DNA from: Balneolaceae bacterium
GTDB lineage: Bacteria; Bacteroidota; Rhodothermia; Balneolales; Balneolaceae
Length of the DNA: 64,000 nucleotides
Assembly (NCBI GenBank): GCA_034521445.1
Contig: JAXHMM010000006.1
Span: 558,001 to 622,000 of the forward strand
Direction: 5' to 3'
Made by a program: the position numbers and the translations under genes. Shown piece after piece: positions 1-64,000 of the stretch (positions within the stretch are counted from its first letter, which is position 1; each line of letters begins with the position of its first letter). The notes below the pieces were generated by a model. It was not told the origin of the DNA. It did no database searches and saw only the letters and a list, made by a program, of their open reading frames with translations.

Positions 1-124
1 CGCGGATGGTAGGAGCGTCCGGTTCCTCTATGACGGAATGTCGAGTTGATTTTCTGGTACCTCTTTTTATTTCTCCAGCCTGTTTGATGCTTTCAAGCAA
101 GTCATTGAAAATTTCTTCATTCAT
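1..124 (-). CDS. XRE-family antitoxin-like regulator, 5' part only (partial at window edge)
   Basis: Reading leftward from an ATG at 124-122, an open frame begins M-N-E-E-I-F-N-D-L-L-E-S-I-K-Q-A-G-E-I-K and runs off the window after about 41 codons. This opening (a short acidic helix, then a G-E-I-K-R-G type turn and a stretch ending near A-P-T-I-R) is typical of the small HTH antitoxins that accompany RelE/HigB-like toxins, in which a helix-turn-helix follows. The helix-turn-helix itself is outside the window, so the call rests on the N-terminus alone. It is divergent from hemH. Confidence 0.55.
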   Translation of the reverse strand, partial: MNEEIFNDLLESIKQAGEIKRGTRKSTRHSVIEEPDAPTIR

Positions 125-279
125 TGGAGTTGGTTCTCCACCAATTTTTCAAGGCTGCTGGTGAAAATGGATTTTTCAAAGAGTTCCATTTATAGCGAGA
201 GTACATTTTGCAACATTATCCTACCCCCCTCCCCAAGGTAATTGGAGGTTCTACCTGTGGGATCCTTACGCTGACTTTC

Positions 280-292
280 TAGAACCGTTCTA
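280..292. promoter_or_regulatory. Perfect 13-bp palindrome upstream of the hem operon
   Basis: TAGAAC-C-GTTCTA lies about 90 bp upstream of the hemH start, in the 259-bp gap shared with the divergent antitoxin-like gene. A 13-bp perfect dyad with one central base fits a dimeric repressor or activator site. No regulator can be assigned from sequence alone, and a short palindrome can also arise by chance. Confidence 0.3.
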
Positions 293-383
293 AATAGGCC
301 CGGGCCCCCTCCCTCTTCAAATTCCCTTCATATAGGCTGGGTTTTTTGCCCTTTGTTAAAAAGCCGATGTGTAAAACGGAAAT

Positions 384-1502
384 ATGCCGTCTGACGAGAT
401 ACGCCTTGGAATTGTGCTGATGAACCTGGGGGGACCCACGGGCGAGGACCATGTGCGGCCGTTTTTGTACAACCTGTTTCGAGACGAGGACATCATAAAG
501 CTGGGAGGGGGACGCGTGCAGGAGCTCTTTGCGCGCGTCATCGCCAAATTCCGCGCCCCCTCCGTCCGGGAGGACTACGAAGAGATCAACGGCTGTCCCA
601 AGGGCTGTACGGGCAACAGGCACTGCCTCAATCGCCAGAACAGCGTGGTGTCCACTTGCTGCTCGCCCATCAACGGACTGACCGAGCGGCAGCGCAGGGG
701 ATTGGAAAAGCATTTCAGGAAGGAGCATCCCGACCTGGACGTGTCCGTCTACACATGCATGCGCTATTGGATTCCCTTCGCCGATCAGATCATGGACGAC
801 ATGGTGGACGACGGCATCACTCACGCCGTGATGCTTCCCCTCTACCCGCAGTTTTCGTGGACCACCACGGGCTCCAGTTTCCGAGACTGGGAAAACCATC
901 GGCGGGAGAAATTCGGCAGCCTTGAGAACACCCCCTGGAAGGAGTACCAGGTGAAGAACTACCACCGGAATCCCTATTATCTGGAAGCCCTCAACGCCCG
1001 CATCGATGAGGCCATGGAGGAGCTGGAACCGGAGACGCGCGAGAAGACTCACCTGGTCTTCAGCGCACACGGCACGCCCAAAAAGGAGGTGCGCAGCGGA
1101 GATCCCTACACCACGGAGATCGAGCAGACCATGGAGGCCATTATGGAGATGCGCGGCCTGCGGGAGGACTATTGGATCGGCTACCAGTCGAAGGTAGGGC
1201 CCGGTGAGTGGACCCAGCCGAATACCGCTGAGCTGGTGGAGCGTCAGGTACAGTACGGTATCCGAAATTTCGTGCTGGTGCCCGTCGCCTTTGTGACCGA
1301 CCATATAGAAACGCTCTACGAGTTGGGCGTGGAGCTGCCGGAGGATCTTGAGGAGGAGGGCTATCACTTTGAGAACATCAAGGTCATGCCTGGCATCAAC
1401 GACCATCCGAAATTTATCTGGGCGCTGGCCGACGAGACCCTCAAGAAAGTGGGATACCTGTTTGACGAAATCCAAGAGAAGCCGGTTAATCCTGGGTCAT
1501 GA
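384..1502 (+). CDS. hemH: Ferrochelatase (with a cysteine-rich insert)
   Basis: Inserts Fe2+ into protoporphyrin IX, the last step of protoheme synthesis. At 372 residues it shows the family signatures S-A-H-G-T-P (catalytic His about 229) and V-T-D-H-I-E-T-L (metal-relay Glu about 309), plus the K-x-Y-x-R-x-P-Y motif near 191-198. It is first in the hem operon and overlaps hemA by 4 bp (ATGA). Unusually, a segment with five cysteines (C71, C75, C81, C92, C93) is inserted between the conserved G-G and S-P-I positions. This is not where the [2Fe-2S] ligands of animal or mycobacterial ferrochelatases sit. Function is secure; a cluster-binding role for the insert is inference. Confidence 0.95.
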   Translation: MPSDEIRLGIVLMNLGGPTGEDHVRPFLYNLFRDEDIIKLGGGRVQELFARVIAKFRAPSVREDYEEINGCPKGCTGNRHCLNRQNSVVSTCCSPINGLTERQRRGLEKHFRKEHPDLDVSVYTCMRYWIPFADQIMDDMVDDGITHAVMLPLYPQFSWTTTGSSFRDWENHRREKFGSLENTPWKEYQVKNYHRNPYYLEALNARIDEAMEELEPETREKTHLVFSAHGTPKKEVRSGDPYTTEIEQTMEAIMEMRGLREDYWIGYQSKVGPGEWTQPNTAELVERQVQYGIRNFVLVPVAFVTDHIETLYELGVELPEDLEEEGYHFENIKVMPGINDHPKFIWALADETLKKVGYLFDEIQEKPVNPGS

Positions 1503-2764
1503 CCGAAAAGGCACCTGACATAGAGGAGTTCTGCTGCGTGGGCGTCAACCACTGGGAGGCGGCCATAGAGGTGCGCGAGGGTTTCAGCCTTGACGCCGCC
1601 CGCACCCAGGCCCTGCTGGAAGGGGCCAAGAGGGAGGGTGTGCCCGGGCTGATCGTGGTATCTACCTGCAACCGTACCGAGCTTTTTGCCCACGGAGCGG
1701 GCACGCAGGAGCTCATTCGCCTGCTGGTGACCTATTCCGACGGCTCGCTGGACGAGTTCCACAGTCACGGATTCGAGTACAGCGGTCTGGAGGCGGTAGA
1801 CCACCTTTTTCAGGTGGCTGTGGGAGTCGACTCGCAGATCCTGGGCGATCTGCAGGTCGTCAACCAGGTGAAGGAGGGTTACGAGATGGCCTCCGAAATG
1901 GATGCCGTTTCCGGGGAGCTGCACCGTATGATGCAGCACGTCTTCCGTGCCCACAAGCGCTCGCGCAACGAGACCTCCCTGGGTGAGGGCGCTGCCACCA
2001 CGGCCTATGCTGCCGTGCAGTTCGCCATGAAGACCTTTGACAACCTGGCCGACAAGGAGATCCTGCTGGTGGGCACAGGCAAGATCGGGAAGGTGACCTG
2101 CCGCAACCTGGTGAGCCTGGGCGCCCGTAGGGTGACCCTGGTGAACCGCACCCCCGAGCGGGCGGAGTTCGTGGCCGACAGGTTTGACCTGGATTTTGCC
2201 CCTATGGAGGAGATGGCCGGGCAGATCGCTTCGGCCGATTTGGTGATCGTAGCTACGGGCGCATCCGAGCCGGTGGTCACCATGGAGCACATGGCCCCCT
2301 CCCGTGAGAACAAGAAGTTCAAGGTGCTGCTTGACCTGTCGGTGCCGCGCAATATCGACCCGGCCATCGGGGAGCTGGACTTTGTCGATCTGGCGAACAT
2401 GGATTTTCTCAGCGATGTCACCGACAAGGCCTATCGCAAGCGGGAGGAGAACATCCCGCTGGTTAAAAAGATTATCGACGATGAGCTTACCGATTACCGC
2501 AACTGGCTGAGCAAGCAGAAGGTGGTTCCCACCATCAAGGCCCTCACCCAGAAGTTTGAGAATATCCGCGAGGACGAGTTCGAGTTTTTCAAGAACAAGC
2601 TCGCGGAAGCCGACCGGGAAAAGGTGGACAACCTGACCCGCCGTATCGTCAACAAGATTGCAGCCTATTCCATCGAGCACCTCCGCGACCACCACGAATC
2701 AGAGCAGGTGACAAAGGTGGTGCACGACATGTTCAAGCTGGAAAGCGACCCCGGCAATGAGTAA
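1499..2764 (+). CDS. hemA: Glutamyl-tRNA reductase
   Basis: NADPH-dependent reduction of glutamyl-tRNA to glutamate-1-semialdehyde, the first committed step of the C5 route to heme. The 421-residue protein has the catalytic cysteine in the V-S-T-C-N-R-T-E motif (C57), a Rossmann NADPH domain (G-T-G-K-I-G-K about 192-198) and a C-terminal helical dimerisation domain. The start overlaps the hemH stop and its end overlaps hemC by 8 bp, which points to translational coupling. Substrate channelling to HemL, encoded downstream in the same operon, is known for this family. Confidence 0.96.
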   Translation: MTEKAPDIEEFCCVGVNHWEAAIEVREGFSLDAARTQALLEGAKREGVPGLIVVSTCNRTELFAHGAGTQELIRLLVTYSDGSLDEFHSHGFEYSGLEAVDHLFQVAVGVDSQILGDLQVVNQVKEGYEMASEMDAVSGELHRMMQHVFRAHKRSRNETSLGEGAATTAYAAVQFAMKTFDNLADKEILLVGTGKIGKVTCRNLVSLGARRVTLVNRTPERAEFVADRFDLDFAPMEEMAGQIASADLVIVATGASEPVVTMEHMAPSRENKKFKVLLDLSVPRNIDPAIGELDFVDLANMDFLSDVTDKAYRKREENIPLVKKIIDDELTDYRNWLSKQKVVPTIKALTQKFENIREDEFEFFKNKLAEADREKVDNLTRRIVNKIAAYSIEHLRDHHESEQVTKVVHDMFKLESDPGNE

Positions 2765-3674
2765 GATCACCTCACTGCGTATAGGCACGCGGGACAGCGA
2801 ACTGGCCGTCTGGCAGGCTACGCAGGTGGCCGAAGGGCTGCAGGCCCGTGGATACCGCACCGAGCTGGTGCATGTGAAGACCGAGGGCGATATCGACCTG
2901 GAGACGCCACTTTCAGAGCTGGGCGGCAAAGGCGTGTTCACCAAGGCCCTCGACGTGGCCCTGATAAACGGAGAGATCGACCTGGCGGTGCACTCCCACA
3001 AAGACCTTCCCACCGTAAATCCCCTTCCCCTGGAGGTGGCCGCCGTGCTGGAGCGGGGCGATCCGCGCGATTCCCTGGTAGCGCCCGGTGGAACGGATTT
3101 CCTGGAGGGTGACGCGCCCGCCGTGGTCGCCACCGGCAGCAACCGCCGCCGTGCCCAGTGGCTCAACCGCTACCCGCACCACCAGATGGCCGACCTGCGG
3201 GGCAATGTGAACACCCGCCTGGAGAAGATTGAGCGTCATGGCTGGAAGGGCGCCATCTTCGCCGCGGCCGGCCTGCAGCGCATAGGGCTGGAGGGGCGCA
3301 TTGCGTCCTATCTCGACTGGATGGTGCCCGCTCCGGCCCAGGCCGCCATGGCTGTGATGGTGCGCGAGGACGACGACGAGGTCCGGCAGGCCGTGGCCGT
3401 ACTAGATCATAAGGAAACCGCCCTCTGCACCCGCCTGGAGCGAGAGTTCCTTCGGGAGATGGAGGCCGGGTGCAGCGCGCCGGTAGGCGCCCATGCCCGC
3501 CTGGAGGAGGGCATGGTACATTTCAAGGCGGTGGCTCTCACGCTGGACGGCACCACGCGCTACGATATTGAAAAAGAGCTCTCCCCTGACCGCACCGGTG
3601 GGGAGGGAGCGGCCGCCGCCCGCGAGCTGCTGGACCGCGGTGCCGACCGTATCATGGACTCCCTGAAATCCTGA
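2757..3674 (+). CDS. hemC: Hydroxymethylbilane synthase (porphobilinogen deaminase)
   Basis: Polymerises four porphobilinogen molecules into hydroxymethylbilane. The 305-residue protein has the conserved opening I-G-T-R-x-S-x-L-A (about 9-17), the catalytic Asp in H-S-H-K-D-L-P (D83), and the E-x-G-C-S-A-P-V-G motif whose Cys (about 239) carries the dipyrromethane cofactor. It sits between hemA and hemD in pathway order. Confidence 0.96.
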   Translation: MSKITSLRIGTRDSELAVWQATQVAEGLQARGYRTELVHVKTEGDIDLETPLSELGGKGVFTKALDVALINGEIDLAVHSHKDLPTVNPLPLEVAAVLERGDPRDSLVAPGGTDFLEGDAPAVVATGSNRRRAQWLNRYPHHQMADLRGNVNTRLEKIERHGWKGAIFAAAGLQRIGLEGRIASYLDWMVPAPAQAAMAVMVREDDDEVRQAVAVLDHKETALCTRLEREFLREMEAGCSAPVGAHARLEEGMVHFKAVALTLDGTTRYDIEKELSPDRTGGEGAAAARELLDRGADRIMDSLKS

Positions 3675-3689
3675 TCGATTCACTTCACC

Positions 3690-4415
3690 ATGCGAAACGA
3701 CAGAAAGAATATACTGGTCACAACGCAGCTTGACGGGCAGCAGATCCAGTACGCCCGTGTGATGGGGCTTGAGCCCCTTATTGAACCCGCGCTGGAGTTT
3801 GAATTCCCCGAGTACTGGGACCGGGTGCTGCGTACCATCAACGATCATCCCAAGGCCGACTGGGTTTTCAGCAGCAGTAACGCCGTAAAAGCCCTTGAGC
3901 GGATGCGCCGCAGCGGGCTGCAGGTGCCGCCCAATACCACCGTGTATGCGGTGGGACGAAAGACGGCCGACGCCCTGGCTGACCTGGGCCTGGAAGCCAC
4001 GGTACCCCGGCGGCAGAAGGCCTCCGGTCTGGCCGAACGCATCGCCGAGGAGGGGGTCGACCGCGTGATCTGGTTCCGGGGCAACCGCGCCCGCCGCGAG
4101 CTGCCCGAGATCCTCGCAGAACGCGGCGTGGAGGTACTCGAGGTGGAGGTCTACAAGACCAAGGTGCAGCCGGTGAACCTCCCGGACCGCCACGTGGATG
4201 GCATCCTCTTCTACAGTCCCAGCGCTGTGGAGGGATTTTCCAAAGGAGAGGGCTTCAAGGGCGAGCTGCCGGAGCTCTTCGCTATTGGTCCCACCACCGC
4301 CCAGGCGCTGCGTGAGGCCGCGGACCGAGAACCGGTGGTCGCCGGGCGACCCGACACCCGCGTGCTGCTCAAAAAGGTCTCCGACACCCTCTTCGACCGC
4401 AAACCGGCCACGTGA
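3690..4415 (+). CDS. hemD: Uroporphyrinogen-III synthase
   Basis: Cyclises hydroxymethylbilane to uroporphyrinogen III. HemD is poorly conserved, but this 241-residue protein has the expected two-lobe layout: an N-terminal I-L-V-T strand, V-F-S-S-S-N-A-V-K (about 52-60), A-V-G-x-x-T-A (about 89-95), then in the second half F-Y-S-P-S-A-V-E-G and A-I-G-P-T-T-A-x-A-L. Position between hemC and hemE makes the call firm. A second HemD-like protein is encoded at 18767-19543. Confidence 0.9.
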   Translation: MRNDRKNILVTTQLDGQQIQYARVMGLEPLIEPALEFEFPEYWDRVLRTINDHPKADWVFSSSNAVKALERMRRSGLQVPPNTTVYAVGRKTADALADLGLEATVPRRQKASGLAERIAEEGVDRVIWFRGNRARRELPEILAERGVEVLEVEVYKTKVQPVNLPDRHVDGILFYSPSAVEGFSKGEGFKGELPELFAIGPTTAQALREAADREPVVAGRPDTRVLLKKVSDTLFDRKPAT

Positions 4416-4467
4416 CCTCATCCTTTACCAGGCCTGACACGGCCTGATCAACCCTGTATTGCCTACC

Positions 4468-5535
4468 ATGAGCCACGATTTTCCCCAACTAAAAAACGAC
4501 CTGCTGCTGCGCGCCCTGCGCGGAGAGCAGGTGGAACGTCCTCCGGTCTGGATGATGCGCCAGGCGGGACGCTACCTGCCGCAGTACATGAAACTGCGCG
4601 AGAAATATACCTTCTTCGAGCGGGTGGAGACCCCCGAGCTGGCCTGCGAAATCACCCTGCAGCCCATCGACGAGCTGGAGCCCGATGCGGCGATTATCTT
4701 TTCGGACATTCTCACGGTGCCCCAGGCGCTGGGTTTTGAAGTGGACCTGGTGAAGGGCAAGGGACCTGTTTTCGGCAATCCTATTGAGAGTACCGACCAT
4801 GCTTTTTCCATTCTGGCCGAGGAGGTGCCCCGCAAGCTCTCCCACGTGATGGAGGCCATCACGCTCACCCGGCATGAGCTCGGGGGACGCGTGCCCCTCA
4901 TCGGGTTTGCCGGGGCGCCTTGGACCCTCTTTTGCTATATGGTGCAGGGACAGGGATCCAAGAATTTTGCCAAAGCCAAGGCTTTCCTGCAGCAGCATCC
5001 CGACGCCTCCAGACACGTGCTGGGTGAACTCACCCGTGCCACCATCTCCTACCTTCAGGCGCAGGTAGAGGCGGGCGCGCAAGCGGTGCAGATCTTTGAT
5101 TCCTGGTCCGGCCTGCTTTCACCCGGCGATTTCAACCGATGGGCCATGCCGCACCTGATGGAGATATGCGAGGCGATTGACGACGTGCCGGTGATTCTCT
5201 TTGCCAAGGGGAGTTGGTACGCCCTGGAGCGCCTGTCCTTCAGGGGCGGGGCTGACGCGCTGGGTATCGACTGGACCGTAAGTCCCGAATACGCCCGCGA
5301 GGCCACCCGCGGGGAGGTCACCCTGCAGGGCAACTTTGACCCCACCCATCTCTACGCCCCGCCGGAAGAGATCCGCCGCCGCACCCGGCGGATGATCGAC
5401 CGATTCGGCGTGCAGGGCTACGTGGCCAACCTGGGACACGGCATCCTCCCCGATATTCCGGTGGATCACGCAAGGGCTTTCATAGAAGCTGTAAAGGCTT
5501 ATAAGTCTAATAAGTCTGAAAGTCATAAAGTCTGA
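4468..5535 (+). CDS. hemE: Uroporphyrinogen decarboxylase
   Basis: Decarboxylates the four acetate side chains of uroporphyrinogen III to give coproporphyrinogen III. The signature P-V-W-M-M-R-Q-A-G-R-Y-L-P lies near the N-terminus, and the G-F-x-G-A-P-W-T and G-N-L-G-H-G-I-type motifs are present. I chose the ATG at 4468 over the upstream TTG at 4459, because family members begin just before this point. The last dozen codons (K-A-Y-K-S-N-K-S-E-S-H-K-V) are encoded by the AAGTC repeat array that continues into hemF, so the C-terminal tail is probably a repeat-derived extension. Confidence 0.95.
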   Translation: MSHDFPQLKNDLLLRALRGEQVERPPVWMMRQAGRYLPQYMKLREKYTFFERVETPELACEITLQPIDELEPDAAIIFSDILTVPQALGFEVDLVKGKGPVFGNPIESTDHAFSILAEEVPRKLSHVMEAITLTRHELGGRVPLIGFAGAPWTLFCYMVQGQGSKNFAKAKAFLQQHPDASRHVLGELTRATISYLQAQVEAGAQAVQIFDSWSGLLSPGDFNRWAMPHLMEICEAIDDVPVILFAKGSWYALERLSFRGGADALGIDWTVSPEYAREATRGEVTLQGNFDPTHLYAPPEEIRRRTRRMIDRFGVQGYVANLGHGILPDIPVDHARAFIEAVKAYKSNKSESHKV

Positions 5536-5574
5536 AAGTCGTAAAGTCCGAAGTCTGATGGTTGAAAGTCTGAA
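5503..5574 (+). repeat. Degenerate 8-nt tandem repeat (AAGTCNNA) across the hemE/hemF junction
   Basis: AAGTC recurs about eight times with spacing near 8 bases (variants AAGTCTGA, AAGTCATA, AAGTCGTA, AAGTCCG). The array spans the last codons of hemE, the whole 22-bp gap and the first codons of hemF, including its ATG. The same repeat family fills the gap between two other co-directional genes at 12107-12170. No role is known to me. Confidence 0.85.
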
Positions 5575-6550
5575 GGTGTCCTTTTCCGAATACATCCGCT
5601 CGCTGCAGCGGCGCATCTGCGACGCGCTGGAGTCGGAGGACGGGGTGGGTCGTTTCCGCCACGACAACTGGGAGCGCGAGGGCGGGGGAGGGGGACATAC
5701 CCGCGTGATTGAGGGCGGGGAGGTCTTCGAGAAGGGGGGAGTTAACATTTCCACCGTCCACGGGGAGCTGCCGGAACCCATCCGCCGGCGCTTCGAGGTG
5801 GAGGAGGGCTGGTTCTGGGCCGGGGGACTCTCCCTCGTTCTTCACCCACGCAGCCCCATGGTGCCCACCGCGCACGCCAACGTCCGCTATTTCGAGCTTT
5901 ACGACGATTCGAATTTATCAGAGATGCGCGACTGCTGGTTCGGGGGCGGGGCCGACCTGACCCCTTTCTACCTCTGGGAGGAGGATGCCGTGCATTTCCA
6001 CCGCGCCTGGAAGGAGGCCTGCGCCCCCCATGGAGAGGAGATCTATCCCGCCTTCAAAAAGGAGTGCGACGACTACTTCTATAACGATCACCGCGGCGAG
6101 GCCCGGGGCGTGGGCGGAATCTTTTTCGATTACCTGCGCCCGGGCTCGCAGCCGGCTACCGGGTCCGGTTCCGAAGGCGAGACAGCGGGCGCCGGCGGGG
6201 TGGGACGCACCGCGAGGGACTGGTACGACTTCACCACGGACGTGGGCGACGCTTTTCTGGATTCCTACCTCCCCATTGTGCGCCGCCGCCGCGGGGAGCC
6301 CTGGGAGGAGCGCCACCGACGCTTCCAGGAGCTGAGGCGGGGACGCTACGTGGAGTTTAATTTAATCTACGATCGCGGTACTTTGTTTGGGCTCAAAACG
6401 GGGGGACGTACCGAATCCATCCTGATGAGCCTGCCGCCCCGGGTGCGCTGGGACTACGATTTTACCCCCGAGCCCGGCAGCCGTGAGGAGGAGACCGTGC
6501 GCCTGCTTTCCGGCCAGCCGGTGGACTGGATCGGCCGGGAGTCTGGCTGA
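5558..6550 (+). CDS. hemF: Oxygen-dependent coproporphyrinogen III oxidase
   Basis: Oxidative decarboxylation of coproporphyrinogen III to protoporphyrinogen IX using O2. Family motifs include the G-G-G-G-x-T-R-V loop (about 45-52), a H-x-N-V-R-Y segment, W-F-G-G-G-A-D-L-T-P and a C-terminal F-N-L-I-Y-D-R-G-T-L-F-G-L stretch. A glycine-rich linker near residue 200-220 is longer than in many homologues. The start codon sits inside the AAGTC repeat array, so the first seven or so residues are repeat-encoded; the conserved part begins at F-S-E-Y-I. Its presence, with no hemN/hemZ here, fits aerobic growth. Confidence 0.94.
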   Translation: MVESLKVSFSEYIRSLQRRICDALESEDGVGRFRHDNWEREGGGGGHTRVIEGGEVFEKGGVNISTVHGELPEPIRRRFEVEEGWFWAGGLSLVLHPRSPMVPTAHANVRYFELYDDSNLSEMRDCWFGGGADLTPFYLWEEDAVHFHRAWKEACAPHGEEIYPAFKKECDDYFYNDHRGEARGVGGIFFDYLRPGSQPATGSGSEGETAGAGGVGRTARDWYDFTTDVGDAFLDSYLPIVRRRRGEPWEERHRRFQELRRGRYVEFNLIYDRGTLFGLKTGGRTESILMSLPPRVRWDYDFTPEPGSREEETVRLLSGQPVDWIGRESG

Positions 6551-6588
6551 TTTCCGAATCCAACCGCACGAAAACCCAACATCCATCC

Positions 6589-7587
6589 ATGGCACAAGGC
6601 GAATTTCCCCACATCCGCAATCGCAGGCTGCGCGCCGGCGAGGCCATTCGTGAAATGGTGGCCGAACACCATCTGACGCCGGACGATTTCATCGCGCCTC
6701 TCTTCGTTATGGAGGGCGAGGACGCCGTGGAAGAGATCCCCTCCATGCCGGGCTACTTCCGATACACCCTGGACCGTCTGGCCGGCGAGGCGGAGGAGCT
6801 GCGCGAGGCGGGTATCCGGTCGGTTCTTCTTTTCGTGAAGGTGCCCGACTCCAAAAAGGACAACCAGGGCACGGAAGCACTGAACGACGAGGGACTCATG
6901 CAGCGAAGCGTGCGGTTTCTGAAGGAGCGCTTTCCCGAACTGCTTGTCATGACTGACGTGGCGCTGGATCCCTATTCCAGCTACGGGCATGACGGTATCG
7001 TGGAAGATGGAGAAATCCTCAACGACCCCTCTGTGGAACTACTCGCCCGCATGGCCCTCAGCCATGCTGAGGCGGGGGCCGACATGGTGGCGCCTTCGGA
7101 TATGATGGACGGACGTATTGCGGCCATGCGCGAGACCCTCGACGCGGCGGACCTGAAGCATACCGGCATCATGGCCTACAGTGCCAAGTACGCCTCCGCG
7201 TTTTACGGGCCCTTTCGCGACGCCCTCGATTCAGCCCCGGGCTTCGGGGACAAGAAGAGCTATCAGATGGACCCCCGCAACGTGCGGGAGGCCGTGCGCG
7301 AGGCGCGGATGGACGAACAGGAGGGGGCCGACATTGTGATGGTCAAGCCCGGCCTTCCCTACCTGGACGTGGTGCGGGCCGTTCGCGAGGCAGTCAGCGT
7401 GCCGGTCTCCGTCTATAATGTCTCCGGGGAATACGCTATGTTGAAGGCGGCAGCCGAGAAGGGCTGGATCGACGGGGAGATGGCCATGATGGAGTCGCTG
7501 ATCGCTTTCAAGAGGGCGGGGGCCGACCTGATTGCCACCTATTTCGCCAAAGAGGCATCCCAACTGCTGAACGCCAAATATCAGTAA
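6589..7587 (+). CDS. hemB: Delta-aminolevulinic acid dehydratase (porphobilinogen synthase)
   Basis: Condenses two 5-aminolevulinate molecules to porphobilinogen. The two Schiff-base lysines are clear: K200 in M-A-Y-S-A-K-Y and K253 in V-M-V-K-P-G. The metal loop reads [14 protein letters not shown], with Asp/Ala where zinc enzymes have three cysteines, so this is the Mg2+-type rather than the Zn2+-type enzyme. Length 332 is normal. The stop overlaps the hemL start (TAATG). Confidence 0.96.
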
Positions 7588-8876
7588 TGCGTAACAAGAG
7601 CAAAGAACTTTTTGAACGGGCGCAGGAGAGCATCCCCGGCGGCGTGAATTCGCCCGCCCGGGCCTTCAACGCTGTGGGCGGCCCCCCGGTCTTCATTGAA
7701 TCGGCCGAGGGCTCGGTGCTTGTGGACGTTGACGGCAACGAGTACATCGACTATGTGGGGTCCTGGGGACCCATGATCCTGGGTCACGCCTGGCCGCCCG
7801 TTGTGGAGGCGGTGAGGCAGGCCGCCGCCCGGTCCACCTCCTTCGGCGCTCCCACGGAGCTGGAAGTGCGCATGGCCGAGCAGGTAAGGGAGATGGTGCC
7901 GGGACTCGACCTCGTGCGTATGGTCAATTCAGGCACCGAGGCCTGCATGAGCGCCATCCGCGTGGCTCGCGGTCACACGGGACGCGACAAGATTATTAAG
8001 TTCGAGGGCAACTACCACGGCCACGGCGACGCCTTTCTGATCAAGGCGGGCAGCGGCGCTCTCACCCTGGGAGCGCCCAGCAGTCCCGGCGTCACGGAGG
8101 GCACCGCCCGTGACACCCTGGTGGCCGACTTCAACGACCTGAACAGTGTCAAGAAGCTCCTGGCCGGGCACGAGGGGGAGGTGGCCGGCATTATTGTGGA
8201 GCCGGTGGCCGGCAACATGGGCTGCGTGCCGCCCAGCCGCGGATTCCTGGAAGGCCTGCGCGAGCTTTGCAACGCCCACGACATCGTGCTCATCTTTGAC
8301 GAGGTGATGACCGGCTTCCGCGTGGCCATGGGAGGGGCCCAGGAGCGCTACGGCGTACGGGCCGACCTGCTTGCCTTTGGAAAGATCATTGGCGGAGGAC
8401 TGCCCGTCGGGGCATTCGGAGGCAGGAAGGAGATCATGGACGCCGTCTCACCCGTGGGACCGGTCTACCAGGCGGGCACCCTCTCGGGCAATCCGCTGGC
8501 GATGGCCGCAGGACTGACGCTGCTGACCGAACTGCACGAGCATCCCCGGCACTACGACGAGCTGGAGGAGAAGGGAGCCTACCTGCAGAGAGGACTCAAG
8601 GAGCTGTGCGGGGAGCGCGGGGTGGATGTGACCATCAATCGCGTGGGATCGATGATCAGTCCCTTCTTCACCGGACGTGAAGTGACGGGATTCGAATCGG
8701 CCAATACCACCGACCTCGATCTATTCCGCTCCTTCTTCCACGGCATGCTGAATCGGGGCGTCTACCTGCCGCCCTCCCCCTTCGAAAGCTGGTTTCTCGC
8801 CAACTCGCTCACCCGCGATATGATGGACCGCACCCTTGAGGCGGCCGCGGGGGCCCTCGACGAGGCGATGGCATGA
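7587..8876 (+). CDS. hemL: Glutamate-1-semialdehyde 2,1-aminomutase
   Basis: PLP enzyme that turns glutamate-1-semialdehyde into 5-aminolevulinate. Seen: the N-terminal P-G-G-V-N-S-P-x-R-A motif, the N-S-G-T-E-A cofactor loop, F-D-E-V-M-T-G-F-R (PLP-ring Asp) and the PLP lysine K266 in A-F-G-K-I-I-G-G-G. Length 429 is typical. It is translationally coupled to hemB and overlaps the next gene by 4 bp (ATGA). Confidence 0.96.
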
Positions 8877-9199
8877 ACCGGCTACTTGACAAGCTGATGA
8901 AGCGTTGGGAGGTGGAGAGCCTTTGGCAGGTGGGAGTGATCCTGGTGGTTTTCGCCCTGACGGGCATGACTACGCTTTACGTGAACGAGTGGCTTTTCGG
9001 GCTGCTGGGCATCTCGGACGAGGACCCCTTCTGGTTGCGCACCCTCTTCTGGCTGCTGCTTGTACTTCCCGCCTACCAGGTACTTTTTCTGGCCTACGGC
9101 TTCCTGCTGGGACAGTTTCGATTCGTATGGCGCTTCGAGAAGAAGAGTTTTCGTAAATTGACGAGCCTCTTCACGGGCCGCAGGCGGGACGAGCAATGA
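8873..9199 (+). CDS. Small DUF6787-like inner-membrane protein
   Basis: A 108-residue protein with two hydrophobic helices (about 19-45 and 57-83), a W-x-V-x-S-L-W-Q-V type N-terminal amphipathic stretch and a basic C-terminus. This layout and the G-Q-F-R-F-x-W-R-F-E-K-K segment resemble DUF6787 of Bacteroidota. Function is unknown. Its start overlaps the hemL stop, so it is the last gene of the hem operon. A link to heme synthesis is only contextual. Confidence 0.7.
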
Positions 9200-9227
9200 A
9201 GTTGTGTGGAGGGGAGATACCGCGAAC

Positions 9228-9242
9228 CCACCGGGCCGGTGG
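9228..9242. terminator. GC-rich palindrome between convergent genes, possible terminator
   Basis: CCACCGG-G-CCGGTGG, with perfect 7-bp arms, lies in the 63-bp gap between the end of the hem operon and the convergent MmcQ/YjbR gene. No T-tract follows on either strand, so intrinsic termination is uncertain; the position is what one expects for a bidirectional stop. Confidence 0.3.
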
Positions 9243-9262
9243 CCGGACCGGAGTCCCGGCTC

Positions 9263-9616
9263 CTAGTCTTTTTCCAGCTTCTTCTGCTCCTTGCGCGGCA
9301 TGGCTTCTATTACGAGCTCGTAGGAGTCTTTGATCCACTCCTTGATAAGCTCCTCTCCCAGGCTGCCGTGGGGATCGACGGCATTCCAGTTTTTCTTGTC
9401 GTCCACATCTCCCGGCACCACCTCCTCGTACAGGCCACGCAGCATGGCCGCCTTTACAGGATCGCATTTCAGGTTGATGGCATCAAAACTGTCGGGATCT
9501 GCAAGGGCAAAGGTGTGGTCGAGCACCTTGAAGGCCAAGATCCGGTTCTCTTTGTCAAGGTCCTCCCGTGCGCCCCTGAAGTGGAGACAATAGTTTCTAA
9601 AATCTTCTACGGTCAT
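9263..9616 (-). CDS. MmcQ/YjbR family protein
   Basis: 117-residue protein with the MmcQ/YjbR fold: M-T-V-E-D-F-R-N-Y-C-L at the N-terminus, a central I-L-A-F-K strand, the N-L-K-C-D-P-x-x-A motif, and the K-N-W-N-A-V-D stretch followed by a C-terminal helix S-Y-E-L-V. The fold (CyaY-like) is small and is usually annotated as a DNA-binding protein, though the function is not established. The gene converges on the hem operon. Confidence 0.85.
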   Translation of the reverse strand: MTVEDFRNYCLHFRGAREDLDKENRILAFKVLDHTFALADPDSFDAINLKCDPVKAAMLRGLYEEVVPGDVDDKKNWNAVDPHGSLGEELIKEWIKDSYELVIEAMPRKEQKKLEKD

Positions 9617-9714
9617 AAGTGCGGAATAACGGGTTTTAGCGGGCTAGCGTTCTGCCGGAATAAAGCTTGAATGAAATGAATCTATGGCAATCAAGCAAAC
9701 TTCGTGCCTCACTT

Positions 9715-10089
9715 TTACATCCCCTTCCAGACGGCACCGAAAAACAGCAGCCAGGCCAGGATGAAGGCCATTCCGCCAATGGGAGTCACCGCTCCCAGCC
9801 AGCGCGCGCCGGTGAAAGCCATCAGGTAGAGGCTGCCCGAGAAAAGCACGATGCCGGCGCCCATCAGCCAGCCGGACCACCGGAGCCACGGGCTTTCGGG
9901 CAGGTACTGTGCGGCGATGCCGAGAATCAGCAGTCCCAGGGCGTGATAAAAGTGATAGGTTACGCCGGTGGTGAAGGTCTCAAGCATGTCGGGGTCAAGC
10001 CTGCCCCTGAGGGCGTGGGCACCGAAAGCGCCCAGCATAACCGCGAGTGCCATGGCGGCGCTTCCCGATAAAAAAAGAACTTTGCTCAT
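9715..10089 (-). CDS. DUF423 family membrane protein (YgdD-like)
   Basis: 124 residues with four predicted transmembrane helices. Diagnostic features are the L-G-A-F-G-A-H-A-L motif after the first helix, the T-G-V-x-Y-H-F-Y-H-A-L-G-L segment, and the F-S-G-S-L-Y and T-P-I-G-G motifs. These fit DUF423/YgdD inner-membrane proteins, whose function is not known. Confidence 0.88.
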   Translation of the reverse strand: MSKVLFLSGSAAMALAVMLGAFGAHALRGRLDPDMLETFTTGVTYHFYHALGLLILGIAAQYLPESPWLRWSGWLMGAGIVLFSGSLYLMAFTGARWLGAVTPIGGMAFILAWLLFFGAVWKGM

Positions 10090-10149
10090 TACAGAGGGAT
10101 TTTTGGTAAAATAGCATTATTCAGGTTCCGGGCAAGCGAAATCCGCCCC

Positions 10150-11253
10150 CTACTCCACCCAGTCGGCAACGAAGATGTTGGTGGCGTCGGTCTGGCCGTT
10201 ATGGCGGTTGGAGGAGAAGACCAGCCGTGAGCCGTCCGGGGAAAACATGGGGAAGGCGTCGAAGACCCCGTCATGGGTAATCTGCTCCAGTCCGCTCCCG
10301 TCCAGGTTGATCAGGTAGAGGTTGAAGGGGAAGCCGCGCGGGCTGGCGTGGTTGGAGGAGAAGATGATCTTTTCGCCGGAGGGATGAAAATAGGGGGCCC
10401 AGTTGGCGCCGCCCAGGTCGGTGATCTGCCGCAGGTTGGATCCGTCGGCGTTTACCAAGAAGAGCTCCATGTCGGTGGGCTCTACCAGTCCCTTGGCGAG
10501 CAGCTCCCTGTAGCGGCTGATCTCATCCGGGGTTTCGGGACGGGAAGCGCGAAAGACGATCTGCGAGCCGTCGGGCGAGAAGAAGGCCCCTCCGTCGTAG
10601 CCCAGCTCGTCGGTGATCTGCGTGAGTCCCGATCCGTCCAGGTTCATGGTGTAGAGCTCCAGGTCCCCGCTGCGCAGGGAGGTGAAGACGATCTTGTCGC
10701 CCGCAGGGGAGACGGTGGGTTCGGCGTCGTAGCCCCCGCCGGTGGTGAGGGTGTCGAGGATGTTGCCCTGCAGGTCGGCCGTGTAGATGTCGTAGGTGTC
10801 GTAGATGGGCCAGACGTAGGCGTCTCCCTGACGGCGTTCGGGCGCTTCGGGACATTGGAGCTGCTGGCCGTGGGTGGAGGAGTAAACGATGGTCGAGTCG
10901 CCCGGCATGAAGTAGGAACAGGTGGTGCGGCCCTGGCCGGTGCTGAGCATCTCCGGCCGGCGCTCGTGCATGGGACCCTCTGAGAGGCGCGTGAAGAAGA
11001 TCTGGTCGCAGTTCACGTTCCAGCCGGAATAGTCGGACTGGAAGACCAGCTTCTCACCGTCGAAGCTGAAATAGGCCTCGGCGTTGTTCCCGCCAGAGGT
11101 TAGCTGTCGCACGTTGCGCAGGTGGGTTTCGTCGTCGTATTTAAGGGTATCGGAGGCAGGGTCGTAGGCCTCGTCGGTCTCCGTGCTGATTTGACAGCCG
11201 GCCATCAGGACGGCAGCCACCAGGATTAGGATAGGAAATCTCATAGGATGCAT
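10150..11253 (-). CDS. TolB-like WD40/PD40 beta-propeller lipoprotein
   Basis: 367 residues beginning with a lipoprotein signal (lipobox L-M-A-G-C, Cys about 19). The mature part carries repeated PD40 units of the form F-S-P-D-G-x-x-I-V-F-x-S, each followed by L-Y-x-M-N-x-D-G-S-G-L-x-Q-I-T. About five such blades are visible, as in the TolB propeller. It is probably an envelope-anchored propeller that binds a partner protein or sugar. An alternative start is the second ATG, three codons in. Adjacent genes give no pathway. Confidence 0.85.
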   Translation of the reverse strand: MHPMRFPILILVAAVLMAGCQISTETDEAYDPASDTLKYDDETHLRNVRQLTSGGNNAEAYFSFDGEKLVFQSDYSGWNVNCDQIFFTRLSEGPMHERRPEMLSTGQGRTTCSYFMPGDSTIVYSSTHGQQLQCPEAPERRQGDAYVWPIYDTYDIYTADLQGNILDTLTTGGGYDAEPTVSPAGDKIVFTSLRSGDLELYTMNLDGSGLTQITDELGYDGGAFFSPDGSQIVFRASRPETPDEISRYRELLAKGLVEPTDMELFLVNADGSNLRQITDLGGANWAPYFHPSGEKIIFSSNHASPRGFPFNLYLINLDGSGLEQITHDGVFDAFPMFSPDGSRLVFSSNRHNGQTDATNIFVADWVE

Positions 11254-11293
11254 AGGGGGTTTGCCGTCGGGATACCAAGACCGGCCGTGCGCC

Positions 11294-12106
11294 TCAATTC
11301 ATCGGATCAGGGTGCGCGAAGGTGTAGTCCAGTACCTCCTTCAGCTTGCGGTTCGATGCTATTTTATAATCCCTATGTGAATCTTCGTTGAAGACGGGAG
11401 GATCGAGCCCCATTTTTTCAGCCATGCGGGGGTAGAAGAGCTTGCGGGGAGGATGGCCGTCGGATACCGCGTTCAGAATGCCGGGACTCTCGGGAAGCTC
11501 AATCAGGCGGCGGATAACGGAGATGCAGTCGTCCAGGTGAATGAGGTTGACGGGTGCGTTGCCCTTGCCCAGGCCCTTGCGCCCCGCCAGGTATCGGACG
11601 GGGTGTCGTCCGGGGCCGTAGAGTCCCCCGAAACGCAGCACGTCGGTACGGAACTCCTCCCGCCCGAGCAGCATCTGTTCTGCCTTAAGCAGGGCCTCAC
11701 CGGAGGGCCGGGTGGCTTCGCCGGGCTGCGCGTCCTCCTCTTCCACCACGCCGCCGTTGGGAGGATAAACGGAGGTGGAGCTGGCGAAGACCAGGTGGCG
11801 AAGGGGGCCGCCCTCCACCGCCCGGAGAACGTTTTCCACCTGGGCGGGGAAGAAGGACTCCACGTCTTCACGTCCCCGTCCGGGCGGGATGTTGAGCACC
11901 AGTACTTCGGATTCCCAGAATTCGGGGCAATGCTCGCAGACCACTTTTGGGTCCAGGCTCAGGCGAAAGGCATCGATGCCCTTGTCGCGTAACTCTGGCA
12001 CCTTCTCCTGCGACGTGGTGGAGCCGCGCACGCGGTGGCCGTCCTGCAGCAGCGACTCGGCCAGGGGAGTTCCCAGCCAGCCGCAGCCTAAGATACTTAT
12101 GTCCAT
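11294..12106 (-). CDS. NAD-dependent epimerase/dehydratase family protein (YeeZ-like SDR)
   Basis: 270 residues with an N-terminal Rossmann motif G-C-G-W-L-G-T-P-L (about 7-15), the same variant as in YeeZ-type SDRs. A Ser/Tyr stretch A-S-S-T-S-V-Y-P and the L-R-F-G-G-L-Y-G-P-G-R-H-P sequence are typical of extended SDRs. The canonical Y-x-x-x-K is not evident, so activity is uncertain. It is downstream of pruA on the same strand, with an AAAGTC repeat array filling the gap. Confidence 0.82.
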   Translation of the reverse strand: MDISILGCGWLGTPLAESLLQDGHRVRGSTTSQEKVPELRDKGIDAFRLSLDPKVVCEHCPEFWESEVLVLNIPPGRGREDVESFFPAQVENVLRAVEGGPLRHLVFASSTSVYPPNGGVVEEEDAQPGEATRPSGEALLKAEQMLLGREEFRTDVLRFGGLYGPGRHPVRYLAGRKGLGKGNAPVNLIHLDDCISVIRRLIELPESPGILNAVSDGHPPRKLFYPRMAEKMGLDPPVFNEDSHRDYKIASNRKLKEVLDYTFAHPDPMN

Positions 12107-12170
12107 AAAGTCGGAAAGTCAGAAAGTCGGAAAGTCTGGAAGTCGGAAAGTCTGGAAGTCGGAGGTCGGG
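12107..12170 (+). repeat. Degenerate 8-nt tandem repeat (AAAGTCNG) filling the pruA/SDR gap
   Basis: Seven to eight units read AAAGTCGG, AAAGTCAG, AAAGTCGG, AAAGTCTGG, AAGTCGG, AAAGTCTGG, AAGTCGG. The array starts at the base next to the SDR start codon and ends next to the pruA stop codon. It is the same repeat family as at 5503-5574, but the surrounding genes here run on the opposite strand. Confidence 0.85.
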
Positions 12171-12171
12171 G

Positions 12172-13803
12172 TTACTCTTCGTCCATGTAGGGATAGGTCC
12201 AGTCGCGGATGGGAATGGTGCTCTCCTTGATGGATCGGACCGAGAGCCAGCGCATCAGGTTGGGCGCGCTGCCCGCCTTGTCGTTGGTGCCCGATTTGCG
12301 GGCGCCACCGAAGGGCTGCTGGTTGACCGTGGCCGCGGTGGGCTTGTCGTTGATGTAGAAGTTGCCTGCGGCCTGTCTGAGGGTGTCGGCCATATGCTTG
12401 AGCACGTATCGGTCCTTGGCAAAAATAGCCCCGGTAAGCGCGTAGGGCGAGGTTTGGTCGCACAGCTCCAGGGTCTCCTCGAATTCCTCGTCCGGGTAGA
12501 CGTAGACGGTGAGTACGGGCCCGAAGATCTCCTCTTCCATGGTTTTGAAGCGGGGGTCGTGGGCGCGGATCAGCGTGGGCTGTATGAAGTAGCCCTCGGA
12601 GTCGTCGTAGTCGCCCCCGAAGAGGATCTCCGCGTCGTCGGACTCCCTGGCGTAGTCGATGTAGGAAGTGATGCTGTCGAAGGCCTTTTTGTCGATGACG
12701 GCCCCCATAAAGTTGGTGAAATTCTCCACGTCGCCCACCTTGACCCCGGCAACCTCCTCCAGAAACCGGTCCCGGAAATCATCCCAGATCGATTCCGGGA
12801 TGTACATGCGGGAGGCGGCGGAGCATTTCTGTCCCTGGTACTCGTAGGCGGCGCGGATGGCGGCGACCACCATGTCGTGAACGTCGGCGGTGTGGTGGGC
12901 GAAGATAAAGTCCTTGCCTCCCGTTTCGCCCACGATGCGCGGGTAGGTGTGATACTTTTCGATGTTGTCGGAGATTTTCTTCCAGAGGTGGTGGAAGGTG
13001 CCGGTGGAGCCGGTGAAATGTAGTCCGGACAGGTGTTCGCTCTCCAGCACCGGATCGCCCACATCGGGGCCGTTGCCCGGCAGGAAGTTGATCACGCCCT
13101 CGGGGAGGCCCGCCTCCTGGAAAATCTTCATTACGTACCAGCTGGAGTAGATGGAGGAGGTGGCCGGTTTCCAGAGGGAGACGTTGCCGCACATGGCGGG
13201 CGCGGAGGGCAGGTTGCCGGCGATGGCGGTAAAGTTGAAGGGCGTCACCGCAAAGACGAAGCCCTCCAGGGGGCGGTATTCCAGGCGGTTCCACATTTCA
13301 CGCGGAGAATAGGGCTGCTCGCTGTAAATCTGGTTGAGGTAATAGGCGTTGAAGCGCAGGAAATCGGAGAGCTCGCCCACCGCTTCGATTTCCGACTGGT
13401 GCGGGGTCTTCGACTGCCCCAGCATGGTGGTGGCGTTCATGGTGTAGCGGTAGGTCTCCGTAATCAGGTTGGCCGCGCGAAGGAAGATGGAGACCCGCTC
13501 CTCCCAGGGCAGCGCCGCCCATTTCTCGCGAGCTTCCATGGCGGCCTCAATGGCCATCTTGACCTCTTTCTCCCCGCACAGGTGCACCGTTGCCAGCTTG
13601 TGCGAGTGGTTGTGCGGCATCACCACGTCTTCCGTGCGCCCGGTGCGCACTTCTTCGCCCCCTATGACGGCGGGAATTTCGATCTTGCGGGAGCGCAGCC
13701 TCTGGAGCTCGTCTTTCAGTTTCTGCCGCTCGGGCGTACCCGGCGCGTAGTCTAGATATACCTCGTTCTCAGGTTCCCGAAGGTTGAAGAGTGCGTTAGC
13801 CAT
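12172..13803 (-). CDS. pruA: L-glutamate gamma-semialdehyde (1-pyrroline-5-carboxylate) dehydrogenase
   Basis: NAD-dependent oxidation of glutamate-gamma-semialdehyde to glutamate in proline catabolism. The 543-residue protein belongs to the long P5CDH group: V-T-P-F-N-F-T-A-I-A-G-N-L near residue 185, F-T-G-S-T-G-T-F, the general base in V-G-E-T-G-G-K-D, and the catalytic Cys in G-Q-K-C-S-A-A-S-R. The C-terminus has P-F-G-G-A-R-K-S-G-T-N-D-K-A-G. No putA/proline dehydrogenase is adjacent, consistent with a monofunctional enzyme. Confidence 0.93.
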   Translation of the reverse strand: MANALFNLREPENEVYLDYAPGTPERQKLKDELQRLRSRKIEIPAVIGGEEVRTGRTEDVVMPHNHSHKLATVHLCGEKEVKMAIEAAMEAREKWAALPWEERVSIFLRAANLITETYRYTMNATTMLGQSKTPHQSEIEAVGELSDFLRFNAYYLNQIYSEQPYSPREMWNRLEYRPLEGFVFAVTPFNFTAIAGNLPSAPAMCGNVSLWKPATSSIYSSWYVMKIFQEAGLPEGVINFLPGNGPDVGDPVLESEHLSGLHFTGSTGTFHHLWKKISDNIEKYHTYPRIVGETGGKDFIFAHHTADVHDMVVAAIRAAYEYQGQKCSAASRMYIPESIWDDFRDRFLEEVAGVKVGDVENFTNFMGAVIDKKAFDSITSYIDYARESDDAEILFGGDYDDSEGYFIQPTLIRAHDPRFKTMEEEIFGPVLTVYVYPDEEFEETLELCDQTSPYALTGAIFAKDRYVLKHMADTLRQAAGNFYINDKPTAATVNQQPFGGARKSGTNDKAGSAPNLMRWLSVRSIKESTIPIRDWTYPYMDEE

Positions 13804-13915
13804 GGAAGCGTGCGATGCTTGTATTTCGGTTGACGGATGCGAGGGCCAAAGGCGATTGTGCGCCCGTTTTCAAGCCGGGCGGAAGTTAACAATTATTTGT
13901 CAAAGGTGCGTCCGG

Positions 13916-15400
13916 CTAGGCCCCTTGACTGTCCAGAAACGAGAGAACGCGGGCGGCCGTTTCAGCGGCCGTTTCCATACAGTCGGGAAGGGATACGCCG
14001 CCGACAAAATTGCCGCAGGCAAAGAGGCCCGGCCGGTCGCGCTCCATCTGTGTAAGGGCTTCGCGCAGCTCCCCGTAGGCGGCGGTGTACTGCGGGATGG
14101 CCGCCTCCCAGAATGTGTGGGAGACAAAAACGGGGTCGCCCGAAATACCAAGTATGGGAGCCAGGTCGGCCAGCAGCTGCCCGCGCAGCTTCCCGGTGGA
14201 CCGCGAGGCCAGTTCGGGCTGGCGGGCGCCGCCCGCAAAGGTGGTCAGCAGCACATGGCCATCGGGGGCGCGTCCCGGGAAAAGGGTGGAGGAGAAGAGG
14301 GTTCCGAGGGGAGAGAGGGACTCCCTTTCGGGGATGAGCAGGCCGAAACCGTCCAGGGGATGGTCTACCTGCTCGCGGCGGAAGCCGGTAGCCAGCACGC
14401 TTACGGGTGCCGCCGGCAGGCGAGGGAGGTCCGGCATTCCGGACATCTGTGCGATGACAGGCGGGGGACAGGCCAGCACCAGGGCCTGATGGGTGCGGGT
14501 CCGGTTTTCGCCTTCTCGGCGGAAGGATACCTCCCACCCGGGGCGGCGGCGTGCGGGCGCAGCTCCCCCGGGATGCTCCCGGCGTCCTCCCCCGGGTCCG
14601 CTACCGCGGGTGCGGCGAAGTGTCCGTACGTCCGCGCCGGTCAGCAGCTCCATGGCCGTTGCTTCGGCCAGTGCGTGCGGCAACTCCTGCATGCCTCCGG
14701 CGAAGGAGACCAGGCGGCGCCCGCCGCCCTTTGAGTCCCCAACTCCGCCGAACAGGGAGGCCAGTCCTCCGGCCAGCAGGGAGCCGTATTGCTGCTCCAT
14801 TTCCCAGAGGCGCCGGAAGCTGTGGCGCATGACCAGCTGTTCGGGGTCGCCCGCCCATATGCCGCCCACAAAGGGGTTGACGGCGTAGTCGACCACTTCG
14901 GGACCCAGCCGGCGCCGAAAGAAGGAGGCTACGCTCTCGTCGGGGTTTTCCCCGCGACGCGCGAAGGGCTCCGCCAGCAGGCGCAGCTTGGCGCCGGCGC
15001 TGAGCAGTCCGGTGGAGATCATTTCACCCGGGGAGGAGGGCAGGGGCTGCGGCCGTCCGTCCCGCAGGATGTAGCGACGCGAGGCGGTCTTTTCCGCCTC
15101 CTGAAGACGCTCCTCCAGTCCCAAGTCCCGCACCAGCTCCCCGGCCCGGCTGCCCCCACGCAGAAGGAGAGTGTTGGGCCCCTCGTCCACCTGCCAGCCC
15201 GCCGAGGCGCGCGTGCGGATGAGTCCCCCCACCCTCGGCTGTTTCTCGTATAGGGTGATCCTGGCGCCGCCTTCGGAGAGTATACGGGCCGCGGTTAGGC
15301 CTGAGATGCCGCCGCCCACCACGCCCACGGAGGGTCCGTCGCGGGGCACCGGCGGTTTCGGCGCATCGGTACCGGGTGAGGTTGTCGGTTCCAGATTCAT
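13916..15400 (-). CDS. hemG: Protoporphyrinogen oxidase (FAD, HemY type)
   Basis: Oxidises protoporphyrinogen IX to protoporphyrin IX with O2, at the membrane. The protein has the FAD-binding G-G-G-I-S-G-L-T-A-A near the N-terminus followed by Y-E-K-Q-P-R-V-G-G-L-I-R-T, the D-E-G-P-N-T-L-L motif, F-V-G-G-I-W-A-G-D-P and a C-terminal F-A-C-G-N-F-V-G-G-V-S-L-P-D-C. It supplies the one pathway enzyme missing from the operon at 384-8876. I prefer the start at 15400 (M-N-L-E-P), because the ATG at 15424 overlaps the preceding gene. A Pro/Thr-rich tail precedes the Rossmann fold either way. Confidence 0.92.
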   Translation of the reverse strand: MNLEPTTSPGTDAPKPPVPRDGPSVGVVGGGISGLTAARILSEGGARITLYEKQPRVGGLIRTRASAGWQVDEGPNTLLLRGGSRAGELVRDLGLEERLQEAEKTASRRYILRDGRPQPLPSSPGEMISTGLLSAGAKLRLLAEPFARRGENPDESVASFFRRRLGPEVVDYAVNPFVGGIWAGDPEQLVMRHSFRRLWEMEQQYGSLLAGGLASLFGGVGDSKGGGRRLVSFAGGMQELPHALAEATAMELLTGADVRTLRRTRGSGPGGGRREHPGGAAPARRRPGWEVSFRREGENRTRTHQALVLACPPPVIAQMSGMPDLPRLPAAPVSVLATGFRREQVDHPLDGFGLLIPERESLSPLGTLFSSTLFPGRAPDGHVLLTTFAGGARQPELASRSTGKLRGQLLADLAPILGISGDPVFVSHTFWEAAIPQYTAAYGELREALTQMERDRPGLFACGNFVGGVSLPDCMETAAETAARVLSFLDSQGA

Positions 15401-15407
15401 GGGTGGT

Positions 15408-16910
15408 TCAGTCGAAGGTTCCACGCCGCCGCGGGGAGAAGAGGCTCATAAGCTGGTCGAGCAGGCCGCGCTTGAGCATGGAGACCTTTTCGTTGCGCCC
15501 CAGCGAGAGGAAGCGAAGCAGGTTGCGAAGCTCCGCCATCAGTTCCGGGGGATCGGTAACCAGGGTGTCGCTCGCGATGATACGGTCCCAGTTCAGCGGT
15601 TGTCCGAAGCGCACGCCGGCGCGCTGCATGGTCTGGTGGTAGAGGTGGGCGATAAGTCCGTATCCAATGGTGGTGGGATGGATGCCGTCAAGGCTGAATA
15701 TACCGCCCCGGCGAACCTTGCCGGTCTTCTCATCCACGCGCAGGTAGTCGGTGCTCAGGTTGGGATGCACGGGGTCCTCCACCAGCTGCTGTGTGGCGGG
15801 GTTGCGCAGCATGGCCTTGCGAAATTCTTCGGGGTAGTCGAGCCTGGGAGGTCCGCCGAGGCGCCGGCGGGCGTAGGCGCTTACGTAGGCGTTGAGCGGG
15901 ACCACGACCCAGCCGTAGCGCGCCGCCGTGTCGCGGATAATCTTGTTATACTCGTCCACCACCTGGTCGAGCTCGATGGCCTGCTCTTTGCTGAGGAAGG
16001 GATGGCGGTCCGGGTCGAAGTCGCTGTCCCATATCCAGAAGCGCGTGTAGTAGTCAAAGTATCCCCCGGGCTTGCGGTCAGGGTTGTGGTTCACCCCGCG
16101 GGTCACCGGCGGGATGGTGACGTAGGGTATGGTCTGGGTGATCACCCGTTCCGCCCCGATCTGCGCCGCCTCCTCGGCCAACGCTTCGAACTCCCTCTTG
16201 AAATGCTCGGGGCGGTAGACGGTGTAGTTGCGCTCGGGGGTGAACTTCTCGAGGTCCTCCTCCTCAGAGTATTCAAAACGCAGGTCGGTGACCGCCCCGA
16301 TGATGTTGTTGTGTCCCATACAGACAATGAGATTCTCGATGCCTCCGTTGCGCTGCAGCCAGCGCGCATTGTCGAGCTGCGTGCTGCAGGCGAAGGTCTC
16401 GCCCAGGCTGGGATTCAGCACCAGACGGGCGGTCACGTACATGGCGTGATCAGGCAGAAAGCTGAAAATGGAGTAGGTCTCCGGCTGCTTCTCCGCCACC
16501 TTGCGGGCGCGCTCTTCGGTCATCATCCAGGCGTCGTTCATGGCGAAGCCCCAGACCGACTGGTTGTGGTAGGGCGCGGTCCGATTGCGGGCCAGCGATA
16601 TGCGGTTGCCTTCCCAGTGGTTTTTAATGCGGCGCAGGGTGGTGTAGAGGTGCTTGAGGGCGGGAAGGTATTCGGTCCATGTCAGCGATGAACCGAACTC
16701 GTCGGAAAGTCCCCTGGCCAGCACTTCCAGGTTTAGGGGTATACCGCCCTGGGCGGTAAAGAGGGGCTGGTCGAAGCGCGACGGGGGCTCGAAGCACTCG
16801 GCCAGGAAGGCGGGGAAACTCAGGTCGGTGCGGTAGACGCCCCCGTTGTTGAAGCCCTGGCTGACGCTGTCGCCTACCACGACCAGCTTATGTTCTGCAG
16901 ATGTTGCCAC
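15408..16910 (-). CDS. SGNH/GDSL-like hydrolase
   Basis: About 500 residues. Block I reads V-V-V-G-D-S-V-S-Q-G-F (nucleophile Ser), a block-III-like M-G-H-N-N-I follows in the middle, and block V is D-G-I-H-P-T-T-I-G-Y (Asp/His). These are the SGNH-hydrolase catalytic blocks, with a large insert between them. The substrate is unknown, likely an ester. The frame is open to an ATG at 17015, but the proline-rich stretch before G-D-S looks non-coding. A GTG at 16910 gives M-A-T-S-A-E-H-K-L-V-V-V-G-D-S, the expected short lead, so I use it. No signal peptide is visible. Confidence 0.78.
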   Translation of the reverse strand: MATSAEHKLVVVGDSVSQGFNNGGVYRTDLSFPAFLAECFEPPSRFDQPLFTAQGGIPLNLEVLARGLSDEFGSSLTWTEYLPALKHLYTTLRRIKNHWEGNRISLARNRTAPYHNQSVWGFAMNDAWMMTEERARKVAEKQPETYSIFSFLPDHAMYVTARLVLNPSLGETFACSTQLDNARWLQRNGGIENLIVCMGHNNIIGAVTDLRFEYSEEEDLEKFTPERNYTVYRPEHFKREFEALAEEAAQIGAERVITQTIPYVTIPPVTRGVNHNPDRKPGGYFDYYTRFWIWDSDFDPDRHPFLSKEQAIELDQVVDEYNKIIRDTAARYGWVVVPLNAYVSAYARRRLGGPPRLDYPEEFRKAMLRNPATQQLVEDPVHPNLSTDYLRVDEKTGKVRRGGIFSLDGIHPTTIGYGLIAHLYHQTMQRAGVRFGQPLNWDRIIASDTLVTDPPELMAELRNLLRFLSLGRNEKVSMLKRGLLDQLMSLFSPRRRGTFD

Positions 16911-17136
16911 GCATGATTGGTATTGGTCCCTCTCCGCTGCATCCCGCCCTAGCAGCGATGCCGGGACCGGAATGGGGGAGGGCTCTCGGCTTGGATGAAG
17001 ATACGATATAAGCAATTAACCGGAATATGTAAACGCATTGCAAGTTCAAGCATATTAGTGCTATTTTCGAACGGGTGCGTACCGCGCCCAACGACCCGTA
17101 AAAACATGATCCGTGAATACCGACCGGACCCTCCAC

Positions 17137-17508
17137 ATGAGCGATTCCCCTGACAACCGAATGCAGCGTTTCCGACGCAAACGGGAGGAAATGAACGAGA
17201 AGATCTTCGACCTGGATCACCTCGGCATCAAGCGCTTTTTCAACCTGGACACGCAGACCTACAGGGAGGGCGCCCTCCCCGAATCGACCAAGGAGCTGCT
17301 GGGACTGACGGCCTCCGCCGTGCTGCGCTGCAACGACTGCATCGACTATCATCTGGAGCAGTGCGCGCGAGCCGGCGCCGCGAAGGCCGAGATTGTGGAG
17401 GCCCTGAACGTGGCCCTGGTGGTGGGCGGCAGCATCGTTATTCCCCACCTGCGCCACGCTGTGGAAACCATGGAGATCCTGGAGGATGAAGGTCTGTTGG
17501 AAGCGTAA
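17137..17508 (+). CDS. Carboxymuconolactone decarboxylase (AhpD-like) family protein
   Basis: About 123 residues, all-helical. The A-V-L-R-C-N-D-C-I-D-Y-H-L motif contains the C-x-x-C and downstream His of the AhpD proton-relay site, followed by A-x-x-E-I-V-E-A-L-N-V-A. Such proteins act as small alkylhydroperoxidase-type reductases. An ATG at 17137 is preferred to a GTG at 17113. The end overlaps the next gene's first possible start by 23 bp. Confidence 0.88.
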   Translation: MSDSPDNRMQRFRRKREEMNEKIFDLDHLGIKRFFNLDTQTYREGALPESTKELLGLTASAVLRCNDCIDYHLEQCARAGAAKAEIVEALNVALVVGGSIVIPHLRHAVETMEILEDEGLLEA

Positions 17509-18682
17509 GGTGAATATCCACGCTCCGCGTTTATTCCTGCGGCTGCGCGGCAGGGCGGCTGCCCTGCTGGCGGCCCTGTTGCTGTCGGCCGCGCCCCTGC
17601 GCGCCCAGGTGCTTCCTGGTCCGGTAGGTGCCGACTCTCTCAGCTCTACCCTGGTGCCCGTGATCGCCTACAGCTCCGACGAGGGCTGGGTAGGGGGCGC
17701 CGTCTACAGCCGCATCAGCTACCGGGGAGATGACGAGCCTTTTCACAGCTATCTGCAGGCTTCGGCGCTCGTTTCCACCAAAGGTTTTGTGGAGATCCAG
17801 GCCCGGCGTGAACAGCTGACTACCTTCGGGCGCAGCCTGCGCAGCGAGGCGGAGATTTTCCTGAATCGCTATGCCTTCAATAACTATTTCGGGGTAGGCA
17901 ACACCACCACCTTCTCACGCGACCGATGGGATGACGAATACTATTTCTTCGACGATCTGGGCGTGGGCGGGGCTTTCCGGCTGCGTCATCCCCTGCACCG
18001 GAGGGAAGAGTCGCGGCTGGACCTGAGCATGGGACTGGCCTCCGAATATCACATCTCCTATGTGCGCAAGGAGGACTCCAGGTTTTTCCAGGCACGCCCC
18101 AACGGCGACGAAGGCGGATGGGTGAACCTGCTGGAGTCAGGCCTGATCTGGGAGAACCGCGACAGCGAATTTGACCCCCGGCGCGGCGCGCGCTTCGATC
18201 TGAAGGTTCGTTTTGCTCCTCACGGGCTGAGCGACTTCGACTTCACCACCGTCCGCCTCACCATGCGCCACTATTTCCGCCTGTTGGGCTTTGTCACGGT
18301 GGCCCAGCGCCTGCAGGGACGCCACGCCGGCGGGGATGTGCCCTACTGGGAGCTCTCCCGGCTGGGCGACGACCACACCCTGCGGGGTTTTCCCCTGAAC
18401 CGTTTCCAGGGGCGCTCCTCCCTCTCCTACACGCTGGAGCTGCGCACCTGGCTGGTCGAGTTTCCCGCCTACGGCCTGAAATTCGGAGGACAGCTTTTCA
18501 CCGACACGGGCCGGGTGTTTACCTCCGAAGATGATACGGGCGACCTTCTGGAGGATTACCACCAGACCTTCGGTTTCGGGGGCGCCATGTCGGCCTTCAA
18601 TCCCGATTTCATCCTGCGGGGCGACATAGGTTTTTCTGAGGATATGGTGCGTCTTTATATTGGGATCGGCTACATGTTCTGA
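17486..18682 (+). CDS. Omp85/BamA-superfamily outer-membrane beta-barrel protein
   Basis: 398 residues: signal peptide (A-A-A-L-L-A-A-L-L-L-S-A-A-P-L-R-A-Q, cleavage near residue 40), then beta-barrel sequence with alternating hydrophobic residues and a terminal aromatic (G-Y-M-F). Two Omp85 hallmarks are present: N-R-D-S-E-F-D-P-R-R-G-A-R-F and the L-R-G-F-P strand motif near residue 310. There are no POTRA domains, so this is a surface-antigen (D15) barrel-only type rather than BamA. A GTG at 17510 is a plausible alternative start and would give a cleaner signal peptide. Confidence 0.85.
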   Translation: MKVCWKRKVNIHAPRLFLRLRGRAAALLAALLLSAAPLRAQVLPGPVGADSLSSTLVPVIAYSSDEGWVGGAVYSRISYRGDDEPFHSYLQASALVSTKGFVEIQARREQLTTFGRSLRSEAEIFLNRYAFNNYFGVGNTTTFSRDRWDDEYYFFDDLGVGGAFRLRHPLHRREESRLDLSMGLASEYHISYVRKEDSRFFQARPNGDEGGWVNLLESGLIWENRDSEFDPRRGARFDLKVRFAPHGLSDFDFTTVRLTMRHYFRLLGFVTVAQRLQGRHAGGDVPYWELSRLGDDHTLRGFPLNRFQGRSSLSYTLELRTWLVEFPAYGLKFGGQLFTDTGRVFTSEDDTGDLLEDYHQTFGFGGAMSAFNPDFILRGDIGFSEDMVRLYIGIGYMF

Positions 18683-18766
18683 ATCCGACGCGCCTGTGTT
18701 GCGGGCATGCGCCGGACACACCTGCGATGACCGAACAAACATTTAAAAAAAGACAGCTTCCAAGAT

Positions 18767-19543
18767 ATGCCGCTTGTACTGCTGACCGCTGCCGAAGAAG
18801 ACGTTGAGGAGACGCTGGAAAAACTATCCGCGTCTGACCTGAATGCCCTGCACTTGCCCCTGGAGCGCTACGTGCCGGTGGAGGCGGAGGAGAAGACCGA
18901 AGAGCTGCTGGGCCGCCTGGACGAATTTGAGCAGATCGCCTACGGCAGCCTTCGCAACGCCCGTTTTTTCCTGGAGGCGGTGCGCGAACGGGGGCTCCTC
19001 GAAGAGGTTCGAGGCCGTGTAAATCTGGCGGTGAACCCGCGCACGGCTTCCTGGCTGGAGGAGCGGGATGTGCCGGCTATCTGCGCCGACCTTAACGCCT
19101 TGGGGCAGTCCGGCGACGGCGGGTCCCGGGGCGGCCGGGCCATCGACCTGATGGAGTTCCTGCTGCGACTGCGGCGCACCGGACCCACCCTCTATCCCTG
19201 TGGGTTGGAGACCCCCGAAGAGCTGCCTGGCCTGTTGCGGGAGCTCGATATGCCGGTGGAGGAGCTGGTGCTGTTCAGAAGCAAGGGACCTGGTGAGGAC
19301 CGGCTGGAGGCTTACCGGACCCGGCTTGCGGAACGCCCACCCGACGCAGTGGTCTTTCACTCGCGGCGTGCGGTGGTACGCACCCTGGCCGCCTTCCCGG
19401 AGCTTGACCTGGATGCGGCCACCTTGGTGACGGCCGATACCGGCATCACGCAGAAGCTGCGCGAGGAGGGCGCGGAGGCCGATCTGGAGGCCGGCGGCAG
19501 CTGGGAGAGTATTGTGGAGAAGCTGGCCGGGGCTTGGGGATAA
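18767..19543 (+). CDS. Second uroporphyrinogen-III synthase-like (HEM4) protein
   Basis: 258 residues with the two-lobe HemD pattern: V-L-L-T-A near the start, I-A-Y-G-S-L-R-N-A-R-F-F (position of the S-x-N-A-V motif), T-L-Y-P-C-G-L-E-T in the hinge, V-V-F-H-S-R-R-A-V-V-R and L-V-T-A-D-T-G-I-T-Q-K-L. It lies 15 kb from the real hemD, in no hem cluster, and several conserved HemD positions differ. It could be an alternative synthase, a siroheme/cobalamin-branch paralogue or a non-catalytic member of the fold. Confidence 0.6.
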   Translation: MPLVLLTAAEEDVEETLEKLSASDLNALHLPLERYVPVEAEEKTEELLGRLDEFEQIAYGSLRNARFFLEAVRERGLLEEVRGRVNLAVNPRTASWLEERDVPAICADLNALGQSGDGGSRGGRAIDLMEFLLRLRRTGPTLYPCGLETPEELPGLLRELDMPVEELVLFRSKGPGEDRLEAYRTRLAERPPDAVVFHSRRAVVRTLAAFPELDLDAATLVTADTGITQKLREEGAEADLEAGGSWESIVEKLAGAWG

Positions 19544-19586
19544 GAGTTGTAGTGGAATACTCCGCATGAGCCACTGACTCGCATAT

Positions 19587-20012
19587 TCAACGAGTCCAGC
19601 GGACCCGCAATAGTTGTTCGGCCTGGCAGTCGGTTTCCAGGTGTCCCTGGTAGGCCTTGTGCAGGGCGCTGCCGATACGGCGCGCCAGGTGCATGCCGGT
19701 GGTCCGCAGCTGAATTCCCTCTTCCGTACTGTGTATCGCGCCTGGATTCATCATGCGCTCCAGCGGGTATTCCCTGAGCTCCAGGGCCGCGGTGTTACGC
19801 ACAAGGTTCATAATCTCCTCGCGGTGTTCTCGGAAAAAGTCGCCTGAGAGTTCCACCAGCCCAGCCGGATCGTCGTCGGCGATTCGAAGGCAGGCTGGGC
19901 AGGTGTCTTCTCCAGTCTCCGCGGGAATTTCATCCCAGCTCCAGCGTCCCATGCTGAAAAGGGCTCCGCAGGAGCTGCATAGTGTGGGTTCGGCATATGG
20001 TATATCGTCCAT
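19587..20012 (-). CDS. BCAM0308-like zinc-ribbon protein
   Basis: 141 residues. Two C-x-x-C pairs (L-C-S-S-C-G-A-L-F near 11-19 and T-C-P-A-C-L-R-I near 37-44) make an N-terminal zinc ribbon around G-R-W-S-W-D-E-I-P, followed by D-x-P-A-G-x-V-x-L-x-G and a helical C-terminal half. I recognise the BCAM0308 family; its role is not defined. It is 6 bp downstream of a universal stress protein gene on the same strand, so the two are probably co-transcribed. Confidence 0.7.
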   Translation of the reverse strand: MDDIPYAEPTLCSSCGALFSMGRWSWDEIPAETGEDTCPACLRIADDDPAGLVELSGDFFREHREEIMNLVRNTAALELREYPLERMMNPGAIHSTEEGIQLRTTGMHLARRIGSALHKAYQGHLETDCQAEQLLRVRWTR

Positions 20013-20018
20013 GGCCGT

Positions 20019-20864
20019 TTAGTCGGTTTCAGGCCCCACCAGCACAAGCAGGGGACGTTGACCGAACAGTCCCATTTCCCGGGTGCGCGCGGCGCTCAGC
20101 AGGGCGTCAAAAAAGCTTTTTTTGTAGCGCGTCATGATCAGCAGGGAGGTGTCATGTTCGTTCATGAAGGTGTTGATGCCTTCGTGGAAATCTCCATTGT
20201 AGGCCAGGTGCATGGGCAGTTTGGGCTTGCCCGTGGCCTCGGCGGCCAGCGAGCGGAATCCGCGGTAGTCCATTTCGTTACGAAAGGACTTCTCTTCTGC
20301 GATGTGCACCACGCCCAGTTTCGCCTTGAAAAGCTTGGAAAAATCGGCCGTCCACCGCAGAGCCTTGAGGTCGCCCTCTTTGTAGTCGGTGGCAAAGTGG
20401 ATGTTTTGGAAATCATTGAATTGGCTCTCCGGAGGAATGACCATCACCGGAACCGGCGACTGGCTGATGATACCGGAGGCCATGCTGCCCATCAATGCGC
20501 GGTGGGCGTTACCTGCACCCTGCGTGCCCATGACGAGGAGGTCGGGCTTGCGCTCGCGCACCATGTCCAGCAGGTTTACCACCGGGTTGCCGGAGAGGAG
20601 GGAGGTGGTGATTTCCAGATCCCGGTACGTTTCATCCACCATTAACCGGTCCTTTAGCTTTTGGAATCGCTCCCGGGCCTGAGCCGTGACTTCCTGCTTT
20701 TTATCTCTGGAGGAGGGCGCCAGGTCGATCGGTTCTTCGGATACGTGTACTATGGTGAGGGTGGCGCCCGTCCGGCGCGCGATCTCGGCGGCATATGGCA
20801 GGGCTTTTTCGGACGCCTGGGAAAAGTCTGTGGGGAAGTAGATGTTGCGAATCGGTTCTTTCAT
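20019..20864 (-). CDS. Universal stress protein, two tandem UspA domains
   Basis: 281 residues built of two Usp folds (about 1-145 and 150-281). The first opens with I-Y-F-P-T-D-F-S-Q-A-S-E-K-A and ends with the ATP-binding-type sequence M-G-T-Q-G-A-G, then a serine-containing G-S-x-x-S-G-I-x-x-Q-S-P-V-P-V-M-V-I-P. The second lobe is degenerate at this motif. It is cytoplasmic and probably stress-responsive. Co-directional with the BCAM0308 gene; its promoter would lie in the 200-bp gap before the histidine kinase. Confidence 0.9.
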   Translation of the reverse strand: MKEPIRNIYFPTDFSQASEKALPYAAEIARRTGATLTIVHVSEEPIDLAPSSRDKKQEVTAQARERFQKLKDRLMVDETYRDLEITTSLLSGNPVVNLLDMVRERKPDLLVMGTQGAGNAHRALMGSMASGIISQSPVPVMVIPPESQFNDFQNIHFATDYKEGDLKALRWTADFSKLFKAKLGVVHIAEEKSFRNEMDYRGFRSLAAEATGKPKLPMHLAYNGDFHEGINTFMNEHDTSLLIMTRYKKSFFDALLSAARTREMGLFGQRPLLVLVGPETD

Positions 20865-21111
20865 GGTTGTGTCCGTGTGAATTAAAATGATAAAATTGAG
20901 AAGGGTTACCTCACCTTATGAACCGAAAATATACAAGTTGGAAGTACGACCTGGAAGAGTATAACTCGCACGGCCCGTGTGGGGGGATGGATTACGCGGA
21001 TGTGGGGATCAGGGCAGAGTGAACGGTGAGAGGGGGATTCGAAGGTGAGATTTAACAGGTTTTTTATAAATTGAGTTCTTGCAATTCAGTGGCACCTCAA
21101 GAGAAACTGCC

Positions 21112-22533
21112 GTGGCGGAGAATAACGCACTTACCGACATTGATTTCCGGGCCCTGCTCGATCGGGCTCCTCGCCTGTTTATGCTCGTTGATTTCGATGG
21201 AGTCATCCGCTATTGGAACTGGGGCGGGCAGGAGCTCCTCGGTTACGAGCCCGACGAAATGGTGGGTCGGCAAGTCTGGAGCCTTTATCCTGATCGCGGG
21301 GAAGATGTCTTTCGGGAGGACCTGGAGCTGATCCGTTCCGGGCAAACCCTTTCGGCCATCTTTAGGTCCAGGCACAAGAATGGGGATCACCACTGGGTGG
21401 ATGTGAAACGCAGACTCTTCACAGACGGCAGCGACCGGGAGTGGATTCTGGCCTCCGCCAGCGACGTCAGCCGCTATGTGCACACCGAGCGGGAGCTGGA
21501 GCGAAGCGAACAGCGCATGAAGGCTATCATAGACCATACGGTGGAGGGTATCATCACCATAGACACGCGCGGCGCCATCCAGAGTTTCAACAGCTCCGCC
21601 GAGGAGATTTTCGGTTACGAGGAGAGAGAGGTGCTGGGCAGGAACGTGAAGGTGCTCATGCCGCAGCCCTACCGGGGCGAGCACGACGGATATATGGAGA
21701 ACTATCTTCGTACCGGCGAAAAGAGAATCATCGGCATCGGACGGGAGGTGCGGGGCCGCCGCAAGGACGGCAGCGTCTTTCCCATGGAGCTCTCGGTGAG
21801 CGAAATCCGTTTCGAGGACGAGCGCCTCTTTACCGGACTTGTCAAGGATATCAGCCAGCGCCGCCAGCTGGAGAATGAGATCCTGCAGGTGAGTGAGCAT
21901 GAGCGCCAGCGCATCGGACGGGATCTGCACGACGGACTGGGACAGATGCTGACCGGCATCAAGCTCATCTCACAGAACCTGGCCCGCAGGCTGAAAGCCG
22001 ACGGGCTGCCTGCCGCCGACGAGGTGCAGGAGATTTCCGATATGATACAGGAGGCCGATCAGCAGGCCAAGGCACTGGCACACGGACTGGTGGCCATCGA
22101 GCTGGGAGCGGAGGGCTTCCGCGAGGCACTGGCGCGCATGTGCGACCGGGGGGAAAGCATGTTCGACATAACCTGTCATATGGAACTGGAGGAAGAGCTG
22201 GAGGTGACTGATCGGCTGATGGTCACCCACATGTACCGCATTGTGCAGGAGGCCATGCACAATGCCGTTAAGCACGGGCAGGCGAACACCCTATGGGTTC
22301 GTCTGTACCGCTCGGACGGGTTTCTCAGCCTGGAAATCGAAGACAACGGTATGGGATTTGCCCGAGCCGCGGAGAAGGGAGATGAGAAGGGTATCGGTGT
22401 GGACACCATGGACCACCGGGCGCATATCATGGGGGGACGTCTTGAAATAGGTGAGAGTCCCGGGGGAAGAACGCAGGTGCGTGTGACGGTCCCGCTGGCC
22501 GAATTACGACTTACATCCAACGAAGAAGCATAA
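21112..22533 (+). CDS. PAS-PAS sensor histidine kinase with a FixL-like second PAS
   Basis: Soluble two-component kinase of the HisKA_3 (NarX/DesK) type with two PAS domains (about 10-120 and 137-250), a dimerisation helix with phosphorylated His (R-D-L-H-D-G-L-G-Q, about H273) and a C-terminal HATPase (N-A-x-K-H-G, D-N-G-M-G-F). The second PAS reads very like FixL: M-P-Q-P-Y-R-G-E-H-D-G-Y-M and I-I-G-I-G-R. The His and the Arg 20 residues later match FixL's proximal heme ligand and its oxygen-sensing Arg, so heme-based gas sensing is possible (inference). A GTG at 21112 is preferred; the frame is open from a TTG at 21079. The cognate regulator follows 6 bp later. Confidence 0.9.
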   Translation: MAENNALTDIDFRALLDRAPRLFMLVDFDGVIRYWNWGGQELLGYEPDEMVGRQVWSLYPDRGEDVFREDLELIRSGQTLSAIFRSRHKNGDHHWVDVKRRLFTDGSDREWILASASDVSRYVHTERELERSEQRMKAIIDHTVEGIITIDTRGAIQSFNSSAEEIFGYEEREVLGRNVKVLMPQPYRGEHDGYMENYLRTGEKRIIGIGREVRGRRKDGSVFPMELSVSEIRFEDERLFTGLVKDISQRRQLENEILQVSEHERQRIGRDLHDGLGQMLTGIKLISQNLARRLKADGLPAADEVQEISDMIQEADQQAKALAHGLVAIELGAEGFREALARMCDRGESMFDITCHMELEEELEVTDRLMVTHMYRIVQEAMHNAVKHGQANTLWVRLYRSDGFLSLEIEDNGMGFARAAEKGDEKGIGVDTMDHRAHIMGGRLEIGESPGGRTQVRVTVPLAELRLTSNEEA

Positions 22534-22539
22534 AAAACT

Positions 22540-23220
22540 ATGAGCAAAAGCAACTCCTTCAAGAAAGCGATCGCCATCATAGACGACCATCCCATGATGC
22601 GCAAGGGACTGGCAGCCACCCTGGACAGCGAACCGGGATTCGAGGTGGTGGCCCAGTACGAGAAGGGTGAGGAGGCCCTGCAGCATTTCGAGGAGTTGGA
22701 TCCCGACCTGATGATCGTAGATATTTCCCTGCCGGGTATGAACGGGTTGGAGCTGGTCAAACATCTCATCGCCCGCGACGAGGATGCGCGCATTCTGGTG
22801 GTTTCCCGCCACGACGAGAATATCTACGCCGAGCGGGTGATACGCGCAGGTGCCAAGGGCTATGTGATGAAGCTGGAGGCCGGTGACGTGCTGGTTAAAG
22901 CCTGCCGCAAAATTCTCAACGGAGGCATGTACATTAGCGAGGAGGTTAGCGAAAAGCTTCTCATGGGTATGGCCAGGGGACAGAAAGACCTCTCCAAGTC
23001 ACCCATCGACATGTTGAGCGACCGTGAGCTTGAGGTCTTCGAACTGACGGGCAACGGTAACAGCACCCGTGAGATCGCCGAGCAGCTCCACCTGTCAGTG
23101 AAGACGGTGGAGTCGTACCGCGCCCGCATCAAGACCAAGCTCAACCTTGAGAATGCCACCGAGCTGATGGTGCACGCCATCAAATGGGTGGAGAACGAAA
23201 GTCACCTCTCCGGGGATTAA
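22540..23220 (+). CDS. NarL/FixJ-family response regulator
   Basis: 226 residues: receiver domain (acidic pair D15-D16, phosphoacceptor D61 in L-M-I-V-D-I-S-L-P-G, Lys in Y-V-M-K) and a C-terminal LuxR-type HTH (S-D-R-E-L-E-V-F-E-L-T-G-N-G-N-S-T-R-E-I). All phosphorylation residues are intact. It is co-transcribed with the PAS kinase just upstream, and its target genes cannot be read from the window. Confidence 0.95.
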   Translation: MSKSNSFKKAIAIIDDHPMMRKGLAATLDSEPGFEVVAQYEKGEEALQHFEELDPDLMIVDISLPGMNGLELVKHLIARDEDARILVVSRHDENIYAERVIRAGAKGYVMKLEAGDVLVKACRKILNGGMYISEEVSEKLLMGMARGQKDLSKSPIDMLSDRELEVFELTGNGNSTREIAEQLHLSVKTVESYRARIKTKLNLENATELMVHAIKWVENESHLSGD

Positions 23221-23231
23221 GACAGAAGAAG

Positions 23232-24332
23232 ATGGGCGCATCACTTACACTTGGACGGGTAAAGGGCATTAAAATTCGTGTCCACTGGACCTTCTATCTC
23301 CTGTTGGCCTGGATCGTTTTCCTGGAGGTCAGCAGGGGTAGCAGCCTGGAATCCATGCTGTGGAGCGTGGCCTTTATTCTGGTCCTATTTGGTTGCGTGG
23401 TGCTGCATGAACTGGGACACTCCTTGACCGCCATGCGGTTCGGAATATCCACACGGCAGATTACCCTTCTGCCCATAGGTGGGGTGGCCAGCCTGGAAAA
23501 GATGCCTGAGGATCCCTGGGAGGAGCTTCTGGTTGCTCTGGCTGGTCCCGCCGTAAACGTGATCATTGCCCTCGTGCTGTGGATGCTGTTGCCCGTAGGT
23601 GCGTTCTTTTCGCAAAACCCCGAGGCCCTTCAGGAGGCCCTGTCGGTGATCAACGCGGGGAATTTTCTCTACCTTCTCCTGTCGGCCAATCTTCTGCTGG
23701 TGGCGTTCAATATGATTCCCGCTTTTCCGATGGACGGAGGACGCGTGCTGCGGGCACTGCTGGCCATGCGCATGGATCGTGTCCGTGCCACACGCGCAGC
23801 CGCACTGCTGGGACAAGGCCTGGCTGTACTCTTTTTTCTGGTGGGCATCGTCTATAATCCCATTTTGGCATTGGTCGGTGTATTCATCTATTTCGGCGCC
23901 CGCTCGGAAAGTGCCATGGAAGAGCAGATGGTGGTGCTCAGGGGCCGTACCGTTCGCGAAGCGATGATGACCGACGTTACGCTGGTTGATCCGCAGGCCA
24001 CCATCGGGGAGGTGATTGATCTGATCCTCGACGGCACAGAAAGGGATTTCGTGGTTTCCAGCGGCAGGGAGGTGGAGGGCGTGCTTTATGAAACGGATCT
24101 CATACGTGCCTGGCGAAGCCGGGGACAGGACGTGCCCGTGCACGAAGTGATGGTACGCGGGGTAAAGGCTGTTTCGGCCGGCGATCCCCTAAAAGAGGTG
24201 ATCAGCCGACTGCAGGAAGGGCGTTCCTTTCTGCCCGTAGTGGAGGATGGCCGGCCCGTGGGGGCCATCGACACAAACAACCTGAGCGAATTCATCGTCT
24301 TCCGTGCCACAACCGGCATGCGGTCCGCTTGA
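23232..24332 (+). CDS. Site-2 protease (M50) with C-terminal CBS pair
   Basis: 366-residue intramembrane zinc protease. V-L-H-E-L-G-H-S (about 57-64) lies in a transmembrane helix, and the third ligand is in the N-M-I-P-A-F-P-M-D-G-G-R helix. About six hydrophobic helices are followed by two CBS motifs (from T-V-R-E-A-M-M-T-D-V to the end), which usually sense adenine nucleotides. This is the SpoIVFB-like group III architecture. The ATG at 23232 is used because the upstream part overlaps the response regulator and lacks homology. Substrate unknown. Confidence 0.9.
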   Translation: MGASLTLGRVKGIKIRVHWTFYLLLAWIVFLEVSRGSSLESMLWSVAFILVLFGCVVLHELGHSLTAMRFGISTRQITLLPIGGVASLEKMPEDPWEELLVALAGPAVNVIIALVLWMLLPVGAFFSQNPEALQEALSVINAGNFLYLLLSANLLLVAFNMIPAFPMDGGRVLRALLAMRMDRVRATRAAALLGQGLAVLFFLVGIVYNPILALVGVFIYFGARSESAMEEQMVVLRGRTVREAMMTDVTLVDPQATIGEVIDLILDGTERDFVVSSGREVEGVLYETDLIRAWRSRGQDVPVHEVMVRGVKAVSAGDPLKEVISRLQEGRSFLPVVEDGRPVGAIDTNNLSEFIVFRATTGMRSA

Positions 24333-24346
24333 CACATGGGATCCTG

Positions 24347-24760
24347 CTAGTTGTCTTCCACCAGTCCCAGCTCCTTGGCATTGATGCTGTAACGGGTGTG
24401 AGGCACGGCTTCCAGCCGACCGCGGGATATGGGCAAGCCTGTAGCCTTGCAAATGCCGAAGGTGCCGTTTTCGATGCGTTCAAGGGCGTCATCGATCTGC
24501 TGGATGTATTTCATTTCACGTTCGATGAGCTGGTAATTCATATTCGCATTTTCTACCTCCGTGCCCATATCTCCAGCGTGGTGTGCAATGGAGGAGAGAT
24601 CGGCGTCGTCGGCGTCGGCTCCCTCAGAGATACTCTCTCTCAAGGTCTCTATCTCCTCCCCGGCTTTTTTGCGCCTGGAGATTAGCAGGGATCGAAAATG
24701 ATCCAGGTCGTCGGGTGTCATCCATGCGTCGCCTTGTTTGTTCTGGGTCGTTGTGTTCAT
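24347..24760 (-). CDS. TraR/DksA-family protein with a degenerate zinc finger
   Basis: 137 residues: a long N-terminal coiled-coil-like helix (about 16-97) and the family's C-terminal F-G-I-C-K-A-T-G-L-P-I-S-x-x-R-L-E-A-V-P segment. Only one of the four zinc cysteines remains (C104), so the finger cannot bind zinc in the usual way. A similar cysteine-poor form is common in Bacteroidota. It may still bind in the RNA polymerase secondary channel. A paralogue with four cysteines is at 37181-37510. Confidence 0.85.
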   Translation of the reverse strand: MNTTTQNKQGDAWMTPDDLDHFRSLLISRRKKAGEEIETLRESISEGADADDADLSSIAHHAGDMGTEVENANMNYQLIEREMKYIQQIDDALERIENGTFGICKATGLPISRGRLEAVPHTRYSINAKELGLVEDN

Positions 24761-24866
24761 GGCAAGGGAGATTTTAAAGGTGTGTTATGATGTTCTATGC
24801 CCTATATATGAGTTTACGGCTGTTGCAGCCATGGGATATTGGCAAGGCGAGGTGTAGGGCCGGCAC

Positions 24867-26012
24867 TTACATGTCTTCGGCCACGCCTTCGCCTTTCTCA
24901 CCGCGACTCATCACCCAGGTGTAGCGCACCAGGCTGCCGAGACCGAAGAAAAGAAGAAGGAGGTTTATCAGTCCCCCTATCCAGGGCAGATTCACCAGAA
25001 GCCCCAGCAGCAGCATACCCAGAGCGAGTCCCCAGTAGTAGACTGATGTGGAGGTCTCCTCGCGGAAATAGAGAATGAAGGCCGCGCCCAGAATCATGGC
25101 TACCAGCAGGTAGCCGGCCAGCAGGGACAGCCCGTAAAGTACCCAGAGGATGATGGAGAGCGGTATGGTAAAGACCAACACCAGCAGCACCAGCGCCATC
25201 AGGGGAATAAGCAGGAAGCTGGCCAGTCCGATGCCCGTGTTTTTCCAAAATCGCTCGGTGGCAAAGCGCTGCAGGTCCACCGCCGTGCGCTCGAAAATAC
25301 GTATGAGTACCAGACCGCTGATCAGCAGCGACAGGAAGATTCCTCCAGTCCACAGGATGGTGCTCCAGACTGAGGGTTGGTCGACGGTAATGGTCAGATC
25401 GGGCGGCAGGTTGCCCAGGTTTTCCCGGTGTACCGGTTCGCTGCTCCAGATGCTGGTGCTGTATTCGGCCGCGTAATTCTCCCCGAAGGTGACGCCGCTG
25501 CCGTAGATTTCCACGAAGTTCAGGACGGTGCCGTCGAGGTTTATTTCCTCGCCGGCCACGCGAAGGGCACCCCCTACCGTGCCGCTTTCAAAGATTACGG
25601 AGGATCCCGCCAGGAATGCGTTGCCGCCGATCCAGGCGTCGCCGGTGATACGCACCGTTCTTCCCGCAGCGAAGAGGTCGCCCTCAATGCGCCCGTCCAC
25701 CACAACCGTCTCGCCCAGGGCCAGAACCATATCGCCGACGGAGCCGTGGACTGACACGAGTTGGGCGGCCAACAGCGCATCGTCGGAGACGCTGCCGTTG
25801 AGCGTGAGATAGCGCGATGCGGAAAAGAGGTCGTTGTTCAGATGTCCCATCACTTCAACCAGCTGACCCGCCGCAATAATGTTGCCTTCCAGCGAGTCGC
25901 TTTCGTTGATGCGAATGGTGGTTCCCGTCTTGTAGGTCGATTGCGCCTGCATCGGAAATGCCAACAGCGCACCCATGGACAGTATGCCCAGAATGATCAG
26001 CAGTCGTTTCAT
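24867..26012 (-). CDS. Bactofilin-like (polymer-forming) membrane protein
   Basis: 381 residues. A signal sequence (cleavage after Q-A) leads into about 170 residues of short beta repeats such as G-N-I-I-A-A-G-Q-L-V-E-V-M-G and D-L-F-A-A-G-R-T-V-R-I-T-G-D-A-W-I-G-G-N, the right-handed helix pattern of bactofilin/polymer-forming domains. The C-terminal half has four or five transmembrane helices. The layout suggests an envelope scaffold anchored in the inner membrane; the function is unknown. Confidence 0.75.
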   Translation of the reverse strand: MKRLLIILGILSMGALLAFPMQAQSTYKTGTTIRINESDSLEGNIIAAGQLVEVMGHLNNDLFSASRYLTLNGSVSDDALLAAQLVSVHGSVGDMVLALGETVVVDGRIEGDLFAAGRTVRITGDAWIGGNAFLAGSSVIFESGTVGGALRVAGEEINLDGTVLNFVEIYGSGVTFGENYAAEYSTSIWSSEPVHRENLGNLPPDLTITVDQPSVWSTILWTGGIFLSLLISGLVLIRIFERTAVDLQRFATERFWKNTGIGLASFLLIPLMALVLLVLVFTIPLSIILWVLYGLSLLAGYLLVAMILGAAFILYFREETSTSVYYWGLALGMLLLGLLVNLPWIGGLINLLLLFFGLGSLVRYTWVMSRGEKGEGVAEDM

Positions 26013-26209
26013 GATACCCTCCCGTGATTGTGCGGATGCGTCTGATCCGGTCAGCCAGACAGCCGGGAATCGGGCACGTCCCGCGGATTAACTTGTAACG
26101 TTAAGTATAAGCGTCCGCGGGGGGATGTTGGCTCCGCAAATCTCCCGAATATGTGTGGCGTAGTCATGGGCAATGGTGTAAGGGAGGGCCCTACAGGTGG
26201 GAGACGCGT

Positions 26210-28609
26210 TTACAGGTGCACGATGGTACACCCCGAGCCGCCCTGCTGGAGGGGGGCCTCCTCGTAGCGCTCGATATCTCCGCGCTGGTCCAGGTGTTCG
26301 TGGATGAGCTTGCGCAGGATGCCTTCCCCCTTGCCGTGGATGATGTCAATGCGGTGCATGCCTGACGCCACAGCCTTGTCGATGTGCCGCATCACCTTTT
26401 GCACGGCCTCGTCCCCGCGCATGCCGCGTACCTCCAGGCTGGGGGAGACGGGTTCTGGCCGGTGCCGACCGGTGAGGGTGACCTTCTTCTTTTTCTTTTT
26501 GGCGGAGGCAGCCTCCTCCACCTTTACCAGCTTGCGGTAGTCGGTCTTCAGGCGGAGTCCGCCGGTCTGCACCACGGCCCGGTTGCCGTCCAATTCTACA
26601 AGTTCGCCGGTGGTCTCGGCGTCTTCCAGCCGCACCGTGTCTCCGGTTTCGGGGGACTCGCCGGAATCCCTGTGCCGGTGCTCGCGCTTTTCCTCCTCCA
26701 ATTCGCCGAGCTGACGGGCGATATCCTCCTTCTCCTCCTCCACCTGGCGGCGCGCCTCGCGGATGGCCTCGTCGTCTTTCTCCCCCTTCTCCACGATGCG
26801 CTCCACGGCCTCCTCGATGCGCCGGTTGGCCGTCTCCATGATCTCACTGGCCTGCTTGAGTGCCTTCTCGCGGATCTTCTCCTTCTCCTTTTCGATGGCG
26901 GAACGCTTCTCCTCGTAGCGCTGCCGTTCCGACTCGGTCTTCGTCTTGAGCGCGTCGTATTTCTTCTTGAGTTCGTCGGCCTCCTGGGCGCGGGACTCCA
27001 GCTCGGCGATGAGCGACTCCATGTCGCTCTTGGCCTCGCCCAGCAGCACCCGGGCCCGCTTGAGCAGTCCCCCGTCCAGGTTCATGCGCTCGGCGATTTC
27101 GAAGGCGTAGGAGCTGCCGGGAATTCCCTTGCGGAAGCGGTAGGTGGGGGAGAGGGTCTCCTGGTCGAATTCCATGGACCCGTTCACCGCACCCGGGTGT
27201 TCGTGGGCGAAAACCTTCAGGGAGCCGTGGTGGGTAGTCACCAGCACCCGCGAGCGCCGCTCGATCAGCTCCTCGATGAGCGCTCGAAAAAGCGCGCCGC
27301 CCTCCTCCGGGTCGGTGCCTGCGGCCGCTTCGTCGATGAGCACGAGGCTGCGCTCGTCGCAGTGCTCGGTGGCCGTGCGCATCCACTCCAGGCGCGAGGA
27401 GAAGGTGCTCAGGTCGTTTTCGATGGACTGGTCGTCGCCCATGTCCACCAGCAGCGAACCGTAGACCGGCACCTCGGAGCTGTCGCGGGCCGGAATGGCC
27501 AGCCCCGACTGCACCATCATGGCACACAGGCCCAGGGTTTTCATGGCCACCGATTTACCGCCTGCGTTGGGACCCGTAATAATCAGGCAGCGCTCCTCCG
27601 CGTTCAGCTCCAGGTCCAGCGGCACCACCTGCTCGCGTTCCTCTTCCTTCAGTCCCAGGTTCTTGAGCTTGAGAATGGGGTTGTAGGCCTCCCTGAGGTA
27701 AAGCCGCTCCTCTTTGCCCACCACCGGGATGTAGGCGTCCAGCTCGTTGCCCAGCCGGCCCTTGGCGGCGACGATGTCGAAGTCCGTCAGCGCCTCAAGG
27801 TTCTGGGCGATCTTGTCGCCATGGCGGCGCACCGTGCCGGTCAGCTCCCGCAGGATGCGTTCCAGTTCCCGCTTCTCCTCCGACTCCAGCGAGCGGATCT
27901 CGTTGTTGATGTTCAGCGCCTCCACCGGCTCCAGGTAGACCGTCTGCCCGCTGGAGGATACGTCGTGCACAAAACCCTGGATCTTGCGCTTGTACTCCGC
28001 CTGGATGGGTATGACCATGCGTCCCCCGCGAATGGTGGGTCCCTCGTCCGACGCCATGCCCTCTTTCTGTGCGCGGCTCATGGCGCGGTTGATGACCGTG
28101 CGCAGCTCGTTGCGCTTGTTCCCGAGGCGCTTGCGGATGGACTGCAGCTGGGAGGAGGCGTCCGATCGGATCTCCCCGTTCTCTGAAATGACCTTTGCGA
28201 TGGCCTCCTCCATCTTCCTGAGGGGAATGAGCCGGGTGCCCAGCTCGTCCAGCAGCGGGTAGTTCTCCCTGCGGTCCGAGAGGAAGCCCTTCACGCGGCG
28301 GGCGGTGACCGAGAGCTCGCGGATCTCCTGGAAGGCGTCGGCCGGGATCATGCTCTCCTCCGCCGATGCCTGGCCCAGCCAGTCGCGCACGTCATGCAGG
28401 TTATCCAGGGGAAAGGCGGCGTCGTTAGCCAGCAGGCGCATCATCTCCCGGCACTGTTCCAGCCGGCGCTCAATGCGCTCGGGATCGGAGGAGGGCGAGA
28501 GTTTTGCCAGCCGCTCCCGCGCCGTGACTGAACGCGCCCGCTGGACGACGGCCGACCGGACCTGGTCGAAGCCGATCTTTTCGGGGAGTCGTTCGGGATA
28601 GATAAACAT
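26210..28609 (-). CDS. mutS2: MutS2 (endonuclease / ribosome-collision ATPase)
   Basis: 799 residues. MutS2 lacks the mismatch-recognition domain and has a core and clamp region, a MutS ATPase (Walker A I-T-G-P-N-A-G-G-K-S at about 345-354, D-D-Q-S-I motif, Walker B L-V-L-I-D-E), a long charged coiled coil (about 515-640), a KOW-like linker and a C-terminal Smr domain (from about 725; D-I-I-H-G-K-G-E-G-I-L). Homologues suppress homologous recombination or rescue collided ribosomes. It is a single gene, divergent from the accessory stretch at 28.6-29.2 kb. Confidence 0.95.
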   Translation of the reverse strand: MFIYPERLPEKIGFDQVRSAVVQRARSVTARERLAKLSPSSDPERIERRLEQCREMMRLLANDAAFPLDNLHDVRDWLGQASAEESMIPADAFQEIRELSVTARRVKGFLSDRRENYPLLDELGTRLIPLRKMEEAIAKVISENGEIRSDASSQLQSIRKRLGNKRNELRTVINRAMSRAQKEGMASDEGPTIRGGRMVIPIQAEYKRKIQGFVHDVSSSGQTVYLEPVEALNINNEIRSLESEEKRELERILRELTGTVRRHGDKIAQNLEALTDFDIVAAKGRLGNELDAYIPVVGKEERLYLREAYNPILKLKNLGLKEEEREQVVPLDLELNAEERCLIITGPNAGGKSVAMKTLGLCAMMVQSGLAIPARDSSEVPVYGSLLVDMGDDQSIENDLSTFSSRLEWMRTATEHCDERSLVLIDEAAAGTDPEEGGALFRALIEELIERRSRVLVTTHHGSLKVFAHEHPGAVNGSMEFDQETLSPTYRFRKGIPGSSYAFEIAERMNLDGGLLKRARVLLGEAKSDMESLIAELESRAQEADELKKKYDALKTKTESERQRYEEKRSAIEKEKEKIREKALKQASEIMETANRRIEEAVERIVEKGEKDDEAIREARRQVEEEKEDIARQLGELEEEKREHRHRDSGESPETGDTVRLEDAETTGELVELDGNRAVVQTGGLRLKTDYRKLVKVEEAASAKKKKKKVTLTGRHRPEPVSPSLEVRGMRGDEAVQKVMRHIDKAVASGMHRIDIIHGKGEGILRKLIHEHLDQRGDIERYEEAPLQQGGSGCTIVHL

Positions 28610-28664
28610 AACCCGAAATATACGGTTTTAAGGCCTGAATGATGAATTTGAAAAGAGGGAAATA

Positions 28665-28688
28665 TTTCTTAATTCACAGGCCGAATTG
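28665..28688 (+). repeat. 24-bp direct repeat, left copy
   Basis: The 24 bases from TTTCTTAATTC to GGCCGAATTG occur here and again at 29139-29162, identical in sequence and orientation and 474 bp apart. The pair brackets the decayed AlbA_2 gene. Confidence 0.9.
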
Positions 28689-28743
28689 TGGTCAAGTACC
28701 TGCAAAGACTATTGGAGGAGCTGGGCCTTTAAGAATTGCTGAG

Positions 28744-28982
28744 ATGGATCCTAAAACTCTAAAGGAATCCGAATCGGTTGAATTTAAAGAACAGTTCAAC
28801 GATTCGGCTCTTAAAACGTTGGCTGCTTTTGTAAATGCCAAAGGCGGATCTCTTTATGTGGGTATAAAGGATGATGTCACACTCCTATCCGAAGGAATTA
28901 CCGATGAGAACTGCTGGACAAAGGACTAATAAAACAAGCGGGAAGTGGTGGACCTGATACCTACTACATTTTATCTCAATAA
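28744..28982 (+). pseudogene. AlbA_2 (Schlafen-like) ATP-binding protein remnant
   Basis: The frame from the ATG at 28744 gives the N-terminal AlbA_2 signature: a lead E-S-E-S-V-E-F-K-E-Q-F-N-D, then L-A-A-F-V-N-A-K-G-G-S-L-Y-V-G-I. It soon reaches I-T-D-E-N and a stop at about 28929. In the +2 frame the sequence L-L-D-K-G-L-I-K-Q-A-G-S-G-G-P-D-T-Y-Y continues to a stop at 28980-28982, which looks like the C-terminal winged helix of the same family. The middle, several hundred codons in intact members, is gone. It is AT-rich compared with mutS2 and phzF and lies between 24-bp direct repeats. Confidence 0.75.
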
Positions 28983-29138
28983 CAAGTATGAAACATTAGT
29001 GAAACGATTATGAAACAACAGTGAAACAGTAAATGTCCCCATTTGGCTCCATTATGACCCGATTGAGGCAATAGATGAGTCATTCTGAGTCGATGATGAA
29101 CCAATTGGGAATCAAACGTGTGGACGAGGGATTATCGT

Positions 29139-29162
29139 TTTCTTAATTCACAGGCCGAATTG
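29139..29162 (+). repeat. 24-bp direct repeat, right copy
   Basis: Second copy of the repeat at 28665-28688. It ends 14 bp before the phzF start codon. The stretch from 28983 to here is non-coding and AT-rich, with short GTGAAAC/ATGAAAC runs near 28987-29028. Confidence 0.9.
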
Positions 29163-29176
29163 AAACGGAGCTTATC

Positions 29177-29968
29177 ATGAAACTGAACATCTGGCAGGTG
29201 GACGCCTTTGCCTCACGGCTCTTCGAGGGCAACCCGGCCGCGGTCTGCGTGCTGGAGCAGTGGCTGCCCGACGGACTAATGCAGTCGATCGCCATGGAGA
29301 ACAACCTCTCGGAGACCGCCTTCCTGGTACGCGAGTCCGAAGGGTGGCGCATTCGCTGGTTCACGCCGACGGACGAGGTGGACCTGTGCGGGCACGCCAC
29401 CCTCGCCTCGGCCCACGTGCTGAAGGCGCACCTGGGGGAGGAGGCCGATCCGCTGGAGCTGAACTCCAACAGCGGTCCTCTGCGGGTGTTCCGGGACGGA
29501 GACTTGCTGGAGCTCGATTTCCCGGCCGCCGAACTGGAGAAGGAAGCCCCGCCCCGGGAGCTTTTCAACGCCCTGGAGATTATGGCCGTGGAGGTCTACA
29601 AGGGCGCTGATTTTCTCTGGGTGCTGGAAAGCGAGGAAGAGGTGCGGGGGGTGGACCCTGACTTCCGCGAGATGGAGAAGGTTGACACCCGCGGGGTGAT
29701 CGTCACTGCGCCGGGGGAGGATGTGGATTTTGTCTCACGCTTTTTTGCCCCGTCCGTTGGGGTGGACGAGGACCCGGTGACCGGCTCGGCCCACACCATG
29801 CTGACACCGTATTGGGCGGACAGGCTGGATAAAAATGAGCTGACAGCCCGCCAGGTCTCCCGTCGGGGAGGCGAGCTGCGCTGCCGCCTTGAAGGCGACC
29901 GCGTGCGTATCGCCGGCCGTGCCCTCACCTACCTGGAAGGAGAAATCACCCTTCCGGAAACCGGCTGA
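29177..29968 (+). CDS. PhzF-family isomerase/epimerase
   Basis: 263 residues with the two-lobed diaminopimelate-epimerase fold. The N-terminal signature I-W-Q-V-D-A-F-A-S-R-L-F-E-G-N-P-A-A-V-C, the catalytic Glu in N-N-L-S-E-T-A-F (about E46), F-T-P-T-D-E-V-D-L-C-G-H-A-T and the C-terminal D-P-V-T-G-S-A-H are all present. No phenazine genes are nearby, so a general isomerase role is more likely than phenazine synthesis. A GGAG Shine-Dalgarno-like site precedes the ATG. Confidence 0.92.
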   Translation: MKLNIWQVDAFASRLFEGNPAAVCVLEQWLPDGLMQSIAMENNLSETAFLVRESEGWRIRWFTPTDEVDLCGHATLASAHVLKAHLGEEADPLELNSNSGPLRVFRDGDLLELDFPAAELEKEAPPRELFNALEIMAVEVYKGADFLWVLESEEEVRGVDPDFREMEKVDTRGVIVTAPGEDVDFVSRFFAPSVGVDEDPVTGSAHTMLTPYWADRLDKNELTARQVSRRGGELRCRLEGDRVRIAGRALTYLEGEITLPETG

Positions 29969-30008
29969 GGCGCTGCCTGCCCGCACCCCAACCAAACCCG
30001 ACACTGTG

Positions 30009-30821
30009 ATGGACGCCTTTTTCATCTTGCTCCTGCTGTTGGGCGTGCTGGCAGGTGTGGTGGCCGGTCTCTTTGGACTGGGCGGGGGCATCCTCTTCAC
30101 CCCCATCCTGTTTCTGGTCTTCTCGGGCGCCGGTATCGAGAACCCGGTGGTGCTCACCATCGGGAGCTCCCTCTTCTGTACCTTCGTGGCGGCCGGTGGC
30201 AGCTCCCTGCGGCAGTTCCGCCAGCGCAATTTCTACCTGGCCGACGGACTCAAAGTGGGTCTCTTCGGGGCCTTCGGGGTGCTGCTGGGCAAGTGGGTGA
30301 TCACCTCTTCCTGGTACAGCGAGACCGAGTTCGTGCTCTTTTTTTCGACCCTTCTGCTCTACGTGGCCTGGATGTTCTGGCGGCGGGGGCGCAGCGGGGA
30401 GACCACCGTGGAGACAGGCCACGAGCCCATGAGCTGGCTGCAGAGCCTGGCCGCGGGAGGCGGGGCCGGATTCGTGGCGGCCCTGGCCGGTATAGGCGGG
30501 GGCGGGGTGATGGTACCCGTGATGAACCTGCTGCAGAAGCGTGATTTCCAGAAAGCGGTGAGCATCTCCTCTCTGGCTATAGTCATAATTTCCCTATCCG
30601 GATGGGGACAGCTCGCCCTGCTGGAGAGCGGACCGGCCTTGACGGCCTATACTGTGGGACAGGTGGACTTCGGCGCGGCGCTGCCTCTGGCACTCGGCGG
30701 ACTGGCCGGTGGCTTCCTGGGAGCCATGTGGAACGTACGTATCCGGAGGGCGTACCTGCAGGTGGCTTTTTCGGTGCTGGCGGTGGGGATGGCGGCGCGT
30801 CTTATCTGGGAGATCCTGTAA
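30009..30821 (+). CDS. TSUP-family (TauE/SafE) sulfite/anion exporter
   Basis: About 270 residues and eight hydrophobic helices in two halves. Each half carries the family motif: G-L-F-G-L-G-G-G-I-L-F-T-P-I near the start and A-L-A-G-I-G-G-G-G-V-M-V-P-V in the second half. The ATG at 30009 is used; the 40 codons upstream overlap phzF and are not membrane-like. Substrate is unknown, probably a sulfur-containing anion. It lies 40 bp downstream of phzF and is probably co-transcribed. Confidence 0.9.
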   Translation: MDAFFILLLLLGVLAGVVAGLFGLGGGILFTPILFLVFSGAGIENPVVLTIGSSLFCTFVAAGGSSLRQFRQRNFYLADGLKVGLFGAFGVLLGKWVITSSWYSETEFVLFFSTLLLYVAWMFWRRGRSGETTVETGHEPMSWLQSLAAGGGAGFVAALAGIGGGGVMVPVMNLLQKRDFQKAVSISSLAIVIISLSGWGQLALLESGPALTAYTVGQVDFGAALPLALGGLAGGFLGAMWNVRIRRAYLQVAFSVLAVGMAARLIWEIL

Positions 30822-30853
30822 CCGGCTATCGCCTGACTAGCGTTTTATCTGAA

Positions 30854-30906
30854 TGTTCATTATTATTATTTGTTCACGATTCGTGAACAAAGTAAATAAT
30901 TGAACA
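30854..30906. promoter_or_regulatory. Concentric operator-like dyad before the AbiE-type antitoxin
   Basis: A perfect 23-bp palindrome (11-bp arms, TTTGTTCACGA-T-TCGTGAACAAA, 30869-30891) is centred on base 30880. Outside it, TGTTCA (30854-30859) and TGAACA (30901-30906) form a second dyad on exactly the same centre. The half-site TGTTCA therefore occurs four times, each outer copy 17 bp from the inner one. The right edge touches the ATG of the antitoxin gene. AbiEi antitoxins are known to repress their own promoter through inverted repeats of about this length. Confidence 0.75.
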
Positions 30907-31914
30907 ATGGATCGAAAGGTTGTTGGTAAGGCTCTGGATAATTTGGAACAAAACGCAGGAATACATGCGGAATGGACAGAGTATGTGCCTCCCAAGTCTG
31001 ATAGTAAGATTAATGCAAAAATCAAATTTCAGATTAATAATGAAATCAAGAACTACTATGCCGAAGTAAAAAAGGAAATTCGGAAACATCACATTCCGCA
31101 TCTGAAAGAGATCGCAAACAGTTTTGACCCATTTATTCTGATTGTTGAAAGACTTTACCCGAACCTGAAAGAAAAACTTCGAGAAGAGGGTATTAACTGG
31201 TTGGATGGAGCAGGAAATATCCATCTGAAAAACGGAAACTATTTAATCTGGATTGATCGGCACACGACAACTCCGGCTGACAAAAAGAAAAACAGGGCAT
31301 TTACCAAAACAGGACTGAAGGTTGTTTTTCTCTTTCTTCATGATGAGAGATGGGTTACCAAAACCTACCGGGAAATAGCTGAAAAAGCGGATGTTGCGCT
31401 GGGCAATATCACGTATGTGTTCGATGGACTTGAGGAGAAAGGTTTTCTGGTGAATGAAACCGACAGGAAATATAAGCTGATCAATAAACGACTGCTTCTC
31501 GATCAATGGGTTGCCGCATTCGCCGATGAACTCAAGCCCCGCCTGCACGTGGGCAACTTTACATTTCTCAATGCAAACGGTATGCATACCTGGAATGATC
31601 TAAATCTGGATTACAGGGATAGCTGGGGAGGAGAACCCGGGGCAGAACTGTTGACACATAATCTGAAGCCCGCGGAACTCTATCTCTATACGGTTAAAAC
31701 AAAAGCAGAATTGATGGTTCAATACCAGCTGAAGCCAGATTTGGAGGGAAAGGTGAAGGTCTACAGGTCCTATTGGAATGTTGGGACAGATTTGGATCAA
31801 GGAACTGTCGCCCCTCCACTGGTCATCTATACCGATCTGATGACAACCGGTGAGCCGCGCAATGTAAAAGTGGCCAATGAAATCCATGAAGAATTCCTTA
31901 CCCATCTCACTTGA
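30907..31914 (+). CDS. AbiEi-like type IV antitoxin / transcriptional autoregulator
   Basis: 335 residues, AT-rich compared with neighbours. The layout matches AbiEi-type antitoxins of the long form: an N-terminal region with a G-I-N-W-L-D-G-A-G-N strand turn, a winged helix around T-Y-R-E-I-A-E-K-A-D-V-A-L-G-N-I-T-Y (about 160-177), and a C-terminal AbiEi domain rich in aromatic residues. The last codons overlap the start of the former toxin gene (ATG at 31886), as is usual for these bicistronic systems. The operator-like dyad immediately upstream supports autoregulation. With the toxin broken, it is now an orphan antitoxin. Confidence 0.75.
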   Translation: MDRKVVGKALDNLEQNAGIHAEWTEYVPPKSDSKINAKIKFQINNEIKNYYAEVKKEIRKHHIPHLKEIANSFDPFILIVERLYPNLKEKLREEGINWLDGAGNIHLKNGNYLIWIDRHTTTPADKKKNRAFTKTGLKVVFLFLHDERWVTKTYREIAEKADVALGNITYVFDGLEEKGFLVNETDRKYKLINKRLLLDQWVAAFADELKPRLHVGNFTFLNANGMHTWNDLNLDYRDSWGGEPGAELLTHNLKPAELYLYTVKTKAELMVQYQLKPDLEGKVKVYRSYWNVGTDLDQGTVAPPLVIYTDLMTTGEPRNVKVANEIHEEFLTHLT

Positions 31915-32289
31915 GGCCCTTCAACAGGGACACCATTTGGTATAGAGAGCATTGATGAAAGGGTGGCGTTCGATGAAGGAGGGGGGAAAGCCATTTATGT
32001 TAACGGCCTTGAAGAGGTATTTCGAAAGGCGACGGTTCTGGCGGTGGATAACGATGCCGACGTTCAGTTTAGAGTCGCCACTCTGCCGGCGATTCTACTG
32101 TTGAAATTGATCGCATACGATGATCGTCCCGAAAAAAGAACACAGGATCCCGGTGATATTCGTGGGATCATCCGAAACTATTTTGATATCGAAGACCGGA
32201 TGATTTACGATCATCATAACGATCTGTTTGAGCGAGACCTTGAACTACACGAGTATGCCGCTATTGTGATCGGCTGGTTGAAGCCATGA
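31886..32289 (+). pseudogene. AbiEii-type nucleotidyltransferase toxin, catalytic core deleted
   Basis: An ATG at 31886 overlapping the antitoxin gene gives M-K-N-S-L-P-I-S-L-E-A-L-Q and then stops at 31943-31945. In another frame the sequence resumes as G-T-P-F-G-I-E-S-I-D-E-R-V-A-F-D, then V-N-G-L-E-E-V-F-R-K-A-T and continues to 32289 with P-A-I-L-L-L-K-L-I-A-Y-D-D-R-P-E-K-R. This is the C-terminal part of the nucleotidyltransferase. The G-S-x(9)-D-x-D catalytic region expected between these pieces is absent. The 108-residue frame from a GTG at 31963 is what remains open; toxin activity is unlikely. Confidence 0.75.
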
Positions 32290-32412
32290 GCGGGAGAGAA
32301 GAGATCACCATGGAACGGACTGGAAGGTGGTTGTCTTTAATAGCAGAAGGGGCCAGAGAGGTTTAAGAGGATATTTCTTGAACTGTATTTAAAAACATAG
32401 TGATATTCCTAT

Positions 32413-33162
32413 ATGGGTACTTCGACACGGAATAGAAGGGCACTGGCTATAGGAGGAACAAATCTTGCCCTCCTCGGCGCGCTGGCGGTAATCCTGTCCG
32501 GCTACGGCTACCAGTGGAACTGGTGGTCGCTGGGTACCGGCTTCAACATCATCCCATGGGGGACGGGTGCGGCGGTGCTCGGGGGCATCGCGGCGGCCGC
32601 AGGTCTCTGGCGTATGAAGGACCGCTCGCGCGGATATACCTTTGCCGGCGTGGCCGGTATCGTGCTCGGGCTGCTGGCCCTGGGCAACCTGGGCTACTGG
32701 TATATGGAGACCCAGAAGGGCTATCCTCCCATTCACGACCTCTCCACCGATACGCTGAACCCGCCGGAATTCCAGGCCATCCTGCCCCTGCGGGAGGACG
32801 CTCCCAATCCAGCGGAATACCAGCGGGGCGAAGGCGTTGCTGCGGCGCAGGAATCCTTCTATTCCGGACTGGAAACCATAACGCTGGATACTACCTACGA
32901 TGAGGCATTCAACCGGGCGCTGGAAACGGCCCGCGGCATGGGCTGGACCATGGTGGACCACAGCACGGAGGAGGGACGCATCGAGGCCTACCACAAGCTG
33001 GCCTGGTTCGGCTTTGTCGATGATGTGGTGATACGTGTTGACACCACCGACTTCGGCAGCAAGGTAGACATCCGCTCCAAGTCCCGTATCGGCCGGGGCG
33101 ACCTGGGCGTGAATGCCTGGCGCATCCGGCAGTATATCGAGGCCTTTGAGACGCAGGAATAG
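32413..33162 (+). CDS. DUF1499-domain membrane protein
   Basis: 249 residues. Three hydrophobic segments occupy about 12-103, then comes Y-P-P-I-H-D-L-S-T-D, the opening of a DUF1499 domain, which runs to the C-terminus with I-D-T-T-Y-D-E-A-F-x-x-A-L, W-F-G-F-V-D-D-V-V-I-R and V-D-I-R-S-K-S-R-I-G-R-G-D-L-G-V-N. DUF1499 has no established function. The 123-bp gap upstream holds nothing I recognise. Confidence 0.85.
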   Translation: MGTSTRNRRALAIGGTNLALLGALAVILSGYGYQWNWWSLGTGFNIIPWGTGAAVLGGIAAAAGLWRMKDRSRGYTFAGVAGIVLGLLALGNLGYWYMETQKGYPPIHDLSTDTLNPPEFQAILPLREDAPNPAEYQRGEGVAAAQESFYSGLETITLDTTYDEAFNRALETARGMGWTMVDHSTEEGRIEAYHKLAWFGFVDDVVIRVDTTDFGSKVDIRSKSRIGRGDLGVNAWRIRQYIEAFETQE

Positions 33163-33340
33163 AGATACAGCCACCCCTTGATGAAGACGGATCCCGGCAT
33201 CTCACCCTGGCCAGGGATATGCGCATGGCTCTGCGGACCATGCTTTCATTCGTTTATTTAAGCCTGGTGTACCGGTTTCATTGAGGGACTACAAAGCCAA
33301 ACTTTAATACATTATCATTGGCTTTTGTTTGGAGTTACCT

Positions 33341-33360
33341 GCTGTCCCTCGAAGGACAGC
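33341..33360 (+). terminator. Hairpin (GCTGTCC...GGACAGC) in the 33.2-33.4 kb gap
   Basis: A 7-bp perfect stem with a 6-base loop sits 43 bp upstream of the SDR start codon and about 180 bp after the DUF1499 gene. No T-run follows directly. It may be a weak terminator or leader structure; the rest of the 240-bp gap shows nothing clear. Confidence 0.3.
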
Positions 33361-33402
33361 CCGAATTTGAGTTAATAACAGATCCCTAAATACCCCCAAA
33401 AT

Positions 33403-34206
33403 ATGCCGGCATATACGGTCGTGACTGGAGCAAGCAGGGGCATCGGTAAGGCCTTTGCTACAGAATGTGCGAGTAGAGGACGTGATCTGATTCTTGTTTC
33501 TCTTCCCGGAGAAGGACTTGCGGAGCTGGCCGGGAACCTCGAAAACCGATTTGGCGTACAGGTCGCCTGGCACGAAACCGATTTGACAGCCGACTGTGCG
33601 GTGAGCGATTTTTATGCCTGGTGCGGGGCCAAGGGGTTTCGGATCGATATGCTCATAAATAATGCGGGATTGGGCTCCCAAGGAAAATTTGAGCTCTCAA
33701 AACCGGGGGAGTTCCAGAATATTATGCAGGTTAATGTAAACGCACTGGTGAATATGTGCTGGGGAGCGCTCGATTCGTTGAAGGGACAAGAGCAGAGCCA
33801 TATTCTAAATGTAGGCAGTATCGGTGCCTTTATTCCCCTTCCCTACAAGGCCGTCTACTCGGCATCCAAACACTTTGTGCTGGCTTTTTCCAATGCGCTG
33901 CATTATGAGCTGAAAGATTCTCCCGTGTTCGTCGGATGCCTCTGTCCGGGTCCAACGCTCACCAATGATTTTCATAAGGAGCAGGTAAAGGAAATGGGAT
34001 TGAAAGCCAGGCTCCTGACCAAAACGGCCGATGAAGTGGCACGGTATGGTATCGATGGCATTCTGAACAGGAAGAGAGTCATCGTCCCCGGCATGGCGAA
34101 TAAAGTGATTACCAAGCTGGGACGCTTACTGCCCACCAGCTACCGCTTGTGGTTGGCCGGTTCAACCTTTTCGGATTCCCCTTTCAATCATATCGAGAGA
34201 GACTGA
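33403..34206 (+). CDS. Short-chain dehydrogenase/reductase
   Basis: 267 residues of classical SDR fold: cofactor motif T-G-A-S-R-G-I-G (about 8-15), N-N-A-G-L-G near 87, catalytic Ser in N-V-G-S-I-G-A-F, and Y-S-A-S-K-H (Tyr/Lys). An Arg following the glycine motif suggests NADP preference, which is inference. The C-terminal hydrophobic patch around L-L-P-T-S-Y-R-L-W-L resembles membrane-associated ketoreductases. It is 4 bp upstream of an extended-SDR gene and probably in one transcript with it. Confidence 0.9.
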   Translation: MPAYTVVTGASRGIGKAFATECASRGRDLILVSLPGEGLAELAGNLENRFGVQVAWHETDLTADCAVSDFYAWCGAKGFRIDMLINNAGLGSQGKFELSKPGEFQNIMQVNVNALVNMCWGALDSLKGQEQSHILNVGSIGAFIPLPYKAVYSASKHFVLAFSNALHYELKDSPVFVGCLCPGPTLTNDFHKEQVKEMGLKARLLTKTADEVARYGIDGILNRKRVIVPGMANKVITKLGRLLPTSYRLWLAGSTFSDSPFNHIERD

Positions 34207-34210
34207 TATC

Positions 34211-35215
34211 ATGGCTGTTTTTATGACCGGGGCAACCGGGTATATCGGGTCCGTGCTGCTGCAGCAGCTATTGGACGAGGGAGAAACCGTGCATGTGCTG
34301 TACCGCCCCTCCTCCTTCGACAAGGTGGACTTGTCCCGTAGCCGCATACGGCCTTTCAGGGGCGATCTGTTGGATGTCGCCAGCCTGCAGCGTGCCATGC
34401 GGGATTGCAACCAGGTATATCACATGGCCGCCTATGCACGTGTCTGGGCGGAGGATCCATCCGCGTTCTACCGGGTGAACGTCCAGGGAACTCGGAATGT
34501 ATTGGAGACGGCACAAAAGCTGCAAGTCCGAAAGGTGGTGTTAACCTCCTCCGCCGCTACCCTGCCCGCCTCATCCGATGGCCGACCGGTGGATGAATCG
34601 GCGACGGATCCGGAATTTGAGACCGAGTATGCACGCACCAAGCACCAGGCGGAAGAGGAAGCCATAGGTTTCAATGAGAAAGGATTGCCTACGGTCATCG
34701 TAAATCCTCCTCGGGTCTACGGGCCGGGCCTGATGTCGGAAAGCAACGCTGTCACCCGATTGGTTAAATGGTATCTGGAAGGGAAATGGAGGTTTTTGCC
34801 CGGGGATGGGGACGTTGTCGGCAATTATGTCTATGTGGAGGACGTCGCCGGGGGACACCGGCGGGCGATGGAGCATGGAAGGCCCGGGGAGAGATACATT
34901 CTGGGAGGCGATAACGTTTCCCTGCGCGAACTGCTCCACCTGGTGGGAGAGGTTAGTCGCAAGCATCGCCGCATGATATCCATACCGGTTCCGCTTGTTA
35001 TGGGAATTGCCAGGTTTGAAATGTGGAAAGCCGATCTTCTCGGACGCTCGCCCCTCATCACGCCCCAGTGGGTAAAAAATTATCTCAAGGACTCACCTCT
35101 GAGTTCGGAGAAGGCCCGGCAGGAGTTGGGATATACGCCGATTCCCTTGCGTGAGGGACTCAGGCGTACAGTCGACTGGCTCAGGAGGGAGTTTCCCCAT
35201 CTGCCTCACGTGTAA
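34211..35215 (+). CDS. NAD-dependent epimerase/dehydratase (dihydroflavonol-reductase-like)
   Basis: 334 residues of extended SDR type: T-G-A-T-G-Y-I-G at 6-13, L-T-S-S-A-A-T-L-P (Ser), Y-A-R-T-K-H (Tyr/Lys) and V-N-P-P-R-V-Y-G-P-G. This subgroup includes dihydroflavonol 4-reductase and 3-beta-HSD-like proteins, and the substrate cannot be inferred. The close spacing to the upstream SDR suggests two steps of a small reductive pathway. Confidence 0.88.
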   Translation: MAVFMTGATGYIGSVLLQQLLDEGETVHVLYRPSSFDKVDLSRSRIRPFRGDLLDVASLQRAMRDCNQVYHMAAYARVWAEDPSAFYRVNVQGTRNVLETAQKLQVRKVVLTSSAATLPASSDGRPVDESATDPEFETEYARTKHQAEEEAIGFNEKGLPTVIVNPPRVYGPGLMSESNAVTRLVKWYLEGKWRFLPGDGDVVGNYVYVEDVAGGHRRAMEHGRPGERYILGGDNVSLRELLHLVGEVSRKHRRMISIPVPLVMGIARFEMWKADLLGRSPLITPQWVKNYLKDSPLSSEKARQELGYTPIPLREGLRRTVDWLRREFPHLPHV

Positions 35216-35261
35216 AGGATGACAGCACGGGACTGGGTGCCCGGTCGGTTTTTACTCCCGC

Positions 35262-35684
35262 TTACGGCACCACGATCTGCTGCGGCCGGTCCACGATAAT
35301 CTGCGGGATGCCCTCGTGCATTTCTACCATGCCGGTGACGCAGATTTTTCGGTTTTCGTACTGCCGTTCGGGCGCACTTGCCCACCGCGTGCGGTCCTCT
35401 CCCCAAATGACCGCCGTGAATGTCTGGTTGGGATAGGCCCGCCCCAGGTTCAGGAAGGTCGGCGCCCCGTCAACCTGCGACAGATAGTTGGCGGAAGACA
35501 CTTCCCCGCAGACTTCGACGCTGCTGCCCACATACTGGTCGGCCTCGGACGCTTCAATGCGTTCTGCCGGTCCGGCGGAGCTGCTCGCAGAGGAGTCCGG
35601 CGAATACACCCGGTATAAGAGGTAGCCTGCCGCGAGGAGCGCGATAGCCAGGATCCATACGATATTTTTTGCTCGGTCGCTCAT
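35262..35684 (-). CDS. Membrane-anchored OB-fold protein
   Basis: 140 residues: an N-terminal transmembrane anchor (about 8-25), a Ser-rich linker, then an OB-fold-like domain (V-G-S-S-V-E-V-C-G-E-V, T-F-L-N-L-G-x-x-Y-P-N-Q-T-F-T-A-V-I-W, I-C-V-T-G-M-V, then I-P-Q-I-I-V). The pattern matches nucleic-acid-binding or cobalt-chelatase-type OB domains found in small periplasmic proteins. Function unknown. The 242-bp gap to the MFS gene shows nothing recognisable. Confidence 0.7.
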   Translation of the reverse strand: MSDRAKNIVWILAIALLAAGYLLYRVYSPDSSASSSAGPAERIEASEADQYVGSSVEVCGEVSSANYLSQVDGAPTFLNLGRAYPNQTFTAVIWGEDRTRWASAPERQYENRKICVTGMVEMHEGIPQIIVDRPQQIVVP

Positions 35685-35926
35685 GCCGGGTAATTCCCAG
35701 ATTTTTTACACGAGAATCCAGAACAAGGTAAAAAAAACGTGAGGGATTCATGAAATACAGGATCCAAATGCTCGGGGCACAATCCGGATGTGTTCTTACC
35801 TGACCGGGATAATCCGTACCTTGGGCGGTTTCCGAAATGGTCCGGGTGGGCGCTGCGTTGTGTCCTCCTGAAAGGAAAAATTAAATACTCATCCGCACTC
35901 TGTGCCGGGAAGAGGTCCCGGCCGCT

Positions 35927-37162
35927 ATGTCCTTCTCCGAAAAACGGCAAAATTTCTTCATCATCTTCTCGCTCTGGCTGCTCGTTTTTGCCGCCAGCAG
36001 CCAGATCATGATCATCGCCCCCATCCTGCCACGCATCAGCGAACAGCTGGCGGTATCTCAGGCCTTGCTGGGCACCCTGGTGACGGCCTACGCGCTGATG
36101 GTGGGGATATGCGCCCTCATCACGGGTCCCATTTCCGACAAGGTGGGACGGCGCAAGATCCTGCTGGCAGGCACGGGACTGATGGCCCTGGCTCTACTTC
36201 TGCACTGGTTTGTGGCTGGATTTTTCTCCTTTCTGCTGGTGCGTGGACTGGCCGGCGCCGCGGGCGGTATTTTGAGCGGTTCGGCCGTATCCTACGTGGG
36301 AGACTGGTTTCCCTACAACCGGCGGGGTTGGGCCAACGGCTGGATCATGAGCGGCATTGCGATGGGACAGATTCTGGGGGTGCCCATCGGCACGGTACTG
36401 GCGGAGTACTTCGGCTTCCGTTCGCCTTTCCTGGCCTTCGCCATCCTGATGGGCGGCGCCCTCGTGCTCATCTACTTTACCGTGCCGCAGCCGGACGTGG
36501 AGCTGCAACGCCGGCGGCTGACCGTGGGCAGTACGATCCGCAAGTACCTGATCATGCTGCGCAAACCGGAAATTGCCGCCGCCAGCATCTGCTATCTGCT
36601 GATGTTTCTGAGCATATCGGTGTACGTGATATATCTTCCCACCTGGCTGGAGTCTACCTTTGGGGTTTCGGGCAACGCCATTGCCACCCTCTTTTTCGTC
36701 GGCGGCATCGCCAACGTGATCACGGGTCCCCAGGCCGGCAAGCTGTCGGACCGCTGGGGACGAAAAAGCATCATCATCGCCTCCTGTACGGGACTGGCTG
36801 CCGTTATGGTGGTTACCGTGCCCCTGGTGCAGTCATTCTGGATTGCCTATCCGCTATTTTTCGTGACCATGGCGCTGGTAGCCATGCGCATCAGTCCCTT
36901 CCAGGCCCTTACCACCGAACTGGTCAAGTCCAGCAAGCGGGGCACCCTTATGAGTCTGCTGGTGGCTATTGGACAGGTGGGCTATGGGCTGGGAGGCTCC
37001 CTCGCCGGCCCGGCCTACGTCAGCTACGGCTACCTGAGCAACACCGTCATCGCCGCGGCCATGATCCTGGCAATGGCCGTACTTGTGTGGCGTTTCCTTC
37101 CTGAACCGGACCTGGAGGGACCGCCGCAGGAGACCGCTCCCGCCGTGGAGGCTGCCGAGTAG
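35927..37162 (+). CDS. MFS transporter (drug/metabolite efflux type)
   Basis: 411 residues, 12 hydrophobic helices. MFS motif A appears as G-P-I-S-D-K-V-G-R-R-K between helices 2 and 3 and again, degenerate, as K-L-S-D-R-W-G-R-K in the second half. The R-G-L-A-G-A-A-G-G motif-B-like stretch suggests a proton-driven antiporter of the DHA1 group. Substrate unknown. It converges with the DksA-like gene. Confidence 0.9.
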   Translation: MSFSEKRQNFFIIFSLWLLVFAASSQIMIIAPILPRISEQLAVSQALLGTLVTAYALMVGICALITGPISDKVGRRKILLAGTGLMALALLLHWFVAGFFSFLLVRGLAGAAGGILSGSAVSYVGDWFPYNRRGWANGWIMSGIAMGQILGVPIGTVLAEYFGFRSPFLAFAILMGGALVLIYFTVPQPDVELQRRRLTVGSTIRKYLIMLRKPEIAAASICYLLMFLSISVYVIYLPTWLESTFGVSGNAIATLFFVGGIANVITGPQAGKLSDRWGRKSIIIASCTGLAAVMVVTVPLVQSFWIAYPLFFVTMALVAMRISPFQALTTELVKSSKRGTLMSLLVAIGQVGYGLGGSLAGPAYVSYGYLSNTVIAAAMILAMAVLVWRFLPEPDLEGPPQETAPAVEAAE

Positions 37163-37180
37163 CCAGTCGCGCTCTCCCGG

Positions 37181-37510
37181 TCAGGCGCAGTTGACGCACC
37201 GGGAGGTCCAGGGCATGAACTTCAGGCGGCCGGTGGCGATGTCTCCGCCGCACTTGAGACATCGGCCGTAGCTACCATCATCGATGCGCTCCAGTGCGCG
37301 TTCGAGCTTTTGAAGGCGGCTTTTTTGCTCCCGAAGCGCGGCGTCGTTGATCGTCTTGTTGTTGATTGCGTCCATCCGTGATAGCCTCCCGTAGGCGTTA
37401 TCAGGTTTTATGGGCTTGGTCAGCTCTTTCAGCTGGGCGATTTCCTCTTTGGTTTCCGTGATCTTGTCACGTACGATCGTCTCCAATTGCTCTTTCTCTT
37501 CCGGACTCAT
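37181..37510 (-). CDS. TraR/DksA-family zinc-finger protein
   Basis: 109 residues: coiled coil (about 1-75) and a C-terminal zinc finger with all four cysteines (C84, C87, C105, C108; R-C-L-K-C-G-G and R-C-V-N-C-A). R-M-D-A-I-N at the coiled-coil tip resembles the DksA D-x-x-D-A element. It probably acts on RNA polymerase in the stringent response. This is the intact counterpart of the cysteine-poor protein at 24347-24760. Confidence 0.88.
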   Translation of the reverse strand: MSPEEKEQLETIVRDKITETKEEIAQLKELTKPIKPDNAYGRLSRMDAINNKTINDAALREQKSRLQKLERALERIDDGSYGRCLKCGGDIATGRLKFMPWTSRCVNCA

Positions 37511-37663
37511 GACACGATGGTTAAATTCTGATCGGCTTTGAACAAAGTATACGGGGCCCGGCTGCCCCGTTCAACCTTCGCGGCCAGGGAATGATACCCT
37601 TTATGAAGTTGTAGTTGGTAGGTACATCTTCGTATGAACGCTTAAGGGAAATTAATCTGGAAT

Positions 37664-38140
37664 ATGACATCTGCTGGATTTTTGCGTACCGACGACGCCC
37701 GCACCACCCTCCTCATCCGCATTATGGTGGGGGCGGTTTTTCTCTCGGAAGGCGTACAGAAGTTTCTCTATCCCGCGCAGCGGGGTGTGGGACGCTTCGA
37801 GGGCATGGGATTTCCCGCACCCGAGTTCTTTGGCCCTTTCGTGGGTGCTGTGGAAATTGCAGCCGGAGCACTTATCCTGGCCGGCCTGCTCACCCGCGGC
37901 GGGGCCCTGCTCACCTTCCTGATCATGACGGTGGCCATCGTCGTCACCAAATTGCCCATCGTTTTTGGGACCAGCTTCGGGCCCTTCGTGCTACGGGACC
38001 TGGGCAGCTACGGCTTTTGGAGCATGGCCCATGAGATGCGCACCGACTGGGCCATGTGGCTGGGCAGCCTGTTTCTGATCGTCCGGGGAGGAGGGCGCTG
38101 GTCGCTTGACCGGAGGATAACGACTCGGAGGGGGGAGTAG
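37664..38140 (+). CDS. DoxX-family membrane protein
   Basis: 158 residues with four transmembrane helices and DoxX signatures: L-L-I-R-I-M-V-G-A-V-F-L-S-E-G-x-x-K-F in helix 1, F-V-G-A-V-E-I-A-A-G in helix 2 and L-T-R-G-G-A-L-L-T. DoxX proteins are linked to quinone or thiosulfate oxidation in some archaea, and to redox homeostasis in mycobacteria; the role here is open. Confidence 0.88.
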   Translation: MTSAGFLRTDDARTTLLIRIMVGAVFLSEGVQKFLYPAQRGVGRFEGMGFPAPEFFGPFVGAVEIAAGALILAGLLTRGGALLTFLIMTVAIVVTKLPIVFGTSFGPFVLRDLGSYGFWSMAHEMRTDWAMWLGSLFLIVRGGGRWSLDRRITTRRGE

Positions 38141-38249
38141 GAAGCGCAGGACATGACGGCGGACACCGCATGTAAAATATTATTTATGGTTGTCTTCGGG
38201 GCAGTGCAAAGCTTTATGCCACTCCTTTTTTCGTTATAATACATCGGCT

Positions 38250-38696
38250 ATGAAACGTGCCGTCACCATACTTCTGCTCTTGGTGCTCACTTACCAGTTT
38301 TTCGGAGCGGGATTCGTATATAACGTCTGGCTCTACTCCGTGAAGCAGCAGGTGAAGGAGAACCTGGAGCGTGAGCACCCTGATGAACGGAGCCTGTTGA
38401 AGCTTCCGGCGGCGTGGGAAGAGGACCCTCCCGATGATCTGCAGTGGCATCATGAGAAGGAGTTCCGCTACCGGGGACAGATGTACGATGTGATACGAAC
38501 CGAGCGGCACGGCGACCAGATCTGGTACTACGTGCACCACGACCGCGCCGAGACACGCCTGTTGGGCGGGCTGGCCCGCTATGTAAATGATTTCCTGAAT
38601 CAGCGCCCCGACAAACAGCGGCAGAATGTGCTGCTGGAGTCCATCCTGAAACAGCAGTTCCTTGTTGCCGGAAATCTGCGGGACACTGGACGTTGA
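38250..38696 (+). CDS. Hypothetical single-pass membrane protein
   Basis: 148 residues from the ATG at 38250, which is preferred to an upstream in-frame ATG because the anchor then begins directly (M-K-R-A-V-T-I-L-L-L-L-V-L-T). One N-terminal transmembrane segment is followed by a charged soluble domain with aromatic-rich beta stretches (F-R-Y-R-G-Q-M-Y-D-V-I, I-W-Y-Y-V-H-H-D). I do not recognise the family. It lies just upstream of a TonB-dependent receptor on the same strand; TATAAT stands 9 bp before the start. Confidence 0.6.
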   Translation: MKRAVTILLLLVLTYQFFGAGFVYNVWLYSVKQQVKENLEREHPDERSLLKLPAAWEEDPPDDLQWHHEKEFRYRGQMYDVIRTERHGDQIWYYVHHDRAETRLLGGLARYVNDFLNQRPDKQRQNVLLESILKQQFLVAGNLRDTGR

Positions 38697-38783
38697 GCCG
38701 ACGTGTATGGGCGTTTCCTGGGATCCTGCATACCTGGTATCCTCCGTTTTTCTCGACTTGGATCCGCCTCCCCCGCGCGCCTA

Positions 38784-38812
38784 GGTGATTCGGTCATTTC
38801 TTCCGAATCACC
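38784..38812. promoter_or_regulatory. Perfect 10-bp-stem hairpin 25 bp upstream of the TonB receptor
   Basis: GGTGATTCGG and CCGAATCACC pair perfectly around a 9-base loop (TCATTTCTT). No T-run follows, so it is not a standard terminator. It could be an operator or an mRNA leader structure controlling the receptor, or a stop for the gene before it. Confidence 0.55.
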
Positions 38813-38837
38813 CTGATAAACACCAGGATTTCCTACC

Positions 38838-41255
38838 ATGTACAAGAAGTATCTTCTAACGATGCTAGTGGCCATGCTTTGCATGTCGCCCGCCTTTGGG
38901 CAGACGGTGACGGTGGTCGACGGCGGAACAGAGAACCCCCTCCCCGGCGTAAATATCTACACGCCGGACCGCTCCCCCGCGGTTGCCACCGACCAGAACG
39001 GGCAGGCATCGCTTGACGCCTTTGAAAACGAGCAAACCATTATTTTCAGCTTTGTAGGCTACACCACCCTGCGTCTTTCCTGGCAGGAGGTGCAGGACCG
39101 CGACATGCACATCACCATGCGGATGAATTCCCTCTCCATGAGCCAGATGGTGGTGTCGTCCAGCCGTTGGGCGCAGGACACCCGTGAGGTGCCCGTGAGC
39201 ATCGAGCGGATTACTCCCGAACAGGTTCGCCTGCAGAATCCCCAGACGGCGGCCGACCTGCTGGGTGTCTCCAACGAGGTCTTCATCCAGAAGAGCCAGA
39301 TGGGCGGCGGCAGTCCCATGATCCGGGGCTTCGCCACCAACCGGGTGCTCCTGGTGGTGGACGGCGTGCGCATGAACAACGCCATTTTCCGCGGGGGCAA
39401 TCTGCAAAACGTTATCTCCCTGGACGCCAACGCCATCGCCAACACCGAGGTGGTGTTTGGACCCGGATCGGTGACCTACGGCAGCGACGCCGTTGGCGGG
39501 GTGATGAATTTTTCCACCCTTGATCCGCACCTGAGCCTCACGGGCGAGCCCCGTATTGAGGCCAACGCCCTTACGCGTATCTCCTCGGCCAACTGGGAGA
39601 AGACGGGTCATATCGACCTTAACCTGGGCTTTGAGAACTGGGGTTCGGTAACCAGCTTTACCTACACCGACTACCAGGACATGCGCATGGGCAGCGAGGG
39701 ACCCGAAGACTATGTGCGGGACGAGTTCGTGCGACGGGTTCAGGGCACCGACATGGTGCTGGACAACCCGCGGCCGGATATCCAGCGGCCCACCGGGTAT
39801 AACCAGTACAACCTGATGCAGAAATTTCGCCTGCGGCCAAATGAGAACTGGGACATGCAGCTGGGCATGCACTACTCCACCACCACCGACCTGCCGCGCT
39901 ACGACCGCCTTACCGAGCGTTCCGGCGACACCTACCCCAATGCCGAGTGGTACTACGGCCCCCAGCAGTGGCTGATGACCAACCTCAACAGCACCTGGTT
40001 TACCGAGTCGCCGCTCTTCGACCAGATCAAGACCACCCTGTCTTACCAGGACTACGAGGAGAGCCGCAACGACCGCGACTTCGGCGATCCCAGCCTGCGC
40101 AATAGAGAGGAGCACGTGCACGCATGGTCGCTTAACTTCGACTTTGAGAAACAGCTCAACGAGCAGAGTACTCTCTCCTATGGACTGGAGGGCGTCTGGA
40201 ACAAGGTCTACTCCGATGCGCACGTCACCAACATCGAGACAGGTGCCGTGTCGCCCACCTCCAGCCGTTATCCGGACGACTCCAGCTGGGAGTCCTATGC
40301 CGCCTTCCTCAACTACAAGAACAACCTGAGCGAAGCCGTCACGCTTACGGCCGGGGCGAGGTACAATCAGTACCTGGTGGAGGCCACCTTTACCGACCGG
40401 TTGGAGAATTTTCCCTTCGATCGGGCAGACATTAACAAGGGGGCGCTCACCGGCAGCATCGGGAGCGTTTTCCGCCCTTCGGAGACCTGGCAGATCAACG
40501 CCCATATCTCTACCGGATTCCGGGCGCCCAACATCGACGATGTCGGCAAGATCTTCGACTCCGAGCCGGGCTCGGTGGTTGTGCCCAATCCTGACCTGGA
40601 GCCGGAGTACGCCTACAATTTCGAGCTGGGCGTGCGCAAGGTGATCGAGGAGAAGCTGAAGATAGACGTGGCTGCCTACTACACCATCCTGGACAACGCC
40701 ATGGCGCGGCGCGACTTCACGCTCAACGGGCGTGACAGCGTGATGTACGACGGCACACTCAGCCAGGTGCAGGCCATCCAGAACGTGGCCTCGGCCACTG
40801 TACACGGCCTCCAGGCCAGCGTGGAGTGGCAGGTGGCGCCGACGCTGAACCTGAGCTCAAATATTAATTTCCAGGAGGGGGAGGAGGAGAACGCCGACGG
40901 CGGGAAGGAGCCTGTGCGCCACGTGGCACCCACGTTCGGCAGCACCCACCTCACATGGGAGCCGGGCCCGTGGAGCGTTGATCTCTATGCCGACTACAAC
41001 GGGGAGATCCCCTACGGCGACCTGGCGCCTTCGGAGCAGGGCAAGCCGCACCTCTACGCGCTCAATGCAAGCGGCAATCCCTACTCGCCCTCCTGGCATA
41101 CCTTCAACGTCAAGGCGAGCTACCGCTACTCGGAGGCCATCACCTTCAACTTCGGGGTGGAGAACATTACCGACCAGCGGTACCGGCCCTACTCATCGGG
41201 CATCGCCGCCAACGGGCGCAACGTGATCTTTGGCATCAGGGGCCATCTGAGGTGA
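38838..41255 (+). CDS. TonB-dependent outer-membrane receptor (heme/siderophore-receptor-like)
   Basis: 805 residues: signal peptide to about 21, an N-terminal carboxypeptidase-like beta domain (about 22-100), plug (M-I-R-G-F-A-T-N-R-V-L-L-V-V-D-G-V-R-M-N-N, G-S-D-A-V-G-G-V-M-N-F) and a barrel ending in an aromatic-poor R-G-H-L-R. The barrel carries G-F-R-A-P-N and N-P-D-L-E-P-E boxes like the FRAP and NPNL boxes of heme/hemoglobin receptors, but no histidine lies between them as in classic heme receptors. It imports an iron complex or another large ligand with TonB energy; the ligand is not settled. Confidence 0.88.
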   Translation: MYKKYLLTMLVAMLCMSPAFGQTVTVVDGGTENPLPGVNIYTPDRSPAVATDQNGQASLDAFENEQTIIFSFVGYTTLRLSWQEVQDRDMHITMRMNSLSMSQMVVSSSRWAQDTREVPVSIERITPEQVRLQNPQTAADLLGVSNEVFIQKSQMGGGSPMIRGFATNRVLLVVDGVRMNNAIFRGGNLQNVISLDANAIANTEVVFGPGSVTYGSDAVGGVMNFSTLDPHLSLTGEPRIEANALTRISSANWEKTGHIDLNLGFENWGSVTSFTYTDYQDMRMGSEGPEDYVRDEFVRRVQGTDMVLDNPRPDIQRPTGYNQYNLMQKFRLRPNENWDMQLGMHYSTTTDLPRYDRLTERSGDTYPNAEWYYGPQQWLMTNLNSTWFTESPLFDQIKTTLSYQDYEESRNDRDFGDPSLRNREEHVHAWSLNFDFEKQLNEQSTLSYGLEGVWNKVYSDAHVTNIETGAVSPTSSRYPDDSSWESYAAFLNYKNNLSEAVTLTAGARYNQYLVEATFTDRLENFPFDRADINKGALTGSIGSVFRPSETWQINAHISTGFRAPNIDDVGKIFDSEPGSVVVPNPDLEPEYAYNFELGVRKVIEEKLKIDVAAYYTILDNAMARRDFTLNGRDSVMYDGTLSQVQAIQNVASATVHGLQASVEWQVAPTLNLSSNINFQEGEEENADGGKEPVRHVAPTFGSTHLTWEPGPWSVDLYADYNGEIPYGDLAPSEQGKPHLYALNASGNPYSPSWHTFNVKASYRYSEAITFNFGVENITDQRYRPYSSGIAANGRNVIFGIRGHLR

Positions 41256-41299
41256 GTCTTTGACCCAGAGGATGCAGGGTCGGGACAGACGCGGCAACC

Positions 41300-43324
41300 C
41301 TATTCCGAGAAAATTTTGTGGGCAGACTGGACGGCCTCGCTGGGACCTACAAACACCACGTGATCCCCTGCGTTAATGACGGTCCCTCCACGGGGCACGA
41401 CAAAGGTGCCTTCACGGATAACAGCGGCCACCACGCATTGATCCGGGATTTCAATTTCCTGGATGGGGCGGCCGACTATCTTGCCATCATCGGGTACTTT
41501 CATGTCGATCAGGCTGGCAATCCCGCTTTCGATCTCGAACAGCTCGGCCACCTCGGGACGATCCAGGTGGTTCTCCACCATGGCCGCGGTGGCGTAGGGG
41601 GCGCTGATGCAGACGATGCCCTGGTCTTCCAACAGGGAGACGTAGGAGGGATCTCTTACGATGGCGATGACGTGGTGGATACCCAGGCGCCGTGCCTGCA
41701 TGGCCATGATGGAGTTGCGTTCCTCGTCGTTGGTAGCGGCGATGGCAACGTCCATTTTCTGGGGCTCCACCTGCTCGAGGATCTCCTGCTTGGTGCCGTC
41801 GCCCTGGTAAATAGGCACATTGTATCTGCGCTCGAGTTCTTCGCAGCGGTCCCCGTCCTGTTCTATAAAGGTTAACTGGTACTCAGAAGAGCGGAAAACC
41901 ATTCGGAATTCGTCCTGCTTGAGCAGGCGGTCGGCGATGTTGCTGCCGAGATTTCCTCCGCCGATAACTAGCACGTTCATATGAGGCCTCCAGTATGCTT
42001 TGATTTTGATTCGTATGCGTTTGAGGAGATCTGGCGCGCCGCTCAGATCCGTCCTGTTGCCTGGTTGCAACAGGTATAACACGCCGCCCACCACCGTAAG
42101 GCCGCCTCCCAACATGAGGCTCTGCGGGTCAAGCGTGGGAACGAAAAACCAGCATGCGATCATGCCGACAATGGGCACGAGGGGGTAGAGGACAATTTTA
42201 AACGGCCGCCGGAGGTTGGGCATGCGCCGGTGCATGGCGATGACCGCGTAGTTCACGATGCCGATCGCTACAAGGTAACCGAAACTGCTGGCCGAAGCGA
42301 GCAGACGCACGATTCCGGTCGCCCCGAGCAGGGTCACAAGTATGGCGCAGGTGACCAGCGCGATATGGGGCGTGCGGTAGGTTTTGTGAAGCCGGGCGAA
42401 TATTTCCGGAAAATACCCGTCTCTCCCCAGTGCAAACAGCACCCGGGAGCTGGCCCCCAGGGTGACACTGAAGGCGGAGAGACTCGCCATGATGGTGGCT
42501 ATGATGCCCGCCCAGCGGCCCCACGTGCCGAAGAGGTGGTCTGCAACAAAAATGAAGGGTGTGCTGGTCTGGGCAAGTTCGGTGTAGTGCACCACGCCCA
42601 TCATGACCCAGAGCAGGAGCACATAGATTGCGATGCCTACGAACAGGGTAATGAGGATGGCTCGGGGAATGGTTTTGGCGGGTTCGACGATCTCCTCTGC
42701 TGCCACGGTGATCAGGTCGAAACCCACGTAGGAAATGTAGATCAGTCCCATGGTGGGGATCAACGGATCAAGTCCCATGGGCGCAATCGGGTCCAGGTTG
42801 GCCGGTTCAACCTGGAAGGCACCCAGTACGCCCACCCCCACCAGTACAATAAGCTCCACAATGTTCATGACGGTGATGACCATCAGGGCCTCGCTCTGCC
42901 CCCGCAGGTTGGTCAGGGTAAAAAGTGCGGCGACGGCCAGGACGATGAGGGCGACGCTCAGGTCAGGCAGAAAATAGGCATTCACCGTGTAGGCGAAAAT
43001 CACGGCGTAAAGCGAGCAGGCAAAGGTGTTGCCGATCCAGAAAAACCAGCCGGTGAGAAAGGCGACAGGACGGGGGAGGGTGCGGTTGGTAAAGGAGTAT
43101 CCTCCGCCTGCGATGGGGATGGCGGCTCCAAGTTCGCTGTAGCTGAGGGCGGTAAAAAGGGTAAGCACTCCCATGGCCAGGTAGGCGATAATCCCCAGGG
43201 GCCCGGCCGACTCGGCCACGACGCTGGGCAGGGCGAAAACTCCGGGTCCCATCATTGCGCCGATGCCGATCATCACCGCCATAAACAGGCCGATGTTTCG
43301 CTTGAAGCCGGAACGTTCTGCCAT
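41300..43324 (-). CDS. APC-superfamily amino-acid/ion transporter fused to an RCK (TrkA) module
   Basis: 674 residues. The first 440 form an APC transporter with about 12 helices, opening M-M-G-P-G-V-F-A-L-P (the unwound helix-1 G-x-G-x-F type motif). From M449 a TrkA-N domain starts (V-L-V-I-G-G-G-N-L-G-S-N) with acidic ribose ligand F-I-E-Q-D, followed by a TrkA-C domain. Fusion to a regulator of K+ conductance suggests transport gated by nucleotide, as in APC-type potassium importers; the cargo is unknown. The K+ channel upstream on the same strand, 13 bp away, is probably in one operon. Confidence 0.85.
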   Translation of the reverse strand: MAERSGFKRNIGLFMAVMIGIGAMMGPGVFALPSVVAESAGPLGIIAYLAMGVLTLFTALSYSELGAAIPIAGGGYSFTNRTLPRPVAFLTGWFFWIGNTFACSLYAVIFAYTVNAYFLPDLSVALIVLAVAALFTLTNLRGQSEALMVITVMNIVELIVLVGVGVLGAFQVEPANLDPIAPMGLDPLIPTMGLIYISYVGFDLITVAAEEIVEPAKTIPRAILITLFVGIAIYVLLLWVMMGVVHYTELAQTSTPFIFVADHLFGTWGRWAGIIATIMASLSAFSVTLGASSRVLFALGRDGYFPEIFARLHKTYRTPHIALVTCAILVTLLGATGIVRLLASASSFGYLVAIGIVNYAVIAMHRRMPNLRRPFKIVLYPLVPIVGMIACWFFVPTLDPQSLMLGGGLTVVGGVLYLLQPGNRTDLSGAPDLLKRIRIKIKAYWRPHMNVLVIGGGNLGSNIADRLLKQDEFRMVFRSSEYQLTFIEQDGDRCEELERRYNVPIYQGDGTKQEILEQVEPQKMDVAIAATNDEERNSIMAMQARRLGIHHVIAIVRDPSYVSLLEDQGIVCISAPYATAAMVENHLDRPEVAELFEIESGIASLIDMKVPDDGKIVGRPIQEIEIPDQCVVAAVIREGTFVVPRGGTVINAGDHVVFVGPSEAVQSAHKIFSE

Positions 43325-43337
43325 TTGCCTTTATCGT

Positions 43338-45029
43338 TTATTCCTGGCGGTAAGTGTCCATAAAGGCCTGCTCGTCGCCGGTCGTTCCGATCAGCACAAG
43401 TTCGCTCCCCTCGGGGATTTGAAGGTCAGGCTCAGGATTGATGATCTGATCGTCCCCGCTCCGGATGGAGAGGACGTTGCAGCCCGTTTTCTGGCGGATT
43501 TGAGATTCGACCAGGCTTTTGCCCGCCAGTTTCGCCGGGGTTTCGACGGTAAATACATTCAGTCCCTCGGCGATAATCACGATGTCGTTCCGCTCGAGGA
43601 TGTTGAAGATTGTACTGGCTCCGATGGTGGCATAGGAGAGCACGAAATCAGCCCCTGCCCGGTGTAGGGTTGTGATGTTGCGGACGTGTGTGGAGCGGCT
43701 GATGATCTGAATGTTGGGACGCAGCTTGCGTGCGTAAATAGTCAGGTAGATGTTCATGTCGTCGTCATGCGTGGTAATCAGCACGCAGGGCGCCTCCCCG
43801 ATGCCCGCCTTTTCTAGTACGCTGAAATCCTCGGCCGCCCCCAGAATGTACCGCTCGTCCGCCCGTATACGCTCCGGGTTTTTGTCGATGATGCGGAAAT
43901 CCAGTCCACGCTCTTCGAAGGCATCGGCGACACCGCGCCCAACGCGGCCGCCGCCGATGATGATTACGGGATTTTCGGAGGCACGGTAAATCGCCATCAG
44001 CTCGTCGTAGGTGCGGAGCTGCTCGGGCGAGCCGGCCATGATGAGCACGCTCTCATTTTTCAGGCGTAAATCAGGGTGCGGTTTACGAAAGTTTCCGCGT
44101 TCCCATACCCCGACCAGGTTGATCCCCATCTGCTCGCGCAACCGGCTTTCCCTCAGTGTTTTTCCGACCAGGGGTGTCTGGTAGGCCATGGCCTCGGCGA
44201 TGAGCAGCCGGTCGAACCGTCCGATGATATGCACGCGGCTGTCCTGTCCGATGGTGCGCCGAGAGAGGGAGCGTCCCATAATTTCCCCGATACGGATGAC
44301 GTGGTTGCATCCTGCCATCTTAAGCAAGTCGACGGAATCCGTCGAATCGGCCGAGGCCACGACGGTGACATGTTCATCCATCTCCCGTACGGTGTTGCAG
44401 ATGTTGGAGTTCACCATATCGGTTCCAAGGGCTACCACCATCGACGCCTGCCCGACCCGCAGCCGCTCGTAGGTCTTCGGATCGTCCAGCTCTCCAAAGA
44501 CCACCCGGTAACCCTCGTCGTGGTACTCCAGCGCCTTGGACAGCTCGCTTGCCAGAAGCACATAATTGTAGTTGTACTGTTCGAGCTTGTCGATGAGGGC
44601 CTTGGCAATGGGACTGTAATGGGTGATGATCACGTGGTCGTGCGTGTCGGGCGGAAGCTCCCTCGGCGCCCGGGCCTTGGACTGCGCTTCCAGCCAGGGG
44701 GCGTAAAAGAACTGGATGAAGGTAAAAGGCAGAAGAACCAGCAGGGAGATCATCCCCGACAGCAGCACCAGTACCGAGAAGGCTCTTCCGAGGTCGCTGG
44801 TAAAGGTAATATCACCGAAACCCAGGGTCGACATGACGGTGAGGGTCCAGTAGAATCCCGTCACCCAGCTGTACGACTGTCCCTCGTACTCCATGATGTA
44901 ATGGAATATGATCGTATAGGCCACGATCATCGCCAGCAGGGCGGCCACGAAGCGTCCAAGGCGCGCCAGGTTGTATTTTGTGCTCCGCGTGGAAATGATC
45001 TGCGTAAGCTGGGATGCGAAAAACTTCAT
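43338..45029 (-). CDS. Two-TM potassium channel with two RCK domains
   Basis: 563 residues: two transmembrane helices (about 27-46 and 82-105) around a pore loop whose filter reads T-L-G-F-G-D (68-73), a variant of T-V-G-Y-G-D. Two tandem RCK modules follow (first N-domain from H-V-I-I-T-H-Y at about 132; second from V-I-I-I-G-G-G-R-V-G-R-G at about 352, with a full glycine motif), and the C-terminus has a TrkA-C domain. This is the GsuK-like layout. It probably controls K+ under osmotic change. Confidence 0.88.
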   Translation of the reverse strand: MKFFASQLTQIISTRSTKYNLARLGRFVAALLAMIVAYTIIFHYIMEYEGQSYSWVTGFYWTLTVMSTLGFGDITFTSDLGRAFSVLVLLSGMISLLVLLPFTFIQFFYAPWLEAQSKARAPRELPPDTHDHVIITHYSPIAKALIDKLEQYNYNYVLLASELSKALEYHDEGYRVVFGELDDPKTYERLRVGQASMVVALGTDMVNSNICNTVREMDEHVTVVASADSTDSVDLLKMAGCNHVIRIGEIMGRSLSRRTIGQDSRVHIIGRFDRLLIAEAMAYQTPLVGKTLRESRLREQMGINLVGVWERGNFRKPHPDLRLKNESVLIMAGSPEQLRTYDELMAIYRASENPVIIIGGGRVGRGVADAFEERGLDFRIIDKNPERIRADERYILGAAEDFSVLEKAGIGEAPCVLITTHDDDMNIYLTIYARKLRPNIQIISRSTHVRNITTLHRAGADFVLSYATIGASTIFNILERNDIVIIAEGLNVFTVETPAKLAGKSLVESQIRQKTGCNVLSIRSGDDQIINPEPDLQIPEGSELVLIGTTGDEQAFMDTYRQE

Positions 45030-45181
45030 GAAGGGTGGGTTGATCGATTATTATGCGTCATATTTGCAATGACCATCGTCTTAAACTAGCTTCACACGAA
45101 GCGGAGATCCTCACTTTTCGTACCATCAGGTATCCATCGTTGCGAATTCTTGACTATTAATAAACCAAACCGGGTGCAATT

Positions 45182-45247
45182 ATGAAAAGTTATCTTCTCC
45201 TGCCCGCATTCGGCATACCCCATCTTATGGACACCAACAGCCGCTAA
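45182..45247 (+). other. Possible 21-codon leader ORF abutting the large kinase gene
   Basis: An ATG at 45182 opens a 21-codon frame whose TAA (45245-45247) directly abuts the next gene's ATG at 45248. It could couple translation, but there is no homology and it may be chance. The rest of the 218-bp divergent gap shows no clear promoter. Confidence 0.2.
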
Positions 45248-48200
45248 ATGGGCAAAGAGTATCGAATACTGTTCCTGGAGATTGACGACGAGGAGGCAGA
45301 GCGGATACGCCTCGAGCTGGAAAAGCTGGAGCTGAGCCTGCAGATCGTGCGTTCGTCGGGGTCCGAAGCGCTGTCCGGGCGTCTGGAAAAGGTCAAACCC
45401 GACCTGGTCATCGCCGGCGGCACCTACGCGGATCCGGGGGAGGAGGGATTCCTGCGTCAGTTTCAGGGTGATTTCTCACGCCTGCCCGTTATCTGCATCA
45501 TGGATCGCATTGGCACGGATGCGGCCGAAGCCATGTGTCAGGGTGCCGCCGATTGCGTGGAGAAGGAGAACCTCACAAGGCTGGCCCCGGCCGTTCGGCG
45601 GGAACTGCTGCGGCGCAGGAACCAAAGGCGGGCAGAGCGCCAGCGTGACAAGGCCTACGATATTGCGGATATCGGGCATTGGGAACTCGACCTGGTGAAC
45701 GACCGGCTCTTCTGGTCCGATATGATACGGAAGCTGCACGAAGTGGGTCCCGAATACGAGCCGGAGCTGGAATCCGCCCTGGAGTTCTACAAGGAGGGGA
45801 CGAACCGTGAAACGGTGCGACGGGCGGTGGAACAGGCGATTGAAAACGGGACGCCTTTCGACGTCGAAGCCAAGCTTGTGACGGCCCGGGGTAACGAGCG
45901 CTGGGTACGGACGGTGGGAGATACGGTTATCCGGGACGGGAAGTGTGTACGCATTTACGGCAGCACGCAGGACATCACGGAGCGAAAGCTGGTGGAGGAG
46001 AAGATGCGTGACATGGTGGAGCACAGTACCAACATGTTCTACCGTCACGACCCCGATCACCGTCTCACCTACGTCAGTCCCCAGTCTGAGGAGTTCCTGG
46101 GCTACCCGCCGGAGGAGGCAAAGCGGCGGTGGACGGAATTCGTTACCGGACATCCCATTAACGAGAAGGGATTTGCGCATACCCAGCGCGCCATCGATAC
46201 GGGCGAACCGCAGCCGCCCTTTGAGCTGCAGCTCGAGAAGGCAGACGGAGAGGTGATCTGGGTGCAGGTTAACGAAGCCCCCATCGTTGAGAACGGCGAG
46301 ACCGTCGCTATCGTAGGATCCCTCACCGACATCACCGAACGCAAGGAGATCGAGGTGCGGCAGCGCCTGCAGCAGAATGTGTCGCGGTATTTCAAAGCCG
46401 CGGAAAATCTCAATGACATCCTGGATCGGGTGCTTCGCTACCTGGCCGGCTACGGCCGTTTCAGCAGGGCCGAGCTCTGGCTGGTGGATACGCGTGATTC
46501 CTACATCCAGCTTGGTTCGTCGGTCAGCAGGGGAGATAAGGGAGAAATATTTTTACATGCGAGTCGCTCGGTAAACCGTTTCGAAAAGGGGGAGGGGCTT
46601 CCCGGCATGGTCTGGAAGTCGAACGCGTCCCGGTATTGGGAGAACATCTCCAGCCGCTCTGATTTCGTGAGAAGAAGTGCAGCAGCTGAAGCCGGACTTG
46701 AGTCTGCTCTGGGCGTGCCGGTCCGCCACAACGACAAGCCCCTGGGCGTACTTCTTCTGGCCGGCGCCCGGGAGCGGTTCGCCAGGGATGTCCGCAAATA
46801 CGAGGCGCTGCAGGATGTCCTCGGAGCGGAAATCAGGCGCAAGCAGCAGGAGGAGGAGATGCAGTTGTTGTTTGAGAGCGCTCCCGACATCATCGCTATT
46901 GTTGCGCCCGACAAGCACTTTGTTCGCGTCAATCCCGCCTTTTGCGAAATGCTGGGTTATTCCGAGGAGGAGATCACCTCCCGGCCCTACGAAGAATTCG
47001 TGCATCCGGAAGACCTGGAGAAAAGCCGGGAGGAATTTAAGGAGACCATTACCGGCGAGCGGAAAGCCCGGAACTTTGTAAACCGGTGGAGGACGCGTAG
47101 CGGCGAATACCGCTGGATTTCATGGAGTTCGTCTGAAGTGTACAACAGGGAGGGATTCGTATTCTCCTTCGGCAGAGATATAACCGCACTTCGGGAGGCG
47201 GAGCAGCGGGCCGCACAAACGCTGGAGCGTATAGGGGATGCCTTTTTCGCCGTGGACGAGGAGTGGAATGTCACCTACTGGAACAGGGAGGCGGAAAGGG
47301 TGTTGCAGAAGCCGAAGGAGGAGATCCTCGGCAAGCACCTGTGGACGGAATATGAAGACGCCGTGGATCTGGATTTCTATACCGAGTATCACCGGGCGGT
47401 GCGGGAGCAGGTGACTGTTCACTTTGAAGAATTCTATCCTGCGCTGGAGAAGTGGTTCGAGGTCAGCGCCTATCCTTCAAGTACGGGACTGTCGGTCTAT
47501 TTCCGGGATGTCACCGAGCGAAAGAGAAACGAGGAGAGGATCAAAAGGGTCAACGAGCGTTTTGAGAAAGTGACCGAGGCGACCAACGACGCCATATGGG
47601 ACTATGACGTGGAGCAGGGCGAGCTTTTCTGGGGACGGGGATTTGAGACGCTTTTTGGCTACGACCTGGAGCAAACGGATCCCAGCCTGGAATTTTTGCT
47701 GGAGCTGATTCACCCGGAAGACCGCGAGCGGATCACCCGCAGAATTGAACAATACATGCAGTCGGACAAGGGCACCGAGTGGTATGAGGAGTACCGTTTC
47801 CGGAGGGTGGACCGAAGTTATGCCTACGTGATGGACCGCGCTACGTTCATCCGGGATGAGGAGGGAAGCGTGATCCGTGTGGTGGGCGCGATGACGGACC
47901 TCTCAACCCAGAAGCGCCAGGAGGAATCCCTGAAAGATCTCAACAGGGAGCTGGAGGAACATGCGGAGAAACTGGCACGCTCCAACGACGAAAAGGAAAC
48001 GCTCCTGATGGAGATTCACCACCGGGTGAAAAACAACCTGGCGGTCGTTTCCGGGATGATGCAGCTTCAGGCCTTCGGCGAGGAAGACAGCGCCCTGGGC
48101 GAAAAATTGCTCGACAGCGTATCCCGCATACAGGCCATGGCCTCGATTCACGATCTATTGTACCGTTCCAAGAGCTATTCCCGGCTGAACCTGGCGGAAA

Positions 48201-48628
48201 ATATTCGCAAGCTTGTGTCAAATATCGTGGGATCCTTTCACCGGGATGCGGAAATTGACGTGCTGTACGACCTGGAACCGGTTGTGATGAATATCAATCA
48301 GGCCATACCCTGCTCCCTGATGGTGAACGAAGTGGTGACCAATGTCATCAAACATGCCTTTGATGGGGGGCAAGAGGGAAGAATGGAGATCGCGCTGCTT
48401 GAAAGGGGGCAAAGGATATCGTTGCGCATAGAGGACAGCGGCAAGGGACTGCCCGATGATTTCGACAGCAGTGCGCAGGCCGAGTCCCTCGGTATGCGGC
48501 TGATCCAAACCCTGGCCCAGCAGCTTGAAGCGGAATACCACTACGAATCTTTGGATCCGGGGACGCGCTTCAGGGTGGTCTTTGAAAAAGCTGACGTGCG
48601 CGGAATAGGCAGTTCGCATCTTATTTGA
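45248..48628 (+). CDS. Multi-PAS/GAF histidine kinase with a pseudo-receiver N-terminus
   Basis: 1126 residues, no transmembrane segment. Order: a receiver-like domain (about 1-125) with the acidic pair D13-D14 but Ala56 at the phosphoacceptor position; PAS (about 140-250); PAS (252-370); GAF (385-530); three further PAS domains (about 540-655, 660-765, 775-905); HisKA_2/HWE-type phosphoacceptor helix (M-E-I-H-H-R-V-K-N-N-L, about 920-930); and HATPase (N-E-V-V-T-N-V, D-S-G-K-G-L). Cytosolic, with several probable ligand or redox inputs. No response regulator is adjacent, so it is an orphan kinase. Confidence 0.88.
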   Translation: MGKEYRILFLEIDDEEAERIRLELEKLELSLQIVRSSGSEALSGRLEKVKPDLVIAGGTYADPGEEGFLRQFQGDFSRLPVICIMDRIGTDAAEAMCQGAADCVEKENLTRLAPAVRRELLRRRNQRRAERQRDKAYDIADIGHWELDLVNDRLFWSDMIRKLHEVGPEYEPELESALEFYKEGTNRETVRRAVEQAIENGTPFDVEAKLVTARGNERWVRTVGDTVIRDGKCVRIYGSTQDITERKLVEEKMRDMVEHSTNMFYRHDPDHRLTYVSPQSEEFLGYPPEEAKRRWTEFVTGHPINEKGFAHTQRAIDTGEPQPPFELQLEKADGEVIWVQVNEAPIVENGETVAIVGSLTDITERKEIEVRQRLQQNVSRYFKAAENLNDILDRVLRYLAGYGRFSRAELWLVDTRDSYIQLGSSVSRGDKGEIFLHASRSVNRFEKGEGLPGMVWKSNASRYWENISSRSDFVRRSAAAEAGLESALGVPVRHNDKPLGVLLLAGARERFARDVRKYEALQDVLGAEIRRKQQEEEMQLLFESAPDIIAIVAPDKHFVRVNPAFCEMLGYSEEEITSRPYEEFVHPEDLEKSREEFKETITGERKARNFVNRWRTRSGEYRWISWSSSEVYNREGFVFSFGRDITALREAEQRAAQTLERIGDAFFAVDEEWNVTYWNREAERVLQKPKEEILGKHLWTEYEDAVDLDFYTEYHRAVREQVTVHFEEFYPALEKWFEVSAYPSSTGLSVYFRDVTERKRNEERIKRVNERFEKVTEATNDAIWDYDVEQGELFWGRGFETLFGYDLEQTDPSLEFLLELIHPEDRERITRRIEQYMQSDKGTEWYEEYRFRRVDRSYAYVMDRATFIRDEEGSVIRVVGAMTDLSTQKRQEESLKDLNRELEEHAEKLARSNDEKETLLMEIHHRVKNNLAVVSGMMQLQAFGEEDSALGEKLLDSVSRIQAMASIHDLLYRSKSYSRLNLAENIRKLVSNIVGSFHRDAEIDVLYDLEPVVMNINQAIPCSLMVNEVVTNVIKHAFDGGQEGRMEIALLERGQRISLRIEDSGKGLPDDFDSSAQAESLGMRLIQTLAQQLEAEYHYESLDPGTRFRVVFEKADVRGIGSSHLI

Positions 48629-48750
48629 CGGGATCTAGTCGCTATAGGGTGGATGGCCGCTTGCGGATTTGACGGCAATGTTTCACCTTGTGGCTACCGG
48701 GTTACCGACCCCGCTCCTAACCGATAAAACGAATCCGAGAATACACATCC

Positions 48751-50106
48751 ATGAAACGCTTACTCGCTCTTCCCCTTACCGTGCTCATACTTGCTGCCTG
48801 CAACCTGACCCCGCTCCAGGCCCAGGATCTGAGCATCGATCCTGAAATCTACAACATCATCGACGCGGTAAGCGCGGACCGGCTCGAGTCGGACATCCGC
48901 ACCCTCGCCGGATTTGGCACGCGTCACACCATGTCCGACACCACCTCCGACACCCGCGGCATCGGCGCCGCCCGCCGGTGGATCAAGAGCGAGTTCGAGG
49001 CCATCAGCCAGGCCTGCGGGGGCTGCCTGGAGGTGCGTGAGCAGCGCACCCTGGTGGAAGGTGATCCTGACAGCCGTATAGCCGAGGACACCTGGGTGGT
49101 GAACATCTACGCGGTGCTGCGCGGCAACACCCATCCCAACCGCTACGTGATTATGAGCGGGGATATCGACAGCCGTGCCTCTGACAACAGCAACTCGACC
49201 ATCGACGCTCCGGGCGCCAACGACAACGCCTCCGGCATGGCGGGCGCTATCGAGGCGGCGCGCGTGCTCTCGCAGTACGAGTTCGAGAACAGCATCATCT
49301 TTGCCGGGCTTTCCGGTGAGGAGCAGGGCCTCTATGGGGGCGAACACATGGCTGAGATGGCCCAAGAGGAGGGCTGGGAGATCTTTGGTGTACTCAACAA
49401 CGACATGATCGGCAACATCCGCGGCATCGACGGCATCGTCGACAACCGCCAGTTCCGTATTTTTTCGGAACCCTTCAGCCAGAACACCTCCCAGCGCGAG
49501 CTGCAGAGCATGCGTTTCTACGGCGGGGAGAACGACGGCATCTCACGGCAGCTGGCCCGCTACATCTACGAGACCACCCGCCTCTACATGCCCGAGATGG
49601 ATCCGCTGATGATCTACCGCCTCGACCGATTCGGGCGCGGGGGACACCATACGCCCTTTAACAATGCTGGCTTCGCCGGGGTGCGCATCATGGAGGCCCA
49701 CGAAAACTACAACTGGCAGCACCAGGATATCCGCACCGAAGACGGCATCCGCTACGGCGACACCATCGACAAGGTGGACTTCGACTACGCCGCCAAGATG
49801 ACGGCCGTGAACGCCGTGGCCCTCGCCAACCTGGCCTGGGCGCCGCCCCAGCCGCAGGAAGTGGACATCGACGGGGCCGTGCAGCCCTCCACCACGCTGA
49901 GCTGGGAGACCCCGGACAGCGACCTGGTCAAGGGTTACAAGATCTACTGGCGGCGCACCACCTCCCCGACCTGGGACAACGCCCGCTACGTGGGTGACGT
50001 GAGTGAGTACACCCTCGAGAACGTGGTCATCGACAACTGGCTCTTCGGCGTTGCCGCCGTGGGCGAGGACGGCCATGAGAGCGTGGTGGCCTTCCCGGGG
50101 AATTAG
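48751..50106 (+). CDS. Secreted M28-family metallopeptidase with C-terminal Fn3-like domain
   Basis: 451 residues: signal peptide (A-A-C near 16-17, possibly a lipobox, or cleavage after Q-A-Q about 25), an M28 peptidase domain and a C-terminal Fn3-like segment (T-L-S-W-E-T-P-D-S-D-L-V-K-G-Y-K-I-Y-W). Zinc ligands seen: D158 (G-A-N-D-N-A-S-G), E190-E191 (S-G-E-E-Q-G), D218 and a late His in G-G-H-H-T-P. The first H-x-D motif reads G-D-I-D-S-R (138-140), with Asp where His is usual. It probably clips peptides in the periplasm or outside. Confidence 0.85.
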   Translation: MKRLLALPLTVLILAACNLTPLQAQDLSIDPEIYNIIDAVSADRLESDIRTLAGFGTRHTMSDTTSDTRGIGAARRWIKSEFEAISQACGGCLEVREQRTLVEGDPDSRIAEDTWVVNIYAVLRGNTHPNRYVIMSGDIDSRASDNSNSTIDAPGANDNASGMAGAIEAARVLSQYEFENSIIFAGLSGEEQGLYGGEHMAEMAQEEGWEIFGVLNNDMIGNIRGIDGIVDNRQFRIFSEPFSQNTSQRELQSMRFYGGENDGISRQLARYIYETTRLYMPEMDPLMIYRLDRFGRGGHHTPFNNAGFAGVRIMEAHENYNWQHQDIRTEDGIRYGDTIDKVDFDYAAKMTAVNAVALANLAWAPPQPQEVDIDGAVQPSTTLSWETPDSDLVKGYKIYWRRTTSPTWDNARYVGDVSEYTLENVVIDNWLFGVAAVGEDGHESVVAFPGN

Positions 50107-50127
50107 CCTTGAAAGCATCACCGTGCG

Positions 50128-51432
50128 TCAGGGGAGGTTGATCAGTGTCTCGGAGATGGCATCACGCAGTCCGGGATCTACACCTGCCTGTTCGGCGTAT
50201 CGGGGCCACTTGCCCACCATGCCGTTGATCTGGTCGATGATGGCAGGCGCCTTGCGGATGTTGATGGTATCTGCGACAGCCAGAAGATCCTTGCGCTGGA
50301 TATCTTTCCTTGCACCGTTGATGCTCAACGCATGCTGGCTGACCCATTCACTGCCGGGCCGGTAGGCATGGCACAGATCGTAGGCCGGGGCCAGTTCCCA
50401 CTTTCCGTCCTTTTGCAGGCGGAACGCGAAGTTCTTGGTATGGTCGTCGCAATTCCGGGCCAGTACGTTGAAGACCATCCGCCGAAACATCTGTTCGGAG
50501 GAGGGGTAGTCCAGTTTCAGTTCCCGCATGGTCTGGAAGAGCTGCTCGTAGCTGTAGCTTTGCACGTCGTTGTAATCGAAGTGCTTCATGGCGCAGAGCG
50601 TCTGGATATGATGTTTGGTGCCGTCGTCTTCCCGGTCGAAGCGCCTGGTCATGAAGTGCGCCCGGCCGTTTTCTTCCAGTAGCTTCGAGTGCATCATATC
50701 TATACCACAGTCGATGGCCATGCGGTAGTAGGCCATTTCGACGCGGCCGTAGCCCGTGGTTTCCCCGAGCTGAACCTCGCTTACGCCATCCAGCTTGATG
50801 ATCCAGTGTTCGAATTCTTCCGGGGCCTTCGCCTGTCCCGAACGCACCTCGCTGGTCCGCCGGTTGTAGGCAATGACCGCCTTGGGACGCGCTCCTCCTG
50901 CCGAGGTGCCCACCCGCAGTATTTGCTTCATGGCCTGGTCATCCTTGTCCAGATTGGTGCTGAAATCGGCCCTCCTGGAAAGCATGGTCCGGGCCATCTC
51001 CACCAGGCTCTCAATCTCGATGCCGGTGCTGCCAGGATCACGCTCAAAGTAGGCGGGTTCGAATTCCAGCGCTCCCATGCCCCGTTTCCCTATAAAGCAG
51101 AGCTTTTCGACCGGGTTCATGCTGTCCGGGGGACGACCCTGCCGGGCCAGCCATCTGTCGATAAGCTGATTCCCGTACTGGTCCGGGAGGCTGTCGGCCA
51201 GCAGCCCGGGCAGGCCGCGAAAGGCATCCAGCTCTCTTTCCCTTTTCTTCCGGAGCCGGGGAAAATCAAAGATGGTTTGGCCGGCGGACAGGGGCATTTT
51301 CAGGGGTGCCAGCTCCCATCCCCTCTGCAGGAATGCGTTATTGTACTCGAAGCTTGCGAGCTCCCTGTCCGAGTCCCAGGCTACGGCACCCACGGTTTCG
51401 CCCCAGATATGTACAAAAGCCGTGGTGATCAT
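50128..51432 (-). CDS. hipA: HipA-family serine/threonine kinase toxin
   Basis: 434 residues, full length. N-terminal subdomain 1 is followed by the kinase core: G-T-S-A-G-G-A-R-P-K (nucleotide/activation loop with the Ser that HipA autophosphorylates), catalytic N-C-D-D-H-T-K-N-F-A-F-R-L (Asp base and Asn), and L-A-P-A-Y-D-L-C-H (Mg2+ Asp). HipA kinases phosphorylate glutamyl-tRNA synthetase or other targets and cause dormancy. Its start overlaps the antitoxin stop by 4 bp (ATGA). Confidence 0.92.
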   Translation of the reverse strand: MITTAFVHIWGETVGAVAWDSDRELASFEYNNAFLQRGWELAPLKMPLSAGQTIFDFPRLRKKRERELDAFRGLPGLLADSLPDQYGNQLIDRWLARQGRPPDSMNPVEKLCFIGKRGMGALEFEPAYFERDPGSTGIEIESLVEMARTMLSRRADFSTNLDKDDQAMKQILRVGTSAGGARPKAVIAYNRRTSEVRSGQAKAPEEFEHWIIKLDGVSEVQLGETTGYGRVEMAYYRMAIDCGIDMMHSKLLEENGRAHFMTRRFDREDDGTKHHIQTLCAMKHFDYNDVQSYSYEQLFQTMRELKLDYPSSEQMFRRMVFNVLARNCDDHTKNFAFRLQKDGKWELAPAYDLCHAYRPGSEWVSQHALSINGARKDIQRKDLLAVADTINIRKAPAIIDQINGMVGKWPRYAEQAGVDPGLRDAISETLINLP

Positions 51433-51788
51433 GCTTCTTCCCCGGCGGAGTTGTCGTTCTTCCCCACGTGCCTCGCCCGCTGGCGCTTCCTGCGTTCTTG
51501 CTTGGCCAGCTCAATGGGACTTGGGCGCTGGCTTACTTCGAAGGCATCCATCAGGTGCAGCAGGTCCAACACCCGGATGATCTGTATGAAGGTGAGCAGG
51601 GTTACCGCCTCACCTCGTTCCAGCAGGCTCAGGGTGGAACGGCTGATCCCGGCTGCTTTTGCGACCTCATGCTGGGTTCTGTTCTGCTGCAGGCGATGGT
51701 GCTTGATGTAGGATCCGATCTGCTGAATGAGCGCCATGTCGCTCATGGATTGCCAGGATTTGGATGATATATCATTCATAATATTCAA
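51429..51788 (-). CDS. hipB: HipB-family XRE antitoxin
   Basis: 119 residues with an XRE helix-turn-helix (Q-H-E-V-A-K-A-A-G-I-S-R-S-T-L-S-L-L-E-R-G) in the middle and a charged tail. It pairs with HipA directly downstream; HipB neutralises the kinase and represses the operon. A second ATG three codons in is an alternative start. Upstream is AT-rich with several inverted repeats. Confidence 0.9.
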   Translation of the reverse strand: MNIMNDISSKSWQSMSDMALIQQIGSYIKHHRLQQNRTQHEVAKAAGISRSTLSLLERGEAVTLLTFIQIIRVLDLLHLMDAFEVSQRPSPIELAKQERRKRQRARHVGKNDNSAGEEA

Positions 51789-51864
51789 ATATTTACTTTA
51801 TGTATGAATAACAATACAACAGGTAATATCATATATGCATGCAATATTATGAACTATTCGGTGA

Positions 51865-51876
51865 ATGACATGTCAT
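51865..51876. promoter_or_regulatory. Palindrome upstream of hipBA, possible operator
   Basis: ATGACA-TGTCAT is a perfect 12-bp palindrome about 80 bp before the hipB start. Nearer the start, TTCATAATATT (51775-51785) and its inverse at 51843-51853 form a spaced 11-bp inverted pair. HipB proteins bind such sites, but which one it uses here cannot be told. Confidence 0.35.
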
Positions 51877-51946
51877 ACACGTGCGGTTTCTCCACAGGCC
51901 AGGGGCGAAGCTGGAAAGGACCGTACGTGTATATGGGCTGCCCTAG

Positions 51947-52717
51947 CTAGACCGGCAGAAAGGTGGCCGGGTCCAGTCCGTAGAGGGCGCGGAGCTGGGT
52001 GTAGAGTTCCGGGTCGCGGCGCTTCAGCGCGTGGGGGTTCTCCATGAAGGCCTCCGTAGCCACCGAGAAGCACTCCGCCGGGTTGGTGGCCCCGTAGAGG
52101 TCCAGCACATCGCGTGCCCCGCGCTCCGATTTTTTGATCAGCCGGCGGTAGGTGCGCGCCAGCGCCTGCGTCCATGCGTTCTCCGAGTCGGTGTCGCCCT
52201 CCCATGAGATGCCCGCGGAGATACCGTAGCGGAAATCCATCTGGTGGGCAAACTCGTGGTAGATCAGATTGCGTCTCTCGAAAGGCCGCTCCAGGTCGAG
52301 TTCGATGTCCCGCCAGGAGAGCACGATATTGCCGGGATTCCACGACTCCCCGGAGCGCTCCTCGTAGCCTTCGGTGACGATTCCGCCGTAGTCCTCGTAG
52401 TGCACGGGGGCCACGTACTCGTCCGGGTAGACCAGGATGGCCTTCAGAGCCGGGTAGTAGTCCGACGGCTCCTCCAGGATGAGCATGCAGGCGTAGGCGG
52501 CGATGATCACGCGCATCTCCTCGCGCAGCTCCAGTCCCCCACAGCCCTCGAAAATCTTCTCTCCCATGAAAACCTGAATGCGCCGGTGCAGCTTGCGCCG
52601 GGTGGCCTGGGGCAGGTAGCGGTAGAAGGCGGCACGCCGCTCCAAAATCTCTTCCCACTCGGGAGGGATGGGACCTCGACGCACCCACCAGCGGCGCAGC
52701 ATTCTGAAAAAAGGCAT
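51947..52717 (-). CDS. mtfA: MtfA-like zinc metallopeptidase (M90)
   Basis: 256 residues, no signal peptide. The active site is H-E-F-A-H (154-158) with a downstream glutamate-bearing helix N-P-A-E-C-F-S-V-A-T-E-A-F-M-E, and the N-terminal F-M-G-E-K-I-F-E-G-C-G-G-L is typical. E. coli MtfA cleaves and modulates Mlc in the glucose PTS; its role here is unknown because no PTS genes are in view. Confidence 0.9.
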   Translation of the reverse strand: MPFFRMLRRWWVRRGPIPPEWEEILERRAAFYRYLPQATRRKLHRRIQVFMGEKIFEGCGGLELREEMRVIIAAYACMLILEEPSDYYPALKAILVYPDEYVAPVHYEDYGGIVTEGYEERSGESWNPGNIVLSWRDIELDLERPFERRNLIYHEFAHQMDFRYGISAGISWEGDTDSENAWTQALARTYRRLIKKSERGARDVLDLYGATNPAECFSVATEAFMENPHALKRRDPELYTQLRALYGLDPATFLPV

Positions 52718-52914
52718 CGGTGCGAAAATATGGGTTTGGGATGATTCCAGGGCGTCACCTGTTGTCCGGCGTCACCGCGGCTGCACTAATAATAAGCGCT
52801 GCGGGGCGGAATAGGAATGGTAGCTTCGGATGGGGAGCGTTCTATAGAATGCAATATATACTTGTCATAGTGTATGATATATATTACATTCTTTCTGGAA
52901 CAGCCATCAATGCT

Positions 52915-53115
52915 ATGAAAAACATCAACCTGAAAACGGCCAGAATGGAGAAGGATCTCACCCAGGAGGAGCTCGCAGAGTGTGTGGGGGTCACCCGTCA
53001 GACCATCGGACTGATCGAATCCGGCAACTACAATCCCACGCTGAACCTCTGCGTGGCCATATGCCGGGAGCTGGACCGGACGCTGGACGATCTGTTCTGG
53101 GATTCGGCGGTATAG
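52915..53115 (+). CDS. Small XRE/Cro-type regulator (YgzD-like)
   Basis: 66 residues from an ATG at 52915: K-T-A-R-M-E-K-D-L-T-Q-E-E-L-A and R-Q-T-I-G-L-I-E-S-G-N-Y-N-P-T-L, ending D-D-L-F-W. This is the compact stand-alone HTH typical of regulators paired with a small membrane protein; such a gene follows 41 bp downstream. A longer open frame starts at 52720, but no homology supports it. The AT-rich stretch just upstream has imperfect ATATATAC/GTATATAT-type symmetry (near 52853-52892), a possible operator. Confidence 0.85.
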   Translation: MKNINLKTARMEKDLTQEELAECVGVTRQTIGLIESGNYNPTLNLCVAICRELDRTLDDLFWDSAV

Positions 53116-53156
53116 TCCATCGGTCCATCCACTTGGCCCAAGCTTAGGAATCCACC

Positions 53157-53672
53157 ATGACCAAGAAGAACGCATCAAATACGCAGCCTGTCACGGGAGA
53201 CGAACGCACGCGGGCCGTCACGGACCGGTACTACGCGCATGCCTTCACCATCCTGGCCTTTTACATTTTTCTCGGCCTCGTCGTGAAACCCTTTCTCTTC
53301 GATATACCGATGTGGCACTACTGGGACGCGGGTATTGTACTCATCGGGGCCTATGCCTACGTGCTGGTCCGGACCGCGGGCGAGGGTGTGGCCGTGGAAC
53401 CCCAGCTTGCGTGGGATCGGATGGGCTGGAAACGCTATCTGAAGGTGTATGGGACGGCCGCTCTGCTGTTCGGCGCCTTCTGCACCCTGGTGCTGCCTGA
53501 AATCGCCCCGGAGGCCTCTTCGTGGTTCGAGGGAGCCCTGGAGAAAATCGGGGGCGGACTGCTCATCGCCCTGCTCTTCTTGGCGACCATGAGTCTGGTG
53601 CTCTTCCTAATCGACTACCTGCCGGCCCGTGCGGCCCGCCGGAATGCGGACCGCATGATGGATGAGGGATAG
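53157..53672 (+). CDS. Membrane protein partner of the XRE regulator (DUF6773-like)
   Basis: 171 residues with four hydrophobic helices (about 29-49, 56-72, 97-116, 133-155). The N-terminal D-E-R-T-R-A-V-T-D-R-Y-Y-A-H-A-F and W-D-A-G-I-V-L-I-G-A-Y-A-Y resemble DUF6773/DUF2178-type small membrane proteins found beside Cro-like regulators. Function unknown; probably co-transcribed with the XRE gene. It ends 1 bp from the convergent S9 peptidase. Confidence 0.6.
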   Translation: MTKKNASNTQPVTGDERTRAVTDRYYAHAFTILAFYIFLGLVVKPFLFDIPMWHYWDAGIVLIGAYAYVLVRTAGEGVAVEPQLAWDRMGWKRYLKVYGTAALLFGAFCTLVLPEIAPEASSWFEGALEKIGGGLLIALLFLATMSLVLFLIDYLPARAARRNADRMMDEG

Positions 53673-53673
53673 T

Positions 53674-56442
53674 TCAGCGTCCCCCGCTATTTTCCTCTTC
53701 CAGTACTTCGGGACGCTTGATCCAGGGCAGGCCTTCTGTTATCCAGTCGGGGGCCGGCTCGCCCTTCAGGAAGTGCTCGTGCCACTGGAAGGCGCGGGTG
53801 GCGTAGTCGATCTGATTCTCCTCGCGGGCAAGCCCGTGGTTCTCGCCCTCGTAGACAAGCATCACGTAGGTCTTCTGCATGCGTCGCAGGGTGTTGTAGA
53901 GCTCCACGCCCTGGTTGAAGTCCACCGCTCCGTCGTCGGTGCCGAACTCCACCAGGAGGGGCGTGTCCAGATTTTCGGCCTGGAATATGGGAGAGTTCTC
54001 AATGTACTTGTCCCAGTCCATCCACCAGGGATCCGGGAATCGTCCCTGGCTGGTCTCGAAGATCTGCGCGTCGGGCGTGCCGGAATTCCAGTAGATGGAG
54101 TTGTACATGCTCACCATGTTGGTCAGCGGCGCCCCGGCCACGGCCGAGTTGAACAGGTCGGTCTGCGTCACAATAAACGACGTCTGGTAGGCGCCCCAGG
54201 AGTGGCCCGTCAGGCCTATCTGGTCTTCCTTGATCATGCCGGTCTCGATGACCTTACGCACGGCAGGCACCACGCTCTCCACGGCGGAGACGCCGGGATC
54301 CCGCAGCTCATAGTTGATGTCCGGCTCGAAGACGAAGTAGCCCTCTGAGCTGTAGCGGCGCATGTTGTAGGGACTGGTGCGTGAGGGCGTGCTGTAGCTG
54401 TGGGTGCTTTGCGAACGCAGCTCGTAGATGTAGGTGATCATCGGGTACTGCTGCCCCGGCTGGTAGTTGGCGGGGTAGAGGAGGCGCCCCTGAAGGGTGT
54501 CTCCGCGCTGGTTCACAAAGGTGATCAGCTCGTCGTCCGCCCAGTGATAGTTATCCTGGAAGGGATTGGTGTTGGTGAGCTGGGTGCCCTCTTCAAAGTC
54601 CCTTCCGGTGGCGAAGAAGTCGGGCGAGTCGTCCGCCGCTTCCTTCCTGTACACGTAGCGCTCGGCGTCGTCGGCTTTGGAAAGCTGGCCGATCTGCATG
54701 GGCTGGTAGATGAGCTCCTCCACGTCGCCGCCATTCAGACGCGCGTAGCCGCGGTCCTTGGTGTAGCGGCCGTATTTGGAGAGCCAGATGGTTTCGTCGT
54801 CCGACAGGTAATCGTCCTCGTAGTCGAGGCGTGTTTGGCGGTACTCGATACGCTGGGCGGTCCCGTCGGTCAGGCGCACGGTCTCCTCCCCGTCGGGAGA
54901 GACGCGCCAGACATCGTACTGGTCGTAGAGCAGCAGCCACTCATCGTCCTCGCCCCACTGGCCGCTGCCCCAGGGACCGGGATGCTGCCGCCCGTTGACC
55001 GAAACGAAATTCTCGAAACGGGTATCGATGCCGGCAGTGATGTTGGTCACCTCCCCGGAGTCGATGTCGTAGGTGCGCCAGTCGCCCGCATAAAACCAGT
55101 ACAGATAGTTGCCTCCCGGACTGGATTGCACATACTCGCGCTGTTCCATCAGCAGTTCGCGCTCGCCCGTCTGCAGGTCGATGAGGTAGATGTCGTTCCA
55201 GGTCTCCTCGAACTGTGGCTCATAGGGCGTGGGGTCCAGTCCGATGGCGTGGCGGTCGTCGCCGGTCAGCGAGACGCTCTCCACTGCGCTGTCCGCCAGC
55301 TGTACGAAGCGGCTGTCCTCAAGGTGCCAGGCCGAGAGGAAGTTGGAGCGCTGCTCGGAGTTGGCCATCAGCTCCTGGCGGGGCTGGATGGGATCGTCCT
55401 GCCAGTGCCAGACCTGCACGTTGGAGGGAGGCAGGTCCTCGTCCAGCTTCTGGCCAGCCGCTGCCGTGTCGGCCGCCGCGCTGTCGCTTGAGGCCTCTTC
55501 GCTCATCTCCCAGGGCTTGATGCCGAAGAAAACCGTCTCGTTGTGCTCGGCCCACTCCAGGGAGCGGAAGTCCACGATGCGAAAATCGGCCGGAAAATCC
55601 CCGTCTCCCCGGTGATCGTAGCTCCGGTGCTCAGGGTCGCCGGAGGTGACGTCCCTGAAGGTGTGAATGACGTGTGTGGGATCGTCATAACCCTCCGTTT
55701 TTGCCTCCTTCATGAAGGCCAGGTGGTTCTCCTCCTCGGCCCAGGTCAGGTGCTTGTAGGTAGTGGTGTCGCTGTCGAGCACGCGGGTGCGGTTCTGGCC
55801 GAGGTTCACCAGGTGTACGCCGTTGCCCAGCTTGTCAGGTGCCTCGATGGTCAGGGCCAGGTGGGTGCCCTCCTCGTTGAAGGCGTAGTCGGTCACGTTG
55901 CCATAGGGCATAACGGTACCAGTGGCCATGTCACGCACCAGGATGCCGGGGTTCCCGCCCTCGTTGCCCTGGGGCGGATACTTGCGCATGACCATGTGGG
56001 AGCCGCTCTCATTGAAGGTGTAGCCCTGAATGTTGGAGAGGGTGTCCACCTCCATGGTGCCCAGGTCCATGATGCCCAGCTTGAAGCGCACCTGCCTGTC
56101 CTGCTCCTCCAGGCGCTCCTCCTCTTTCTCCGAAACCCCGATGCGGAAGGCGAACCAGCGATTGTCGTCCGAAAAGGAGGGGTCGGTGCCGTGCATGAAT
56201 TTGTGCTCGCCGGTGGAGTCCGAACCCACTTCCTTGAGCGTCAGCCAGCCGTCCTCGTCCACCGGCACCACGCTGTAGTAGAACCACTCGCCGTCGGGTG
56301 AGAGGCCGCTCCCGAAAATGCGCTGCCACTTGGCATAGTCTTCGGGCTCGAGTTTCTGTTTCTGCTGATCCTGGGCGAGGGCGGTGCCTGCCGCAAGAAT
56401 GAATATGAGGCAGAAAAGGCTGAGGCGTTTAAGTGATCCCAT
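53674..56442 (-). CDS. S9-family serine peptidase (prolyl-oligopeptidase type), secreted
   Basis: 922 residues with a clean signal peptide (L-I-F-I-L-A-A-G-T-A-L-A-Q, cleaved near 23). A long N-terminal beta-propeller (D-P-S-F-S-D-D-N-R-W-F-A-F type blades) gates a C-terminal alpha/beta hydrolase with the catalytic triad Ser in G-H-S-W-G-A, Asp in F-G-T-D-D-G and His in E-G-E-N-H-G. The variant G-x-S-W-G is common among bacterial S9 members. It degrades peptides in the periplasm or outside the cell. Confidence 0.9.
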   Translation of the reverse strand: MGSLKRLSLFCLIFILAAGTALAQDQQKQKLEPEDYAKWQRIFGSGLSPDGEWFYYSVVPVDEDGWLTLKEVGSDSTGEHKFMHGTDPSFSDDNRWFAFRIGVSEKEEERLEEQDRQVRFKLGIMDLGTMEVDTLSNIQGYTFNESGSHMVMRKYPPQGNEGGNPGILVRDMATGTVMPYGNVTDYAFNEEGTHLALTIEAPDKLGNGVHLVNLGQNRTRVLDSDTTTYKHLTWAEEENHLAFMKEAKTEGYDDPTHVIHTFRDVTSGDPEHRSYDHRGDGDFPADFRIVDFRSLEWAEHNETVFFGIKPWEMSEEASSDSAAADTAAAGQKLDEDLPPSNVQVWHWQDDPIQPRQELMANSEQRSNFLSAWHLEDSRFVQLADSAVESVSLTGDDRHAIGLDPTPYEPQFEETWNDIYLIDLQTGERELLMEQREYVQSSPGGNYLYWFYAGDWRTYDIDSGEVTNITAGIDTRFENFVSVNGRQHPGPWGSGQWGEDDEWLLLYDQYDVWRVSPDGEETVRLTDGTAQRIEYRQTRLDYEDDYLSDDETIWLSKYGRYTKDRGYARLNGGDVEELIYQPMQIGQLSKADDAERYVYRKEAADDSPDFFATGRDFEEGTQLTNTNPFQDNYHWADDELITFVNQRGDTLQGRLLYPANYQPGQQYPMITYIYELRSQSTHSYSTPSRTSPYNMRRYSSEGYFVFEPDINYELRDPGVSAVESVVPAVRKVIETGMIKEDQIGLTGHSWGAYQTSFIVTQTDLFNSAVAGAPLTNMVSMYNSIYWNSGTPDAQIFETSQGRFPDPWWMDWDKYIENSPIFQAENLDTPLLVEFGTDDGAVDFNQGVELYNTLRRMQKTYVMLVYEGENHGLAREENQIDYATRAFQWHEHFLKGEPAPDWITEGLPWIKRPEVLEEENSGGR

Positions 56443-56722
56443 GTCGGAGTTCCTTAGATTGTCGTTGATCCCTGAATCCTACAGACTACGAATTTTGGGG
56501 GAGTAATTAAAACGGGAGGAGGGCGGCCCCAGCCGTATCTTTGTGGATCTGAAGGAAGGATTCTCTGTACGCCAGCGTACACCCCCTGTACCGCAGGCGG
56601 ACAATATGGAGATAGTCGATTCCGGCCTGAAACTACCTGGACCTCATTAAGGTCCGTCAGGGTACTCTGGTACGATTATTGATTCCTTACCGGACCTACC
56701 TGCAACCTTACCTCCATGACCC

Positions 56723-59125
56723 ATGTTTGCCAATTATCTCAAGATTGCCTTCCGTAACTTTGTGAAGAACCGCAGTTTTACGGCCCTCTCCATTGCGAGC
56801 CTGGCCATTGCCATTACCTGCGTACTGCTGATTGGCTTCTACGCCTGGAAGGAGTTCCGGTACGACCGCTTTCACCAGGAGGCGGACCAAATCTACCGCC
56901 TGACTACCCACAGCGTGAACCAGCAGGCCGAACGCACGGTGGGATTTGTCCCTCTTCCTCTGGCGGCACACCTGGCCGAACGCTTCCCGGCGGTACGCGA
57001 TTTCGCACGGGTCTGGGAGTACCGACGGGCCATGCCGCTGAGCAATCCCGAAAGCAACGAGACATGGTATGAAGAGAATTTCGCCTGGGCGGAGGCGTCC
57101 TTCTTCGATATCTTTGATTTTCCCATCGTCCAGGGCAGGGCCGAGGACCCGCTGGCCGACTACCGGTCGGTGGTGATTTCCGAGAGCATGGCGCGGAAAT
57201 ATTTCGGTGAGGATGATCCCATCGGCCGAACACTGCACTTCCGCGGGGAGACCGACATTCCTCTGCAGGTCTCGGCGGTCATGCGTGATTTTCCTGAATA
57301 TTCCCATTTTCATTTCGATTTTGTGGCCGATATCCGCACGGCAGCGGAGGATTTCTGGGCGGGCGGGACCCGCTCGCAGGAGTTTTTCGAGGATTGGATA
57401 AACCTCTTCGTGCCTGCCTATATCCTGACCGAACCGGAGGCGGACCTGGAACCTGTGCTGGCCGAGGCCTCCCGCCAGCTCAACGACCGGCTCGAGGTGC
57501 CCGGGTCCACCTACGAGGTACAGGCCCAGCCGCTCACCTCCATCCATCTCAACTCCCGCCTTGACGTGGGCGAGTGGGCGGTCAACGGCAGCCGGGCCAA
57601 CGTGTATGCCGTGATGGGCGTGGGACTTATTATCCTGCTTTTGGGCTGCTTTAACTTCATCAACCTGGTCACAGCGCAGGCGGGCAAACGCGTCAAGGAG
57701 GTCGGCCTGCGTAAGACCATGGGAAGCTCGCGGGCACAGCTCATGGGACAGCATTTCATGGAGACCACCCTGCTGGTGATGGGCGCTTTGCTCATCTCCC
57801 TCTTTGCCGTGGAAGTGATTCAGCCCTGGCTGGGTTCATTCGGTGGCATGGAAGGGGCGATCGCCTGGCTGATGCAGCCCATTCCCCTGGCCCTGCTGGC
57901 AGGTCTGTCGCTGCTGCTCATCCTGCTGGCGGGTGTCTGGCCCGCCCTATATCTCTCCCGTTTCTCGCCCAGTGCGGTACTTAAAGGCAATTTCGGGGGA
58001 CGCCTGGGCGGGGGAGGCCTGCGCAAGGTGCTGATCACCACCCAGTTTGCCCTCAGCGGCGCCCTCATCGTCTGCACCCTGGTCATCTACCAGCAGCTGC
58101 AGCATATGCAGCAGACGGAACTGGGCTTTGCCGAAGAACAGATTCTCATTATCCCCATCCACCGCGACAACGCCATCATTCCCAATTTTGACCGACTCAA
58201 AGAAACCTACCTGCAGAATGCCAGTGTGCGTTCGGTCACCAGCAACTCCCATCTTATGCTGGCCACCTATACCTACACGCGGACCTTCCGTCTGCAGGGC
58301 AGGGGGGACGAGTTCCGGTGGGAGTATTACACGGTAGAGGGGGACTTTCCCCAAACCTACGGTCTCCAGCTCGCGGCCGGCCGCTTTTTTCGGACCGGTG
58401 CGGATGCTGACACCAACGCGGTGATTCTGAACCGAAGCGCGGTGCGTGAGATGGGCATGGAAGCCGAAGAGGCGGTGGGGCAGATCTTCAACGAAGAGGG
58501 GCTGGTCGTGGGTGTGGTGGAGGACTTCCACTACCAGTCCATGCACGAGGCAATACAGCCCTTTGTGCTCATCAACCAGCCCCTGAACGTGGATTTTATT
58601 TCTGTGCGCATCGATCCGGGCGACCTGGCCGCCACCATCGACGAGCTGGAGCAGGCCTGGAACCGGGTCATTCCGGCCGCCTCTTTCGGATACTATTTCC
58701 TGGACGACACCTTCGGTGCGATCTATCGTCAGGAGCACAGCCTGAGCCGCGCCGTACTGGGCTTCTCTGGAGTGGCCATTTTCCTGGCATGTCTCGGACT
58801 TTTCGGGCTCTCGCTGTTCACGGCTGAGCGGCGCACCAAGGAGATCGGGGTGCGCAAGTCTCTCGGGGCCACGATCTGGGACATCGTCCTGTTGCTGGGT
58901 TCGGATTTCACCAAGCTGATCCTCCTTTCCCTGGCCGTGGCCCTGCCGGCTTCATGGTTCCTAATGGACAGCTGGCTGGGCGACTACGCCTACCGTATTG
59001 AACTCTCCTGGTGGATGTTTGCGGTGGGTTCGCTGTTTGTGGTGCTCGTATCCTGGCTGACGATCAGCTGGAACTCCATCCGGGCGGCGACGGTCAACCC
59101 GGTGGAGGCGCTCAGGTCGGAGTAG
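56723..59125 (+). CDS. ABC transporter permease (MacB/FtsX type)
   Basis: 800 residues. Duplicated layout: an N-terminal transmembrane helix (about 19-41), MacB periplasmic core, three more helices with FtsX domain (about 280-435), a second periplasmic core and a C-terminal set of helices ending L-R-S-E. F-R-N-F-V-K-N-R-S-F and T-K-E-I-G-V-R-K-S-L-G-A are family signatures. The ATPase partner is not in the window. The 280-bp gap upstream holds only a 6-bp-stem hairpin (GGACCT/AGGTCC, 56639-56655). Confidence 0.9.
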   Translation: MFANYLKIAFRNFVKNRSFTALSIASLAIAITCVLLIGFYAWKEFRYDRFHQEADQIYRLTTHSVNQQAERTVGFVPLPLAAHLAERFPAVRDFARVWEYRRAMPLSNPESNETWYEENFAWAEASFFDIFDFPIVQGRAEDPLADYRSVVISESMARKYFGEDDPIGRTLHFRGETDIPLQVSAVMRDFPEYSHFHFDFVADIRTAAEDFWAGGTRSQEFFEDWINLFVPAYILTEPEADLEPVLAEASRQLNDRLEVPGSTYEVQAQPLTSIHLNSRLDVGEWAVNGSRANVYAVMGVGLIILLLGCFNFINLVTAQAGKRVKEVGLRKTMGSSRAQLMGQHFMETTLLVMGALLISLFAVEVIQPWLGSFGGMEGAIAWLMQPIPLALLAGLSLLLILLAGVWPALYLSRFSPSAVLKGNFGGRLGGGGLRKVLITTQFALSGALIVCTLVIYQQLQHMQQTELGFAEEQILIIPIHRDNAIIPNFDRLKETYLQNASVRSVTSNSHLMLATYTYTRTFRLQGRGDEFRWEYYTVEGDFPQTYGLQLAAGRFFRTGADADTNAVILNRSAVREMGMEAEEAVGQIFNEEGLVVGVVEDFHYQSMHEAIQPFVLINQPLNVDFISVRIDPGDLAATIDELEQAWNRVIPAASFGYYFLDDTFGAIYRQEHSLSRAVLGFSGVAIFLACLGLFGLSLFTAERRTKEIGVRKSLGATIWDIVLLLGSDFTKLILLSLAVALPASWFLMDSWLGDYAYRIELSWWMFAVGSLFVVLVSWLTISWNSIRAATVNPVEALRSE

Positions 59126-59201
59126 GGAAGGCCCTGCAACGAAGGGGTGCACAGCATGGAATTCGCCATGCTCCTTGCCTGGAGGTGGTACCAAAAAGAA
59201 G

Positions 59202-59229
59202 GGGAGCCCCGGTCTGGAGGCTCCCTTTG
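59202..59229 (+). terminator. Hairpin terminator after the ABC permease
   Basis: GGGAGCC and GGCTCCC form a 7-bp GC-rich stem (59202-59208 with 59219-59225), followed by a short T-rich stretch TTTGAGTT. It is 77 bp after the permease stop and just left of the IS1380 end. Confidence 0.6.
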
Positions 59230-59260
59230 AGTTCGCAACCTAAGCTGGCAGAGTTCTATG

Positions 59261-59281
59261 CTAGCCTGCATTTCTCACAAA
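59261..59281 (+). repeat. IS1380 left terminal inverted repeat
   Basis: 21 bp matching the inverse of 60950-60970 exactly. It lies 85 bp upstream of the transposase start. Confidence 0.9.
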
Positions 59282-59345
59282 AAAAAGCACCAGATTCCTT
59301 ATACTTTTGGTGGACAACAACTTAGAACCAAAAAGAAGGAATCTG

Positions 59346-60803
59346 ATGCTAACACAGTGTACGCAGGATCCGATCGAGTTTCAAGGGCAATCCGGGCGGG
59401 CGGTGGAGGCCGACTTCGGGGGTGGTCAGATCACCTCTGACGGCGGCGGGTTGCTGCTGCGGGAGGTAGCGGCCCGGACGAATCTGATCGTTGATGTGGC
59501 AAGCTGTTTTACCGACCGGCGGGATCCGTCCTATACCACCCACAGCTTGAAGGAGCTGCTGGCCCAGCGGGTGCTGGGGATCGCCTGTGGCTATGAAGAC
59601 CTAATCGACCACGACCGGCTGCGGGCCAATCGGATGTGGAGTCTGCTGGCCGGCAAAGCCGACCCGGCGACCCAGCCGGTGGCGGGCAAGAGTACCCTCA
59701 ATCGCCTGGAGACCAGCGTGGGCCGGGGGCCCGAGCAGCCCGAGCGGTACCACAAGATGTCCCTGGACGAGGAGGCCTTTGAGGGGTTGTTTGCCGACTG
59801 GTATGTGGCGGCCCACCGGGGCGAGGCCCCCTCGGAGGTGATCCTGGATCTGGACCTCAGCGACGTGGCCTTGCACGGGGACCAGCAGGACCGGTTTTTC
59901 CACGGTTACTACGACCACTACTGCTACCTGCCGCTGTTTATCTTTGCCGGGGAGCATCTGCTGTGGGCCGATCTTCGTCCGGCCGACCGGCAAGATCCGG
60001 AAGAGACCATCGAAGCGGTGGCCCGGATCACCGACAAGCTTCGGGCGGCGTGGCCGGGGGTGCGGATCATCCTGCGGGCCGATTCGGGCTTTGCCGGCGA
60101 CGAGCTCATGTGCTGGTGTGAGGCCCACGGGGTGGACTACGTGTTCGGACTGGCGGGAAACAGCCGCCTGAAGCAGGCCGTTGCCCCTCACCTGCAGGCG
60201 GCCGGGCGGCTGTCGGCCCATACGGGCCGCTCCGAGCGGGTCTACCACGAGTTTGCCTACCAGACCCGCCGCTCCTGGTCGCGGCCCCGCCGGGTGATCG
60301 GTAAGGCGGCCCTCAGTGAGGGCGACCCCAACCCCCGCTTTGTGGTCACCTCCCTGCATGGAGGCCGGTGGGCGGCGGCCGAGTGCTACGAGCAGCTCTA
60401 CTGCGCCCGCGGGGAAGCCGAGAACCGCATCAAGGAGCATCAGTTGGGACTGTTCGGGGGGCGCACCTCCTGCGCGGCAATGGCCGCCAACCAGCTTCGG
60501 CTGTGGTGGGCCGGGGTGGCCTACTGGCTGATCACCGAGCTGCGCCGGGTGGGGCTGGCCGGTACCAGGTGGGCCCGCGCCCAGGCCCAGACCATCCGCG
60601 CGGAGCTGGGGAAGATCGACGCGCTGCTTCGGGTGAGCGTACGACGGGTGTATCTGGCGCTCTCAAGCGGATATCCCTGGAAGGACACTTTTGGTAGGTG
60701 GCCGGCAATATCCGCCGCGGGTGGGAGCCCTCGCGGGGCTGACCTGCGCCAACTTCGTCCCCTCCTGAAGCCGTACGACATCCCCCCCCTGGGAGAGCTA
60801 TGA
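59346..60803 (+). CDS. IS1380-family DDE transposase
   Basis: 485 residues from the ATG at 59346 (an earlier in-frame ATG at 59307 adds 13 residues). The N-terminal A-D-F-G-G-G-Q-I-T-S-D-G-G-G-L-L-L-R-E and L-A-Q-R-V-L-G-I-A-C-G-Y-E-D motifs are IS1380 hallmarks. DDE-type acidic residues fall in L-D-L-D-L-S-D, R-A-D-S-G-F-A and C-A-R-G-E-A-E-N-R-I-K. The frame is intact, so the element may still be active. Confidence 0.95.
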   Translation: MLTQCTQDPIEFQGQSGRAVEADFGGGQITSDGGGLLLREVAARTNLIVDVASCFTDRRDPSYTTHSLKELLAQRVLGIACGYEDLIDHDRLRANRMWSLLAGKADPATQPVAGKSTLNRLETSVGRGPEQPERYHKMSLDEEAFEGLFADWYVAAHRGEAPSEVILDLDLSDVALHGDQQDRFFHGYYDHYCYLPLFIFAGEHLLWADLRPADRQDPEETIEAVARITDKLRAAWPGVRIILRADSGFAGDELMCWCEAHGVDYVFGLAGNSRLKQAVAPHLQAAGRLSAHTGRSERVYHEFAYQTRRSWSRPRRVIGKAALSEGDPNPRFVVTSLHGGRWAAAECYEQLYCARGEAENRIKEHQLGLFGGRTSCAAMAANQLRLWWAGVAYWLITELRRVGLAGTRWARAQAQTIRAELGKIDALLRVSVRRVYLALSSGYPWKDTFGRWPAISAAGGSPRGADLRQLRPLLKPYDIPPLGEL

Positions 60804-60949
60804 GACGGCGAGCCGGAAAAGGCCCCAAAACGGGGAATAACTTCAGGCGAGGAGCCGGATAGCACCCCGAATAGTCGCTCTGACACCCCCGCTCAACGCA
60901 AGAATGAAAAAACCTGTGATATGTGACCGCGAATATCCTATTCCCAACA

Positions 60950-60970
60950 TTTGTGAGAAATGCAGGCTAG
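60950..60970 (-). repeat. IS1380 right terminal inverted repeat
   Basis: 21 bp inverse copy of 59261-59281. The stretch 60804-60949 inside the element is non-coding. Confidence 0.9.
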
Positions 60971-60979
60971 TGGTAGAAT

Positions 60980-61192
60980 ATGGATAATCATAGTTTCACG
61001 CTTATTATTGTATGTTATTTTTTTTTACATATATTGCATAAAATAAACAATACTGTCATGGTGAGAATTATAGCAATATCGTGTGCAGCTATCAGTCTAA
61101 TACTGCTTATAATTCTCAACTTTCGCATTGGATATTTAAGTGGCCCCGAAGGGCATATTAATCTTTGTAACACATGGGGTTATAATGAATAA
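60980..61192 (+). CDS. Doubtful AT-rich small ORF, cut by the IS4-like remnant
   Basis: A 70-codon frame with two hydrophobic stretches (I-I-V-C-Y-F-F-L-H-I-L and I-I-A-I-S-C-A-A-I-S-L-I-L-L-I-I). The left inverted repeat of the IS4-like remnant starts at 61114, inside the frame, so the last 26 codons are IS sequence. What is left upstream may be the start of a signal-anchored gene broken by the element (second ATG at 61058), or chance in low-GC DNA. Confidence 0.25.
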   Translation: MDNHSFTLIIVCYFFLHILHKINNTVMVRIIAISCAAISLILLIILNFRIGYLSGPEGHINLCNTWGYNE

Positions 61193-61826
61193 GGTCCCCC
61201 TTGGTTTTTTTAAGGGACTTGTAAACTACTAATAATCAACCAGAAAAGGGGCTTATCCGTGAATAACAAGAATCAATTTTTTTTCTATTTAAAACAGCCG
61301 GTGGATATCTGCCTGGCCCCAAACGTTTTGTGACTCTTCGATGCTCAGATCTACCAACATACGCAAAGTACGGGGCGCGGCCGTAGGACTATTGCGTCGC
61401 CTGTTGCTGGCGGCTCACCTCAGCGAGCTTTCCATCTGGAGACATGACGGAGGGGAGCGGGAAGGGTCCGGCCGGGACGCTTTCTACCGGTTTTTGAGCA
61501 ATCCCTGCTACAACTGGCGCCGGCTGTTGCTGGGGGTCTCCTCCCGGCTGTCCGGCCAGCTGGACCCGCTGACCTCTCGTGATGAACGGAACGGGTGCTA
61601 ATTATGGACGAGAGCCCCTACAAGCGGGCCCGCAGCAAACAGGTCGAGCACCTGGGCGTCCACCACGATAATTGTGCGGATGGCTGGCCGAGATGTCTCG
61701 ACGCTCAGAGGCCCGGTTTCTTGAAGCGGTCTGCATAATGTGCGGAGTTGCCGGGCAGTTTAGTGAGTATCTGACCGATAACTCTATTGATTAAACGCCC
61801 TTAAACTACAAGTGCGAAAGTTGAGA
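61114..61826 (+). mobile_element. Internally deleted IS4-like insertion sequence remnant
   Basis: Perfect 14-bp inverted repeats (TCTCAACTTTCGCA at 61114-61127, inverse at 61813-61826), with imperfect similarity continuing inward (TTTAAG), enclose 713 bp. They hold pieces of a DDE transposase and a short hairpin (GTCCCCCTT/AAGGGAC near 61195-61220). At about half the usual length it is non-autonomous. Confidence 0.75.
61259..61794 (+). pseudogene. IS4-like transposase fragments
   Basis: Successive pieces in different frames: from a GTG at 61259, F-F-Y-L-K-Q-P-V-D-I-C-L-A-P-N (N-terminus); from 61341, the D-A-F-Y-R-F-L-S-N-P-C-Y-N-W-R-R-L-L-L region; after a frameshift near 61596, V-L-I-M-D-E-S-P-Y-K-R-A-R-S-K-Q-V-E, which carries the first catalytic Asp; then, after loss of the centre, W-L-A-E-M-S-R-R-S-E-A-R-F-L-E-A to a stop at 61792-61794. 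At least two frameshifts and one large internal deletion make it dead. Confidence 0.75.
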
Positions 61827-61837
61827 GATAACATGAT

Positions 61838-62425
61838 ATGAACAAGAGTTTTATATCAATATTGCTATTGATAGGTGGTAGTATATTAATAGCTGGTATT
61901 ATCATTAAATACAGTGATACTATTAATCATAATACTGATAAGCCTCCGTTGAGGTATGAGAAATTAAATGGAGAAAATCGAGCATTGGATATAACTGCTA
62001 TTTTAGATGATACAAATGTAGTTGCATCATCAGACCTTCTAATGTTATTTATTTTGGACAGCGAGTTTTGCGCAACTTGCATTAATGAAATCAGTGAGTA
62101 TGTAAATGAAAGTACTAGATATATTGAATCAGGTTTAAGTGACCTTAATATTCAAAGGCATGCTTTAATTATAAGTCGCGATAGTAATGATGTGGATAGA
62201 GTAAAAAAAGTTGTAGGTATACCCTTTGGAACTAGCCCATTATATCCAAATAATACTAAGTATGATGAGGTCACGAAATATATGTCGGGTAGTACATTTT
62301 ATAATATGATTCTATTTATTGATTCAAAAGGGAATGAAGTTTCTAATGTGATTAGGATATTTAGCTCTCCGGTGGAGCCATATGTTAAGAGGAATTTGAT
62401 CCGAGACGCTATATATGGACTCTAG
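61838..62425 (+). CDS. Membrane-anchored thioredoxin-like protein
   Basis: 195 residues, strongly AT-rich. An uncleaved N-terminal anchor (about 5-24) is followed by a periplasmic domain with L-L-M-L-F-I-L-D-S-E-F-C-A-T-C-I-N-E-I: a beta strand leading into C78-x-x-C81 at the start of a helix, as in TlpA/DsbE-like thioredoxin folds. Later I-L-F-I-D-S-K-G-N-E-V is the usual strand and turn. It probably reduces or rearranges disulfides in the periplasm. It starts 11 bp after the IS4-like remnant, so its native promoter may be lost, and is followed 29 bp later by a six-cysteine secreted peptide. Confidence 0.7.
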   Translation: MNKSFISILLLIGGSILIAGIIIKYSDTINHNTDKPPLRYEKLNGENRALDITAILDDTNVVASSDLLMLFILDSEFCATCINEISEYVNESTRYIESGLSDLNIQRHALIISRDSNDVDRVKKVVGIPFGTSPLYPNNTKYDEVTKYMSGSTFYNMILFIDSKGNEVSNVIRIFSSPVEPYVKRNLIRDAIYGL

Positions 62426-62454
62426 TTATCAACCCTAACATAACCTAGCATATC

Positions 62455-62715
62455 ATGTTTAACTATATAAAACGTAATATATTACTCACGTTCTCGATAG
62501 TGTTCCTTCTAAGTTCCTTTGCGTTATTTTCATATGATGCTTATGCAGATGATCTATATGCAACGGGTTCAAATTGTGTTGCCTGTGGCGGACCTGTTGG
62601 AGATATGGATTGTTACTATGTAAACTATGGTTGGATGCAGTGTTTTGATGGCAATTTGAGCTGTCAACAATTGATTGATTGTGAAAATGGAGATCCTATC
62701 ATAGGAGAAGACTAG
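62455..62715 (+). CDS. Small secreted six-cysteine protein (unknown family)
   Basis: 86 residues. Basic N-terminus, hydrophobic core (about 9-27) and A-Y-A cleavage site (about 29-31) give a mature peptide of about 55 residues with six cysteines (C41, C44, C53, C63, C70, C76), Gly/Asn/Asp-rich and acidic (mature part has many D/E and almost no K/R). An even cysteine count suggests three disulfides. No family is recognised; similar short leader peptides in Bacteroidota (for example NVEALA-type) sit beside thioredoxin-like and lipoprotein genes. Low GC relative to the chromosome marks it as acquired. Confidence 0.65.
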   Translation: MFNYIKRNILLTFSIVFLLSSFALFSYDAYADDLYATGSNCVACGGPVGDMDCYYVNYGWMQCFDGNLSCQQLIDCENGDPIIGED

Positions 62716-62732
62716 AATAAGAACAGAAATCT

Positions 62733-62774
62733 AATATGCCCGCCCAAATAACAATTGGGCGGGCATATTTTTAT
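62733..62774 (+). terminator. Strong intrinsic terminator between the cysteine peptide and a lipoprotein gene
   Basis: A perfect 15-bp stem (62733-62747 with 62755-62769; arms read AATATGCCCGCCCAA and its inverse), 7-base loop, then a T-run. The next start codon is only 15 bp further on, leaving no room for a separate promoter. Confidence 0.9.
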
Positions 62775-62789
62775 AGGTGCAATAACACT

Positions 62790-62875
62790 ATGAAGAAATT
62801 ATCAATATTTGTATTTGCTTTTTTAATAGTTATTACATCATGTGACTAACAGGATAGTAACTATTCAGAACTCTT
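62790..62875 (+). pseudogene. Truncated lipoprotein gene at the IS256 border
   Basis: The ATG at 62790 opens K-K-L-S-I-F-V-F-A-F-L-I-V-I-T-S-C-D, a full lipoprotein signal with lipobox I-T-S-C, and then meets TAA at 62847-62849. The frame goes on past the stop as Q-D-S-N-Y-S-E-L-F-H-G and runs into the transposase. It looks like the start of a secreted lipoprotein cut by a nonsense change and by the IS256 element. Confidence 0.6.
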
Positions 62876-64000
62876 TCATGGAGAATTATCCTGCCGGGGG
62901 AATAAGGTTTTCGCCTTGTCCATGTAGGGTAGTCTGCGGCCGTAGGCCTGCTGGTTTCGGGCGACTGTTCCCAGAAGTACGAGTACGGACTCCTCGTCCG
63001 GCATGCTGAGTCTCATCCTGAGCACTCGGCGGAAACTTCCGTTGAGCCGTTCGATCCAATTGGTCGTATAGATCATGGAACGGATCCGGTAGTCGTAGTT
63101 CAAATAAGTGAATCCATTCCGGTATCTTGCTTCCGACCGAAGCTTGTTAAAGTAGGAATACTTCTGGCTCCACTCATCGCAGAAGGCCTGCCAGCGTTCC
63201 CAGCCGGCCTCGGGGTCGTCGTCGGGATCGTCGGTATGGAACACAGCCCGCAGATCGTCGGCCAGAGCGTCTTTGTCTTCCGAGCGAACCCGGGACATCA
63301 CGTTGCGTTTAATATGGGTTGTGCACCATTGAAGAGGGGTACCCGGAGAAGTTCTCTGACAACGCATCTCCCAGGCCAGAGATCCCGTCTGCAACCATCA
63401 GGCCAATCTTTTGGACGCCTCGCTTTTTGAGCTCTTCAAACTGCAATCCCCAGCCTGTGGCGCTCTCAGAGGGGGCGTGGGCGATGCCAAGCACCTCCCG
63501 CCGCCGCTCAGGGGTCACCCCCATGATCACGTAGAAAGCTTCTGTGGACACCGTCTCGCGGCGAACCTTAACGTGGATCGCATCGATGAACACGATCGGG
63601 TAGTACGCCTCCAGGGGCCGGGCCAGCCACTCGCCAACTTCCTCTCTCATCCAATCGATCATTCGAGAGATCGACGAGGAGCTGTAGTGGCGACCGTAGA
63701 GCTCATCAAAGACGTCTCCGATCTGGCTCTGGGTGAGTCCCTTCCCATACAGGGCGCTTACCATGCGGTCGGTCTCGGCCTGCTGGGCCCGGAGCATCGT
63801 CAGGACCTTCGGATAAAAATTACCGTCCCGGTCCCGGGGGATGCGCAGCTCCAGCAGCTTGCCGTTACCATAAACTTTTCCTGGCCGATAGCCATTTCCC
63901 TTGTCCCCGTCATCGCCGGCCAGATGCTCCCGGCGTTCGGCTTTCATGAGAGCGTTCAGGGTCATTTCCAGGACTTCATTCAGCCCGTTCTCGCGTTGGA
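62876..64000 (-). pseudogene. IS256-family transposase, frameshifted, partial at window edge
   Basis: Mutator-type transposase in two frames. The N-terminal part (from beyond the right edge, through 63965, to about 63345) has R-I-P-R-D-R-D-G-N-F-Y-P, Y-P-I-V-F-I-D-A-I-H-V-K-V-R (first catalytic Asp) and M-V-A-D-G-I-S-G-L-G-D (second). The C-terminal part (to 62876) has Q-W-C-T-T-H-I-K-R-N-V and N-W-I-E-R-L-N-G-S-F-R-R-V (catalytic Glu). They join with a one-base frameshift near 63335-63350, in the S-P-G-T-P-L region. Frame is open beyond the window on the 5' side. Confidence 0.9.

Follow-up and report, generated by a model that had tools for sequence, protein, structure and literature searches.

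The sensor kinase and the response regulator encoded side by side at 21079-23220 of the window (the whole stretch of 64,000 nucleotides that was analysed) probably form an oxygen-responsive two-component system, in which a heme-carrying FixL-type PAS domain (PAS2) would be linked via a HisKA_3 module and the regulator to a palindromic box located before low-oxygen and stress genes. This reading is built on the domains, the conserved residues, the pairing of kinase and regulator, the class-wide spread of the pair, and a box beside the pair which recurs before two genes, all of which were computed. The system is more likely to control stress genes than the nearby genes of heme synthesis.

We infer heme binding, oxygen as the signal, the sign of regulation and the binding of the regulator to the box, which together make up the following circuit. 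Heme b, bound through His202 in PAS2, would sense O2 with the aid of Arg222, and loss of O2 would switch on the autophosphorylation of His284 in the HisKA_3 core, by analogy with FixL, where deoxy-heme turns the kinase on; the sign of regulation proposed here rests on the same analogy. The phosphate would then move from His284 to Asp61 of the GacA/NarL-like regulator, which in its phosphorylated form would bind TGTAGGG-N5-CCCTACA upstream of genes for survival under low oxygen and stress, raising the expression of stress and respiratory genes. The predicted targets in the window would be a DksA-like gene and a membrane-protein gene, and those elsewhere perhaps a heme-copper oxidase operon in the same genome and Hsp20, DUF892 and other genes in relatives. 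The features of the pair are as follows.

21079-22533, + strand: sensor histidine kinase, PAS-PAS-HisKA_3-HATPase_c (open reading frame, Pfam, orthologues)
21157-21441, + strand: first PAS domain, residues 27-121 (Pfam PAS_4 / PAS_3)
21508-21852, + strand: second PAS domain (PAS2), FixL-type, residues 144-258 (Pfam at about 146-260, PDB matches, AlphaFold model)
21682-21684, + strand: codon CAC of His202, predicted proximal heme ligand in helix Fα (FixL alignment)
21742-21744, + strand: codon CGG of Arg222, predicted O2-responsive Arg of strand Gβ (FixL alignment)
21901-22089, + strand: HisKA_3 phospho-acceptor region, residues 275-337 (Pfam)
22225-22500, + strand: HATPase_c, residues 383-474 (Pfam)
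22540-23220, + strand: response regulator with Response_reg receiver and GerE helix-turn-helix, Asp61 (Pfam)

Counted from its TTG start, the kinase has 484 amino acids (473 from the GTG codon at 21112), and the residues numbered H191 and R211 from that GTG in the first-pass annotation correspond to His202 and Arg222. The annotation had described a FixL-like PAS domain on a HisKA_3 kinase of the NarX type with a NarL-type regulator, and the Pfam domain order bears out the coupling to HisKA_3 and a LuxR/NarL-type regulator. The DLHD.LGQ box and HATPase_c are both present, with His284 as phospho-acceptor within DLHDGLGQ, and the Pfam matches of the kinase contain neither GAF nor HisKA, the latter being replaced by HisKA_3. 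The cut-offs of the whole-protein FixL and NarX models are not reached; the kinase obtains 166.7 bits with the FixL model NCBIfam NF041777 (equivalog cut-off 850) and 71.5 bits with the full-length NarX model (cut-off 578). The regulator gene starts 6 bases past the kinase stop and lies downstream of the kinase in all 31 relative loci. Its top NCBIfam model is the UvrY/SirA/GacA family (E 2.2e-44), although it stays below the cut-off of NF007018 (GacA/UvrY; 151.7 vs 280 bits), and the FixJ model matches as well (E 2.2e-24). FixJ too is a LuxR-type regulator, so the regulator departs from FixLJ less than the kinase does; the contrast with FixLJ drawn in the annotation therefore holds for the kinase (HisKA_3, no HisKA), but is weaker on the regulator side.

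A view on the distribution of the kinase shows matches in 30 of 58 genomes (the own genome plus 57 relatives) at E<=1e-30, of which 27 reach 2.4e-80 or better, and in a sample of the whole phylum 55 of 395 genomes match at E<=1e-50, all within one class and spread over several of its families. The 31 relative loci represent the best kinase matches (E 2.4e-80 or better) from 26 genomes; the family counts exclude L070, which has 26% identity, and L038, whose contig is apparently that of L050. The surroundings of the pair in the window contain the following features.

20019-20864, - strand: tandem universal stress protein (USP), divergent from the kinase (Pfam)
23184-24332, + strand: M50 (site-2) protease with two CBS domains, directly downstream of the regulator (Pfam)
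24347-24760, - strand: DksA-like C4 zinc-finger protein, predicted regulon member (Pfam; NCBIfam below cut-offs; box)
24853-24871, strand not applicable: candidate operator, 2 mismatches, score 11.0, G+C-rich spacer, 93 nt upstream of the DksA-like gene
24867-26012, - strand: membrane protein (judged by eye), predicted regulon member (box upstream)
26177-26195, strand not applicable: candidate operator, 1 mismatch, score 18.0, G+C-rich spacer, about 165 nt upstream of 24867-26012

The true start of the M50 protease is probably further in, because its reading frame overlaps the regulator, and the membrane protein at 24867-26012 has no Pfam or NCBIfam match. Recurrent neighbours of the pair were counted over 32 loci, with each cluster named from one representative: YceI was found in 12 loci, Hsp20 in 10, USP in 9, a PEP synthase-like protein in 6, an SDR in 5, DUF892 in 4, N-ATPase genes in 4 and an Acg/Rv3131-like oxidoreductase (91.6 of 199 bits) in 4, and a flavin reductase also occurs among the neighbours in relatives. 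One further cluster, c2 (for example L069:10531-11805), consists of proteins of about 424 amino acids (mostly 400-440), which are encoded near the pair in 16 of the 32 loci and often behind a box; its tested member gave no Pfam or NCBIfam match. None of the typed neighbours is a nitrogen-fixation gene. Note that four loci (L039, L040, L042 and L066) share an unusual energy-stress cluster, in which the pair is followed by genes for Hsp20, an SDR, a PEP synthase-like protein and an ATP synthase of the N-ATPase type (AtpR).

The candidate operator emerged from a dyad count in the upstream regions, in which TGTAGG-N7-CCTACA occurred in 6 loci, compared to at most 2 in 20 shuffles; here, as in the controls for box scores and window sites, the shuffles keep base content alone. 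The box TGTAGGG-N5-CCCTACA with up to 2 mismatches is found beside the pair in 18 of the 31 relative loci, where it precedes the kinase, Hsp20, DUF892, YceI or an unclassified neighbour, and it resembles the GacA box, given as TGTAAG-N6-CTTACA in a passage of PMC4950607. It stands before Hsp20 in L039, L040 and L055, and an autoregulation of the kinase is possible in L039, L041 and L043. Autoregulation is not evident in the window, because no box is recognisable in the intergenic region before its kinase and its USP. A second palindrome, GAAGC-N8-GCTTC, recurs in 8 relative loci of the same upstream set.

The two sites of the window with up to two mismatches compare to a mean of 0.25 in 20 shuffles, and the 4 sites at 3 mismatches are not significant against 1.95 expected. 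Both sites have G+C-rich spacers instead of the usual A+T-rich ones and are missed by the tighter pattern. Over the own genome, the loose pattern shows no enrichment (6 sites vs 9 for the reversed control), and the tighter pattern has 3 sites vs 0 for the control. One of these three is located near a DUF4382 gene, a second close to a Sulf_transp gene, and the third in the stretch from a DsbD_2 gene to the heme-copper oxidase operon.

Independent footprints came from the homologues of the two predicted targets, which were scanned with a box matrix trained on 14 sites near kinases. Among 30 fetched loci of DksA matches, 9 contain a site of score 10 or more at 80-170 nt upstream, with the threshold of 10 fixed after the scores were known; these are 9 of the 18 loci from kinase-positive genomes, compared to none of the 12 from kinase-negative ones (p 0.004), and at score 12 the counts are 6/18 vs 0/12 (p 0.06). 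A post hoc split assigns the box to 9 of 12 stress-type DksA genes and to none of 18 housekeeping ones. Close homologues of the membrane protein occur in 6 of the 58 genomes, all of them kinase-positive, and five of these six have a box (score 14.4-19.4) at 133-195 nt upstream; a weak second match in genome G007 (L225) has none. Control upstream regions in other fetched loci contain no site at score 8 (0/69), and the count over all upstream regions (53/343 at score 10) is not independent, because it comes from loci where the box was found. The oxidase operon, encoding subunits II and I, was dropped as a conserved target, as the box was present in 2 of 12 close homologues and absent from the three most similar ones, so that just one of eleven close homologues shares the box of the own genome; it is a possible target of the regulator in the own genome. 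The oxidase co-occurs with the kinase in 11 of 27 vs 1 of 31 genomes, a difference confounded by kinship, and genes for NuoA, cytochrome c and oxidase subunits are found behind boxes in some genomes.

The alternative that survives best, although it is still rather unlikely, is that the box belongs to another regulator, such as a second GacA-like one, which lies near the pair or co-occurs with it. At the genome level, the box with up to one mismatch is found in 21 of 27 kinase-positive vs 5 of 31 kinase-negative genomes (p 3.5e-6; reversed control 14/27 vs 11/31), and the tighter pattern with up to two mismatches in 20/27 vs 9/31 (p 0.0014; reversed control 8/27 vs 9/31), where the kinase-positive set consists of the own genome and those at E 2.4e-80 or better, and three genomes with weaker matches (G014, G033 and G051) are counted as kinase-negative. 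With the sites within 20 kb of the kinase removed, these values fall to 9/27 vs 5/31 (p 0.22) and, for the tighter pattern, to 9/27 vs 9/31, and the distant sites of the tighter pattern amount to 28 in kinase-positive vs 9 in kinase-negative genomes, with 17 of the 28 in G012 and G026. This co-occurrence was therefore given up as independent evidence, since its source is the boxes flanking the pair, from which the motif had been derived. Outside these positions, box and kinase are not linked at the genome level, as would be expected of the operator of another regulator, and boxes also precede the kinase in G006 and G024, two genomes whose kinase has lost the heme His. However, the box directly adjoins the pair in 18 of the 31 relative loci, and the boxes before DksA-like genes are restricted to kinase-positive genomes (9/18 vs 0/12), both of which argue for the regulator of the pair.

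The sensory side of the proposed oxygen-responsive system is contained in PAS2, whose central part, YEEREVLGRNVKVLMPQPYRGEHDGYMENYLRTGEKRIIGIGREVRGRRKDGSVF (translation of 21616-21780, + strand, inside the kinase frame 21079-22533), includes both residues of interest. His202 and Arg222 are separated by exactly 20 residues, and the match to the heme-ligating His and the Gβ Arg of FixL stated in the first-pass annotation is confirmed by the alignments with the Rhizobium meliloti and the Bradyrhizobium japonicum protein; the corresponding pairs are numbered 194/214 and 200/220. In FixL, the aligned His is the heme ligand and the Gβ Arg the O2-linked residue. The top PDB match of the kinase is the FixL heme domain 1d06 (E 6.4e-37), and the 67-residue stretch encoded at 21580-21780 matches FixL on its own (E 5e-25), so that, as judged from these values, chance is excluded as the source of the similarity. 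The same stretch retrieves 14 distinct PDB sequences at E<0.01, all of them from FixL, DosP or FG214, which represent heme PAS domains of four proteins (with mutants among the rows, and 10jx included), and the next row stands at E 0.047. A wide occurrence of the F-G pattern in proven non-heme PAS domains, which would have spoken against a heme site, was accordingly not found among the structures solved in the PDB.

An AlphaFold model of residues 133-272, calculated with 31 sequences (mean pLDDT 81.9), has FixL 8js5_F as its nearest fold (Z 18.7, 2.1 Å over 140 residues), and the first matches outside FixL are CPS_1291 and LOV domains with Z values of 15.3 or less. The F helix and the F-G loop, which would hold the heme, are poorly modelled (pLDDT 55-59, model residues 61-90). 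The identity of PAS2 to the aligned FixL structures is 39-49%. Asn208 occupies the position of Arg200 of SmFixL, a propionate partner; this is no argument against heme, because SmFixL R200 variants keep similar heme spectra, according to a passage of PMC10765370. In a survey, as far as its excerpted parts state, FixL and DosP share one PAS cluster, in which the Fα His is the main determinant of heme binding (PMC10468136). Taken as a sequence-based assignment, PAS2 is therefore supported as a FixL-type heme PAS domain, and heme binding is predicted.

The conservation of this site in relatives was followed in 30 of the 31 loci, leaving out L064, whose kinase is broken by a stop and aligned with its C-terminal part alone. 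The heme His is kept in 25 of the 30 copies from the order. Arg222 is present in 25/25 copies with His and in 2/5 without it (p 0.0025, uncorrected for phylogeny), and Tyr209 and Met194 each in 25/25 vs 1/5. The five orthologues lacking the His (L041, L043, L065, L066 and L069) have lost much of the F-G pattern and retained the regulator as partner. The heme site thus tends to vanish as a unit, as suggested by the loss of Arg222, Tyr209 and Met194 in most cases where the His is gone, and the pair can persist without FixL-type heme. Among the best 30 of 61 class-wide matches, both His and Arg are found in 30/30; the own genome and several previously covered genomes are among these loci, and the count is biased to the closest copies, because four genomes whose copy lost the His (G003, G006, G024 and G037) fall among the other 31 matches. 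The His-less orthologues represent natural versions for comparing heme-dependent and heme-free forms of one circuit.

Two other readings of PAS2 were weighed against oxygen sensing. It appears unlikely that the domain binds heme and senses another gas or a redox state (NO, CO or the redox state of the heme iron) instead of O2. Heme PAS domains do bind O2, CO and NO in vitro, as known from FixL structures, Arg222 would be compatible with NO or CO as well, in spite of its O2-linked role in FixL, and the YceI and flavin reductase neighbours in relatives would fit redox stress; yet the Gβ Arg accompanies the His in all 25 His-bearing orthologues and in the best 30 of the 61 class-wide matches, and the boxes that precede respiration genes (NuoA, cytochrome c, oxidase subunits) in some of the genomes also point to O2. 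Even less probable is a heme-free relative of FixL whose F-G pattern would be structural. This would be in line with the 5 of 30 orthologues without His and with the PAS cluster of the survey, where the excerpts give an Fα His in about 60% of the members and none in about 40% (PMC10468136), but the copy in the window has both residues, the solved PAS domains matching the segment at E<0.01 carry heme, and most of the five copies without His have also lost the Arg together with nearby F-G residues.

The first-pass annotation had further suggested a possible tie of the pair to the heme genes of the region, with the O2 need of HemF and HemG as the rationale. The operon hemH-hemA-hemC-hemD-hemE-hemF-hemB-hemL occupies 384-8876, 12 kb from the pair, a further HemD-like gene is found separately at 18767-19543, and the "HemG" at 13916-15424 belongs to the TIGR00562 type of protoporphyrinogen oxidases. 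The genome also encodes an O2-independent HemN (428 bits, cut-off 325; contig C5:622850-624180, L216 and L218), so that a requirement of heme synthesis for O2 does not necessarily follow. The profile match of this hemN is split over two frames, which suggests a frameshift or an assembly error, and the gene adjoins one that starts like the iron-sulphur repair protein RIC/ScdA, as judged by eye. The search for regulator motifs upstream of the hem operon proposed in the annotation was carried out with the matrix of the box as the putative operator of the regulator, and yielded no site in window positions 1-9000 (hem operon; score 8 or more), none in the 8 kb upstream of the window (L215; score 9 or more), and no box near the own hemN; control of the hem operon was dropped for lack of a candidate operator in the operon or these 8 kb. 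In 4 of the 31 relative loci, a divergent hemN precedes the kinase at a distance of two or three ORFs (one of the four was typed, at 549 bits with a cut-off of 325), which may be a weak residual link to heme; hemN is the only hem gene among the typed recurrent neighbour clusters. A system sensing O2 through heme to regulate the heme operon of this aerobe is therefore very improbable, even with that operon in the same window and hemN near the pair in some relatives, given the 12 kb distance and the lack of boxes in all three places, and the proposed tie to the heme genes was not retained.

For the members of the class as a whole, we tentatively propose a low-O2 survival programme, in which a rhizobial-type heme-PAS sensor on a NarX-type kinase, together with a GacA-like regulator that has an operator of its own, may govern a DosR-like gene set including a dedicated DksA paralogue; the circuit would have outlived the loss of the heme site in some lineages.

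The pair shares with FixL-FixJ the heme-PAS domain with Fα His and Gβ Arg and the LuxR-type regulator, and B. japonicum FixL (8js5) also contains tandem PAS domains. It differs from that system in having HisKA_3 instead of HisKA, a regulator scoring nearer to GacA/NarL than to FixJ, and a typed gene neighbourhood devoid of nitrogen-fixation genes. With NarX/NarQ, it has the HisKA_3 and HATPase_c output in common, whereas the tandem PAS domains replace the sensor half. The regulator has GacA/UvrY as its top NCBIfam model, and the candidate operator resembles the GacA box, but the regulator remains below the cut-off of the model and its partner is not a kinase of the BarA/GacS type. DosS is a kinase of the HisKA_3 type with a heme GAF sensor, in place of which the kinase described here has a FixL-type PAS domain and no GAF match. 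DosS/DosT-DosR and OsdK-OsdR otherwise resemble the pair in their HisKA_3-type kinases and LuxR-type regulators, and the genes of the USP, Hsp20, PPDK/PEP synthase-like and Acg/Rv3131-like kinds that surround the pair in relatives recall the DosR and OsdR regulons. As far as an excerpt of PMC5069765 goes, USPs and nitroreductases belong to the hypoxia regulons of both DevR and OsdR, joined by heat-shock proteins in the case of DevR and by pyruvate phosphate dikinase in that of OsdR, and the OsdR sites printed there are unlike the box described here. The NmpRSTU pathway of Myxococcus xanthus is likewise headed by a heme-dependent kinase, and its regulon includes a cbb3 oxidase and hemN, according to a passage of PMC11841059, but it uses a globin sensor and an NtrC-like regulator.

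FixL-type PAS domains themselves are known, and are described as common and predicted in many proteins in the excerpted parts of PMC10468136. Outside the class, five of 100 matched plasmid records were examined (L180-L184), with the output module judged by eye: four of these kinases, which are proteobacterial, have both His and Arg and an output looking like HisKA, and the fifth, from Burkholderia cenocepacia, has an HDDLGQ box and a degenerate F-G segment. One of the records (L181, Sphingopyxis plasmid pDB-2) places its FixL-type PAS kinase in an island that also encodes Hsp20, a truncated hemoglobin, a cytochrome c, an acetate kinase and a phosphate acetyltransferase. Searches of the open-licence PMC literature found no description of a FixL-type PAS domain joined to HisKA_3 and paired with a GacA-like regulator next to a box of its own, and the new aspect is this combination of FixL-type PAS, HisKA_3 and GacA-like regulator, conserved across several families. 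If the proposed circuit is correct, O2-linked control of dormancy and stress would have arisen more than once from different heme sensors, and the predicted operator and target genes make this claim testable.
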